From Lachnospiraceae bacterium (GTDB taxonomy: Bacteria > Bacillota > Clostridia > Lachnospirales > Lachnospiraceae), in contig JAQXFO010000006.1 in the NCBI GenBank assembly GCA_029005135.1, forward strand, positions 1-39,675: a DNA stretch of 39,675 bases, read 5' to 3'. Below are positions 1 through 39,675 of this stretch, one piece after another. Every line of letters begins with the position of its first letter. Positions within the stretch are counted from its first letter, which is position 1. The notes under the pieces are model-generated. The model was not told the origin of the DNA, searched no databases, and saw only the letters and a list, made by a program, of their open reading frames with translations. The position numbers and the translations under genes were made by a program.

Positions 1-2
1 AG

Positions 3-1043
3 ACCGCCAACGGCACGAATATCCAGGTCCATAAGGGCAACAGAACCGCAGCCCAGAAGTGGTGTCTGGAATCCACGACCTTCGGCGGCAAGGGATGGAA
101 GACTGACAATCAGACGGAGCGGCGCTATTACAGGGACGGGACGTACCTGACCGGCTGGCAGAAGCTGGGCAATGACTATTATTACTTCTATCCCGAGACA
201 GGCTGTCTGGCTTATAAGAATGACAAGGGTGTGTCGCCGGTGATCGACGGCTATACCTTTGACACGGAGGGTCGGCGCGTCCTGCCGAAGGCCAGTGATA
301 TCCTGGCCGATGTGAAGCCCGGCGGAGGGACCCTCCTTAACATGCTGCAAAATGCGCTGATCCCCTGCGGCCGCGTGCTCTATGTCTGGGGCGGCGGCTG
401 GGGCAATACCGATGCCAATAAGATCGGCTATCTGCCGAGCTGGGGCAGCTTTTTCAATACGCATGCCACGCCGACCTACAACCGCAACGATTACCGCTAT
501 GCCTACGGCAGCGGGCTGGACTGCTCCGGCTATGTGTCCTGGGTCGTTTACAACGCGAATTATAAGAAAAATGACCAGGCAAATATTCTCTACGGAAACG
601 GCACCTCCTACAATTCCACCAAGCTGGCGCAGAGGGTCTCATCTCTGGGCTTCGGGACCTACAATCCGGGTGCGATCGGGTCCTATACCTATTTGAGACC
701 CGGCGATATCGTCAGCATGAGCGGCCATGTCTGGATCTATCTGGGCAGCTGCCCGGACGGCAGCGGCGTGATCCTGCATTCGTCGCCGATGGGGGATACC
801 TACGGCGGCGGTGTCCAGCTGGCGGGAACGAAGAACAAAGCCGGCAGCAGCGACAGCGACGGCTATCGCCTGGCCAAGGCCTACATGGAGAAATATTTTT
901 CCTATTGGCCCTACCCCACGCATACCGCCGGCGACGATTACCGGACATCGGCGGTGGGGTACTGCCGGTGGCGCAATGATCCCGACGGGCTCAAGAAGAT
1001 GAGTGCCGCCGAGGTTCTGGAAACCATACTGGGTAAGCTTTAA
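3..1043 (+). CDS. Cell-surface NlpC/P60 hydrolase with lectin-like and glucan/choline-binding-type repeat segments (5' partial)
   Basis: The frame is open from the window edge to a TAA at 1041, so the start and N-terminus lie outside the window. An in-frame GTG at 231 is unlikely to be the true start because coding similarity continues upstream of it. The first ~25 visible residues (NGTNIQVHKGN...AQKW) look like the end of a ricin-type beta-trefoil lectin repeat. Next comes an aromatic repeat (TGWQKLGNDYYYFYPETG) of the cell-wall or glucan-binding type. The C-terminal ~220 residues form an NlpC/P60 cysteine peptidase with the nucleophile in LDCSGYVSW (Cys codon 522-524) and a likely catalytic His in SGHVWIYLG. 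Family knowledge suggests an exported enzyme that cuts peptidoglycan stem peptides. The following lipoprotein gene is 17 bp downstream. The domain call is good; the substrate and the full architecture cannot be judged. Confidence 0.82.
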   Translation, partial: TANGTNIQVHKGNRTAAQKWCLESTTFGGKGWKTDNQTERRYYRDGTYLTGWQKLGNDYYYFYPETGCLAYKNDKGVSPVIDGYTFDTEGRRVLPKASDILADVKPGGGTLLNMLQNALIPCGRVLYVWGGGWGNTDANKIGYLPSWGSFFNTHATPTYNRNDYRYAYGSGLDCSGYVSWVVYNANYKKNDQANILYGNGTSYNSTKLAQRVSSLGFGTYNPGAIGSYTYLRPGDIVSMSGHVWIYLGSCPDGSGVILHSSPMGDTYGGGVQLAGTKNKAGSSDSDGYRLAKAYMEKYFSYWPYPTHTAGDDYRTSAVGYCRWRNDPDGLKKMSAAEVLETILGKL

Positions 1044-1059
1044 GAATAAGGCAGGGGTT

Positions 1060-2112
1060 ATGAAAAGAATCTGGGGAGTTATGATATCTGTTCTGACGGC
1101 AGCTGCCCTCCTTACCGGCTGCGGCGGCCGGCAGGATGTGGCCTATGCGCTGGTAACCGGGGAGCACGATTACGCCGGCAGCAAGGCAGCGGCGGAAGCC
1201 TGGAACGGGGTCCAGAGCTTTGCCTCGGCGGGAACCGGCATCGCCGGCCGCTATGAGATCGAGACCGACGATACGGAAGCCGCCGCGGAGGCGATGCGGT
1301 CGATCATCAAATCCGGTGCCGGTACCGTGGTCTGTGTCGGCCGCCGTATGGAAACCGTCCTGTATGAAGCCCAGACAGCTCACAGCAAGACACGGTTTAT
1401 CATGCTGGGCGGGGAGCCGAAGGCGGATGCCGAAAGTGATGCGGTCATCGCAGACAACACCCTCTGTCTGACCTATGATGACGGCGAGGCCGGTTATCTG
1501 GCCGGTTACGGTGCCGTCTGCGAGGGCTTCCGCCATTTGTCCTTCATGGCCGGGAGCCGTTCGAATCAGGCGGTCCGCTATGCGGTGGGTTATATCCGGG
1601 GTATCTGTGATGCGGCTGATGATCTGGCTCTGGGCGCCTCCGATGTGGTTGTGGAGGTGCTCTTTACCGGTGAGGATAAGCTGACGCCCAGAACGATGGA
1701 GCGGGCATTAGAACTCTATGACGACGGAAGCGAGATCATCATGGGCTGCGGCGATGCGATCCTTCAGCCGGTGATCAAAGCGGCTGAGAGCCGCGGCGGC
1801 CGGGTGATATCAGCGGGGCAGGATAAGCGGGCGGAGTCCGCCTCCGTCCTCTTCGGCATCGAATATGACAGTGCTGAGGCGGTGGAAGCGGCCTTGTCGG
1901 AGTGTGCCGGTGAGGATTTCACCGGCGGCGTCATCCGGCATTACGGTGCCGCTCAGAACAGCGTCAATCTGGCTGTAGACATGACGATGCTCAGTGGTCT
2001 GACGGCGGATATTTACAATAGGGTCTATCAGGAACTGGCCGACGGTACACGCACTGTCCCGGAGGACGAGGCGCTGAGCGGCAGCGAACGCGTGACGGTG
2101 TCGATCCTCTGA
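1060..2112 (+). CDS. BMP/PnrA-family substrate-binding lipoprotein
   Basis: The 351-residue protein starts at ATG 1060, after GCAGGGG. An in-frame ATG at 1003 would overlap the preceding gene and push the signal peptide inward. The N-terminus is a lipoprotein signal peptide with lipobox LLTGC, so the mature protein should be anchored outside the membrane at that Cys. The rest resembles the basic membrane protein (BMP/PnrA/Med) fold of periplasmic-binding-protein type, including the segments TYDDGEAGYLAGYGA and MAGSRSNQAVRYAVGYIRG. In other bacteria such proteins bind nucleosides for ABC import, or act as Med-like regulators. No ABC permease or ATPase genes are adjacent here, so the transport role is only inferred and the ligand is unknown. 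The gene probably shares a transcript with the surface hydrolase before it. Confidence 0.78.
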   Translation: MKRIWGVMISVLTAAALLTGCGGRQDVAYALVTGEHDYAGSKAAAEAWNGVQSFASAGTGIAGRYEIETDDTEAAAEAMRSIIKSGAGTVVCVGRRMETVLYEAQTAHSKTRFIMLGGEPKADAESDAVIADNTLCLTYDDGEAGYLAGYGAVCEGFRHLSFMAGSRSNQAVRYAVGYIRGICDAADDLALGASDVVVEVLFTGEDKLTPRTMERALELYDDGSEIIMGCGDAILQPVIKAAESRGGRVISAGQDKRAESASVLFGIEYDSAEAVEAALSECAGEDFTGGVIRHYGAAQNSVNLAVDMTMLSGLTADIYNRVYQELADGTRTVPEDEALSGSERVTVSIL

Positions 2113-2145
2113 CAAGGGGCCGTGCCGTAACGGCGGCAGGGGCTG

Positions 2146-2159
2146 CCGGTGATCACCGG
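2146..2159. repeat. 14-bp perfect palindrome downstream of the lipoprotein gene
   Basis: CCGGTGATCACCGG is a perfect palindrome 33 bp after the lipoprotein stop, in a GC-rich stretch that contains further short inverted repeats (GCCGTaACGGC around 2124-2134). No T-run follows, so a classical intrinsic terminator is not supported. It could help form a 3' structure or bind a protein. Confidence 0.35.
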
Positions 2160-2264
2160 GGAACGGCTTTGTCCGGCTGGTTCCCGTACCTCATTTTGCA
2201 TGCGACTGAATGTTACGAAAATACTAAATATAGTTTACAAAACATGACAAATCCTACATGTTGC

Positions 2265-2293
2265 TTGAGAATAACGTTAACTCATGGTAATAT
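2265..2293 (+). promoter_or_regulatory. Sigma-A type promoter of the PcsB-like gene
   Basis: A -35 TTGAGA (2265-2270) and a -10 TAATAT (2288-2293) are separated by exactly 17 bp. This leaves a leader of about 60 nt before the ATG at 2360. The region is markedly AT-rich compared with the flanking genes. The hexamer CGTTAA occurs twice nearby (2275-2280 and 2299-2304), which could be regulatory. Confidence 0.6.
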
Positions 2294-2359
2294 TTACACG
2301 TTAAATCTCAAAGTATGCCCAATAAATGGCTTTTTCATAACCGAAAGGATTTGTTTTTG

Positions 2360-3634
2360 ATGAAGAAAGCGAAGCTGTTATGTCTGCTGATGGCATCCGT
2401 TCTGACGATCGCCTCGGCGGTGCCTGTTCTGGCAGACCGGGAGGATGACCTGAAGGCGGCGGTGAATGCCAACAACAATAAGCTGGCGGACACGAAGCAG
2501 TCGATCAATGAGACTCAGGCGGCAGTGGATCAGCTGGCCGGCGAGATCGCATCCCTGGATGACCAGCTGGTAGCGCTTATGTCCAATATCGATGTGCTAA
2601 AGGGGGATATCGCCTCGACAGAGGAACGCATCGAACAGGCGAAAGCTGATCTGGTTCAGGCCGAAGCCGACCGTGATGCCCAGTACAAGGCCATGAGCCT
2701 CCGCATCCGGTATATCTACGAGAACGGCGGCAGTGATCAGTGGTTCTCCTTCCTGTTGAAAGCCGAGACGCTGACGGATATGCTGAACCGCGCGGAATAC
2801 ACGCAGCAGCTTGAAAAATGCGACCGTGAGATGCTGACACAGTTTATCGCCTGCATCGAGCAGGTCACCGAGACGCGAAACACGCTCGAATCCGTCAGAT
2901 CAGAGCTGGAAGAACAGAAGAGAGCTCTCGAGGATCAGCAGGCGCAGTTGGAGCAGCTTCTCAATGAGAAACGGGCCGCCTCCGATAATTACACCGCGGA
3001 GTTGATGAGCCTCAGAGAGCGTGCCGACGCCCTGACGAATGAGATCTACGCTCAGAATGCCGAGATTGCCCGTATCCAGGCTGAGAAGGCCGAGGCTGCC
3101 CGAAGAGCCGCCGAGGAAGAGGCCAGAAGGGCTGCCGAAGAGGCTGCGCGCCGGGAAGAAGAAAACCGCAATAACAACAATAATAACGATAATAACAATA
3201 ATAACAATAACGGCGCCAACATCGGCAATGCCGTGCCGCCGTCACCGTCGACGCCGGACATCGGCGGCAGCACCGGTGCGCCGCCCTCAACGATCGGCGG
3301 CCAGGTCGTGGCGTATGCCGCGCAGTTCCTCGGCAATCCCTATGTCTGGGGCGGGGAATCCCTGACCGCGGGCTGTGACTGCTCCGGCTATGTGAAAGCC
3401 GTCTACGCACATTTCGGTTACTCCCTGCCGCATTCGTCGGCTGCCCTGGCCTATGTCGGTACGCCTGTCTCCTATGCCGAGGCGCAGCCCGGCGACATCA
3501 TCTGCTATGCGGGGCATGTCGGCATCTATGTCGGCAATGATACGATCATCAATGCCTCCAACGAGAGGGACGGCATCAAGTACACATCGCCGGCCACCTA
3601 CCGCACCATCGTTGCGGTGCGCCGCATCGCCTGA
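2360..3634 (+). CDS. PcsB-like secreted coiled-coil NlpC/P60 peptidoglycan hydrolase
   Basis: The 425-residue protein starts at ATG 2360, preceded by GAAAGGA; an upstream ATG at 2315 would bury the signal peptide. Residues 1-25 are a signal peptide ending near VPVLA. Residues ~28-270 are a long heptad-rich coiled coil of the PcsB_CC type (note MSLRIRYIYENGG), with Ala/Glu/Arg-rich repeats at its end. A linker of almost pure Asn follows (3165-3212), then a Pro/Ser/Gly segment. The NlpC/P60 domain occupies ~320-425, with catalytic Cys341 in CDCSGY and His386 in GHVGIYVG. In related Firmicutes such proteins split peptidoglycan during division and are activated through the coiled coil by FtsEX; that partnership is inferred here. 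It has its own promoter and terminator. A paralogous coiled coil occurs in the 37164-38318 gene. Confidence 0.88.
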   Translation: MKKAKLLCLLMASVLTIASAVPVLADREDDLKAAVNANNNKLADTKQSINETQAAVDQLAGEIASLDDQLVALMSNIDVLKGDIASTEERIEQAKADLVQAEADRDAQYKAMSLRIRYIYENGGSDQWFSFLLKAETLTDMLNRAEYTQQLEKCDREMLTQFIACIEQVTETRNTLESVRSELEEQKRALEDQQAQLEQLLNEKRAASDNYTAELMSLRERADALTNEIYAQNAEIARIQAEKAEAARRAAEEEARRAAEEAARREEENRNNNNNNDNNNNNNNGANIGNAVPPSPSTPDIGGSTGAPPSTIGGQVVAYAAQFLGNPYVWGGESLTAGCDCSGYVKAVYAHFGYSLPHSSAALAYVGTPVSYAEAQPGDIICYAGHVGIYVGNDTIINASNERDGIKYTSPATYRTIVAVRRIA

Positions 3635-3670
3635 TCTGAGATCCGAAAAGACCGAATTGACAGGAATCTG

Positions 3671-3703
3671 AAAAAATGCATGTGCCGGGCACATGCATTT
3701 TTT
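3671..3703 (+). terminator. Intrinsic terminator after the PcsB-like gene
   Basis: A 15-bp perfect stem (3671-3685 with 3689-3703) has a CGG loop. The 3' arm ends in six T and the 5' arm begins with six A, so it could work in both directions. It starts 36 bp after the stop codon. Confidence 0.85.
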
Positions 3704-3757
3704 GCCATAACGACAGCAGGCAAAAGCGCTGTCATTGCCTATAAGGAGAGATGAGAC

Positions 3758-4747
3758 ATGAAAATATTTGCGTACAATCTGAGGGATTTTGATGAAAAGC
3801 CCTGGTTTGACAAGTTATGCGGCGATCTGGGACTGGATTATGACGGTGTCGGCGCCTCCGTGGACCCGACGCCCGAGACGATCCGGTTGGCCGAAGGGGC
3901 CGACTACATCAGTATTATCACGACACCCATCGATGCGGAGCTGATGAAGACGATCCATGAGATGGGAATCCGGATGATCTGCACCCGTTCCATCGGCGTG
4001 GATCACATCGATATGGCCGCGGCCGCGAAGTACGGCGTCCGCGTCGCCCATTCCCTCTATGCCCCGCAGGCGGTCTCCGATTATACCATCATGCTGATGC
4101 TGATGGTCAACCGCCATATGAAATGCATCCTGCAGCGGGCGGATATTCAGGATTATACCCTCAGAGCCATTAAGGGTATCAATATGAACACCCAGACCGT
4201 CGGCGTCATCGGTACCGGCAAGATCGGCCGCGAAGTGATTCGCAGCCTGAGGGGCTTCGGCTGCCGTATCCTGGCTTATGACCTTTTTGAGAATGACGAG
4301 GTCCGGCAGATGGCCGATTATGTGCCGCTTCATACCCTGTTGGCCGAGAGTGATATTATCACCCTGCATATGCCGCTGACGGACGATAACCACCACATGA
4401 TCGATGCCGGCGCCATCGCTGCTATGAAGGACGGTGTCCGCATCATCAACACGGCCCGGGGCGGGCTCATCGATTCCCGCGCGTTGATTGACGGTCTTGA
4501 AAGTGGTAAAATCGGAGGTGCCGGTCTCGATTGCGTTGAAAATGAATTCGGTCTTTATTACAATGACTTAAGAGGCCGGGCTCTGGACAACGAATACCTG
4601 GCCATCCTGCGCAGCTTCCCGAATGTCATCGTGTCGCCGCATATGGCCTTCTATACCGATACAACCGTCCGGGACATGGTCTTCAGCAATGTCTCGGCCT
4701 GCGCCGCGGAAAGCCGCGGAGAGAAGAGTGACTATATTCTTTTATGA
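3758..4747 (+). CDS. D-lactate dehydrogenase-like D-2-hydroxyacid dehydrogenase
   Basis: The 329-residue protein is the usual size for NAD-dependent D-lactate dehydrogenases. It starts at ATG 3758 after AAGGAGAG. The Rossmann motif GTGKIGREV is central. The catalytic residues fall where D-LDH has them: Arg234 in NTARGG, Glu263 in ENEFG and His295 in SPHMAF. The likely reaction is reversible reduction of pyruvate to D-lactate in the cytoplasm, regenerating NAD+ in fermentation. A related 2-oxoacid such as a branched-chain keto acid, or a VanH-like role, cannot be excluded. The stop codon overlaps the next gene (ATGA), so it forms an operon with two flavodoxin-fold genes. This is unusual company for a D-LDH and may point to a specialised redox role. 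Confidence 0.83.
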   Translation: MKIFAYNLRDFDEKPWFDKLCGDLGLDYDGVGASVDPTPETIRLAEGADYISIITTPIDAELMKTIHEMGIRMICTRSIGVDHIDMAAAAKYGVRVAHSLYAPQAVSDYTIMLMLMVNRHMKCILQRADIQDYTLRAIKGINMNTQTVGVIGTGKIGREVIRSLRGFGCRILAYDLFENDEVRQMADYVPLHTLLAESDIITLHMPLTDDNHHMIDAGAIAAMKDGVRIINTARGGLIDSRALIDGLESGKIGGAGLDCVENEFGLYYNDLRGRALDNEYLAILRSFPNVIVSPHMAFYTDTTVRDMVFSNVSACAAESRGEKSDYILL

Positions 4748-5244
4748 AAATGCTGATCTATGACGGGTCTCAGGCCGAGCTGCGGCGGTTTTTTCCTACT
4801 GAAAACGATCCCTGCCGGGTGATCTGCCGTGACGACAAGATACACAGCTGCATCGGCTGCGGCTCCTGCTGGGTGAGATCGCCGGGCCTCTGCCCGATCC
4901 ATGACGACGCGGGCCTGATCACTAGCAGACTGGCCGAGACGGATGAACTTTACGTCTTTTCAGCCTGTGTCTACGGCTGCGTCAGTCCCTTTGTCAAGAC
5001 GGTGCTTGACCGGATGATCGGCTTCACGACGCCGATACTGGAGCTTCACAACGGTGAGACCCGATTCCGGCCCCGCTATGAGGAACGTTTCCGCCTGACG
5101 GTCTGCTTCTATAACCGGGTGAGCGGCGAAGAGCAGCGGGTGGCCGTCGATTATATCGAGCGGGTCGGCCGAGAGCTGAACGCTTCCGGTACCCAGGTCT
5201 TTTTCCTGGACGGCCTCGAGAAGATAAGGGAGGTGCTGCCGTGA
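4744..5244 (+). CDS. Flavodoxin-fold NAD(P)H-dependent FMN reductase-like protein with Cys motif
   Basis: The 166-residue protein overlaps the preceding dehydrogenase by 4 bp (ATGA) and the next gene by 4 bp (GTGA), which indicates tight translational coupling. The segment CIGCGSCWVRSPGLCPIHDD is typical of the flavodoxin-family NAD(P)H:FMN oxidoreductases often found in anaerobes. The region LYVFSACVYGCVSPFVKTVLDRM is the flavin-side helix of that family. The protein probably binds FMN and shuttles electrons from NAD(P)H. It is short, and its N-terminus lacks a textbook phosphate-binding loop, so its activity is uncertain. The Cys cluster could bind metal or simply mark the subfamily. Confidence 0.65.
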   Translation: MKMLIYDGSQAELRRFFPTENDPCRVICRDDKIHSCIGCGSCWVRSPGLCPIHDDAGLITSRLAETDELYVFSACVYGCVSPFVKTVLDRMIGFTTPILELHNGETRFRPRYEERFRLTVCFYNRVSGEEQRVAVDYIERVGRELNASGTQVFFLDGLEKIREVLP

Positions 5245-5900
5245 AGATCGCCATGATCAATGCCAGTCCCCGGCTTCTTATCCGGCGGAACGACACCTGC
5301 ACAGCCAACACCGTCCTCCAGGACTGCCGGCGATTGCTGCGCCGCAGTCATCTCCATGATTTTGAAGATTTTCACCTGAAGACGGCGTATCTGTCCGACA
5401 AGGACAAAAAGGCGCTGTTTGACTGCGATATCTGGCTTCTGTCCTTTCCCGTCTATATGATGGGTCTGCCGTCACACCTGATGGCGGTGATGCAGACTCT
5501 GGAACAGGAGGCGGCCGAGCGCGGGCCGAGGGAGATACGCGTCTATGCCCTGGCCAATATGGATCTCTATGAGGGCAATAATGCTTATCCGGCTTTCCGT
5601 ATGCTGTCCCTCTGGTGTGAAGCCTGCCGTTTCAGCTGGTGCGGCGGCATGGGGATCGGCGGCGGTTTTCTGCATCGATCACCGGCGGTGTCGCAGATCG
5701 CCCTGTTCAGAAAACACACCTATCACCGCCGGCTCAGCGTCTTTGCCGAAGCTGTCGGAAGCGGCAGTCCGATCCTCAACACCAACAGCACACCGGATAT
5801 GTCGCGCAAATCCTATGTCCTGAAACACAATCAGTATTATCGGTCGGAGGCCAGAAAGCAGGGCCTCGCCGCCCTTGACATCACTTCGCAGCCTCTGTAG
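5241..5900 (+). CDS. Flavodoxin-fold NAD(P)H oxidoreductase-like protein
   Basis: The 219-residue protein begins with GTG 5241 inside the GTGA overlap with the upstream gene. The N-terminus MKIAMINASPR is the first strand and loop of the NADPH-dependent FMN reductase/flavodoxin fold. DIWLLSFPVYMMGLPSHLMAVMQTLE matches the family's second flavin-contacting region. The C-terminal ~60 residues are not recognised. It lies third in the D-2-hydroxyacid dehydrogenase operon. Two adjacent flavodoxin-like proteins could form a heteromeric flavoprotein or act in sequence; that is inference. Catalytic function and electron acceptor are unknown. Confidence 0.6.
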   Translation: MKIAMINASPRLLIRRNDTCTANTVLQDCRRLLRRSHLHDFEDFHLKTAYLSDKDKKALFDCDIWLLSFPVYMMGLPSHLMAVMQTLEQEAAERGPREIRVYALANMDLYEGNNAYPAFRMLSLWCEACRFSWCGGMGIGGGFLHRSPAVSQIALFRKHTYHRRLSVFAEAVGSGSPILNTNSTPDMSRKSYVLKHNQYYRSEARKQGLAALDITSQPL

Positions 5901-5963
5901 AAAGCTGTGGTCAGAAACAGCTCTTCCGAAGAGCACACGTTATCAGAAAGAGAGATTACCCCT

Positions 5964-6998
5964 ATGGAAATGCAGATGAATTTCCTCCGCCGTCTTCCGA
6001 TCCCCAAGGAGATCAAGGCCCAGTTTCCGGTGCCGGAGGATGTCCGACGGAACAAAGAAGAACGTGACAATGAGATCGCTGATATTTTTACGGGAAAAAG
6101 CGATAAGCTCCTGCTGATCATCGGTCCCTGCTCGGCCGACAACGAGGACGCTGTCCTGGAGTACATGACCCGCCTGGCGGCCGTCAGCGAAAAGGTGAAA
6201 GAGAGGATCTTCGTTATACCGCGTCTGTATACCAATAAGCCGCGTACCCTGGGCAAGGGTTACAAGGGCATGTTCCACCAGCCGGATCCGAACAAGCCGG
6301 AGGATCTTCTGGCGGGTATCATCGCGGTGCGGAAGCTTCATCTCCGGGTAGCCGTGGAGTGCGGCTTTACCTGTGCCGATGAGATGCTGTACCCGGCTAA
6401 TCACCGTTATATGTCGGATCTGCTGTCCTACGTGGCGGTGGGTGCCCGTTCTGTCGAGGATCAGGAGCACCGTCTGCTGGCCAGCGGCACCGGCATCCCC
6501 GCCGGTATGAAAAATCCCACCGGCGGCGATATGACCGTCATGATGAATTCCATTGAGGCGGCCCAGACCCGGCAGCAGTTCCTGTACCGCGGATGGGAGG
6601 TCATCACCGAGGGCAATCCACTGGCTCATGCGATCCTGCGCGGCTATGTGGATAAGTTCGGACGCAACCAGCCGAATTATCACTATGAGAATCTGCGGGA
6701 TGTGCGCGATATGTACGCGGAACGCCGCCTGGCCAATCCCGCCGTCATCATCGATACCAATCACGCCAACTCCAACAAGAAGTATCTGGAGCAGATCCGC
6801 ATCGCCAAGGACGTGATTCACAGCTGCCGTCTGTCGGAGGATATCCGGCATCTCGTCAAGGGCCTGATGATCGAGAGCTATCTGGAGGACGGCTGTCAGA
6901 AGGTCGGCGAGGGTGTTTACGGCAAGTCGATCACCGACCCGTGTCTGGGCTGGGAGAAGACCGAACGCCTGATACTCGATCTGGCGGACCTGATCTGA
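5964..6998 (+). CDS. 3-deoxy-7-phosphoheptulonate synthase (DAHP synthase, class I AroFGH type)
   Basis: The enzyme condenses phosphoenolpyruvate and erythrose 4-phosphate to DAHP, the first step of the shikimate pathway, in the cytoplasm. From ATG 5964 the protein has 344 residues, the normal class I length. A GTG at 5907 is also in frame but has no good ribosome site; AAAGAGAG lies before 5964. Family motifs include IIGPCSADN, the PEP-site TNKPRTLGKGYKG, AVECGFT, the GARSVEDQEHR block, GNPLAHAILRGY, and DTNHANSNKKYLEQ. It follows the flavodoxin pair after 63 bp and may be read from the same transcript. Which aromatic amino acid inhibits it cannot be told from the sequence. Confidence 0.93.
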   Translation: MEMQMNFLRRLPIPKEIKAQFPVPEDVRRNKEERDNEIADIFTGKSDKLLLIIGPCSADNEDAVLEYMTRLAAVSEKVKERIFVIPRLYTNKPRTLGKGYKGMFHQPDPNKPEDLLAGIIAVRKLHLRVAVECGFTCADEMLYPANHRYMSDLLSYVAVGARSVEDQEHRLLASGTGIPAGMKNPTGGDMTVMMNSIEAAQTRQQFLYRGWEVITEGNPLAHAILRGYVDKFGRNQPNYHYENLRDVRDMYAERRLANPAVIIDTNHANSNKKYLEQIRIAKDVIHSCRLSEDIRHLVKGLMIESYLEDGCQKVGEGVYGKSITDPCLGWEKTERLILDLADLI

Positions 6999-7072
6999 CG
7001 GGGCACTTTTGCCTGTCCCGCCAACGAAGCAAAAATCTGTTATTTTTGGCAAAAAATCTTGGGTTTTGTCCG

Positions 7073-7101
7073 TTGACAGCATCAAAAGCACTGTGTAAGA
7101 T
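7073..7101 (+). promoter_or_regulatory. Sigma-A promoter of the SerA-like gene
   Basis: TTGACA (7073-7078) and TAAGAT (7096-7101) have a 17-bp spacer. This is a consensus -35 and near-consensus -10, 44 bp before the ATG at 7145. The ribosome site is AAGGAGG at 7132-7138. Confidence 0.75.
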
Positions 7102-7144
7102 TTAGTTAAAGCTATCACAATTTAATCCTATAAGGAGGCTTATT

Positions 7145-8050
7145 ATGCGTATTCTTGTTACAGATGGTATGGATAAATCCGCCATGGCGGCCCTGACAGC
7201 TGCCGGCCACGAAGTCGTCGAACAGTTCTACGAACCGGATCAGCTGGGTGCCGCGCTGAAGGAATTTGACGCTGTCGTCGTTCGTTCCAAGACAAAAGTC
7301 CGCGCTAACCATATTGATGAAGCCAAGGAAGGCAAGCTGAAACTCATCATCAGAGGCGGTGTCGGTGTTGACAACATCGATGTCAAGTATGCCGAATCCT
7401 GCGGCATCACCGTCAGAAACACACCGAAGGCTTCTTCTCAGTCTGTTGCTGAGCTGGCTCTGGGCCATATGTTCTCCTGCGCCCGCTTCATTTCCGCTGC
7501 CGGCGCCACCATGCGTGAAGACAAATGGGAAAAGAAAGCCTACGGCAAGGGCATCGAACTGCAGGGCAAGACCCTCGGCATCGTCGGTTTCGGCCGTATC
7601 GGCCAGAAGCTCGGCATCATGGCCAAGGCTATCGGCATGACTGTCATCGCCTTCGATATCTATCATATCCCGGGCATCGAAGAAGAACTGGGCATCAAGT
7701 ATGTTGATATGGATGAGATCCTTTCCACTTCCGATTTCATCAGCGTCCATGCTCCGGCTGTTGACGGCGGTGCTCTGATCAATGCCGAGAACATTGCCAA
7801 GATGAAGGACGGTGTGAACATCATCAACACCTCCCGCGGCTCCAACATCGACGAGGACGCCCTTCTTGCTGCTCTGGAATCCGGCAAGGTTCGTTCCGCC
7901 GGTCTCGACGTCTATGCCGAGGAACCGTCCAAGAACCACGCTCTGTACAGCCATCCGATGGTTTCCTGCACACCGCATATCGGTGCGGCTACCGGTGAAG
8001 CCCAGAAACGTATCGGCGAAGAGATCGTTGATATTATCCTGAATTTCTGA
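7145..8050 (+). CDS. serA: D-3-phosphoglycerate dehydrogenase-like D-2-hydroxyacid dehydrogenase (short form)
   Basis: The 301-residue protein has the phosphoglycerate dehydrogenase layout: an N-terminal substrate domain with IIRGGVGVDNIDVKYA, the Rossmann loop GFGRIGQKLG, and catalytic Arg in NTSRGS, Glu in VYAEEPS and His in TPHIGAAT. The probable reaction is NAD-dependent oxidation of 3-phosphoglycerate, the first step of serine synthesis. It ends right after the catalytic core and lacks the ACT or regulatory domains of long SerA proteins, so serine feedback through them is not possible. It stands alone between its own promoter and a strong terminator, with no serC next to it. Codons look strongly biased, which suggests high expression. 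Activity on hydroxypyruvate or another 2-hydroxyacid remains possible. Confidence 0.82.
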   Translation: MRILVTDGMDKSAMAALTAAGHEVVEQFYEPDQLGAALKEFDAVVVRSKTKVRANHIDEAKEGKLKLIIRGGVGVDNIDVKYAESCGITVRNTPKASSQSVAELALGHMFSCARFISAAGATMREDKWEKKAYGKGIELQGKTLGIVGFGRIGQKLGIMAKAIGMTVIAFDIYHIPGIEEELGIKYVDMDEILSTSDFISVHAPAVDGGALINAENIAKMKDGVNIINTSRGSNIDEDALLAALESGKVRSAGLDVYAEEPSKNHALYSHPMVSCTPHIGAATGEAQKRIGEEIVDIILNF

Positions 8051-8064
8051 TAAACGTTTATCTG

Positions 8065-8099
8065 CAGACAGTGCCGTCAAGGCACTGTCTGTTTTTTTT
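8065..8099 (+). terminator. Intrinsic terminator after the SerA-like gene
   Basis: An 11-bp perfect stem (8065-8075 with 8081-8091) with a 5-nt loop is followed by eight T. It begins 14 bp after the stop codon. Confidence 0.92.
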
Positions 8100-8141
8100 C
8101 GGCCGGCATGGTGGCGAGAGCCGGCAGGGAGGAAAAGATTT

Positions 8142-8684
8142 ATGAATGTGGTGGTTTACTGCGGGGCTAATCCCGGTCGTGACAGCCGGTTTACGGCGAT
8201 TGCCTGGGAACTGGGAGCCTGGATCGCCGATAACGGCCACCGGCTCGTCTACGGCGGCAGCGACTGCGGCCTGATGGGGACTCTGGCACAGGCCGCCCTG
8301 GATCACGGCGGGGAGGTCATCGGCGTGGAACCCCGGTTCTTTATTGAGAGCGGTATCGGTCAGCCCGCCCTGACAGAGCTTCATGTGGTTGACACGATGT
8401 CGGAGCGGAAAATGATGATGTATGGGCTGGGGGAAGCTTTTGTGGCCCTGCCCGGCGGCACGGGGACGCTGGAGGAGATCGCGGAGGTTCTGTCCCTGGC
8501 CAAGCTCGGCAAGCATGCTCATCCCTGTATCTTCTATAATTTTGAGGGGTATTATGAACCGCTGAGGACCCTTTTTCAAACGATGGTCCGGCAGGGTTTC
8601 CTGACAGAAAAAGAACTGAAGCTGGCCCGTTTCGCACCGGATCTGGCCTCGGTCAGCGCCATTATTGAAGCGGCAGCGCCCTGA
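8142..8684 (+). CDS. LOG-family protein (nucleoside-monophosphate phosphoribohydrolase, YvdD-like)
   Basis: The 180-residue protein is the normal length for the LOG/TIGR00730 family, whose characterised members release a base from (cytokinin) nucleoside 5'-monophosphates. The signature is PGGTGTLEEI, with upstream VYGGSDCGLMG for the Rossmann-like nucleotide site and SERKMMM before the PGG motif. It starts at ATG 8142 after GGGAGGAAAAG. It lies between the SerA-like terminator and the clpB promoter, so it is probably expressed alone or by weak read-in. The bacterial role (purine salvage or damaged-nucleotide clean-up) is not settled. Confidence 0.87.
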   Translation: MNVVVYCGANPGRDSRFTAIAWELGAWIADNGHRLVYGGSDCGLMGTLAQAALDHGGEVIGVEPRFFIESGIGQPALTELHVVDTMSERKMMMYGLGEAFVALPGGTGTLEEIAEVLSLAKLGKHAHPCIFYNFEGYYEPLRTLFQTMVRQGFLTEKELKLARFAPDLASVSAIIEAAAP

Positions 8685-8713
8685 CGGAGGGACACAGAAT
8701 CTTCACAGAAGAA

Positions 8714-8740
8714 TTAGCACTCACTTCTTGACAGTGCTAA
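8714..8740. promoter_or_regulatory. CIRCE operator (HrcA binding site)
   Basis: TTAGCACTC (8714-8722), a 9-bp spacer, and CAGTGCTAA (8732-8740) match the CIRCE consensus with one mismatch at the first base of the right arm. CIRCE is bound by the HrcA repressor and controls class I heat-shock genes in Firmicutes. The hrcA gene itself is not in this window. Confidence 0.9.
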
Positions 8741-8756
8741 CAAACGGCGTTATATT
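8728..8756 (+). promoter_or_regulatory. Sigma-A promoter of clpB, overlapped by CIRCE
   Basis: TTGACA (8728-8733) and TATATT (8751-8756) are 17 bp apart. The -35 box sits inside the CIRCE element, so HrcA binding should block RNA polymerase directly. The ribosome site AAGGAGGCGAG is at about 8795-8805, before the ATG at 8810. Confidence 0.88.
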
Positions 8757-8809
8757 TCCCTTATAAAAGGCAAGAATAACGCAAGCCTGTCAATAAGGAG
8801 GCGAGTGGC

Positions 8810-11401
8810 ATGAATATCAGTCGTTTTACACAGAAATCGCTGGAGGCTGTCCGGCAGCTTGAAAAAACAGCCTATGACTTCGGCAATCAGGAAGTGACGC
8901 AGGAGCATCTGCTCTATGTGCTTCTGACGCAGGAGGATTCCCTGATCCTGAAGCTTTTTGAGAAGATGGGGGTCTCGGGTGAGACCTTTACCGGGGCCGT
9001 GGAGGAACTGCTGAACGCCAAGGTCAAGGTTCAGGGCGGCCAGCCCTATATCGGCGCTGACCTGAATGAGGTTCTGGTGAAGGCCGAAGACGAGGCTAAG
9101 TCCATGGGCGATGACTATGTCTCGGTCGAGCACCTGCTCCTGACGATGCTGAAGCATCCGAATCCTTCGGTCAAAGGTTTGTTCAAACGCTTCGGCATCG
9201 ACCGTGAGGGTTTCCTCAAGGCCCTGAGTGCTGTGCGCGGCAACCAGAAGGTCACCACGGATAATCCGGAGGCGACCTATGATACCTTGAATAAATACGG
9301 CGAGGATCTGGTGGAAAAAGCCCGGCGTCAGAAGCTGGATCCGGTTATCGGCCGTGATGAAGAGATCCGTCAGACCATCCTCATACTGTCCCGTAAAACA
9401 AAGAACAATCCGGTGCTGATCGGTGAGCCCGGCGTCGGCAAGACCGCCGCTGTGGAAGGCCTGGCCCAGCGTATCGTGGCCGGGGATGTGCCGGATAATC
9501 TGAAGGATAAGAAGATATTTGCTCTGGATATGGGCGCCCTGGTGGCCGGTGCCAAATACCGCGGCGAATTCGAGGAGCGTCTGAAGGCCGTCCTCAACGA
9601 TGTCCGCGAGTCCGACGGCAAGATCATTCTTTTCATCGACGAGCTCCATCTGATCGTCGGAGCCGGCAAGACCGACGGGGCCATGGATGCCGGCAACATG
9701 CTGAAGCCGATGCTGGCCCGGGGCGAGCTGCACTGCATCGGGGCCACAACCCTCGATGAGTACCGCGAATACATCGAGAAGGATAAGGCTCTGGAGAGAC
9801 GTTTCCAGCCGGTGACGGTCAATGAGCCGACGGTGGAAGACACCATTTCCATCCTCCGGGGCATCAAGGAACGTTACGAAGTCTATCACGGTGTCAAAAT
9901 CACCGACTCGGCCCTGGTGTCGGCCGCGACCCTGTCCCAGCGGTACATCACCGATCGGTTCCTGCCGGACAAGGCCATCGATCTGGTGGACGAGGCCTGC
10001 GCGCTCATCAAGACAGAACTGGATTCCATGCCGACGGAGCTGGATGAACAGCGCCGCCGTATCATGCAGCTGGAGATCGAAGAGAAGGCGCTGGAGAAGG
10101 AGACCGATACCCTGAGCCGGGACCGTCTCGAGGATCTGAAGAGGGAACTGGCCGATCTGCGGGACAGCTTCCATGCGGGCTCGGCCCAGTGGGAAAATGA
10201 AAAGAATGCTGTCGAGAATCTGAGAAAATACCGCGAACAGATCGATGACATGAATTCCCGCATCGAGATCGCCAAGCGCGATTATGATCTGAATAAGGCG
10301 GCTGAATTGCAGTATGGCGAGCTGCCACGGCTGAAGGCACAGCTGGAGGAGGCGGAGAAGGCGGTCAAAGCCCGCGAGCTCCGTATGGTGCATGAAGCGG
10401 TCACGGATGACGAGATCGCCCGGATTGTGTCGAAGTGGACCGGTATTCCGGTGGCCAAACTGACCGAGGGTGAAAAGGCCAAGGTCCTCCATCTCGACGA
10501 AGAGCTGCACCGCCGGGTGATCGGTCAGGACGAAGCCGTTTCCCGGGTGGCCGATGCCATTCTGCGTTCCAAGGCCGGTATCAAGGATCCCGGCAAGCCC
10601 ATCGGCTCCTTCCTGTTCCTCGGCCCGACCGGTGTCGGCAAGACGGAGCTGGCCAAGACACTGGCGGCTTCTCTTTTCGATGATGAGAATAACATGGTGC
10701 GTATCGATATGAGTGAGTATATGGAGAAATACTCCGTATCCCGTCTGATCGGGGCGCCTCCGGGCTATGTCGGCTACGATGAAGGCGGTCAGCTGACGGA
10801 AGCCGTCCGCCGCAAGCCCTTCTCCGTGGTCCTCTTTGATGAGGTGGAAAAGGCGCACCCGGATGTTTTCAACGTCCTTCTGCAGGTGCTGGATGACGGC
10901 CGCATCACTGACAGCCAGGGACGTACGGTGGATTTTAAGAATACCATCATCATTATGACTTCTAACCTGGGGTCCGCGAGTCTTCTGGAGGGTATCCGGG
11001 AGGACGGCACGATCAGTGACGAGGCCCGCACCCAGGTCAACGCCGAACTCAAAGCGCATTTCAGGCCGGAATTCCTGAACCGTCTGGATGAGATATTGAT
11101 GTTCAAGCCGTTGACGCGGGACAATATTACCGGCATCGTCGATCTGCTGATGGCGGATCTGAACCGCCGGATCGGCAATCAGGAGCTGACCATCGCCCTG
11201 GATGAGACGGCGAAGAGCAAGATCATCGATGACGGCTATGAGCCGGCCTTCGGCGCCCGCCCGCTGAAGCGTTATCTTCAGAAGCATGTGGAGACGCTGG
11301 CGGCCCGTCTTATCCTGAAGGGGGATATCCACGAGGGTGCACAGATCCGTATCGGCGTCCGGGACGGCGAGCTCTATGCTTATACGGCAGAAAAGCCGTA
11401 A
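8810..11401 (+). CDS. clpB: ATP-dependent disaggregase ClpB
   Basis: The 863-residue protein has full ClpB length. In order it shows a Clp_N domain (residues ~1-150, starting [13 protein letters not shown]), the first AAA+ module with Walker [10 protein letters not shown] (~204-212), a long coiled M-domain (~400-520), the second AAA+ module with Walker [10 protein letters not shown] (~605-613), and the C-terminal D2-small domain. The M-domain marks it as a disaggregase that works with DnaK to rescue aggregated proteins, not a ClpC protease partner. The CIRCE/promoter pair upstream indicates HrcA-controlled heat-shock expression. A strong terminator follows, so it is a single-gene unit. The opposite strand holds a very long open frame, treated as a codon-bias shadow. 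Confidence 0.97.
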
Positions 11402-11461
11402 GGGACACGGCGCCTGAGCCGGGACCGCACAAGAAAAAATGAACAGAACGGTGATTCTGAT

Positions 11462-11499
11462 AAAAACGACACAACGCATGGCAGCGTTGTGTCGTTTTT
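11462..11499 (+). terminator. Intrinsic terminator after clpB
   Basis: A 16-bp perfect stem (11462-11477 with 11484-11499) has a 6-nt loop. The 3' arm ends in five T, and the A-rich 5' arm makes it potentially bidirectional. Confidence 0.88.
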
Positions 11500-11564
11500 G
11501 TTGTATGGAAAAAATGCTCAATAATTTGAGGACAATTTAGATAAAATAGCTGAATTCACCAACA

Positions 11565-11583
11565 CGTTGCACAGTGAGCAACG
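11565..11583. promoter_or_regulatory. Small inverted repeat upstream of the catabolic cluster
   Basis: CGTTGC (11565-11570) and GCAACG (11578-11583) flank a 7-nt spacer. It lies just before the putative promoter of the IolD-like gene, so it may be an operator half-site pair or a leader hairpin. Support is weak because of its size. Confidence 0.35.
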
Positions 11584-11598
11584 AGGAGGCCGATTGCC

Positions 11599-11628
11599 GT
11601 AACAAATTTGTTTTTCCAATGATACAAT
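11599..11628 (+). promoter_or_regulatory. Putative promoter/operator of the catabolic cluster
   Basis: A possible -35 GTAACA (11599-11604) and -10 TACAAT (11623-11628) are 18 bp apart. The -35 is overlapped by the perfect 12-bp palindrome AACAAATTTGTT (11601-11612), a plausible repressor site. The IclR-type protein encoded at 21243 is the nearest candidate regulator. About 70 nt of AT-rich leader follow before the ATG at 11699. Confidence 0.45.
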
Positions 11629-11698
11629 CCGAGAAAAGGACAGCTTTTAATAAAACTGAAATATCTATCACAAAACTCTATAACAATCGAGGTACTTT

Positions 11699-13576
11699 AT
11701 GAGCGAAATCATCGAAATGAGAAGAAAACGCGCACAGCAGATCAAGGCGTACGGCACCCTTCGCGGCGCTGTGGAAGCGGGAACCCTGGAGCAGTTCCAG
11801 GCCGTCAGTCTCAGTGAGGCTGTCGTGATGGGCCTGGTCAACCAGGGTGTTACCACCTTCGTCGGTATCTTCGGTCACGGTATGACCGATGTCGGTGAAG
11901 TCCTTCGTATCTATGAGGAAGAAAAGGCCGTGAGGACTGTCAATGTCCGCAATGAGATCGAAGCGTCTCATATCGCATCGATGCTCAGATGGAAATACAA
12001 TACGCCGGCGGCTGTCTTCACATCCATCGGCCCGGGGGCCATGCAGGCCGCGGCCGGTTCTCTGGTGCCGCTGTCCAACGGCCTGGGCATCTACTATCTG
12101 ATGGGTGATGAAACCAGCCACAGCGAGGGTCCGAACATGCAGCAGATCCCGCGTCGTGAGGAGGAACTCTTCCTCAAGCTTTACTCGACCCTCGGCCCGG
12201 CTTACACCCTTCACACCGCCGAAGCCGTCTTCACGGCTCTGAAACGCGGCGATGCCGTGGTGAACGGCAGGGAAAAGCATTCTCCCTTCTATATGCTGCT
12301 GCCCATGAATATTCAGCCGAAGGTCATGGAGACCTGCAACCTTCTGGAATTCCCGGAGAGATCACCGGAGTCCCATGTGGTCAGTATCGATGAAGCCGTT
12401 TACGCCGAAGCAGCCGAAGCGATCCGCAAGGCTTCCCGCGTGACCCTCAAGATCGGCGGCGGTGCGGCCAAAGTGCCGGCCTCAGTCATCGATGAGTTCG
12501 TCGAACTCAGTGATGCGGCTTATGTCCACGGTCCGCAGGTGCCGGGGGTCTATCCCTATTCCAAACCCCGCAATATGGGTGTGGGCGGATCCAAAGGTTC
12601 TATCAGCGGCAATTATGCGCTGGATGAATGCGATCTTCTGGTGGCTGTCGGTACCCGCGGTGTCTGTCAGTGGGACAGCTCAGGCACAGCCTTTGCCAAA
12701 GCCGCGAAGATCATCAACATCAACTGCGATTACGACGATCTGGGCCAGTACAACCGGTCCATCCGTATCCAGGGCCACGCCGAAGCTGTTCTGACACGTC
12801 TGAATGAGATGCTGCGTGCCGAAGGCAAGGCGAAGAATCCGGCCTGGCTGGAAGCCATCACGGCGAAAAAGGCGGAGTGGGAAGACTACAAAAAAGCCCG
12901 TTATGACCAGCCGACTCTGATGGATGAGAAACGCGGCCGTTCGATTCTGACTGAGCCGGCAGCCATCAAGGCGGCTGTCGATTTCGCCGATGCTCATGAG
13001 ATGGTTAAGATCTTTGATGCCGGCGATGTCCAGGCCAACGGCTTCCAGATCGTTACCGATGAAAAGCCGGGCATGACCGTCACGGATACCGGTTCTTCCT
13101 ATATGGGCTTTGCGGTGTCCTCGATGCTGGCCTTCGCTCTGGCGGGCGGTAAAGATGTCCCGATGGCCTTTACCGGTGACGGCAGCTTTATGATGAATCC
13201 GCAGATCCTGATCGATGCCGTTCAGTACGGCCTGAAGGGCACTATCGTGATCTTTGACAACCGCCGTATGGCGGCTATCACCAGCCTTCAGTTTGCCCAG
13301 TACAATGTGGGCTTTGCTACGGACGATCAGGTCGTCGTCGATTATGTCAAGATGGCCGATGCCGTCTGCGGTGTCAAGGGTATCTATGGCGGTGAATCGC
13401 TCGAAGAGCTGCAGCAGGCTCTGGAAGAGGCCTACGCCTACAACGGCCTGTCCGTTATCCATGTGCCGGTCTACTTCGGCCGTGAGGAACTGGGCGGTCT
13501 GGGCGCCTTCGGCGACTGGAATGTCGGCAACAACTGCGAGAGAGTACAGAAACTCAAACATGAAATCGGCTTCTGA
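11699..13576 (+). CDS. IolD-like thiamine-diphosphate-dependent enzyme (trihydroxycyclohexanedione hydrolase family)
   Basis: The 625-residue protein has the three-domain layout of the acetolactate synthase/IolD superfamily. The N-terminal segment TTFVGIFGHGMTDVGE and the activating Glu86 in NVRNEIEAS match the ThDP Pyr domain. The C-terminal ThDP-binding motif runs from GDG (493-495) to Asp520-Asn521, where many relatives have NN. The IFGHG segment, length and C-terminal DWNVGN region make it closest to IolD, which hydrolytically opens a cyclic 1,2-diketone in inositol breakdown. No other iol genes are nearby, so the substrate may be a different diketone or 2-oxoacid. It heads a co-directional run with an alcohol dehydrogenase, a molybdenum hydroxylase, a transketolase and an isomerase. 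Superfamily call is sure; exact reaction is not. Confidence 0.75.
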   Translation: MSEIIEMRRKRAQQIKAYGTLRGAVEAGTLEQFQAVSLSEAVVMGLVNQGVTTFVGIFGHGMTDVGEVLRIYEEEKAVRTVNVRNEIEASHIASMLRWKYNTPAAVFTSIGPGAMQAAAGSLVPLSNGLGIYYLMGDETSHSEGPNMQQIPRREEELFLKLYSTLGPAYTLHTAEAVFTALKRGDAVVNGREKHSPFYMLLPMNIQPKVMETCNLLEFPERSPESHVVSIDEAVYAEAAEAIRKASRVTLKIGGGAAKVPASVIDEFVELSDAAYVHGPQVPGVYPYSKPRNMGVGGSKGSISGNYALDECDLLVAVGTRGVCQWDSSGTAFAKAAKIININCDYDDLGQYNRSIRIQGHAEAVLTRLNEMLRAEGKAKNPAWLEAITAKKAEWEDYKKARYDQPTLMDEKRGRSILTEPAAIKAAVDFADAHEMVKIFDAGDVQANGFQIVTDEKPGMTVTDTGSSYMGFAVSSMLAFALAGGKDVPMAFTGDGSFMMNPQILIDAVQYGLKGTIVIFDNRRMAAITSLQFAQYNVGFATDDQVVVDYVKMADAVCGVKGIYGGESLEELQQALEEAYAYNGLSVIHVPVYFGREELGGLGAFGDWNVGNNCERVQKLKHEIGF

Positions 13577-13621
13577 TCACGGAAGACCGTTTTATGCATA
13601 GACCAAAAAAGGAGGATCACT

Positions 13622-14728
13622 ATGGAGATTAAAGTTCCGGAAACAATGAAAGCATGGGTTCTCGGTGACCCGGGAGTACTGACACTGGAAGAAAAGCCGG
13701 TTCCGAAGCCGGGCAGAGGCGAGGTACTCGTGAAGATCGACGCGGTCGCCATCTGTGCTACAGACCTGGAAATCATCGAAAATGGTCCGCCCGCTTTGAT
13801 TCAGGGTGGCCTGCCGTTCAACAAGAATTTCACACCCGGCCATGAATACATGGGCCGTGTCGCAGCTCTTGGCGAAGGTGTCGATGAATACAAGATCGGT
13901 GACAGAGTTGCTGTCGAGATCCATGCCGGATGCGGCCGCTGCGAGCGCTGCCGTGAAGGTATGTACACATCCTGCCTGAATTACGGCCAGAATTATCCGG
14001 GTCATGACAAGGGGCACAGAGCGAACGGCTTCACCACCGACGGCGGCTTTGCCGAATACGCCATCAACAATGTCAATACCCTCTGCCATGTCGGTGATGA
14101 TGTCTCTGACGAAGTGGCTACCCTTATCGTCACTGCCGGTACAGCGATGTATGCCCTGGATACGGTGGCCGGTCTGGTAGCCGGTCAGTCCGTCGTCGTC
14201 TCAGGCCCGGGCCCGATCGGTCTTATGGCTGTTGCCGTGGCCAAAGCCCTCGGTGCCAATCCGGTTATCCTGACGGGTACCCGTGACAACAGACTGGAAC
14301 TGGGCAAGAAGCTCGGTGCCGACTACACCATCAATGTCAGAGAAAAGGATGTCGTTCAGACCGTTAAGGAACTGACTGGCGGCGAAGGCGTCCATTACGT
14401 CGTCGAGTGCTCCGGCGCTCCGAATGCTGTTAACGAAGCCACCAGCATGGTCAAGCGCGGCGGCCGCGTCGTTCTGGCAGCCTTCCCGAAGAAACAGGTC
14501 GAAGTGGATGTGGCCGCTCTGGTCCGCAACAACATTTCCCTGTTTGGTATCCGCGGTGAAGGCAGAAGCGCTGTTCACAGAGCAGCTTCCCTTATCAGCG
14601 AAGGCCGTTTCGATGCTTCTCTGATCCATACCCATACCTTTGAATTCGACGAGCTGCTGACAGCTCTGAAGTATTCAAGAGAAAGAATCGATGACGCCAT
14701 CAAGGTCGTTGTCAAGATGCCCAAGTAA
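13622..14728 (+). CDS. Zinc-dependent medium-chain alcohol/polyol dehydrogenase
   Basis: The 368-residue protein is typical of the MDR superfamily (sorbitol, threonine and inositol-type dehydrogenases). Catalytic zinc ligands are Cys45 in ICATDLE and His74-Glu75 in GHEYMG. The structural zinc site is the four-Cys block GCGRCERC...SC. The Rossmann motif GPGPIG follows in the second half. The ribosome site AAGGAGG is strong, and the gene lies 45 bp after the IolD-like gene, so they are probably co-transcribed. It likely oxidises a secondary hydroxyl with NAD(P)+, possibly making the ketone handled by the TPP enzyme. That order is inferred from synteny, and the substrate is unknown. Confidence 0.85.
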   Translation: MEIKVPETMKAWVLGDPGVLTLEEKPVPKPGRGEVLVKIDAVAICATDLEIIENGPPALIQGGLPFNKNFTPGHEYMGRVAALGEGVDEYKIGDRVAVEIHAGCGRCERCREGMYTSCLNYGQNYPGHDKGHRANGFTTDGGFAEYAINNVNTLCHVGDDVSDEVATLIVTAGTAMYALDTVAGLVAGQSVVVSGPGPIGLMAVAVAKALGANPVILTGTRDNRLELGKKLGADYTINVREKDVVQTVKELTGGEGVHYVVECSGAPNAVNEATSMVKRGGRVVLAAFPKKQVEVDVAALVRNNISLFGIRGEGRSAVHRAASLISEGRFDASLIHTHTFEFDELLTALKYSRERIDDAIKVVVKMPK

Positions 14729-14746
14729 TCCCTCATACGACAAAAG

Positions 14747-14804
14747 GGTCCTTACGGCGTAAGGGCCGGGCGCCTCGGGCGGATCGCAGGAAGCGGTCCG
14801 CCCG
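14747..14804 (+). other. Two GC-rich intercistronic hairpins
   Basis: GGTCCTTA/TAAGGGCC (14747-14754 with 14760-14767, one G-U pair) is followed by a 12-bp stem (14776-14787 with 14793-14804, one G-U pair). Neither is followed by a T-run, so they look more like mRNA-processing or stabilising structures, or an attenuator, between the dehydrogenase and hydroxylase genes. Confidence 0.5.
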
Positions 14805-14863
14805 GCTTGGGCGCTCACAGGAAGCAACGGTTCACCGATCTTATACCAGAAGGAGTCGCCTGC

Positions 14864-15742
14864 ATGATCCAGTACCATTATTACGAAATGCCTCAGACCC
14901 GGGAGGAACTTTTCCGCCTGCTTGAGAGCATTGACCGCGATTATGTCATTCTTTCCGGCGCCACCGATCTCTATGCCCACGACAAAACGGCTTTTGAGAC
15001 CCTTGACTGCGCCGTCGATATCAGCGGGATTGACGAATTCCGGCAGATCAGTGCCGCCGACGGCGAGATCACCATCGGGGCTATGACCAGAATACAGCGT
15101 TTTCTGGAAGATCCGGAGCTGATTAAGACGGTACCGCTTTTCCGGCATGCCGCCTGCTTCTTTGCGGACCGGCAGATCCGTCAGATGGCGACCATCGGCG
15201 GCAATGTGGCCAATGCCTCGCCGGTCGGCGACATGATTCCCTGTCTTCTGGCCATGGATGCCCGCGTCAACACGATGCGGCCGGCAGAGGGCAGACTGAC
15301 GGAACGTTCCGTGCCCATCGGCGAATTTATCGTCGGCGTGGGCAAAACACAGCTTGAGAAGGGTGAGGTCATCACCTCCTTCAGCTGTCCGATACTTGAA
15401 AATTACGGCTGCGCTTTCAAAAAAGTCGGTCTGAGACGGTCTCTGTGCATTTCCACCGTCAATGCGGCTTTTATGGTGAAGACCGATGAAAGCGGTCAGC
15501 GTTTTGACGATGTCAGGATCGCCTTCGGTGCCATCGGCCCGGTCGATATCCGGCTGACCGCCGTCGAGGATTTCCTCCGCGGCAAAGCCGTCACGCCTGA
15601 CACGATAGAAGCGTGTGTGAATTATCTGCCCGAAGGCGTGATCCGCTCACGCAGCCGGCGCGAGTACAGAAGCCATATCGTTCCCAATTTCCTGAGGGCA
15701 GGTCTTCGCGAAGCCCTTGCGGATCTTAACATCCGGTTGTAA
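14864..15742 (+). CDS. Molybdenum hydroxylase FAD-binding subunit (XdhB/CoxM/YgfM-like)
   Basis: The 292-residue protein starts at ATG 14864 after AGAAGGAG; an earlier in-frame ATG at 14807 lies within the hairpin region and lacks a ribosome site. The FAD-binding signature is ATIGGNVANASPVGDMIPCLLA (15187-15252), preceded by ADRQIRQM. This is the flavin subunit of xanthine-dehydrogenase-family enzymes. It passes electrons from the Fe-S clusters to NAD+ or another acceptor. The gene for the Fe-S/Moco subunit follows after 49 bp. The order FAD subunit then fused Fe-S/Moco subunit resembles E. coli ygfM-xdhD. Substrate specificity lies in the partner subunit. Confidence 0.88.
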   Translation: MIQYHYYEMPQTREELFRLLESIDRDYVILSGATDLYAHDKTAFETLDCAVDISGIDEFRQISAADGEITIGAMTRIQRFLEDPELIKTVPLFRHAACFFADRQIRQMATIGGNVANASPVGDMIPCLLAMDARVNTMRPAEGRLTERSVPIGEFIVGVGKTQLEKGEVITSFSCPILENYGCAFKKVGLRRSLCISTVNAAFMVKTDESGQRFDDVRIAFGAIGPVDIRLTAVEDFLRGKAVTPDTIEACVNYLPEGVIRSRSRREYRSHIVPNFLRAGLREALADLNIRL

Positions 15743-15791
15743 GCGGCAGGGTGAAGCAGGGTCGACTCATTAAGAAAGGGTGGAAACGACG

Positions 15792-18662
15792 GTGGAATAT
15801 ATCAAAGCAGAAATCAAGATCAACGGCAAAATGGTGAGCCGCCTGGTGCCGCCGGCCATGCGTCTGGCGGACTTCCTGAGGGATGAGCTGCATCTTATAG
15901 GCACCAAGAAGGGCTGCAATGCCGGTGAATGCGGCACCTGTTCGGTCCTCATCGACGGTGTTCTGAAAAAAAGCTGTCTGATCCCGGTCGCCCAGGTCAA
16001 TCATCACGAGGTGGTGACGATCGAAGGCATCGGTCAGAAGGGCCTGAGCATCATTCAGCGCAGCTTCATGAAGGTCGGCGCGGTACAGTGCGGCTACTGT
16101 ATTCCCGGCATGGTCATGGCGGCGACGTCCATTTTAAAAGAAAACCCGCATGCCGACAGAACGGCGATCCGGGCCGGGCTTGGCGGCAATATCTGCCGCT
16201 GCACCGGTTATGCCAAGATCATCAAAGCCATCGAGCTGGCCAGAGACATTATCAACGGCGATATCGGCGAGGAATGTCTGGAAGCGGAAAAGCTGGATAC
16301 GGATCAGCTGGTCGGAGCCTGTGTGGCCAGAGTCGATGCCCGGGGCAAGGTCACCGGCGCGCTGGAATACGCCGGTGATATGGTCATGCCGCGGATGCTC
16401 CATATTCACCTGGTCAGGACGAAGGAGGTTCACGCCGAGATCACCGGGATCGATGTCAGCAAGGCACTGGCGATGCCCGGTGTCGAGACGGTGCTGACCT
16501 GCGAGGACGTGCCCGGCGAGGACGGCTTCGGTGTCGGCTTCCATGATCAGCCGGTGCTGGCCCGGGGCAAGGTGCGCTTCTGGGGCGAACCGGTGGCGGC
16601 CATCGTGGCCGAGACCCTGGAAGAGGCGCAGGCCGCCGAAAAGGGCGTGGCGATCACCTATCGTCAGCTTCCCGTGGTATCCACGATTCAGGAAGCCATC
16701 GCGGGCAAGGCGATCCTCCACGAAGATCATCCGGACAATCGCCTTCAGTTCTGCCGGACCATCAAGGGAGATATCGATAAAGGCTTTGCCGCCAGCGACG
16801 TCATCATTGAGCAGGATTATGAGACCCAGGCGGTGGAGCATGCCTATATGGAGACCGAGGCCGGGCTGGCCTATGTGGATCCGGACGGTGTTCTGGTGAT
16901 CAAATCCAGTGATCAGGACATTACACATCACAGAGCCCTGCTGGCCAAGATCCTCGGGATGTCGATCAGCAAGATCCGCGTCATTATGGCGCCGGTGGGC
17001 GGCGGTTTCGGCGGCAAGGAAGACATGATCTATCAGGGCATACTGGCCATCGCGGCTCTGAAGACGGGAAGACCGGTCAGGCTGGTGTTCTCCAGAACCG
17101 ATTCGATGACAGCCAGTGCCAAGCGCCATCCGGTTCAGATCCATCATAAGATCGGTCTGACGAAGGACGGCCGCATCCAGGCCATCGACATCGAATTGAA
17201 ATCCGACGGCGGTGCCTACTGCTTCTCCACGCTCGGTACCGTCAAGAAGGCTGCCATCTGCGCCGCGGGACCCTACCGGATCCCGAATGTCCGGGTTCTT
17301 TCCTACGGCTACTACACAAATAATACCCCGTCGGGGGCCATGCGTACCTTCGGTGTCCTGCAGCCCACCTTCGGCATCGAGTCCACGATGGATATCTGCT
17401 CGGAGAAGCTGGGCATCGACCCCGTGGAGCTGAGACTGATCAATGGCATGCGGGACGGTGACAGTACCCATACCCGTCAGGTGCTGGGCAAGGTCGCCTA
17501 TCTGGATACGGTCAGGCATTGTGCCGAGATGGCCGGCTGGGAAAAGGGACCGTCCCGGGTGAGAGGCCCGCAGCGCCGCGATGTGAAGAGTGACCAGGTG
17601 GGCATTCCCTACATTCCCGGTTACGAATTCAAGTCCGAAAAGGCTCTGGAGGAGTGCCGCTCCCGGTTCCGCTACGGCCGCGGTATCGGTACCTCCTGGT
17701 ACGGCATCGGCCGCTGCGCCTCGGTGGACCGGGCCAGCGCCTTCTGTGAGATCGATGACGGCAGCACCGCCAAGATCCTGACCGGGGCCACCGAGATCGG
17801 CGAGGGCCTGCTGACCGTTCTGACGCAGATCGCGGCGGAGGAGCTGGGCCTGTATCCGGAAGATATCACCATCGGCGACAACGACACGGCAAGAGCGCCG
17901 GAAGCGGCCCATGCCGGGGCCAGCCGCCAGACCTATATGATTGGCAATGCGGTGGTCAACGCCTGCCGCGACGCCAAAAAGCATTTTATCGATGATATTG
18001 CCCGTTACTGGAATGTGGACAGTTCGTCCATCGTCATGAAAAACCGGCGGATCTATGTGGAGGGCCATGACGGCTTCAATATTTCCGTCGGGGAAGGTGT
18101 TGATATCTGCAAGAAAAAGCTGGGCACGGTGCCGGTGGGTTCCGGTGTCTACACGGCCCATCACGGCGGACTGGATCCCGAGACCGGGGCCGGTGATCCC
18201 TGGCAGGCCTATGTTTTCGGCAGCCAGATCGCCGAGGTCGCCGTCGATACCTACACCGGCGAGGTTTATGTCCTGGGCATCTGGGCTTCTCACGATGTGG
18301 GCCGGGTGGTCAATCCCAACGGTGTCGAAGGACAGATCGAGGGCGGTGCCGTTCAGAGTATCGGCCAGGCCATCATGGAACATTATCAGCTGTCCGACGG
18401 CGTGCCGGTGACGAAGAATTTTGCCAAATATATCCTTCCCACCAGCGTCGATGTGCCGGAATTCCATTCGGATCTGGTGGAAAACCGGGATCCCTTCAGC
18501 CCCCTGGGGGCCAAGGGTGTCGGGGAGCCGGCACCTCTGCCCACCATGCCGGCCGTTGTCAACGCGATCTATGATGCCGTCGGCGTCCGCATCACATCGC
18601 TGCCGGCTTCACCGGAGAAGATCCTGAACGCGCTGGCCAAAAAAGAGGAAACATGCGGATAA
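15792..18662 (+). CDS. Molybdenum hydroxylase, fused [2Fe-2S] and molybdopterin-binding subunit (XdhD-like)
   Basis: From GTG 15792 the protein has 956 residues; a GTG at 15780 is also in frame but overlaps the likely ribosome site AGAAAGGG. Residues ~1-160 are the two-cluster ferredoxin-like domain: Cys42, 47, 50 and 62 for the first cluster, then CGYC and CRC for the second. The rest is the Moco domain, with GGGFGGKED, NTPSGAMRTFG and the catalytic Glu912 in KGVGEPAP. Most bacterial relatives keep these two parts as separate proteins; the fusion resembles E. coli XdhD (YgfN). Such enzymes hydroxylate heteroaromatic carbons or oxidise aldehydes using water. The substrate is unknown. No MCD-cofactor maturation or XdhC-type gene is nearby, so these would have to be elsewhere. 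Confidence 0.88.
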   Translation: MEYIKAEIKINGKMVSRLVPPAMRLADFLRDELHLIGTKKGCNAGECGTCSVLIDGVLKKSCLIPVAQVNHHEVVTIEGIGQKGLSIIQRSFMKVGAVQCGYCIPGMVMAATSILKENPHADRTAIRAGLGGNICRCTGYAKIIKAIELARDIINGDIGEECLEAEKLDTDQLVGACVARVDARGKVTGALEYAGDMVMPRMLHIHLVRTKEVHAEITGIDVSKALAMPGVETVLTCEDVPGEDGFGVGFHDQPVLARGKVRFWGEPVAAIVAETLEEAQAAEKGVAITYRQLPVVSTIQEAIAGKAILHEDHPDNRLQFCRTIKGDIDKGFAASDVIIEQDYETQAVEHAYMETEAGLAYVDPDGVLVIKSSDQDITHHRALLAKILGMSISKIRVIMAPVGGGFGGKEDMIYQGILAIAALKTGRPVRLVFSRTDSMTASAKRHPVQIHHKIGLTKDGRIQAIDIELKSDGGAYCFSTLGTVKKAAICAAGPYRIPNVRVLSYGYYTNNTPSGAMRTFGVLQPTFGIESTMDICSEKLGIDPVELRLINGMRDGDSTHTRQVLGKVAYLDTVRHCAEMAGWEKGPSRVRGPQRRDVKSDQVGIPYIPGYEFKSEKALEECRSRFRYGRGIGTSWYGIGRCASVDRASAFCEIDDGSTAKILTGATEIGEGLLTVLTQIAAEELGLYPEDITIGDNDTARAPEAAHAGASRQTYMIGNAVVNACRDAKKHFIDDIARYWNVDSSSIVMKNRRIYVEGHDGFNISVGEGVDICKKKLGTVPVGSGVYTAHHGGLDPETGAGDPWQAYVFGSQIAEVAVDTYTGEVYVLGIWASHDVGRVVNPNGVEGQIEGGAVQSIGQAIMEHYQLSDGVPVTKNFAKYILPTSVDVPEFHSDLVENRDPFSPLGAKGVGEPAPLPTMPAVVNAIYDAVGVRITSLPASPEKILNALAKKEETCG

Positions 18663-18730
18663 GTCCTTCGGACGTCCGCTGTCAAACAGCTCAACAAGAC
18701 AGGAATGAAGAGAAAGAGGTGACAGATATC

Positions 18731-19591
18731 TTGAGCGAACATACAAGATTTGAGGAACTGACACGTTTTAGTGCCGAGATCCGCAAGGAAACCACCAAAG
18801 CTATTGCCGGGGCCGGCTTCGGCCATATCGGCGGCTCTGCGTCCATCGCGGATGTTCTGGCTGTTCTTTACGGCGGCATGATGAAGATCGACCCGTCCGA
18901 TCCGGAATGGGAGGATCGCGACAGACTGGTGCTGTCGAAGGGGCACTGCGGCCCGGCGCTCTACGCCGTGCTGGCCCTGAAGGGGTATTTCCCGATGGAA
19001 TGGCTTCAGACGGTAAATAAACCGGGCACCAACCTGCCCAGCCATGCGGACTGCCGCAAAACACCGGGCGTGGATATGACGACCGGCTCCCTGGGGCAGG
19101 GCGTGTCTTCGGCTCTGGGTATCGCCTTGGGCAACCGCATCCTCGGCCGTGATGCTTATACCTACTGCATCTGCGGTGACGGTGAGACGAATGAGGGCGA
19201 GGTCTGGGAAGCCGCGGAGACGGCAAACCAGCTGAAGCTGGATCATTACATCCTTTTTGTGGACTGGAACAAGAAACAGCTTGACGGCCGTCTGGAGACG
19301 ATCTGCGACCCCATCGACCTGGAGGCCAAGTTCCGCGCCTTCGGTTTTGATGCCAGAACCGTCAAGGGCGACGATGTTGAAGCCATCTGGAACGGCATTG
19401 AGGATGCCAAGGCCGTCAGCGGCCGTCCCCATGCCATCATTCTGGACACGGTCAAGGGCGAGGGCGTCAATTTCGCTGAAGAAGAAGAATTCAATCATTA
19501 CATGACGTTCGGCATGGACAAAGCCGAAGCGGCCTGTGCCGAGATCGACCGTCGTCTGAGAAACGGGACTTATCCGGGAGGTGATTGCTGA
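18731..19591 (+). CDS. Transketolase N-terminal (TPP-binding) subunit
   Basis: This is one half of a split transketolase. The preferred start is TTG 18731, because AAAGAGGTGA (18713-18722) sits at ideal ribosome-site distance; this gives 286 residues. In-frame ATG 18653 and GTG 18719 are alternatives. Motifs are GHIGGSAS, SKGHCGPALYA, MTTGSLGQG, and the TPP motif GDGETNEGEVWEA...VDWNKKQLDG. Family members transfer two-carbon units between ketose and aldose phosphates. Split forms include both pentose-pathway enzymes and substrate-specific ones, such as apulose-4-phosphate transketolase. Its stop overlaps the start of the C-terminal subunit by one base. Its place inside this cluster suggests a dedicated substrate. 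Confidence 0.88.
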   Translation: MSEHTRFEELTRFSAEIRKETTKAIAGAGFGHIGGSASIADVLAVLYGGMMKIDPSDPEWEDRDRLVLSKGHCGPALYAVLALKGYFPMEWLQTVNKPGTNLPSHADCRKTPGVDMTTGSLGQGVSSALGIALGNRILGRDAYTYCICGDGETNEGEVWEAAETANQLKLDHYILFVDWNKKQLDGRLETICDPIDLEAKFRAFGFDARTVKGDDVEAIWNGIEDAKAVSGRPHAIILDTVKGEGVNFAEEEEFNHYMTFGMDKAEAACAEIDRRLRNGTYPGGDC

Positions 19592-20556
19592 TGGTAAAGC
19601 TTTGTAAGGAGATCAAGGTATCGCCGGAAGAGATGAGAGCGGCCTACTGCGGCGCTCTGATAGAAGAAGGGAAGAAGAATCCGAAGGTCGTGACGGTGGA
19701 CTGCGATCTGATGAATTCCTGCGGGACAAAGGGATTCATGAAGGCTTTTCCGGACCGGGCCTTCAACATCGGCATTCAGGAACAGAATGCCTGTGCCATG
19801 GCCGGCGGTCTGTCGGCAGCGGGCCTCATTCCCTTTGTGCATACCTTTGCCGTTTTTGCCACACGCCGGATCTACGACCAGATCTTTCTGAGCTGCGCCT
19901 ATGCCGGCAAGAATGTCAAGATTGTCGGCTGCGATGCCGGTGTCAGTGCCGCTTTCAACGGCGGCACGCATATGGCCTTCGAGGATATGGGTATCATGCG
20001 GGTGATGCCGGATGTGACGATCCTTGAGCCGTCTGATCCGGTCATGATGCGCGCACTTCTGCCGCAGGTGGCGGAGACCTACGGTGTCTTCTATCTGCGC
20101 ATGCCGCGCAAGACCGTTTATCAGATCTATGAGGAAGGCTCTGAATTCACACTGGGCAAGGCTGAGATCATCCGTGAAGGTTCGGATATCACCCTGATCG
20201 CCATCGGTCTGGAGGTCAGGCAGGCGCTGGCTGCGGCTGATATCCTGGCCGCCGAGGGCATCAGCGCCCGGGTGGTGGATATGTTCACGCTGAAGCCTGT
20301 TGATGCGGACTGCATCAGAAAGTGTGCCGCCGAGACAGGCGCCATCGTCACCTGTGAGAATGAAAGTATTATCGGCGGTCTCGGCAGTGCCGTGGCGGAA
20401 GTTCTGGTGGAAGCCGATCCGGTGCCCATGGGCCGCATCGGTGTCCGGGATGAATTCGGCGAAGTCGGCCCCCAGTCCTATCTGGAGGAGCGCTTTGGCC
20501 TGACAGCCGCCCATATCGCCGACAAAGCGCGGGAAGTTCTGGCCCGCAAAAAATGA
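19591..20556 (+). CDS. Transketolase C-terminal (pyrimidine-binding) subunit
   Basis: From ATG 19591 (TGATG overlap with the upstream stop) the protein has 321 residues. A Met codon six bases earlier is also in frame, but GGGAGGTGA at 19577-19585 favours 19591. The Pyr domain carries the conserved activating Glu in FNIGIQEQNACAMAGGLS. The transketolase C-domain follows (GLEVRQALAAADILAAEGISARVVDMFTLKP region, about 20206-20300). It must pair with the preceding subunit, because the TPP site lies at the interface. The substrate cannot be assigned from sequence alone. Confidence 0.88.
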   Translation: MVKLCKEIKVSPEEMRAAYCGALIEEGKKNPKVVTVDCDLMNSCGTKGFMKAFPDRAFNIGIQEQNACAMAGGLSAAGLIPFVHTFAVFATRRIYDQIFLSCAYAGKNVKIVGCDAGVSAAFNGGTHMAFEDMGIMRVMPDVTILEPSDPVMMRALLPQVAETYGVFYLRMPRKTVYQIYEEGSEFTLGKAEIIREGSDITLIAIGLEVRQALAAADILAAEGISARVVDMFTLKPVDADCIRKCAAETGAIVTCENESIIGGLGSAVAEVLVEADPVPMGRIGVRDEFGEVGPQSYLEERFGLTAAHIADKAREVLARKK

Positions 20557-20602
20557 CACCGGAGCATGAGTTCCGGCATGAATCCGAAGGAGGAATATCA
20601 CT

Positions 20603-21232
20603 ATGAAAATTGCGGTTATCAATGAAGTCAGTGCCTCGCTGAAAAACGCCGACATCATCGCGGCTCTTCAGGAAACCACGGACGCTGAGATCCTGAATGT
20701 CGGTATGAAGGAGCCGTCACAGCTGCCTTCTCTGACCTACATCCATACCAGCTACATGGCGGCCATCCTGCTGAACACGGGCGCCTGCGACTTTGTGGTC
20801 GGCGGCTGCGGCACCGGTCAGGGCTTCCTGAACGGCGTCCTTCAGTTCCCGAACGTGGTCTGCGGCCTTATCGTTGAACCGCTGGATGCCTGGCTCTTTT
20901 CCCAGATCAACGGCGGCAACTGCATTTCCCTGCCGCTGAATAAAGGCTACGGCTGGGCCGGCAATATCAACCTGAAATACACCTTTGAGAAGCTCTTCGC
21001 CGATCCGGCCGGTGCCGGTTATCCGCGGGAAAGAGCCGAATCCCAGGCCGAAAGCCGTGCCATTCTCGGCCGGGTCTCCCAGCTGACCCACAAGGATCTT
21101 CTGACGATCCTCAGAGAATCCGATACGTCGATCCTCAGCGCCATGGCCGGCACGGAAGCCTTCATGGACGCCCTGAAAAACGGCGGCGACAAGGCACAGC
21201 CGGTCTATGAGCTGCTGTCTCAGTATCGATAA
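20603..21232 (+). CDS. RpiB/LacA/LacB-family sugar-phosphate isomerase-like protein
   Basis: The 209-residue protein begins at ATG 20603 after GAAGGAGGA. The RpiB signature is VVGGCGTGQGF, with the catalytic Cys at residue 69. It is about 60 residues longer than standard RpiB (~150), with a distinct C-terminal part (GYPRERAE...LTHKDLLTIL). Family members interconvert aldose and ketose phosphates (ribose-5-P/ribulose-5-P, tetrose-4-P or galactose-6-P). Next to a split transketolase it could prepare the acceptor or process the product. The extended subfamily lacks a firmly known substrate as far as I can say. Confidence 0.75.
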   Translation: MKIAVINEVSASLKNADIIAALQETTDAEILNVGMKEPSQLPSLTYIHTSYMAAILLNTGACDFVVGGCGTGQGFLNGVLQFPNVVCGLIVEPLDAWLFSQINGGNCISLPLNKGYGWAGNINLKYTFEKLFADPAGAGYPRERAESQAESRAILGRVSQLTHKDLLTILRESDTSILSAMAGTEAFMDALKNGGDKAQPVYELLSQYR

Positions 21233-21242
21233 GAGGTAGAGC

Positions 21243-22013
21243 ATGATTCAGTCATTAGCCAGAGGACTTGAAATCCTGTCCATTCTTCAGGAAAAAGGCA
21301 GCGCCACGGTGGCTGAGATTGCCGCAGCCCTTGATGTGAACAAAAGCACGGTCTCCCGGCTGATGGCCACACTGATGCAGTATGACATGGTCAGTATCGA
21401 CACGGTGTCAAAAAAATACCGTCTGGGCTTCCGCAATCTGTATCTGGGAGAAGGTGTTAAAAAGAATTTCACCATCGCACAGGCAGCGCGGCCGTATCTT
21501 CACAAGATTTGTGATGAGACAAAGGAAAGCGTGCATCTGGCCACGATGGGCAACCGGCGCATGTATATCGTCGATCAGGTCATGAGTCAGAGGGACTATA
21601 ATGTCTCGGCTCAGGTCGGCATGATCGAAGCCTGGCATTGCTCTTCGGTGGGCAAATGCGTACTGGCCCACAAGAGTCAGGCTTTTATCGACGCCATTCT
21701 GGAAGATTACGACTTTGTGGCCTACACACCCCATACCATTACGACCCGGGAGGCTCTGGAAAATGAGCTGAGCCGGATCCGCGATCAGGGCTATGCCCTG
21801 GATGACGAGGAGGTAACGGTGGGCGTTCGCTGCCTGGCGGTGCCGATCTTCAACTACGGGGGTGTCAGCTGCTGCATCGGCATCTCGGCACCGAAGGATC
21901 AGATCACACCGGAAACCATAAAAAGCTATACCCGCTGCATGAAAAAATACTGCAGCCAGATCAGTAAAGAGCTGGCCGATGGTCTCTACCGGGATCCGGC
22001 TTCAACTCGCTGA
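21243..22013 (+). CDS. IclR-family transcriptional regulator
   Basis: The 256-residue protein has the family's standard length. Residues ~1-65 form a winged helix-turn-helix (SLARGLEILSILQEKG, TVAEIAAALDVNKSTVSRLMATL). The rest is the IclR effector-binding domain (HLATMGNRRMYIVDQV, WHCSSVGKCVLAH, GYALDDEEVTVGVRCLAVPIF). IclR proteins commonly control catabolic genes and bind the pathway's substrate or an intermediate. It lies 10 bp after the isomerase gene and upstream of the transporter, so it most likely controls this cluster. Candidate palindromic operators are 11601-11612 and 22131-22146. Whether it represses or activates is unknown. Confidence 0.92.
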   Translation: MIQSLARGLEILSILQEKGSATVAEIAAALDVNKSTVSRLMATLMQYDMVSIDTVSKKYRLGFRNLYLGEGVKKNFTIAQAARPYLHKICDETKESVHLATMGNRRMYIVDQVMSQRDYNVSAQVGMIEAWHCSSVGKCVLAHKSQAFIDAILEDYDFVAYTPHTITTREALENELSRIRDQGYALDDEEVTVGVRCLAVPIFNYGGVSCCIGISAPKDQITPETIKSYTRCMKKYCSQISKELADGLYRDPASTR

Positions 22014-22130
22014 TGTTTGTCAGCTTATGTTTGTCAGACGGCTGTGGCCGTTGACATAGATGCCAATCCTTTGAAGGGGGGATGTTGAGGGATAGGGGTG
22101 TGCATCACAAATACTCGTTCGACAGCAGGA

Positions 22131-22146
22131 TTTTGATTCATCAAAA
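22131..22146. promoter_or_regulatory. Palindromic operator candidate upstream of the transporter
   Basis: TTTTGAT, a TC spacer, and ATCAAAA make a perfect 7-bp inverted repeat 39 bp before the transporter ATG. Its size and AT-rich palindromic form suit an IclR-type site. Further upstream ATGTTTGTCAG is repeated with a 14-bp period (22013-22023 and 22027-22037). No convincing -35/-10 pair was found in this 171-bp gap. Confidence 0.45.
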
Positions 22147-22184
22147 CGCAGTGATAACTGCAGAAAGGTACAGGTTTTAATAAT

Positions 22185-23630
22185 ATGGCGGAAAAAAAAG
22201 AAAAATCATTAGCCTATAAATACGGCTTTCTGGCTCTTTCGCTTGCCATCATTATCATTTTCAGATTCCTTCCGGTTCCGGCTACGCTGGAATCCGTATG
22301 CAGCGCTATCGAAGGCGGCTCCGGCCGCAGCGCCATGACGCTTCTGGGCATCCTTCTGGGTGTTGTTATTCTGTGGATCACCGAAGCGATTCCGCTGGCG
22401 GTTTCTTCTATGTTTATTCCGATCTTCATCGGTCTGTTTAACATCGACAAATTCAATGTCGTTTTCAAGGCCACCTTCGGTTCCAACGTTTTCGCCTTCT
22501 TCATGGGCATTCTGGCCATCTCCGTTGCCTGCCGCAAGAGCGGTCTGGCCAAAAAGATGGCGGCCTACTTCGGTATGGTCTCCAGTAAGAGACCGTCTCT
22601 GGTTCTGCTCCTTGTTATGGCGATCTCCTTCTTCATCTCCATGTGGATCACAGACATGGCCGCCGTCGGTATTATGATCCCGATCGGTCTGGCTGTTCTG
22701 GCCACCATCAACGCCGTCCGCGGTGAGAGCAATTTCGGTAAAGCGATCATGCTCGGTATCTCCTGGGGTTCTGTCTTCGGTGGTATCACAACACCGTCCG
22801 GCGTCAGCTCCAACATCATCGCGATGACCTTCCTGGGCGAAGCCGGCGTTGACGTCACCTTCACTCAGTGGCTGACGATCTGCTTCCCGATCGGCCTTAT
22901 TGATCTGATTCTGGGCTGGCTGGTTCTCCTGCTGGTGTTCAAACCGGAAGTCAAGGAGATCGCTTTTGATAAAACGGCGATGAAGAAGCAGCTGGCTGAA
23001 GACAAATGGACAAAGAGCCAGATCTGGATCGTTGTCGTCTTCGCCTTCATGATCCTGGCCTTCCTGACCTCCAGCAAGACCGGTCTCAACATCAACCTGA
23101 TCGCTTTCATGCTTATCCCGCTTCTTATGCTGCCGGGCATCAGCGCTTTCAAGGATTTCAAGGATTTCCAGTCATCCCTTAACTGGGGCGCCATCATCCT
23201 GGCTGTCGCCGGTGTTTCCCTCGGTGTCTACGCTCAGTCAACCGGTCTGTCATCCTGGATCGCCCAGATGCTGCTGTCTCCGGTTGCCAAGCTTCCGGGC
23301 ATCCTGCAGCTCGGCGGTGTCTCCATCCTGACTGATATCGGCGGTCTTGTGCTGTCCTCCATGAACATCACAGCGACGATCTTCGTGCCGATCGTTATCG
23401 ACTTTGCTGCCCAGACAGGCGCCAGCGTCTTCGCTATGGCTCTGGCCGCGACCTGCGCCAGCTCCACCGTTATCGTGCTTGTGACACAGACACCGACACT
23501 GGTTCTGACCTACGCCGAAGGCTATTATTCCATCAAGGAATGTGCCAAGGCCGGTATCATCATGACCGTTCTTTCCGCTGTTGTTGTGGCTGTCTGGCTG
23601 ACACTGATGGTCGCCTGCGGCATGGTCTAA
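22185..23630 (+). CDS. DASS-family (SLC13/CitT-like) anion:cation symporter
   Basis: The 481-residue protein is an integral membrane transporter with about a dozen hydrophobic segments. Family marks include WITEAIPLAVSSMFIP near the N-terminus, FFISMWITDMAAVGIMIPIG, SWGSVFGGITTPSGVSSNIIA, NWGAIILAVAGVSLG, and the late membrane run ALAATCASSTVIVLVTQTPT. DASS proteins take up di- and tricarboxylates or sulfate, usually with sodium. The position right after the regulator of the catabolic cluster makes it the probable importer of that pathway's substrate, which would then be an anion, most likely a carboxylate. The gene has its own 171-bp upstream region and a terminator behind it. Codons are strongly biased, suggesting good expression. 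Confidence 0.85.
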   Translation: MAEKKEKSLAYKYGFLALSLAIIIIFRFLPVPATLESVCSAIEGGSGRSAMTLLGILLGVVILWITEAIPLAVSSMFIPIFIGLFNIDKFNVVFKATFGSNVFAFFMGILAISVACRKSGLAKKMAAYFGMVSSKRPSLVLLLVMAISFFISMWITDMAAVGIMIPIGLAVLATINAVRGESNFGKAIMLGISWGSVFGGITTPSGVSSNIIAMTFLGEAGVDVTFTQWLTICFPIGLIDLILGWLVLLLVFKPEVKEIAFDKTAMKKQLAEDKWTKSQIWIVVVFAFMILAFLTSSKTGLNINLIAFMLIPLLMLPGISAFKDFKDFQSSLNWGAIILAVAGVSLGVYAQSTGLSSWIAQMLLSPVAKLPGILQLGGVSILTDIGGLVLSSMNITATIFVPIVIDFAAQTGASVFAMALAATCASSTVIVLVTQTPTLVLTYAEGYYSIKECAKAGIIMTVLSAVVVAVWLTLMVACGMV

Positions 23631-23694
23631 AGACAAGTTCACCGCTATTTGCTATCGCTTTTCGAGTCAATTACCACATAAACCCCTTCACGAG

Positions 23695-23724
23695 AAAAGG
23701 CTCCGGATTTATCCGGGGCCTTTT
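23695..23724. terminator. Bidirectional terminator between the transporter and prs
   Basis: AAAAGGCTCCGGAT (23695-23708) pairs with ATCCGGGGCCTTTT (23711-23724) with one G-U pair. It lies between two convergent genes, with T-runs on both strands, so it can end both transcripts. Confidence 0.82.
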
Positions 23725-23736
23725 GTCATCAGACGA

Positions 23737-24924
23737 TCAGATGGGTTCGTGGTTTTTGTATTTATCGACGACGGCGTGGATCCGGTCGATCGGATTCAGC
23801 AGATTGCGGACGGAGCCGTCGTGGTTCAGCGTGTCGATGATCAGGGCAACGAACTTGCTCATCTCGCAGCTGATATAGTAGGGTTTGTCGAAAAGCTCGG
23901 GCTTCTGATAGATCAGGTTTGTGGTGAGGATCTTATCAAACAGGCCTTCTTCATAAGCTTTGTCAAACTTTTCGAGGCCGCCGGTGAAGATGCCGAAGGT
24001 GGCGCAGAAGAAGATGCGGCGGGCTTTTCTCTCCTTGAGCAGGCGGGCGATCTGGAGCATCGTGTCGCCGGAGGAGATCAGGTCGTCGAGAACGATCATA
24101 TCCTTGCCCTCCACGGAACTGCCCAGAAATTCGTATTCGACGATCGGGTTTCCCGGGGCGGAATAATCACGGCGCTTGTAGAACATGCCCATGTCGATGC
24201 CCAGCACGTTGGCCAGGTAAATGGCGCGGCGCATGCCGCCCTCATCGGGGCTGATCGCCATCAGATTGTTGGCATTGACCTGCATGTCCGGGACATTGCG
24301 CAGGATGTTCTTGATGAACTGATAGGTCGGCATGAAATTCAGGAAACCGTCCAGCGGGATGGAATTCTCCACCCGGGGATCGTGGGCGTCAAAGGTGATG
24401 ATGTTGGCCACACCCATGTTGACAAGCTCCTGGAGCGCGTTGGCGCAGTCCAGAGACTCACGTCCCTTGCGCGTCTGCTGACGGGCTTCGTACAGGTAGG
24501 GCATGATGACATTGACACGGCGGCCGCCGTGGCCGATGGCCGCGATGATGCGCTTCAGATCCTGGAAGTGATCGTCCGGGGACATGGTATTCTGATACGG
24601 TCCCATGCGGTAAGTCAGAGAGTAATTGTTCACATCGCAGAGAATATAGATGTCGTTGCCGCGGATGCTGTCATTGATAACGGCCTTGCCTTCACCGGAG
24701 GTGAAACGCGGCACGGCTGTGTTGACGATGTAGCTGGGACTGGCATAGCCGTCCATATTCGGGATCGCGCTGTTCAGGACCCGGTCTCTGCGCCATTCGA
24801 CCAGATAGTCATTGACCTTCTGACCGAATTCTTTCATGTTTTCCATGGGGACGATGGACAGATGGCCATCGGGTGTCGATGTCAGTACCGGTGCCGTCTG
24901 CGTGTCTGAGCTGATGTGATTCAT
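23737..24924 (-). CDS. prs: Ribose-phosphate pyrophosphokinase (PRPP synthetase), long form
   Basis: The enzyme makes PRPP from ribose 5-phosphate and ATP for nucleotide, His and Trp synthesis. The PRPP-binding loop is VLDDLISSGDTM. Upstream blocks are MPYLYEARQQTRKGRESL (the ATP-site region), TFDAHDPRVENSIPLDG and AISPDEGGMRRAIYLA. At 395 residues it is longer than classical Prs (~315) because of an N-terminal extension and extra loops, a divergent form that I associate with clostridial genomes. It overlaps the upstream dnaC-like gene by 4 bp (ATGA on the minus strand), so the helicase-loader genes and prs form one operon. It converges on the transporter gene. Confidence 0.88.
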   Translation of the reverse strand: MNHISSDTQTAPVLTSTPDGHLSIVPMENMKEFGQKVNDYLVEWRRDRVLNSAIPNMDGYASPSYIVNTAVPRFTSGEGKAVINDSIRGNDIYILCDVNNYSLTYRMGPYQNTMSPDDHFQDLKRIIAAIGHGGRRVNVIMPYLYEARQQTRKGRESLDCANALQELVNMGVANIITFDAHDPRVENSIPLDGFLNFMPTYQFIKNILRNVPDMQVNANNLMAISPDEGGMRRAIYLANVLGIDMGMFYKRRDYSAPGNPIVEYEFLGSSVEGKDMIVLDDLISSGDTMLQIARLLKERKARRIFFCATFGIFTGGLEKFDKAYEEGLFDKILTTNLIYQKPELFDKPYYISCEMSKFVALIIDTLNHDGSVRNLLNPIDRIHAVVDKYKNHEPI

Positions 24925-25910
24925 GAGTGCCCTCCGGATAATTTGTTTTTGATACGGATGTCATCGCCGATCAGACGAATGATCCGGCAGTGACTGATAA
25001 TGCGCGAGAAGACGCGTTCGGAATAAGCGGCGGCTATCTCAGCAGGCCCGAGATTGGTCGAAATGACCGTGGTGAGGCCTTCGAGCTGGCGGTTGTTGAT
25101 GAGTCGGAACAGCTCGGATTCCACAAGGTTGTTGCGCCGTTCGGTGCCCAGATCGTCGATGACCAGCAGGTCGCAGTGACGGACCATGTCGGCGTAGGCA
25201 CCGCTTTCCGGGAACCGGTTGAAGGCGGCGTCAGCCATCAGATCAAAGATATCGGCGGCACTGAAGTACAGGGCGGTGTGACCGTCTTCCCGCGCCTTGT
25301 TGATGATGCAGCGTGACAGGAAGGTCTTGCCGACTCCCGTGTGACCGTAAATCAGCAGGTCGTTCTGCCGGCTTCCGATCCTTTCGGCACACAGAATAGC
25401 CGTCCGGTAAGCTTCCCGGGCGACTTCGCGTGGTGAGGGGCCCTTCTGCCCCTGCTCTATAGTATCAGAATAGCATTCGATTTTAAAGTGCGCAAAGGTA
25501 TCTTCTCCAAGATTTTCTTCGCCGGTAAAACGGCTGCGGAGAAGAGAGGCTTCCAGGCGGCGGAAGCAATGGCACTTGACGCCGTCCGCATAGCCGGTAT
25601 CCCGGCAGTCCGGGCAGTCGTAGATCGGTTCCAGATAATCGGCGGGATAGCCGTGCTCTGTCAGAAGGGCGGTGCGGCGGGCCCGGCAGTCGGCCAGATC
25701 ACGCTCCAGCGCCGGGGGAAGAGATGTCCCACGGATGCGGCAGCGGCCGATCTCGGCATAGAGGTGGGTGATCGTGCTTTCCAGCGCACTGAATCCCGGG
25801 ATCGCGGCCCGGATTTTGGCGAGGCGGTCCTCGGCGATATGACGGTTGCGTTCCCGTACCTCATCATAATGCCTCATGAGGCGGTCATATTGGGTGTTGA
25901 GAAGAGCCAT
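24921..25910 (-). CDS. DnaC/DnaI-like ATP-binding helicase loader
   Basis: The 329-residue protein has an AAA+ ATPase core with Walker A GHTGVGKTFLS and Walker B LLVIDDLGTE, plus the sensor region TVISTNLGPAEIAAAYSERV. The N-terminal part is coiled and contains the zinc-binding-like CPDCRDTGYADGVKCHC. This is the DnaC/DnaI/IstB-type loader that places the replicative helicase DnaB on DNA. No transposase is nearby, so an IstB role is rejected. The start overlaps the stop of the dnaD-like gene by one base (TGATG). The pairing with a DnaD-domain protein supports a role in replication initiation or restart. Confidence 0.88.
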   Translation of the reverse strand: MALLNTQYDRLMRHYDEVRERNRHIAEDRLAKIRAAIPGFSALESTITHLYAEIGRCRIRGTSLPPALERDLADCRARRTALLTEHGYPADYLEPIYDCPDCRDTGYADGVKCHCFRRLEASLLRSRFTGEENLGEDTFAHFKIECYSDTIEQGQKGPSPREVAREAYRTAILCAERIGSRQNDLLIYGHTGVGKTFLSRCIINKAREDGHTALYFSAADIFDLMADAAFNRFPESGAYADMVRHCDLLVIDDLGTERRNNLVESELFRLINNRQLEGLTTVISTNLGPAEIAAAYSERVFSRIISHCRIIRLIGDDIRIKNKLSGGHS

Positions 25911-26965
25911 CAGCGGGATCCTTTCAGAAGCTGATCCTCCAGCGCTTCGTAGTCATAGCTGCGCTGGGCGAAGTTGTTGAAATCCCCCGGTTTTGCGCTG
26001 TCCCGCTCTGTACTGCGGGCATCGCGGCGGGCACGGGCCTCATGATCACTGTCCAGGCGGGCGATATCCTCCGGGGAGGTGACGCCCTCATCATGCCAGC
26101 GGTTCAGGATCGAGTCGGCATAACGGAAACTGGCCTTGCCGGCACTGAGGACCGTACGCTCGCAGGCCTCCCGGATGATATCCAATGAAAAATGCCAGGT
26201 GTTCAGCCACTTTTTCATATAAGTGATCTCGCTCTTGACGGGATTGCGGCTGCGGATGCCGAACGCCTTGAGGATCTCATAATAATCCTTGTGATAATTG
26301 TTGATGCTGCTTCGGGCATCGTGGACGGTCCGGATACCGGATTCGTACCAGTTGTACGCGACCTTCTCGATATAGCGGAAGGATTTGTGGTCGTTGCTGA
26401 CGCAGTATTCAATCAGATAGTCGATCAGGTCGGTGGAAAAATGAAGGTCATCATAGAAATAAAGAAGCTTCTGGAGCTCGGTGGGCGTCAGGAGCTTGCC
26501 CAGATACTGTTCCGCGATGAAGCGCATCTCTACGATATCACTGCGCTCGCAGAGCTCGGCGGCCCTCTCCACGGAGACGCGTCCGCTGCGGGAATTGTCC
26601 GTATCGGCGGGGATCGCCTCCGTATTCAGACTGATGCGGGGACGGGATTCCATCGCCTCGGCCGGCACTGCCGGTGTCGTCAGCATGATATCGGTCACCT
26701 CGCCGGCTTCATCGGTCCGGAGGAGCAGCAGCTTTTCCTTTTCCCAGTAGCGGATCGCGCGGATCACATCATTTTCCGTGCAGTTGAGAAGGTCAGCCAG
26801 CCGTCCCAGGGTCAGTGGTTCGCCGCCGCCGGCACAGATTCGAAGCAGCATAAGATAGACCTTGACGAATTCGCCGTTGGCGCGCGGCATATAATCGTCA
26901 AGGAACGCGTTCGAAATCATGGTGAAATCCTGGTAATAGGCTGTGCGCAGTGTCAGTGTCCCCAC
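25910..26965 (-). CDS. DnaD-domain replication initiation protein
   Basis: The preferred start is GTG at 26965-26963 (protein starts V-GTLTLRTAYYQDF, 351 residues), because GGAGG lies about 7 bases before it; a longer reading to 27040 would run through the operator-like palindrome. The N-terminal ~100 residues form a winged-helix domain (VKVYLMLLRICAGG...TLGRLADLLNCTENDVIRAIRYWEKEKLLLL). Two C-terminal DnaD/DnaB_2 domains follow, with the YxxxIxxxW-like region YIEKVAYNWYESGI and YADSILNRWHDEGV. In Firmicutes DnaD-type proteins work with the helicase loader in primosome assembly. It is the first gene of the dnaD-dnaC-prs operon. Confidence 0.85.
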   Translation of the reverse strand: MGTLTLRTAYYQDFTMISNAFLDDYMPRANGEFVKVYLMLLRICAGGGEPLTLGRLADLLNCTENDVIRAIRYWEKEKLLLLRTDEAGEVTDIMLTTPAVPAEAMESRPRISLNTEAIPADTDNSRSGRVSVERAAELCERSDIVEMRFIAEQYLGKLLTPTELQKLLYFYDDLHFSTDLIDYLIEYCVSNDHKSFRYIEKVAYNWYESGIRTVHDARSSINNYHKDYYEILKAFGIRSRNPVKSEITYMKKWLNTWHFSLDIIREACERTVLSAGKASFRYADSILNRWHDEGVTSPEDIARLDSDHEARARRDARSTERDSAKPGDFNNFAQRSYDYEALEDQLLKGSR

Positions 26966-27029
26966 AGTGTGACCTCCTTCAATATCGGAGTTACAGTATA
27001 TCATAAGTAAAAAAAAGTGCATCCACGAA

Positions 27030-27107
27030 ATAATCCACACATTCTGTGGAAATGTGTGGATTATCTGTGAATTGCCATTGTGAATTCTGTGGATTATGTG
27101 AATTGCC
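27030..27107. repeat. Palindrome and direct repeats built on a DnaA-box-like 9-mer
   Basis: ATAATCCACACATT (27030-27043) and its exact reverse complement (27051-27064) make a 14-bp perfect inverted repeat with a 7-bp spacer. The 9-mer TAATCCACA occurs three times: plus strand 27031-27039, minus strand 27055-27063 and 27088-27096. The spacer adds a related TGTGGAAAT (27045-27053). A ~20-bp block is also directly repeated (27055-27076 and 27088-27107, differing by two bases in length). TAATCCACA differs by one base from the DnaA box TTATCCACA. The site lies between murC and the dnaD-like gene, upstream of the latter. Confidence 0.75.
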
Positions 27108-27152
27108 GGTGTTTTTGGGAAGGCGGCTGCCGGAGGCGGTGCGAAAAAAGCC

Positions 27153-28541
27153 TTATTTTTCGCCTTTCAGGAGGTCTTCACCGACTTTGAAAATATCGCC
27201 GGCTCCCATGGTTATCAACATATCGCCATCCACACAATGGGTGCGGATATGCGCCTCGAGGTCCTCAAAATTATCAAAGTAGAGGGCGTCGCCGCCCCGC
27301 TCGGCGATGGCGCGGCGAAGGTCATCGGAGGTGATGCCGATGGTGTTCACTTCCCGGGCGGCATAGATGTCCGACAGCAGGACATGATCAGCTCCGGCGA
27401 GAACGTCGGCGAACGCCGGCAGAAGCGCCTGGGTCCGGGTATAGGTATGGGGCTGGAAAGCCACATAAAGCTCACGATGCGGATATCGGGCCGCTGCCTT
27501 CAGCGTGGCGGCGATCTCCGTCGGATGGTGCGCATAGTCGTCGATGATCGTGACGCCATCCAGGGTGCCCTTCTTCTGGAAGCGGCGGTCGGTGCCGTGG
27601 AAGGCGAGGAGGCCGCGGGCGATGGGCTCGCGGTCAATGCCGAACAGCTCAGCCATGGCGATGGAAGCCAGGGCGTTGCCGACATTGTGAAGCCCGGGGA
27701 CGCTGAGCTGATAACGTCCCGCGTCCCGGCCCTGTTTCAGGCAGGTGAAGGCGGCACAGCCGGCTTCGTCATAAGAGATGCCGGCGGCACAGTAATCAGC
27801 CCGGTCATCGGTCAGGCTGAAGGTGATGACGCGGCAGGACAGTCCGGCCGTGACCGTGTTAAAACGGGCGGTATCGCGGTTGATGATCAGCGTGCCGTCC
27901 TCCGGCAGGAGAGCGGCAAAACGGTGAAAGCTGTCGGCGATATCATCAAGATCCTTGAAAAAGTCGAGATGATCGGCGTCCACATTCAGGATGATCGCCA
28001 CCTTCGGGAAGAAGGATAGGAAGCTGTTGGTGTATTCACAGGCTTCCGCGATGAAATGGCCGGAGCGGCCGACACGGATATTGCTGCCGATCTGGGGCAT
28101 GATGCCGCCGACGGTGATGGTCGGATCCTTATCCGCCGCCAGCAGGATGGAGGCGGCCATGGAGGTGGTGGTTGTCTTGCCGTGGGTGCCGGCGACAGCC
28201 ACCGGCAGCTCATAATTTTTCATGATCTGTCCCAGCAGCTCGGCACGGGTCATCATGGGAATGCCGGCGTCGGCCGCGGCACGGAATTCCGGGTTATCCG
28301 GGTGGATGGCCGCGGTATAGACGACGACATCGATATCACCGGTGATATTGCCGGCGGCCTGGCCGATGGCAATGCGGGCGCCCAGGCTTTCCAGATGGTC
28401 GGTCAGCGGGGAACGGCCGGCGTCGGAGCCGGTGATCGTGAAGCCGCGCTGCAGAAGGATCTCGGCCAGGCCGCTCATGCTGATGCCGCCGATGCCGATA
28501 AAATGAACATGGATTGCTTTATTAAAATCAATCTGATACAT
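27153..28541 (-). CDS. murC: UDP-N-acetylmuramate--L-alanine ligase
   Basis: MurC adds L-alanine to UDP-MurNAc in the cytoplasm, using ATP, in peptidoglycan precursor synthesis. The 462-residue protein has the standard length. Motifs are the N-terminal UDP-binding HFIGIGGISMSGLAEIL, the ATP loop GTHGKTTTTSMAA, the Mg/ATP region EACEYTNSFLSFFPKVAIILNVDADHLD (read on the minus strand near 28050-27965), and the C-terminal DDYAHHPTEIAATL. A possible AT-rich hairpin (27141-27163) overlaps its stop codon and may end transcription. The gene has its own promoter at 28578-28607. Confidence 0.97.
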   Translation of the reverse strand: MYQIDFNKAIHVHFIGIGGISMSGLAEILLQRGFTITGSDAGRSPLTDHLESLGARIAIGQAAGNITGDIDVVVYTAAIHPDNPEFRAAADAGIPMMTRAELLGQIMKNYELPVAVAGTHGKTTTTSMAASILLAADKDPTITVGGIMPQIGSNIRVGRSGHFIAEACEYTNSFLSFFPKVAIILNVDADHLDFFKDLDDIADSFHRFAALLPEDGTLIINRDTARFNTVTAGLSCRVITFSLTDDRADYCAAGISYDEAGCAAFTCLKQGRDAGRYQLSVPGLHNVGNALASIAMAELFGIDREPIARGLLAFHGTDRRFQKKGTLDGVTIIDDYAHHPTEIAATLKAAARYPHRELYVAFQPHTYTRTQALLPAFADVLAGADHVLLSDIYAAREVNTIGITSDDLRRAIAERGGDALYFDNFEDLEAHIRTHCVDGDMLITMGAGDIFKVGEDLLKGEK

Positions 28542-28577
28542 GAGATTGTCTCCGATACATCAAAAGATATCAAAGGC

Positions 28578-28607
28578 ATTATACGCCATTCCGGTCCCGT
28601 ATGACAG
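28578..28607 (-). promoter_or_regulatory. Putative murC promoter
   Basis: On the minus strand CTGTCA (28607-28602) and a perfect TATAAT (28583-28578) are 18 bp apart, about 37 bp before the murC ATG. The -10 is strong and the -35 matches four of six consensus bases. Confidence 0.55.
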
Positions 28608-28653
28608 GGCATTTTCATAAAAAATGAAAGGATAACATGTCGGTTATATTGAT

Positions 28654-28683
28654 TTGACATAATGGCAAAAACAGACGTATAAT
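28654..28683 (+). promoter_or_regulatory. Consensus sigma-A promoter of the DUF819 gene
   Basis: TTGACA (28654-28659) and TATAAT (28678-28683) are both perfect, with an 18-bp spacer. They give a leader of about 100 nt before the ATG at 28786. Confidence 0.8.
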
Positions 28684-28785
28684 TATAAAAATTTTATAAA
28701 CGCAATACCCGAAAACGTCTCTGAAGTTATCATCATTGCCGGCCCGCGTTCTGGTATACGGGCTTTTCTTGTGAAGGAGGGTGTT

Positions 28786-29976
28786 ATGGTTATTACAAAC
28801 GGTTTTGCCTACATTGCGTTTCTGATGTTCATTGCCGGCGGTTTGCTTTTCCTGGAAAAGAAGACGAAATGGAAGGTCTTCAACGTGGTCCCGCCTCTGG
28901 TCTGGATCTACGTGCTGAACATGGTATTCTGTACGGTCGGTCTTTACGGCAGCGAGGCCTGCAGCACCGCCTACGGCTCGCTGAAGAACAATATTCTCTA
29001 TGCGATGATCTTTGTCATGCTGCTGCGTTGCGATTTCCGCAAACTCGGCAAGCTCGGCCCGCGCATGATCGCGATCTTCCTGGGCAGTGCCGTGACGCTG
29101 GCTGTCGGCTTCATCGTTCTCTATCCGGTGTTCGTCGGCATGCTGGGCGGCGGTGAGAAGACATGGGGCGCCGTGGCCGCGCTCTACGCTTCCTGGGTCG
29201 GCGGCTCCGCCAACATGGCTGCCATGCAGGATGCCCTGCCGGTCGATGCCGGTGCCTACAGCTGCGCCCTGGCGCTTGATACGGTCTGCTATTCTGTCTG
29301 GATTGCTCTTCTTCTCCTGGCGGTGCGCTACGCGGGCAAGTGGAACAAGGCGGTCAAGGCCAATACCGCGGGCCTGGATGCCATCGCCGAAGCGGCCAAC
29401 GCCGAAGTGGCCAAGGAGAAAAACCGCAAGCCGTCGGCCGCCGACTGGATCTTCCTGATCGGCCTGTCCCTGATGGTCTCAGCCATTTTCCAGTGGCTGG
29501 GTGCCTCGGCCAACACCGGTCTCAAAGCCATTGGCCTCGGCATGTTTGATAAAGGCACCTGTACCACCGTCTTCATCACGATCTTCGGTCTTATCTGTGC
29601 CATGACGCCCCTGGGCAGACTGGCGGCTGTGGAGGAACTGTCCAGTGTTTATCTGTACGCGGTGGTTTCCCTGCTGGCCTCCACGGCTTCCGTGGTCGAC
29701 CTCGTCAGTGCTCCGATGTGGGTCGTCTACGGTGCCCTGATCCTGGTTATCCATGTGGTTCTGATGTTCCTGCTCAGTAAGGTCTTCCGCTGGGATCTGT
29801 GCATGTGCTCCACCGCCTCCGTCGCCTGTATCGGCGGCTCGGCTTCGGCACCGATCATTGCCACGGCCTACGATGCCTCCTTCGCCGGTATCGGTGTTCT
29901 TATGGGTGTCCTGGGTGCCGCGATCGGCAACTTCTGCGGTCTCGGTATGGGCGTCATCCTTCATTTCTTCGTCTGA
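28786..29976 (+). CDS. DUF819 (YjcL-like) multi-pass membrane protein
   Basis: The 396-residue protein starts at ATG 28786, preceded by GAAGGAGGG; an ATG at 28771 is in frame but overlaps the ribosome site. It has about ten hydrophobic segments. The blocks MLLRCDFRKLGKLGPRMIA and WGAVAALYASWVGGSANMAAMQ are characteristic of DUF819, as is the late CIGGSASAPIIATAYD. The duplicated glycine-rich GGSANM/GGSASAP elements suggest inverted-repeat transporter architecture. A transport role is inferred from the fold; I know of no established substrate. It is a single-gene unit with a perfect promoter and a terminator. Confidence 0.85.
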   Translation: MVITNGFAYIAFLMFIAGGLLFLEKKTKWKVFNVVPPLVWIYVLNMVFCTVGLYGSEACSTAYGSLKNNILYAMIFVMLLRCDFRKLGKLGPRMIAIFLGSAVTLAVGFIVLYPVFVGMLGGGEKTWGAVAALYASWVGGSANMAAMQDALPVDAGAYSCALALDTVCYSVWIALLLLAVRYAGKWNKAVKANTAGLDAIAEAANAEVAKEKNRKPSAADWIFLIGLSLMVSAIFQWLGASANTGLKAIGLGMFDKGTCTTVFITIFGLICAMTPLGRLAAVEELSSVYLYAVVSLLASTASVVDLVSAPMWVVYGALILVIHVVLMFLLSKVFRWDLCMCSTASVACIGGSASAPIIATAYDASFAGIGVLMGVLGAAIGNFCGLGMGVILHFFV

Positions 29977-30020
29977 TAACGGTCGTCAGCCCCTGCGGCT
30001 GATGTGCCTGTGACTGAGTC

Positions 30021-30059
30021 AAGGCCCCGTCCCGATCACTGGAACGGGGCTTTGTTTTT
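30021..30059 (+). terminator. Intrinsic terminator after the DUF819 gene
   Basis: GCCCCGT (30024-30030) pairs with ACGGGGC (30044-30050), and AAG before the stem pairs with the following TTT; a TTTGTTTTT run follows. It lies only ~17 bp before the next start codon. Confidence 0.72.
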
Positions 30060-30075
30060 CCAAAAGGAGACGGCT

Positions 30076-31473
30076 ATGACTGTAAACGATTGTTTCCGGT
30101 ATCTGGACGCGGGGCTGCCGGAGGATATCCGGCGTCTGGCGGAGGCCGGTTTTATCGAGGAGGCTGTGTGCCTGATAGACCGGCACCTTCAAAACGCCTG
30201 TCTGCCGACGGCTCTTGGCGCTTCTCTGACGGCTCATCGGGAAATGCTCCTGCGCCGGCTGGCGGATTTTCCTTATACGTATGAGGAGGCTCTGCAGCAT
30301 GTCCGGGAGCGTATCCCCGATTTTTCGGAAGAGGAGTTTGCCGCTTTTTGCGATGCCGGCCGGATACGCTGGACCTACGACCGGGGAAGAAAGCGGTATT
30401 TTGACCGGTTTGTGGAATCATTGGCCAAGACGGATGCCGGCTTTGCCAAACGGGCTCAGCTGACGCTGAAGGGTGCGGAGAGCGCACAGGCCGGTACCGC
30501 GGCGGAGAGTCGTACCGACCGTGTGATCCGTCTGATCAGGGAAAACGGCAGCCTGGCCGTCCGGATCAGGATCCGCGCTTCCGTCTGTGTGACGGAGGCC
30601 GCCTTTCAACCGGGGATGCGGGTGCGCGTCCATCTGCCGATTCCGATTGCCTGCGGTGCGCAGACGGCTGTTGCCATTGAAAGCCTCGATCCGCCGACGG
30701 GCATGATCGCCCCTCCCGATGCCGGACAGAGAACGGTTTGCTGGGAGGAGACGATGAGCACCAATCATCCTTTTAGCGTGACCTATGCTTTTACCCGGAC
30801 GGCGGTCAGCCTGGACAGCCTGAAAAAGGGCAGCGCTGAGCCCGATACGGCTGACGACCCGGCAGCCTTCCTCGGCGAAGAGCCGCCGCATATCCTCTTT
30901 AGTCCCTATATCCGCTCTCTGACGGCGGAGGTGACGGCCGGGGAGAGCGAGACATTGGAAAAAGCCCGCCGCATCTATGATTTTATTACCGAAAACATGA
31001 CCTATACCTATATGCCGGCGTATTTTTCCCTGGAGTCCATCGCAGAAAACTGTGCCCGGAGCCTGACGGGCGACTGCGGCGTCTTTGCCCTCCTCTTTCT
31101 GACGATGTGCCGGGCCGCAGGGATACCGGCGGCCTGGGAGAGCGGTCTTGCCGCCGAGCCGGATTTTTGCGGTGCTCATGACTGGGTTCGCTTTTACGCC
31201 GCTCCCTTCGGCTGGCTCTATGCCGACCCCTCCTACGGGACGGCGGCGGTCCGGTGCGGCAGTGAGAGCCGGCGGCAATTCTATTTCGGCCATGTCGATC
31301 CTTACCGGATGGCGGCCAACCGGGCCTTCCAGGTGCCCTTCACGGTGCCCAAGGCTCACTGGCGGGCGGATCCCTACGACAATCAGCTGGGTGAGATCGA
31401 GACGGACACGCGGGCCCTGATCTATGATGAGTACATCAGGACGAAGGACGTGCTGTCAGCGGAAGAACTGTGA
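30076..31473 (+). CDS. Cytoplasmic transglutaminase-like (papain-fold) protein
   Basis: From ATG 30076 (ribosome site AAAAGGAGA) the protein has 465 residues and no signal peptide. The C-terminal half is a transglutaminase-core domain with a Cys334-His368-Asp384 triad in GDCGVFALLF, AHDWVRFY and YADPSYG; the spacing suits an active peptidase or amidase. The N-terminal ~110 residues are helical and the middle part beta-rich, neither matched to a named domain. It stands 12 bp before a PepV-like dipeptidase and then a dipeptide epimerase. By analogy with Bacillus ykf genes, where an NlpC/P60 endopeptidase partners an L-Ala-D/L-Glu epimerase, this enzyme may cut muropeptide fragments. That role is inferred. 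Confidence 0.72.
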   Translation: MTVNDCFRYLDAGLPEDIRRLAEAGFIEEAVCLIDRHLQNACLPTALGASLTAHREMLLRRLADFPYTYEEALQHVRERIPDFSEEEFAAFCDAGRIRWTYDRGRKRYFDRFVESLAKTDAGFAKRAQLTLKGAESAQAGTAAESRTDRVIRLIRENGSLAVRIRIRASVCVTEAAFQPGMRVRVHLPIPIACGAQTAVAIESLDPPTGMIAPPDAGQRTVCWEETMSTNHPFSVTYAFTRTAVSLDSLKKGSAEPDTADDPAAFLGEEPPHILFSPYIRSLTAEVTAGESETLEKARRIYDFITENMTYTYMPAYFSLESIAENCARSLTGDCGVFALLFLTMCRAAGIPAAWESGLAAEPDFCGAHDWVRFYAAPFGWLYADPSYGTAAVRCGSESRRQFYFGHVDPYRMAANRAFQVPFTVPKAHWRADPYDNQLGEIETDTRALIYDEYIRTKDVLSAEEL

Positions 31474-31485
31474 GGAGGTGCGAGA

Positions 31486-32856
31486 GTGGATTTCAGAAAA
31501 GAAGCGATACAGCAGCGGGAAGCCATGACGGCGGATCTTCAGGGGTGCCTCAGGATTCCCAGTGTCTATGCCTCTGATGACAGCGGACGCCCCTACGGCA
31601 GAGCCGCCGGGGAATGCCTTGATTACATGCTCGAAAAGGCGGCGGCGATGGGCTTTTCCGTGGTCAATATGGACGATCAGCTGGGCTGGTGCGAATGCGG
31701 CGAGGGCCCGGAAATGGCGGCCGTGCTCTGCCACCTTGATGTGGTGCCCGCCGGTGACGGCTGGACGGTGCCGCCCTTTGAGGGGGTCGTGCGGGACGGC
31801 AGAATCTACGGCCGCGGTGCCATGGATGATAAGGGCCCGGCCATAGCCGCCCTGTATGCGATGAAGCTGCTGAGAGACAGCGGGGCACCGATGACGCGGC
31901 GTCTTCGTCTCATTTTCGGCCTTAACGAGGAAACCGGCAGTGCCGATATGAAGTATTACACCGCCCACGGCGGCGAGATACCGGTCATGGGCATCACGCC
32001 GGACGGGGAGTATCCCGTCATCAACGGGGAAAAAGGGCTGATCACTCAGTTCTTCACCACCCGTCCGCTGCAGGAAGGCCCTCTGAGGCTGGTCAGCCTG
32101 ACCGCCGGGACAGCACACAACATCGTGCCGGACAAGGCAGCCGCCTCCATTGAAGCGCCCCCCGCCCTGGCGCGGGAGATCGCGGATAAAGCCGGCGGCA
32201 AGATTCACTGCCGTCTGACTGAAAACGGTGTGATCGTCGAAGCGGAGGGCATCGGCGCCCACGGCGGGACACCCTGGGAAGGAGAAAATGCGGCCGGGCG
32301 CCTGCTCATTTTCCTGAACACGCTGCCTTTTGAAGGCGGCATCGCCGCCGTCATCCGTTTTCTGGCGGATAAGGTGGGTATGGAATATGACGGCGCTTCC
32401 CTGGGAATTGCCATGGCTGATGCCGCCTCCGGCGCACTGACAGTCAATATGGGCGTTGTCACCTTTGAGGACGGCCTCCTGACGGTGAAACTCAATTATC
32501 GTTATCCGGTCACCGCCGGTTTCGACGACTGCGGTCCGTCCGTGACGGCGCAGTTCCGGGAGGCGGGCTTCCGGGAGAGCTTCCTGCAGCATAAAGCCAG
32601 TCTTTTTATGCCTGAGGACAGTCCCCTTGTCAGCTGTCTTCTGGAGGTATACAGTGAATATACAGGAGAAAACGCCGAACCGAAATGCATCGGCGGCGGG
32701 ACTTACGCCAAGATGATTCCCAACACCGTCGCCTTCGGCCCCATTTTCCCGGGGGATGACGTACGGGAGCATAAGCCGGATGAGTACATAGAACTGGAAC
32801 GCCTGACAGACAATGCGGCCATTCTCGCCTCGGCGATGTACCGCATGACCTGCTGA
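31486..32856 (+). CDS. pepV: PepV-type M20 metallodipeptidase
   Basis: The 456-residue protein starts at GTG 31486, with GAGGAGGTG about 6 bases upstream. It has M20 metallopeptidase features: His83 and Asp85 in CHLDVVPAGDGW, bridging Asp114 in RGAMDDKGP, and catalytic Glu148-Glu149 in NEETGS. A late GGGTYAKMIPNTVAFGP block is typical of PepV/dipeptidase family proteins. It likely cuts dipeptides in the cytoplasm with two zinc ions. Its position next to a dipeptide epimerase suggests that L-Ala-L-Glu or similar products are its substrate. General dipeptide use is also possible. Confidence 0.88.
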   Translation: MDFRKEAIQQREAMTADLQGCLRIPSVYASDDSGRPYGRAAGECLDYMLEKAAAMGFSVVNMDDQLGWCECGEGPEMAAVLCHLDVVPAGDGWTVPPFEGVVRDGRIYGRGAMDDKGPAIAALYAMKLLRDSGAPMTRRLRLIFGLNEETGSADMKYYTAHGGEIPVMGITPDGEYPVINGEKGLITQFFTTRPLQEGPLRLVSLTAGTAHNIVPDKAAASIEAPPALAREIADKAGGKIHCRLTENGVIVEAEGIGAHGGTPWEGENAAGRLLIFLNTLPFEGGIAAVIRFLADKVGMEYDGASLGIAMADAASGALTVNMGVVTFEDGLLTVKLNYRYPVTAGFDDCGPSVTAQFREAGFRESFLQHKASLFMPEDSPLVSCLLEVYSEYTGENAEPKCIGGGTYAKMIPNTVAFGPIFPGDDVREHKPDEYIELERLTDNAAILASAMYRMTC

Positions 32857-32875
32857 GCGGGGAAGGAGATAGTAT

Positions 32876-33967
32876 ATGAAGATTACTGATGTCAGACTGG
32901 GAACTCTGTCCGTACCGCTTCGGGTGCCGTTTAAAACAGCTCTCCGATCGGTGTCTTCCGTCGAAGATGTGATCGTGGAGATCATCACCGACACCGGTGC
33001 TGTCGGCTACGGGGAAGCACCGCCCACCGGCGTGATCACCGGCGATACCACCGGGGCGATCATCGGGGCCATCCGCGACCATATCGCGAAGACCATCATC
33101 GGCCGGGATGTGGATGATTTCGAAGATGTTCTCCGGGCGGTTCAGAACTGTGTGCTGCACAATACCAGCGCCAAGGCCGCTGTCGATATGGCTCTCTGGG
33201 ATCTCTACGGCCAGCTTTACAGGATACCGGTCTATAAGCTCCTGGGCGGTGCCAGAAAGCACATCGTGACGGATATCACCATCAGCGTCAACGCTCCGGA
33301 TGAGATGGCCCGGGATGCTGCCGATGCCATCCGCCGCGGCTACGACTGCCTGAAGGTTAAGGTAGGAGCCAATCCGGCTCTCGATGTCGAACGTCTGCAG
33401 GCGATCCGCCGGACTGTCGGGGATAAGGTCGCGATCCGCATCGATGCCAATCAGGCGTGGCAGCCCAAGGAGGCGGTGCGCCTGCTGAATCAGATGCAGG
33501 ATAAGGGGCTGGCCATCGAATTTGTGGAGCAGCCGGTCAAGGCTCATGACATTGAAGGCCTGAAATATGTCACCGAGCGCTCGTATGTGCCGGTTCTGGC
33601 CGACGAAAGCGTTTTCAGTCCCGAGGATGCGGTCAGGATCATGCAGCTGCGGGCTGCGGATTTTGTCAATATCAAGCTCATGAAATGCGGCGGCCTGTAT
33701 CAGGCGCTTCGCATCGTCTCAGCGGCTGAGATTTATGGTGTGGAATGTATGATCGGCTGCATGCTGGAGGCGAAGATCAGCGTCAACGCGGCGGTTCATC
33801 TGGCCTGTGCCCGCCAGATTATCACCAAGATCGATCTGGACGGTCCGGTCCTCTGCTCCGAAGATCCGATCCTCGGCGGCGCCGTTTTTGAGGAGCAGAA
33901 GATTACGGTCTCCGACGAACCGGGACTCGGCATCCACGGTATCGAGGGCCTGCGGTACCTTGATTGA
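32876..33967 (+). CDS. Dipeptide epimerase (L-Ala-D/L-Glu epimerase-like, enolase superfamily)
   Basis: The 363-residue protein is the normal size for the muconate-lactonizing/dipeptide epimerase group. The catalytic KxK pair is Lys160/Lys162 in LKVKVG. Metal ligands lie in RIDANQAW, EFVEQPV and LADESVF, and the second catalytic Lys is in NIKLMKCGG. GCMLEAKISVNAAVHLA closes the barrel. The typical reaction inverts the D-Glu centre of L-Ala-D-Glu released from peptidoglycan, so that ordinary dipeptidases can cut it. It follows the PepV-like gene by 19 bp. The exact dipeptide specificity is not readable from sequence. Confidence 0.88.
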   Translation: MKITDVRLGTLSVPLRVPFKTALRSVSSVEDVIVEIITDTGAVGYGEAPPTGVITGDTTGAIIGAIRDHIAKTIIGRDVDDFEDVLRAVQNCVLHNTSAKAAVDMALWDLYGQLYRIPVYKLLGGARKHIVTDITISVNAPDEMARDAADAIRRGYDCLKVKVGANPALDVERLQAIRRTVGDKVAIRIDANQAWQPKEAVRLLNQMQDKGLAIEFVEQPVKAHDIEGLKYVTERSYVPVLADESVFSPEDAVRIMQLRAADFVNIKLMKCGGLYQALRIVSAAEIYGVECMIGCMLEAKISVNAAVHLACARQIITKIDLDGPVLCSEDPILGGAVFEEQKITVSDEPGLGIHGIEGLRYLD

Positions 33968-34023
33968 CGCCGGCCGGAAATGAAGGAAAAACGATGGCAG
34001 AATGGTACGGCCTTTCTTTTGTG

Positions 34024-34052
34024 TTCACAGAGAAGGGATGCTGTGCTATAAT
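34024..34052 (+). promoter_or_regulatory. Sigma-A promoter of glgC-glgD
   Basis: TTCACA (34024-34029) and a perfect TATAAT (34047-34052) are 17 bp apart. The leader to the glgC ATG is about 100 nt. The ribosome site GGGGTGG is at 34146-34152. Confidence 0.7.
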
Positions 34053-34157
34053 ATGCACAAGAATACGCACGGAAAAGGGTATAACGTTGGCAAATATCAA
34101 CAATATACTAACACCTGGATTGTGCCTATTCAATAAATCAATGAACGGGGTGGTCTA

Positions 34158-35465
34158 ATGATTAAGAAAGAGATGATTGCTATGCTGCTGGCAGGCGGTC
34201 AGGGCAGCCGTTTGGGAGCATTGACGGAAAATGTTGCCAAGCCTGCCGTTTCTTTCGGCGGAAAATATCGCATTATCGATTTTCCGTTGAGCAACTGTAT
34301 TAATTCCGGTGTCGATACGGTCGGCGTTCTGACGCAGTATCAGCCGCTTCGGCTGAACAGCCATATCGGTATCGGTATTCCGTGGGATCTTGACCGCAAT
34401 GTCGGCGGTGTGACGGTTCTGCCGCCGTATGAGAAGATGGCGGGGACGGATTGGTATACCGGTACGGCCAATGCCATCTATCAGAACCTGGAGTACATGA
34501 ATCAGTATAACCCGGATTATGTGCTGATCCTGTCCGGCGATCACATTTACAAAATGGACTACGAGCAGATGCTCGATGCCCACAAGGCCAACAAGGCCGA
34601 TGTGACGATCGCCGTCATGCCGGTACCGATGGAAGAAGCGCCGCGCTTCGGCATCATGGTCACCGACGAGACCGGCCGTATCACTGAATTCCAGGAAAAA
34701 CCGGCGGAGCCGAAGAGCAACCTGGCTTCGATGGGCATCTATATCTTCAGCTGGCCGGTCCTGAGGGATGCGCTGATCAAGCTGAAGGATCAGCCCAAGC
34801 TCGACTTCGGCATGCATGTTATCCCGGATGCGCTGAATACGGGAAAGAGATTGTTTGCCTATAAGTTCAGCGGCTACTGGAAAGACGTCGGCACCCTGTC
34901 CTCATACTGGCAGGCCAATATGGAACTGATCGATATCCTGCCGGAATTCAATCTTTACGAGGAATTCTGGAAGGTTTATACACGCGGCGACTACATTCAG
35001 CCGGATTATATCGCCGCCGATGCGGTGGTCGACCGCTGCATTATCGGCGAAGGTACGGAGATTCGCGGTGAGGTCCGCAACTCCGTCATCGGCCCGGGCG
35101 TCACGATCGAAGAAGGGGCCGTGGTGAACGACTCCATCGTCATGCAGGACAGCGTCATCAAAAAGGGCGCCCGTCTTGACAAGGCGATCGTGGCTCAGAA
35201 CGTGGTGATCGGTGAGAATGCCGTGATCGGTACCGGCGAGTTTGCCGAAAGCACCTACAATAAAAAAGTCTATAATGCCGATCTGGTCACCATCGGAGAG
35301 GACAGCGTCGTGCCGGCCAATGTGACTGTCGGCCGCAACACCGCGATCATCGGTGTTACCGAGGCCGGGGATTATCCTGACGGTATTTTGCCTTCCGGCG
35401 GCGCCATCATCAAAGCCATGACGATTGATGACAAACTCAGCAGTCAGAAAGAAGGTGACAACTGA
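34158..35465 (+). CDS. glgC: Glucose-1-phosphate adenylyltransferase, catalytic subunit GlgC
   Basis: GlgC makes ADP-glucose from glucose 1-phosphate and ATP, the committed step of bacterial glycogen synthesis. The 435-residue protein shows [33 protein letters not shown] (start of the nucleotidyltransferase domain), [23 protein letters not shown] and [21 protein letters not shown]. The C-terminal left-handed beta-helix appears as hexapeptide-like repeats ([19 protein letters not shown] region, about 35085-35140). The stop overlaps the start of glgD by one base, so the subunits are co-translated. In clostridia and bacilli GlgC and GlgD form a hetero-oligomer. No glgA or glgB gene is present in the window. 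Confidence 0.96.
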
Positions 35466-36580
35466 TGAGAGCAGTAGGGATTATTCTTGCCGGCGGCAAC
35501 AATAACCGCATGAAGGAGATGTCGGCCAAGCGAGCCATCGCGGCCATGCCGGTGGCCGGCTCTTACCGCAGCATTGATTTCGCCCTTTCCAATATGTCCA
35601 ATTCGCGTATTCAGAAGGTGGCGGTTCTGACACAGTTTAATGCCCGTTCCCTCAACGAGCACCTCAGCTCCTCCAAGTGGTGGGATTTCGGGCGCAAGCA
35701 GGGCGGTCTGTTCCTTCTGCCGCCGACGATGACGACAAACAACAGCTTCTGGTATCGCGGCACAGCCGATTCCATGGCACAGAACCTGACCTGGCTCCGC
35801 AAATGTCATGAACCCTATGTGGTTATCGCTTCCGGCGACTGCGTCTACAAGCTGGATTACAATAAGGTCCTGGAAAGCCATATCGCCCGCAAGGCGGATA
35901 TCACCATCGTCTATACCCAGTGCCGCAACGACGATATCACACGTTTCGGCGTTCTGAAGATGAATGAAGACGAACGCGTGGTGGAATTCAGCGAAAAGCC
36001 GATGGTCAGCAGCTCGGATATGATCTCGACCGGCATTTATGTCCTCCGCCGCCGCCTTCTGATCGAGCTTCTGGAAAAGAGCATACTGGAAGACCGTTAT
36101 GATTTCGTTCAGGATATTCTGATTCGATATAAGGATCTTAAGCGGATTTACGGATACAGGCTCGACACTTACTGGAGCAATATCTCCACCGTTGAATCCT
36201 ATTACCGGACTAACATGGATTTCCTGAAGCCTGAAGTCAGGCAGTACTTCTTCCGTGACTATCCGGTTATCTACAGCAAGGTGGATGACAATCCTCCGGC
36301 TAAGTACAACAATCCGTGCTCTGTCCGCAACAGTCTGGTGTCTTCCGGCAGCATCATAAACGGCAGCGTTGAGAATTCTGTTGTTTTCAAAAATGTCTAT
36401 GTCGGCAACGGCTGTGTCATCCGCAATTCCGTTATTCTGAATGATGTTTATATCGGTGATAATACGCTCATTGAAAACTGCATCGTCGAAAGCCGTGACA
36501 CGATCCGGCCCAATTCCCGGCATGTCGGAGAAGATGGCATAAAGATTGTCATCGAGAAAAATGAACGTTATACTATTTAA
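35465..36580 (+). CDS. glgD: Glucose-1-phosphate adenylyltransferase, GlgD subunit
   Basis: The 371-residue protein is a GlgC paralogue with the shorter, altered N-terminal motif [27 protein letters not shown], where GlgC has the GGQGSRL loop. The differences in the pyrophosphorylase loop fit the GlgD type, which usually supports or modulates the catalytic GlgC. The nucleotidyltransferase domain ([19 protein letters not shown]) is followed by a short beta-helix with hexapeptide-like repeats ([26 protein letters not shown]). It starts at ATG 35465 within the TGATG overlap. It is followed by spoVG after 38 bp, which may be on the same transcript. Confidence 0.95.
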
Positions 36581-36618
36581 AGCGGCAAAGTTCAAAAAAT
36601 AAGAGGGAAGGAGGCAGG

Positions 36619-36909
36619 ATGAATATCACGGCAGTGAGAGTCCGTAAAGTCGCTAAAGACGGCAAGATGAAGGCAGTAGTCTCCATCACTCTCGATGATG
36701 AATTTGTTATTCATGATATTAAAGTCATCGAAGGTGAAAAGGGCCTGTTCATCGCCATGCCGTCCCGCAAAGCTTCAGACGGCGAGTATCGTGACATCGC
36801 CCATCCGATTAATTCGGAAACGCGCAGCATGATACAGCAGATCGTCTTACAGCGTTATGAAGAAGCTTTGGCCAACGACGACGCAGCGGATGATAGCGAG
36901 GCTTTTTAA
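36619..36909 (+). CDS. spoVG: SpoVG family regulatory protein
   Basis: The 96-residue protein has the standard SpoVG length and motifs: [10 protein letters not shown] at the start, [20 protein letters not shown], and [10 protein letters not shown]. SpoVG proteins are small nucleic-acid-binding regulators, first known for septation and spore cortex formation in Bacillus, and present in many Firmicutes whether or not they sporulate. The ribosome site GGAAGGAGG is strong. The gene follows glgD and ends before a strong terminator. Presence alone does not prove that this organism sporulates. Confidence 0.95.
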
Positions 36910-37024
36910 GTCTCACCTGACTTGCTGAGCGTGCATAACCGAGTGATAACTAGTTGATAACTCGGAGCCGGGCTATTGCTTCCTTACCGGGATTGTTTAT
37001 CAGCCGGGAGTTTACGTAATACAG

Positions 37025-37057
37025 ACAGACCCACAATATCTTGTGGGTCTGTTTTTT
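37025..37057 (+). terminator. Intrinsic terminator after spoVG
   Basis: A 12-bp perfect stem (37025-37036 with 37041-37052) with loop TATC is followed by a T-run. A further inverted repeat, CCGAGT/ACTCGG (36939-36944 with 36960-36965), lies nearer the stop codon. The ~115 bp between the spoVG stop and this stem hold no visible gene. Confidence 0.88.
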
Positions 37058-37102
37058 ATTGCCACAATATTTACGATATTGTTAATAATTGTTAAAAAAG
37101 TC

Positions 37103-37131
37103 TTTCAATATTGAAATAATTGTGATATAAT
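37103..37131 (+). promoter_or_regulatory. Putative promoter of the 3D-domain gene
   Basis: TTTCAA (37103-37108) and a perfect TATAAT (37126-37131) are 17 bp apart. Just upstream TGTTAA is directly repeated with a 10-bp period (37080-37085 and 37090-37095), resembling tandem response-regulator half-sites. The -10 lies so near ATG 37140 that this Met would be almost leaderless, which favours the next start at 37164. Confidence 0.55.
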
Positions 37132-37163
37132 TCACCAATATGAAAGACTATATCTTTGTCAAA

Positions 37164-38318
37164 ATGAAGAAACGGCTGACAGCGGCTGTCATGGCAGCTG
37201 TCCTTTTTGTGCTTTGCTGTGTGAACGTCGAGGCGGATACCCAGTCCGATATCGACAGCGCCAGAAAAGCCCAGAGCGATGCCGAATCGTCACTCACCGA
37301 GACCAATGACCGTCTTGCTTCAATGCGCAGCGAGAAAGATGAACTGGAGGATTATCTGAATGAGCTGAATGCCCGGTTGGATGAACTGTCCGCATCTCTT
37401 GACAGTCTTAACCGGCAGATTGAGGATAAGAATCTTGAGATCGAAATGGCGAAAGCGGCTATCGAGCGCGCCCACAATGATGAGGAAAACCAGCATAACG
37501 ATATGCAGACACGTATCCGCTACATGTACGAAAACAGCAGCGGTTTCGTGGAATCCCTGTTCAGCAGCCGCAGCCTGTCGGACTTCTTGAATCGTGCGGA
37601 TGAAATATCCCAGATTCAAAACTACGACAGGGTGAAGATGGAGGATTACAAGGCGGCTTGTGCTGTTGTTGAACAGAAGGAAGCCGAGCTGGAGGAGGAA
37701 GAGAAAGCGCTGGTGGCGCTGAAGGCGGATGCGGAGGCGCAGTTGGCTGCGGTCCGGGAACTGGCAGATCAGACCGATGCGAAGATCGAGGCCTGTGCCG
37801 GAGCCATCTCGGAAAGCGAAGCGGAAGCCTCGAAGCTCCGTCAGCTGATCGACAGTCAGAAGGCCAAACTGGAATCTCTCCGGGTCAAAGCCGAACAGGA
37901 AGCGGAGGCGCGCCGGGCAGCCGAGGAGGCTGCGGCGAAGGCTGCCGCACTGGCGGCCGAAAATGCCGTTCAGAACGCCGGACAGGGCAGCAGCGGCAAT
38001 ACTCCCGAAGATGCCGGGAACAGCCCGTCGGGCACCAATAGCCGCCTTCTGGGACATTTTATGCTGACAGCCTACTGCAACTGTGCCAAATGCTGCGGCC
38101 GGGCGGGAGCACCGACGGCCAGCGGTGTTATGCCGACGGAATCCCATACCATTGCCATGGGCGGTGTTCCCTTCGGCACCCGGCTGATGATCAACGGTGT
38201 CGTTTATACCGTTGAGGACAGGGGCACACCCTACGGCCATGTCGATATCTATATGGAATCCCACAGTGCCTGTCTGCAGTTCGGCCTGCGGTATGCCGAT
38301 GTCTACATTCTTGAATAA
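37164..38318 (+). CDS. PcsB-like secreted coiled-coil protein with a 3D (lytic transglycosylase-like) domain
   Basis: From ATG 37164 the protein has 384 residues; ATG 37140 (392 residues) is possible but lies within a few bases of the expected transcript start. Residues ~1-24 form a signal peptide ending CVNVEA. Residues ~25-275 are coiled coil of PcsB_CC type with MQTRIRYMYENSS, clearly like the 2360-3634 protein. After a Gly/Ser/Asn linker the last ~95 residues are a 3D domain: FMLTAYCNCAKCCG, PTASGVMP, GTRLMINGVVYTVEDRG, and HVDIYMESHSACLQFG with the conserved acidic residues. Such domains occur in cell-wall lytic enzymes (YabE, YocH and MltA-like fold). It likely cleaves peptidoglycan glycan strands outside the cell. 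Confidence 0.86.
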   Translation: MKKRLTAAVMAAVLFVLCCVNVEADTQSDIDSARKAQSDAESSLTETNDRLASMRSEKDELEDYLNELNARLDELSASLDSLNRQIEDKNLEIEMAKAAIERAHNDEENQHNDMQTRIRYMYENSSGFVESLFSSRSLSDFLNRADEISQIQNYDRVKMEDYKAACAVVEQKEAELEEEEKALVALKADAEAQLAAVRELADQTDAKIEACAGAISESEAEASKLRQLIDSQKAKLESLRVKAEQEAEARRAAEEAAAKAAALAAENAVQNAGQGSSGNTPEDAGNSPSGTNSRLLGHFMLTAYCNCAKCCGRAGAPTASGVMPTESHTIAMGGVPFGTRLMINGVVYTVEDRGTPYGHVDIYMESHSACLQFGLRYADVYILE

Positions 38319-38342
38319 CCGATCACGAGCGGAGGCTTCGCG

Positions 38343-38981
38343 ATGAACAGTCTTTTCTACATCTCGATCCTGGGCACAGTGGCCTTTGCAGTTTCCGGCG
38401 GTATGGTGGCGATTCAGAGCCGGATGGATCTGTTCGGTGTCAATATGCTGGCTCTCACCTGTGCTGTGGGAGGCGGTGCCATCCGCGATATCCTGATCGG
38501 TGAAAGACCGGTGATGTTCCGGGATCCCACCTATGTCGTTATCGCCCTGATCACCGCCAATGTCCTGTTTGTCTTTCTGGCCCTGAAGCACCGCCGTTTT
38601 CCAGCCTCTGTCGTCAATGCCTATGAGAAGATTCTCTTTATCTCAGATTCACTGGGGCTGGCGGCCTTTACCGTCAACGGTGTTGCCATCGGAAAAGACC
38701 AGCCGGACTCCACATTGTTTCTGTGCTGCTTCCTCGGCGTCATCACCGGTATCGGCGGCGGTATCCTGAGGGATATTCTGGCAAGAAAAATGCCCGGCGT
38801 CTTTGTGAAACACATCTATGCCGTGGCTTCTATCATCGGTGCTGTTATCACCGGCGTCCTGTGGCCGGTGTCCTCCGATATCGCGATGATGGCCGGTTTT
38901 GCGGCTGTGGTGATCATCAGGATCTGTGCGGCGGAGGGCCGGTGGAATCTGCCTCATATTGAAGGGATTGAAGGGCCGTGA
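38343..38981 (+). CDS. UPF0126/TRIC-type membrane protein (YadS-like)
   Basis: The 212-residue protein consists of two tandem copies of the UPF0126 three-helix unit. Each carries a glycine-rich GGxxRDxL motif: CAVGGGAIRDILIGERP and GITGIGGGILRDILARKMP-like. The hydrophobic helices and the paired Lys/Arg-Asp motifs match prokaryotic TRIC-type channels; some homologues are described as amino-acid (glycine) transporters. It starts at ATG 38343 after GAGCGGAGG and follows the 3D-domain gene by 24 bp, so the two may be co-transcribed. The transported ion or solute is not known from sequence. Confidence 0.9.
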   Translation: MNSLFYISILGTVAFAVSGGMVAIQSRMDLFGVNMLALTCAVGGGAIRDILIGERPVMFRDPTYVVIALITANVLFVFLALKHRRFPASVVNAYEKILFISDSLGLAAFTVNGVAIGKDQPDSTLFLCCFLGVITGIGGGILRDILARKMPGVFVKHIYAVASIIGAVITGVLWPVSSDIAMMAGFAAVVIIRICAAEGRWNLPHIEGIEGP

Positions 38982-39060
38982 GGTTTCGGTCGTGCCGCCC
39001 TCGGCTCAGGCGGGGAATTGGAAACGAATAGTGTAGAGAGAAAATGCGCGGTGATGGACT

Positions 39061-39192
39061 GCGGTTAACACGTCGCTCTGCTCTTACTTCGCGTCGGTTT
39101 CATTCGCGCAGGCTTACGTCACGATAGTAGCGTTTGTGACGACGCCTGCGCGGAAACTCGCGAAGCAAGGCGGCGCTCCTACCGTTAACCGC
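39061..39192. repeat. Large imperfect palindrome in the 3' intergenic region
   Basis: The left arm begins GCGGTTAAC (39061) and the right arm ends GTTAACCGC (39184-39192). Between them TTCGCG/CGCGAA and GCGCAGGC/GCCTGCGC also pair around a tip that contains CGTCAC/GTGACG. The whole 132-bp element could fold as a long interrupted hairpin. Its right half is also the start of the first 143-bp tandem unit. It resembles a MITE- or REP-like intergenic element; no coding role is seen. Confidence 0.6.
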
Positions 39193-39594
39193 ATGTCCCT
39201 GCCGCGTATTTCTATTCAAGGCGCTATGGTATTCCAAAAGCCCCACCGCCAATGAGCCGTGGGACGGCAGGAGGCCCGGAAGAGGCGCCTGCGCGGTAAC
39301 TTGCGAAGCATGGCGGCGCTCCTACTGTTAACCGCATGTCCATACCGCGTATTTCTGTTCAAGGCACTATGGTATTCCAAAAGCCCCACCGCCGAGGAGC
39401 CGTGGGACGGCAGGAGCCCCGGAAGAGGCGCCTGCGCGGGAACTCGCGAAGCAAGGCAGCGCTCCTGCTGATGATCGCATATCCCTACCGCGTATTTCTG
39501 TTCAAGGCACTATGGTATTCCCGTTATCCCCACCGCCGAGGAGCCGTGGGACGGCAGGAGGCCCGGAAGAGGCGCCTGATGTTATCTCGCGAAA
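39144..39594. repeat. 143-bp tandem repeat, about 3.1 copies
   Basis: The landmark CGCGTATTTCT occurs at 39203, 39346 and 39489, exactly 143 bp apart. The landmark GCCTGCGCGG occurs at 39144, 39287 and 39430. The third unit has a small change (AAAAG replaced by CGTTAT), adding one base, so the next partial unit begins at 39574. Units differ at scattered single bases. Because 143 is not a multiple of three, open frames through it shift from unit to unit and are not believable genes. Each unit contains small palindromes, such as AGGCGCCT and GCCGT/ACGGC. Confidence 0.85.
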
Positions 39595-39611
39595 CATGTT
39601 TTTTTATCTTT

Positions 39612-39643
39612 GAGGGACAACCCGGAGGTTGTCTCTTTTCTTT
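39612..39643 (+). terminator. Terminator-like hairpin after the tandem repeat
   Basis: GAGGGACAACC (39612-39622) pairs with GGTTGTCTCTT (39627-39637) with one G-U pair and loop CGGA, followed by a T-rich run. No gene ends just before it, so it may end a transcript running through the repeat or one from the UPF0126 gene. Confidence 0.65.
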
Positions 39644-39675
39644 TATAAAAGTCTGCCGATAGCCTGCAAAGAAGA

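Follow-up and report, generated by a model that had tools for sequence, protein, structure and literature searches.

What degradation route could be encoded by a gene set that joins, in this order, a TPP enzyme, a Zn-dehydrogenase, a two-gene Mo hydroxylase, a split transketolase, an RpiB-like isomerase, an IclR regulator and a DASS transporter? We addressed this question in the window, that is, the whole 39,675-nucleotide stretch of Lachnospiraceae DNA that was analysed. Open reading frames (ORFs), Pfam and NCBIfam models confirmed the nine co-directional genes and the families named in a sequence-only reading of the same DNA, all on the + strand at 11699–23630. Intergenic gaps measure 45 bp between the TPP enzyme and dehydrogenase (ADH) genes, 37 bp between the Mo hydroxylase genes CoxM and CoxSL, 46 bp between the C-terminal transketolase half (TKC) and RpiB, 10 bp between RpiB and IclR and 171 bp between IclR and DASS; the N-terminal transketolase half (TKN) overlaps TKC and, as its longest ORF, also CoxSL. 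For the FAD subunit, whose longest ORF runs from 14807, homologues begin at the methionine at 14864, which we take as the probable start. The true start of TKN probably lies about 66 bp downstream of that of the longest ORF (18653), and TKC also probably starts slightly later than its longest ORF (19585). Promoter and terminator scans gave little excess over shuffled sequences (9 versus 6.3 and 14 versus 10.5, respectively). A literature search of open-licence papers returned no description of the nine-gene set.

The first gene (11699–13576, +), with Pfam TPP_enzyme N, M and C domains, would encode a TPP-dependent C–C cleaving enzyme. It scored 155.5 bits against the IolD model TIGR04377 (cut-off 715), and acetolactate-synthase-like proteins of the host genome and its relatives outscore it on this model, at about 200–267 bits. 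We assign its kinship with IolD because of a tree and active-site columns, not because of the model score. Among 81 sequences (80 loci plus the window), ORF calling retrieved the TPP gene from 74, and 69 passed a length filter of 560–720 amino acids; in a tree of 83 sequences, these 69 family members grouped with two IolDs, apart from acetolactate synthases, with a support of 1.0. Compared with two IolDs and two acetolactate-synthase-like sequences, the motifs GHG (columns 59–61) and SIGPG (columns 109–113) were common to the TPP family and IolD. Glyoxylate carboligase was ruled out: all 69 members have Glu at position 86, and carboligases lack Glu at the corresponding position. Judged from its sequence, the enzyme is thus a member of a separate subfamily that is sister to IolD; the label 'IolD-like' holds in kind but not as IolD itself. 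IolD converts a C6 ring to a C6 acid, and we counted it against our best explanation that the TPP product proposed below is a C5 acid.

The next three genes may supply the substrate of this enzyme. The Tdh/IolM-like ADH (13622–14728, +) is 78–87% identical to counterparts in nine other gut loci and scored 214.4 bits against the IolM scyllo-inosose dehydrogenase model (NF041097), below the cut-off of 450. The Mo hydroxylase comprises an FAD subunit of the CoxM/XdhB type (14864–15742, +; FAD_binding_5 and CO_deh_flav_C) and CoxSL, in which the FeS and Mo subunits are fused (15780–18662, +; Fer2, Fer2_2, Ald_Xan_dh_C and MoCoBD_1/2). We rejected xanthine dehydrogenase and plain aldehyde oxidase as its identity, as its scores fell below the cut-offs for both selenium-dependent xanthine dehydrogenase (TIGR03311; 570.1 bits, cut-off 830.45) and Mo aldehyde oxidoreductase (NF045668; 572.9 bits, cut-off 1100). 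Among PDB entries, CoxSL comes closest to an aldehyde oxidoreductase. At the positions that we take to be Glu802 and Arg880 in xanthine dehydrogenase numbering, Glu and Lys are present in all nine distinct CoxSL copies covering these sites. The host genome encodes MoaA; Anaerotruncus colihominis has the Mo genes, yet no MoaA over the cut-off. Two gut-type genomes keep the TPP gene and a KduD-like SDR (the names KduD, FadX and SSADH used here rest on scores below NCBIfam cut-offs) without Mo genes. ADH, CoxM and CoxSL behave as an entry module.

The cluster ends with an IclR-family regulator (21243–22013, +; Pfam and NCBIfam) and a DASS-type anion transporter (22185–23630, +), which matched Pfam Na_sulph_symp and, at 182.5 bits, narrowly missed the TIGR00785 cut-off of 198.6; the DASS of locus L016 scored 252.8 bits on that model. 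The transporter of this cluster shares 31–33% identity with DASS proteins from four other clusters. Entry routes vary: gut loci combine ADH and the Mo hydroxylase with anion transporters, and loci elsewhere combine a Gfo/Idh protein with sugar-type transporters, a variation that we counted against our best explanation. Among the relatives' binding proteins, the best match was a sugar/ribose-binding protein for CUT2 and AcbH for CUT1; neither these matches nor the Gfo/Idh protein of locus L053 revealed the substrate.

The sequence-only reading had named missing conservation in relatives among the results that would refute it; the neighbourhood proved conserved. Of 11 retrieved loci carrying a gut-type TPP gene, eight contain six or more of the nine families, and the A. 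colihominis locus has all nine. In nine of the 11 gut-type loci other than that of the host, TPP, ADH, CoxM and CoxSL lie side by side. Draws of 295 genomes from the order and 391 from the class each contained a single carrier, the host: of the TPP gene (at 1e-60) in the first and of CoxSL (at 1e-150) in the second. Because both genes are rare in these draws yet occur together in 9 of 11 gut-type loci, the grouping of the four genes exceeds chance. Outside the draws, two more genomes of the same genus carry the TPP gene, one with the cluster (G002) and one with TPP alone (G007).

The unit varies across loci, with an entry module and one of three alternative exits. Exit genes were counted in a tblastn table of all 80 TPP loci (interval −6 to +8 kb), since high-GC loci lose genes in the ORF caller; the genes for the NF006753 isomerase in L015 (at 7 kb upstream) and for malonate-semialdehyde dehydrogenase (MMSDH) in L023 fall outside that interval. 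L010 and L021, which are one contig, were counted once. NF006753 was present in 23 of the 80 loci and IlvD dehydratase in 28, but never both (0/80; P = 5e-6, a value that ignores shared ancestry). Every one of the 19 loci with transketolase (TK) also had NF006753, a sulfo-TK-type pairing of a two-gene transketolase and an isomerase side by side. All seven loci with MMSDH had NF006753 and none had IlvD; an SSADH-like aldehyde dehydrogenase (ALDH) was found in 25 loci, 22 of them with IlvD and none with NF006753. The scanned interval held no exit gene in 26 of the 80 loci, some of which are cut by contig ends. Six of seven ALDHs tested from TK-type loci exceeded the MMSDH cut-off, the seventh being close to acylating sulfoacetaldehyde dehydrogenase, and all four tested from IlvD loci were SSADH-like, below the cut-off.

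In the host, MMSDH (TIGR01722) is encoded on another contig, at 547.7 bits (cut-off 448.5). It exceeded the cut-off in the host (G000), G002, G324 and G326, all of them TK-bearing, and in none of the six genomes G319–G323 and G332; in G325, the MMSDH beside the cluster scored 444.2 bits, just under the cut-off, and TK gave no match. Those six genomes lack a TK half at ≥70% identity; they contain other TK halves, 34–49% identical, which could serve instead. All six have a KduD-like SDR at ≥62% (0/5 of the others) and a CoA-transferase at ≥58% (≤45% elsewhere). In some gut relatives, a KduD-like reductase and CoA/thiolase genes take the place of transketolase. A glycerate kinase gene immediately follows the thiolase gene in L161, and another lies about 9 kb from the thiolase gene of L019; the genes listed for L015 include the thiolytic set but no glycerate kinase. 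TK would be one of three alternative exit modules, its MMSDH partner being encoded outside the cluster in the host.

The isomerase (20603–21232, +) is a member of NF006753 (PRK09273), at 220 bits against a cut-off of 137, with PDB matches 2ppw and 4u8e. The label 'RpiB-like' is right for the RpiB/LacAB superfamily, but the protein lies outside the sugar-phosphate RpiB models and in the family of 4u8e, which we take to be DhuI. DhuI isomerises a deoxy-uronate (PMC12838403). TKN (18653–19591, +; Transketolase_N) has the split-chain transketolase 6yak as its best PDB match, and TKC (19591–20556, +) carries Transket_pyr and Transketolase_C. Action of the isomerase on a sugar phosphate after transketolase, as first proposed, is not supported; most likely it acts on a free acid upstream of that step.

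Our best explanation, to which we give a little less than even confidence, is a modular catabolic operon with a C5 semialdehyde intermediate; we infer every substrate and reaction in it from gene content, conservation, the non-overlapping exits and the host MMSDH. DASS would import an acidic compound, which the Zn-dehydrogenase and the Mo hydroxylase may oxidise to a dicarbonyl or 2-oxo acid. The IolD-like enzyme would then cut a C–C bond to give 3,4-dihydroxy-5-oxopentanoate (OHC-CHOH-CHOH-CH2-COO-), an aldose-type acid that the NF006753 isomerase would convert to the ketose-type 3,5-dihydroxy-4-oxopentanoate. Transfer of its C2 unit to glyceraldehyde 3-phosphate by the split transketolase would yield xylulose 5-phosphate and malonate semialdehyde, and MMSDH from elsewhere in the genome would convert the latter to acetyl-CoA and CO2. 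In IlvD-type relatives, the SSADH-like ALDH may form 2,3-dihydroxyglutarate and IlvD may convert this to 2-oxoglutarate. Thiolytic relatives would combine the KduD-like reductase with CoA activation, oxidation of the 3-hydroxyacyl-CoA and thiolytic cleavage to acetyl-CoA and glyceryl-CoA, the latter giving glycerate, the substrate for glycerate kinase. All three exits would be compatible with 3,4-dihydroxy-5-oxopentanoate as the single intermediate. Gene content supports the earlier view of one catabolic unit with anion uptake and cleavage by an IolD-like enzyme, in which transketolase hands a fragment on to the pentose-phosphate pool and no kinase is needed; a cyclic substrate is not supported. 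We further judge it somewhat less likely than not that the TPP family, which occurs in records whose titles span more than 10 phyla, is an undescribed metabolic hub: it would make one C5 deoxy-semialdehyde acid, which lineages would pass to central metabolism through three interchangeable, non-overlapping exits, and two or more entry modules could replace one another, among them the Mo hydroxylase of anaerobic gut bacteria.

Other substrates were weighed against this scheme. By reasoning only, quinate and shikimate were rejected, as the hydroxyl pattern after ring opening forbids the transketolase step, and so was 2-keto-3-deoxygluconate, for which the thiolytic ending would repeat a step already made. 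Entry of DHU, with TPP decarboxylation and then Mo oxidation, agrees with formula and family but leaves ADH idle, and was kept only as an entry route. The C5 acid might instead be a non-deoxy penturonate: an imported hexuronate would be converted to a hexarate by the Mo hydroxylase and to a 2-oxo acid by ADH, then decarboxylated by the TPP enzyme, with isomerase and transketolase yielding tartronate semialdehyde. Hexuronates are anions, the nearest structure to CoxSL is an aldehyde oxidoreductase and, by reasoning, the formulas balance with ADH, Mo hydroxylase and TPP enzyme each used once. We nevertheless consider this unlikely: the MMSDH, FabG-like dehydrogenase and BktB-like thiolase of the clusters are of kinds that normally handle CH2 or CH(CH3), not CHOH, adjoining the carboxyl or thioester, and the sugar-type transporters of other lineages are left unexplained.

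The sisterhood with IolD could also point to a variant inositol-type pathway in which the TPP enzyme, as IolD, forms the C6 acid 5-deoxyhexuronate, the isomerase replaces IolB and transketolase yields malate semialdehyde. An NF006753 gene adjoins a true iolD in one genome of the same genus (G012) and an iolG-like gene in another (G008), and an IolG-like Gfo/Idh gene, below the cut-off, adjoins TPP in L065. However, this route accounts neither for MMSDH, since transketolase would give no malonate semialdehyde, nor for the glycerate kinases, since the product of thiolysis would be a C4 acid, and inosose dehydratase was not recognised among the annotated genes, as judged from annotation; we regard this pathway as distinctly improbable. 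The Glu and Lys of CoxSL would suit ring attack by the Mo hydroxylase on a planar carboxylate, for instance an N-heteroaromatic one, but the nine genes include no amidase, deaminase or ring reductase, transketolase requires a polyhydroxylated chain, and the two gut-type genomes noted above have TPP and the KduD-like SDR but no Mo genes; we find degradation of such a compound very hard to credit.

The C5 semialdehyde scheme has partial counterparts in known systems. The sulfo-TK pathway uses a two-gene transketolase on an unphosphorylated acid-tailed ketose, together with an aldose–ketose isomerase; its products are xylulose 5-phosphate and a C2 aldehyde with an acid tail, which is taken by a dehydrogenase or reductase (PMC11659671, PMC12890257). 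The proposed exit resembles the second half of this sulfoquinovose route (SqwGH, SqwI and SqwD/SqwF) as described there, except that a carboxylate would replace the sulfonate, as MMSDH suggests, and the IolD-like enzyme would act first. The myo-inositol pathway (IolD, IolB and IolA) shares a sister of the TPP enzyme, an isomerase step like that of IolB and presumably MMSDH, which we assign to the IolA family, whereas the IolC kinase, IolJ aldolase and IolE were not recognised among the annotated genes, on annotation alone. DhuI/DhuD (KduI/KduD) metabolism of unsaturated uronates shares the NF006753 isomerase family, through the presumed DhuI link, and the KduD-like SDR of TK-less relatives; here TPP cleavage would be added, and unsaturated glucuronyl hydrolase and polysaccharide lyase were not recognised among the annotated genes, again by annotation. 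In the oxidative deoxyribonate pathway, a 2-deoxypentonate is reportedly cleaved CoA-dependently to glyceryl-CoA, followed by glycerate kinase; the thiolytic ending of the relatives is similar but uses other enzymes and would come after TPP cleavage.

To our knowledge, transketolase chemistry on unphosphorylated acids is known from sulfosugars only, and the proposed route, if true, would extend it to carboxylate sugar acids. The three exit sets, each of known chemistry, constrain one intermediate, and therefore a single synthetic C5 acid would suffice as a probe. It would likewise provide functions for a TPP family whose members automatic annotation probably labels as IolD or acetolactate synthase and for a gut Mo hydroxylase that probably passes as xanthine dehydrogenase. 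The gene set points to an undescribed degradation route in which one TPP enzyme is joined to alternative finishing genes across many phyla.

We confirmed that the nine co-directional genes grouped by the sequence-only reading (11699–23630) are real: ORF, Pfam and NCBIfam analyses placed all of them on the forward strand with short spacing, some overlapping. By eye, clpB (8810–11401) lies upstream and a convergent phosphoribosyl-pyrophosphate-synthetase-like gene lies downstream. Elsewhere in the window, a DAHP-synthase gene sits between two 2-hydroxyacid dehydrogenase genes (3758–8047), and a row of DUF819, transglutaminase-like, M20 peptidase and MR_MLE (enolase superfamily) genes (28771–33964) resembles a peptide or dipeptide-epimerase operon.

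The TPP enzyme had been called IolD-like, which holds for its clade and shared columns, but it is not IolD, because it scored 155 bits against the IolD model (cut-off 715); the iol pathway was rejected on this test. A FastTree phylogeny of 83 sequences grouped the family (69 members) with two true IolDs (872 and 879 bits) in one clade (support 1.0), outside which fell acetolactate-synthase-like proteins, E. coli IlvI, E. coli Gcl (part) and two TPP enzymes from sugar-nucleotide-type clusters. Columns G59-H60-G61 and S109-I110-G-P-G are common to the TPP enzyme and both IolDs and differ in two acetolactate-synthase-like sequences; GHG and Glu86 are kept in 69/69 family members. From these residues and the tree, we infer that the enzyme may perform an IolD-type cleavage adjacent to a carbonyl.

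Of 295 genomes drawn evenly from the order, one had a TPP relative (1e-60), and of 391 drawn evenly from the class, one had a CoxSL relative (1e-150); in each draw this was the host. Beyond these draws, two further genomes of the same genus carry the TPP gene: G002, placed in the genus of the host, has the cluster (locus L021; Candidatus Equihabitans merdae, Lachnospiraceae in NCBI) and G007 has the TPP gene alone. The cluster is therefore rare and patchy. With the TPP protein as query, a scan of species genomes picked up 95 relatives, from which 80 loci were retained; a gut-type enzyme (70–78% identical) occurs in 11 of them (L015 to L023, L026 and L031). The conserved co-occurrence of six or more of the nine families, which the sequence-only reading had proposed to look for, was seen in eight gut-type loci (L015, L016, L017, L020, L021, L022, L023 and L031), a count that, like the other co-occurrence counts given here, is inflated by the shared ancestry of loci. 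All nine are present in A. colihominis (L023); L018, which ends at a contig end, has five, L019 two and L026 one. Nine of the 11 have all three of ADH, CoxM and CoxSL, which are missing next to the TPP gene in L019 and L026. Genome-wide searches of the corresponding genomes, G323 and G332, gave no CoxSL match at 1e-60, and the sole ADH match, at 30%, was in G323.

Using tblastn over the 80 TPP loci (interval −6 to +8 kb), we found that the genes predicted to finish the pathway fall into alternative sets. The NF006753 isomerase was present in 23 loci and IlvD in 28, with both in none (P = 5e-6 assuming independent loci, which they are not). Transketolase (TK) halves occurred in 19 loci, always with NF006753; malonate-semialdehyde dehydrogenase (MMSDH) in 7, never with IlvD; and an SSADH-like aldehyde dehydrogenase (ALDH) in 25, 22 with IlvD and none with NF006753. 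None of these genes was found in 26 loci, some of which are truncated at a contig end. By HMM, six of seven ALDHs tested from TK-type loci were MMSDH above the cut-off (477–586 bits versus 448.5); the seventh (L093) was nearest acylating sulfoacetaldehyde dehydrogenase (557 bits, cut-off 600). All four tested from IlvD loci were SSADH-like, under the SSADH cut-off; several protein names used here rest on such scores. The residue preceding the catalytic Cys is Arg in both MMSDHs inspected and Val in the single SSADH-like protein inspected.

Other transketolase and isomerase loci were also observed. L176 (7283–17696, G322) holds a second, distinct cluster, in which split transketolase is joined by an NF006753 isomerase (307.7 bits) and, by eye, by TIM-barrel-like and TctC-like proteins, perhaps another transketolase-based sugar-acid pathway. 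In two genomes of the host's genus, an NF006753 isomerase may replace IolB: it adjoins a true iolD in L115 (G012) and, in L117 (G008), an iolG-like gene near which a sugar ABC transporter was recognised by eye. Directly 3′ of the transketolase halves of L010/L021 (677–2875/14033–16231) lie a dihydroxyacetone-kinase-type DhaKL and a short ordinary RpiB, which may process a triose or erythrulose-like by-product. A xylose-isomerase-like TIM-barrel protein recurs 3′ of transketolase and MMSDH (L162 11533–12570, Pfam; L031 15914–16861, by eye), maybe an epimerase fixing stereochemistry.

One INTERMEDIATE, the C5 acid OHC-CHOH-CHOH-CH2-COO-, would suit all three endings. NF006753 and TK would convert it to xylulose 5-phosphate and malonate semialdehyde, the substrate of MMSDH. 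The SSADH-like enzyme and IlvD would yield 2,3-dihydroxyglutarate and then 2-oxoglutarate, with no further enzyme necessary. An isomerase, a KduD-like reductase and a thiolytic set would give acetyl-CoA and glyceryl-CoA, the latter accounting for glycerate kinase. A C6 analogue, the product expected of IolD, is improbable, as it leaves both MMSDH and glycerate kinase without explanation; an analogue with the hydroxyl next to the carboxyl, which fits MMSDH and thiolase more poorly, is also unlikely, if less so. PDB 4u8e (gbs1892), which we take to be DhuI, belongs to NF006753. DhuI isomerizes the uronate DHU (PMC12838403, whose passages on it do not name 4u8e). No lyase or hydrolase of the DHU pathway stood out among the genes annotated.

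The gut clusters pair ADH and a Mo hydroxylase with anion transporters; in many non-gut TPP loci there are Gfo/Idh oxidoreductases, accompanied in some by sugar-type transporters. Entry into the proposed C5 intermediate may follow more than one route. DASS occurs in 4 of 11 gut-type loci, just 31–33% identical to that of the window, and a TctABC-type transporter adjoins the cluster in L021 (also fetched as L010; TctA and TctC by Pfam) and, by eye, in L020/L162. That the anion transporters are of two unrelated types suggests that the substrate is an acid. The closest PDB match of the Mo hydroxylase is MOP aldehyde oxidoreductase, and its top NCBIfam scores are far under cut-off. In an alignment to rat XDH, the positions of Glu802 and Arg880 (bovine XDH numbering) are occupied in the Mo hydroxylase by Glu and Lys, kept in 9/9 distinct copies spanning both positions, the window counted (L018 is truncated and L010 repeats L021); such a pair could be a binding site for either a planar ring or a carboxylate. 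The host has MoaA (318.6 bits) and can thus probably make the Mo cofactor. MoaA matches reached 80 bits at most in A. colihominis, and G324 had none; G326 (A. colihominis) has five Mo-hydroxylase matches, yet no MoaA above the curated cut-off.

Because the window has TK without MMSDH, the model called for MMSDH elsewhere in the host genome. This prediction came out: the host carries MMSDH on contig C51 (8510–9946; 547.7 bits; 86% identity to the A. colihominis enzyme), adjoined, by eye, by an IclR-like gene of its own. Among 11 gut genomes surveyed (G000, the host, G002, G319–G326 and G332; that of L031 was left out), MMSDH was above cut-off in G000, G002, G324 and G326, every one TK-bearing, and in none of the six genomes G319–G323 and G332. 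G325 has MMSDH near its cluster (444.2 bits, cut-off 448.5), yet no TK match at 1e-30. The same six genomes all have a KduD-like SDR (query from L015) at ≥62%, a level reached in none of the other five, and a FadX-like CoA-transferase at ≥58% (≤45% in the others). They have no TK halves at ≥70%, but all have other TK halves, 34–49% identical. In L017/L161, the genes that come after the KduD-like one, in the same orientation, encode an AMP-binding CoA ligase, CoA-transferase, FabG-like SDR, thiolase and glycerate kinase. The set recurs in L015, whose listed genes include no glycerate kinase, and in L019, where a glycerate kinase of a different kind, under its cut-off, lies about 9 kb from the thiolase; near L016 the KduD-like gene alone was observed.

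The gene set was not found described in the open-licence literature, the scope of our search, subscription papers lying outside it. We compared the TK exit with the sulfo-TK pathway, as described in PMC11659671 and PMC12890257; the exit anatomy is the same, but the end would be a carboxylate in this cluster. Without filing the cluster as a member, we suggest from the gene content of its exit that it would work like the sulfo-TK pathway.
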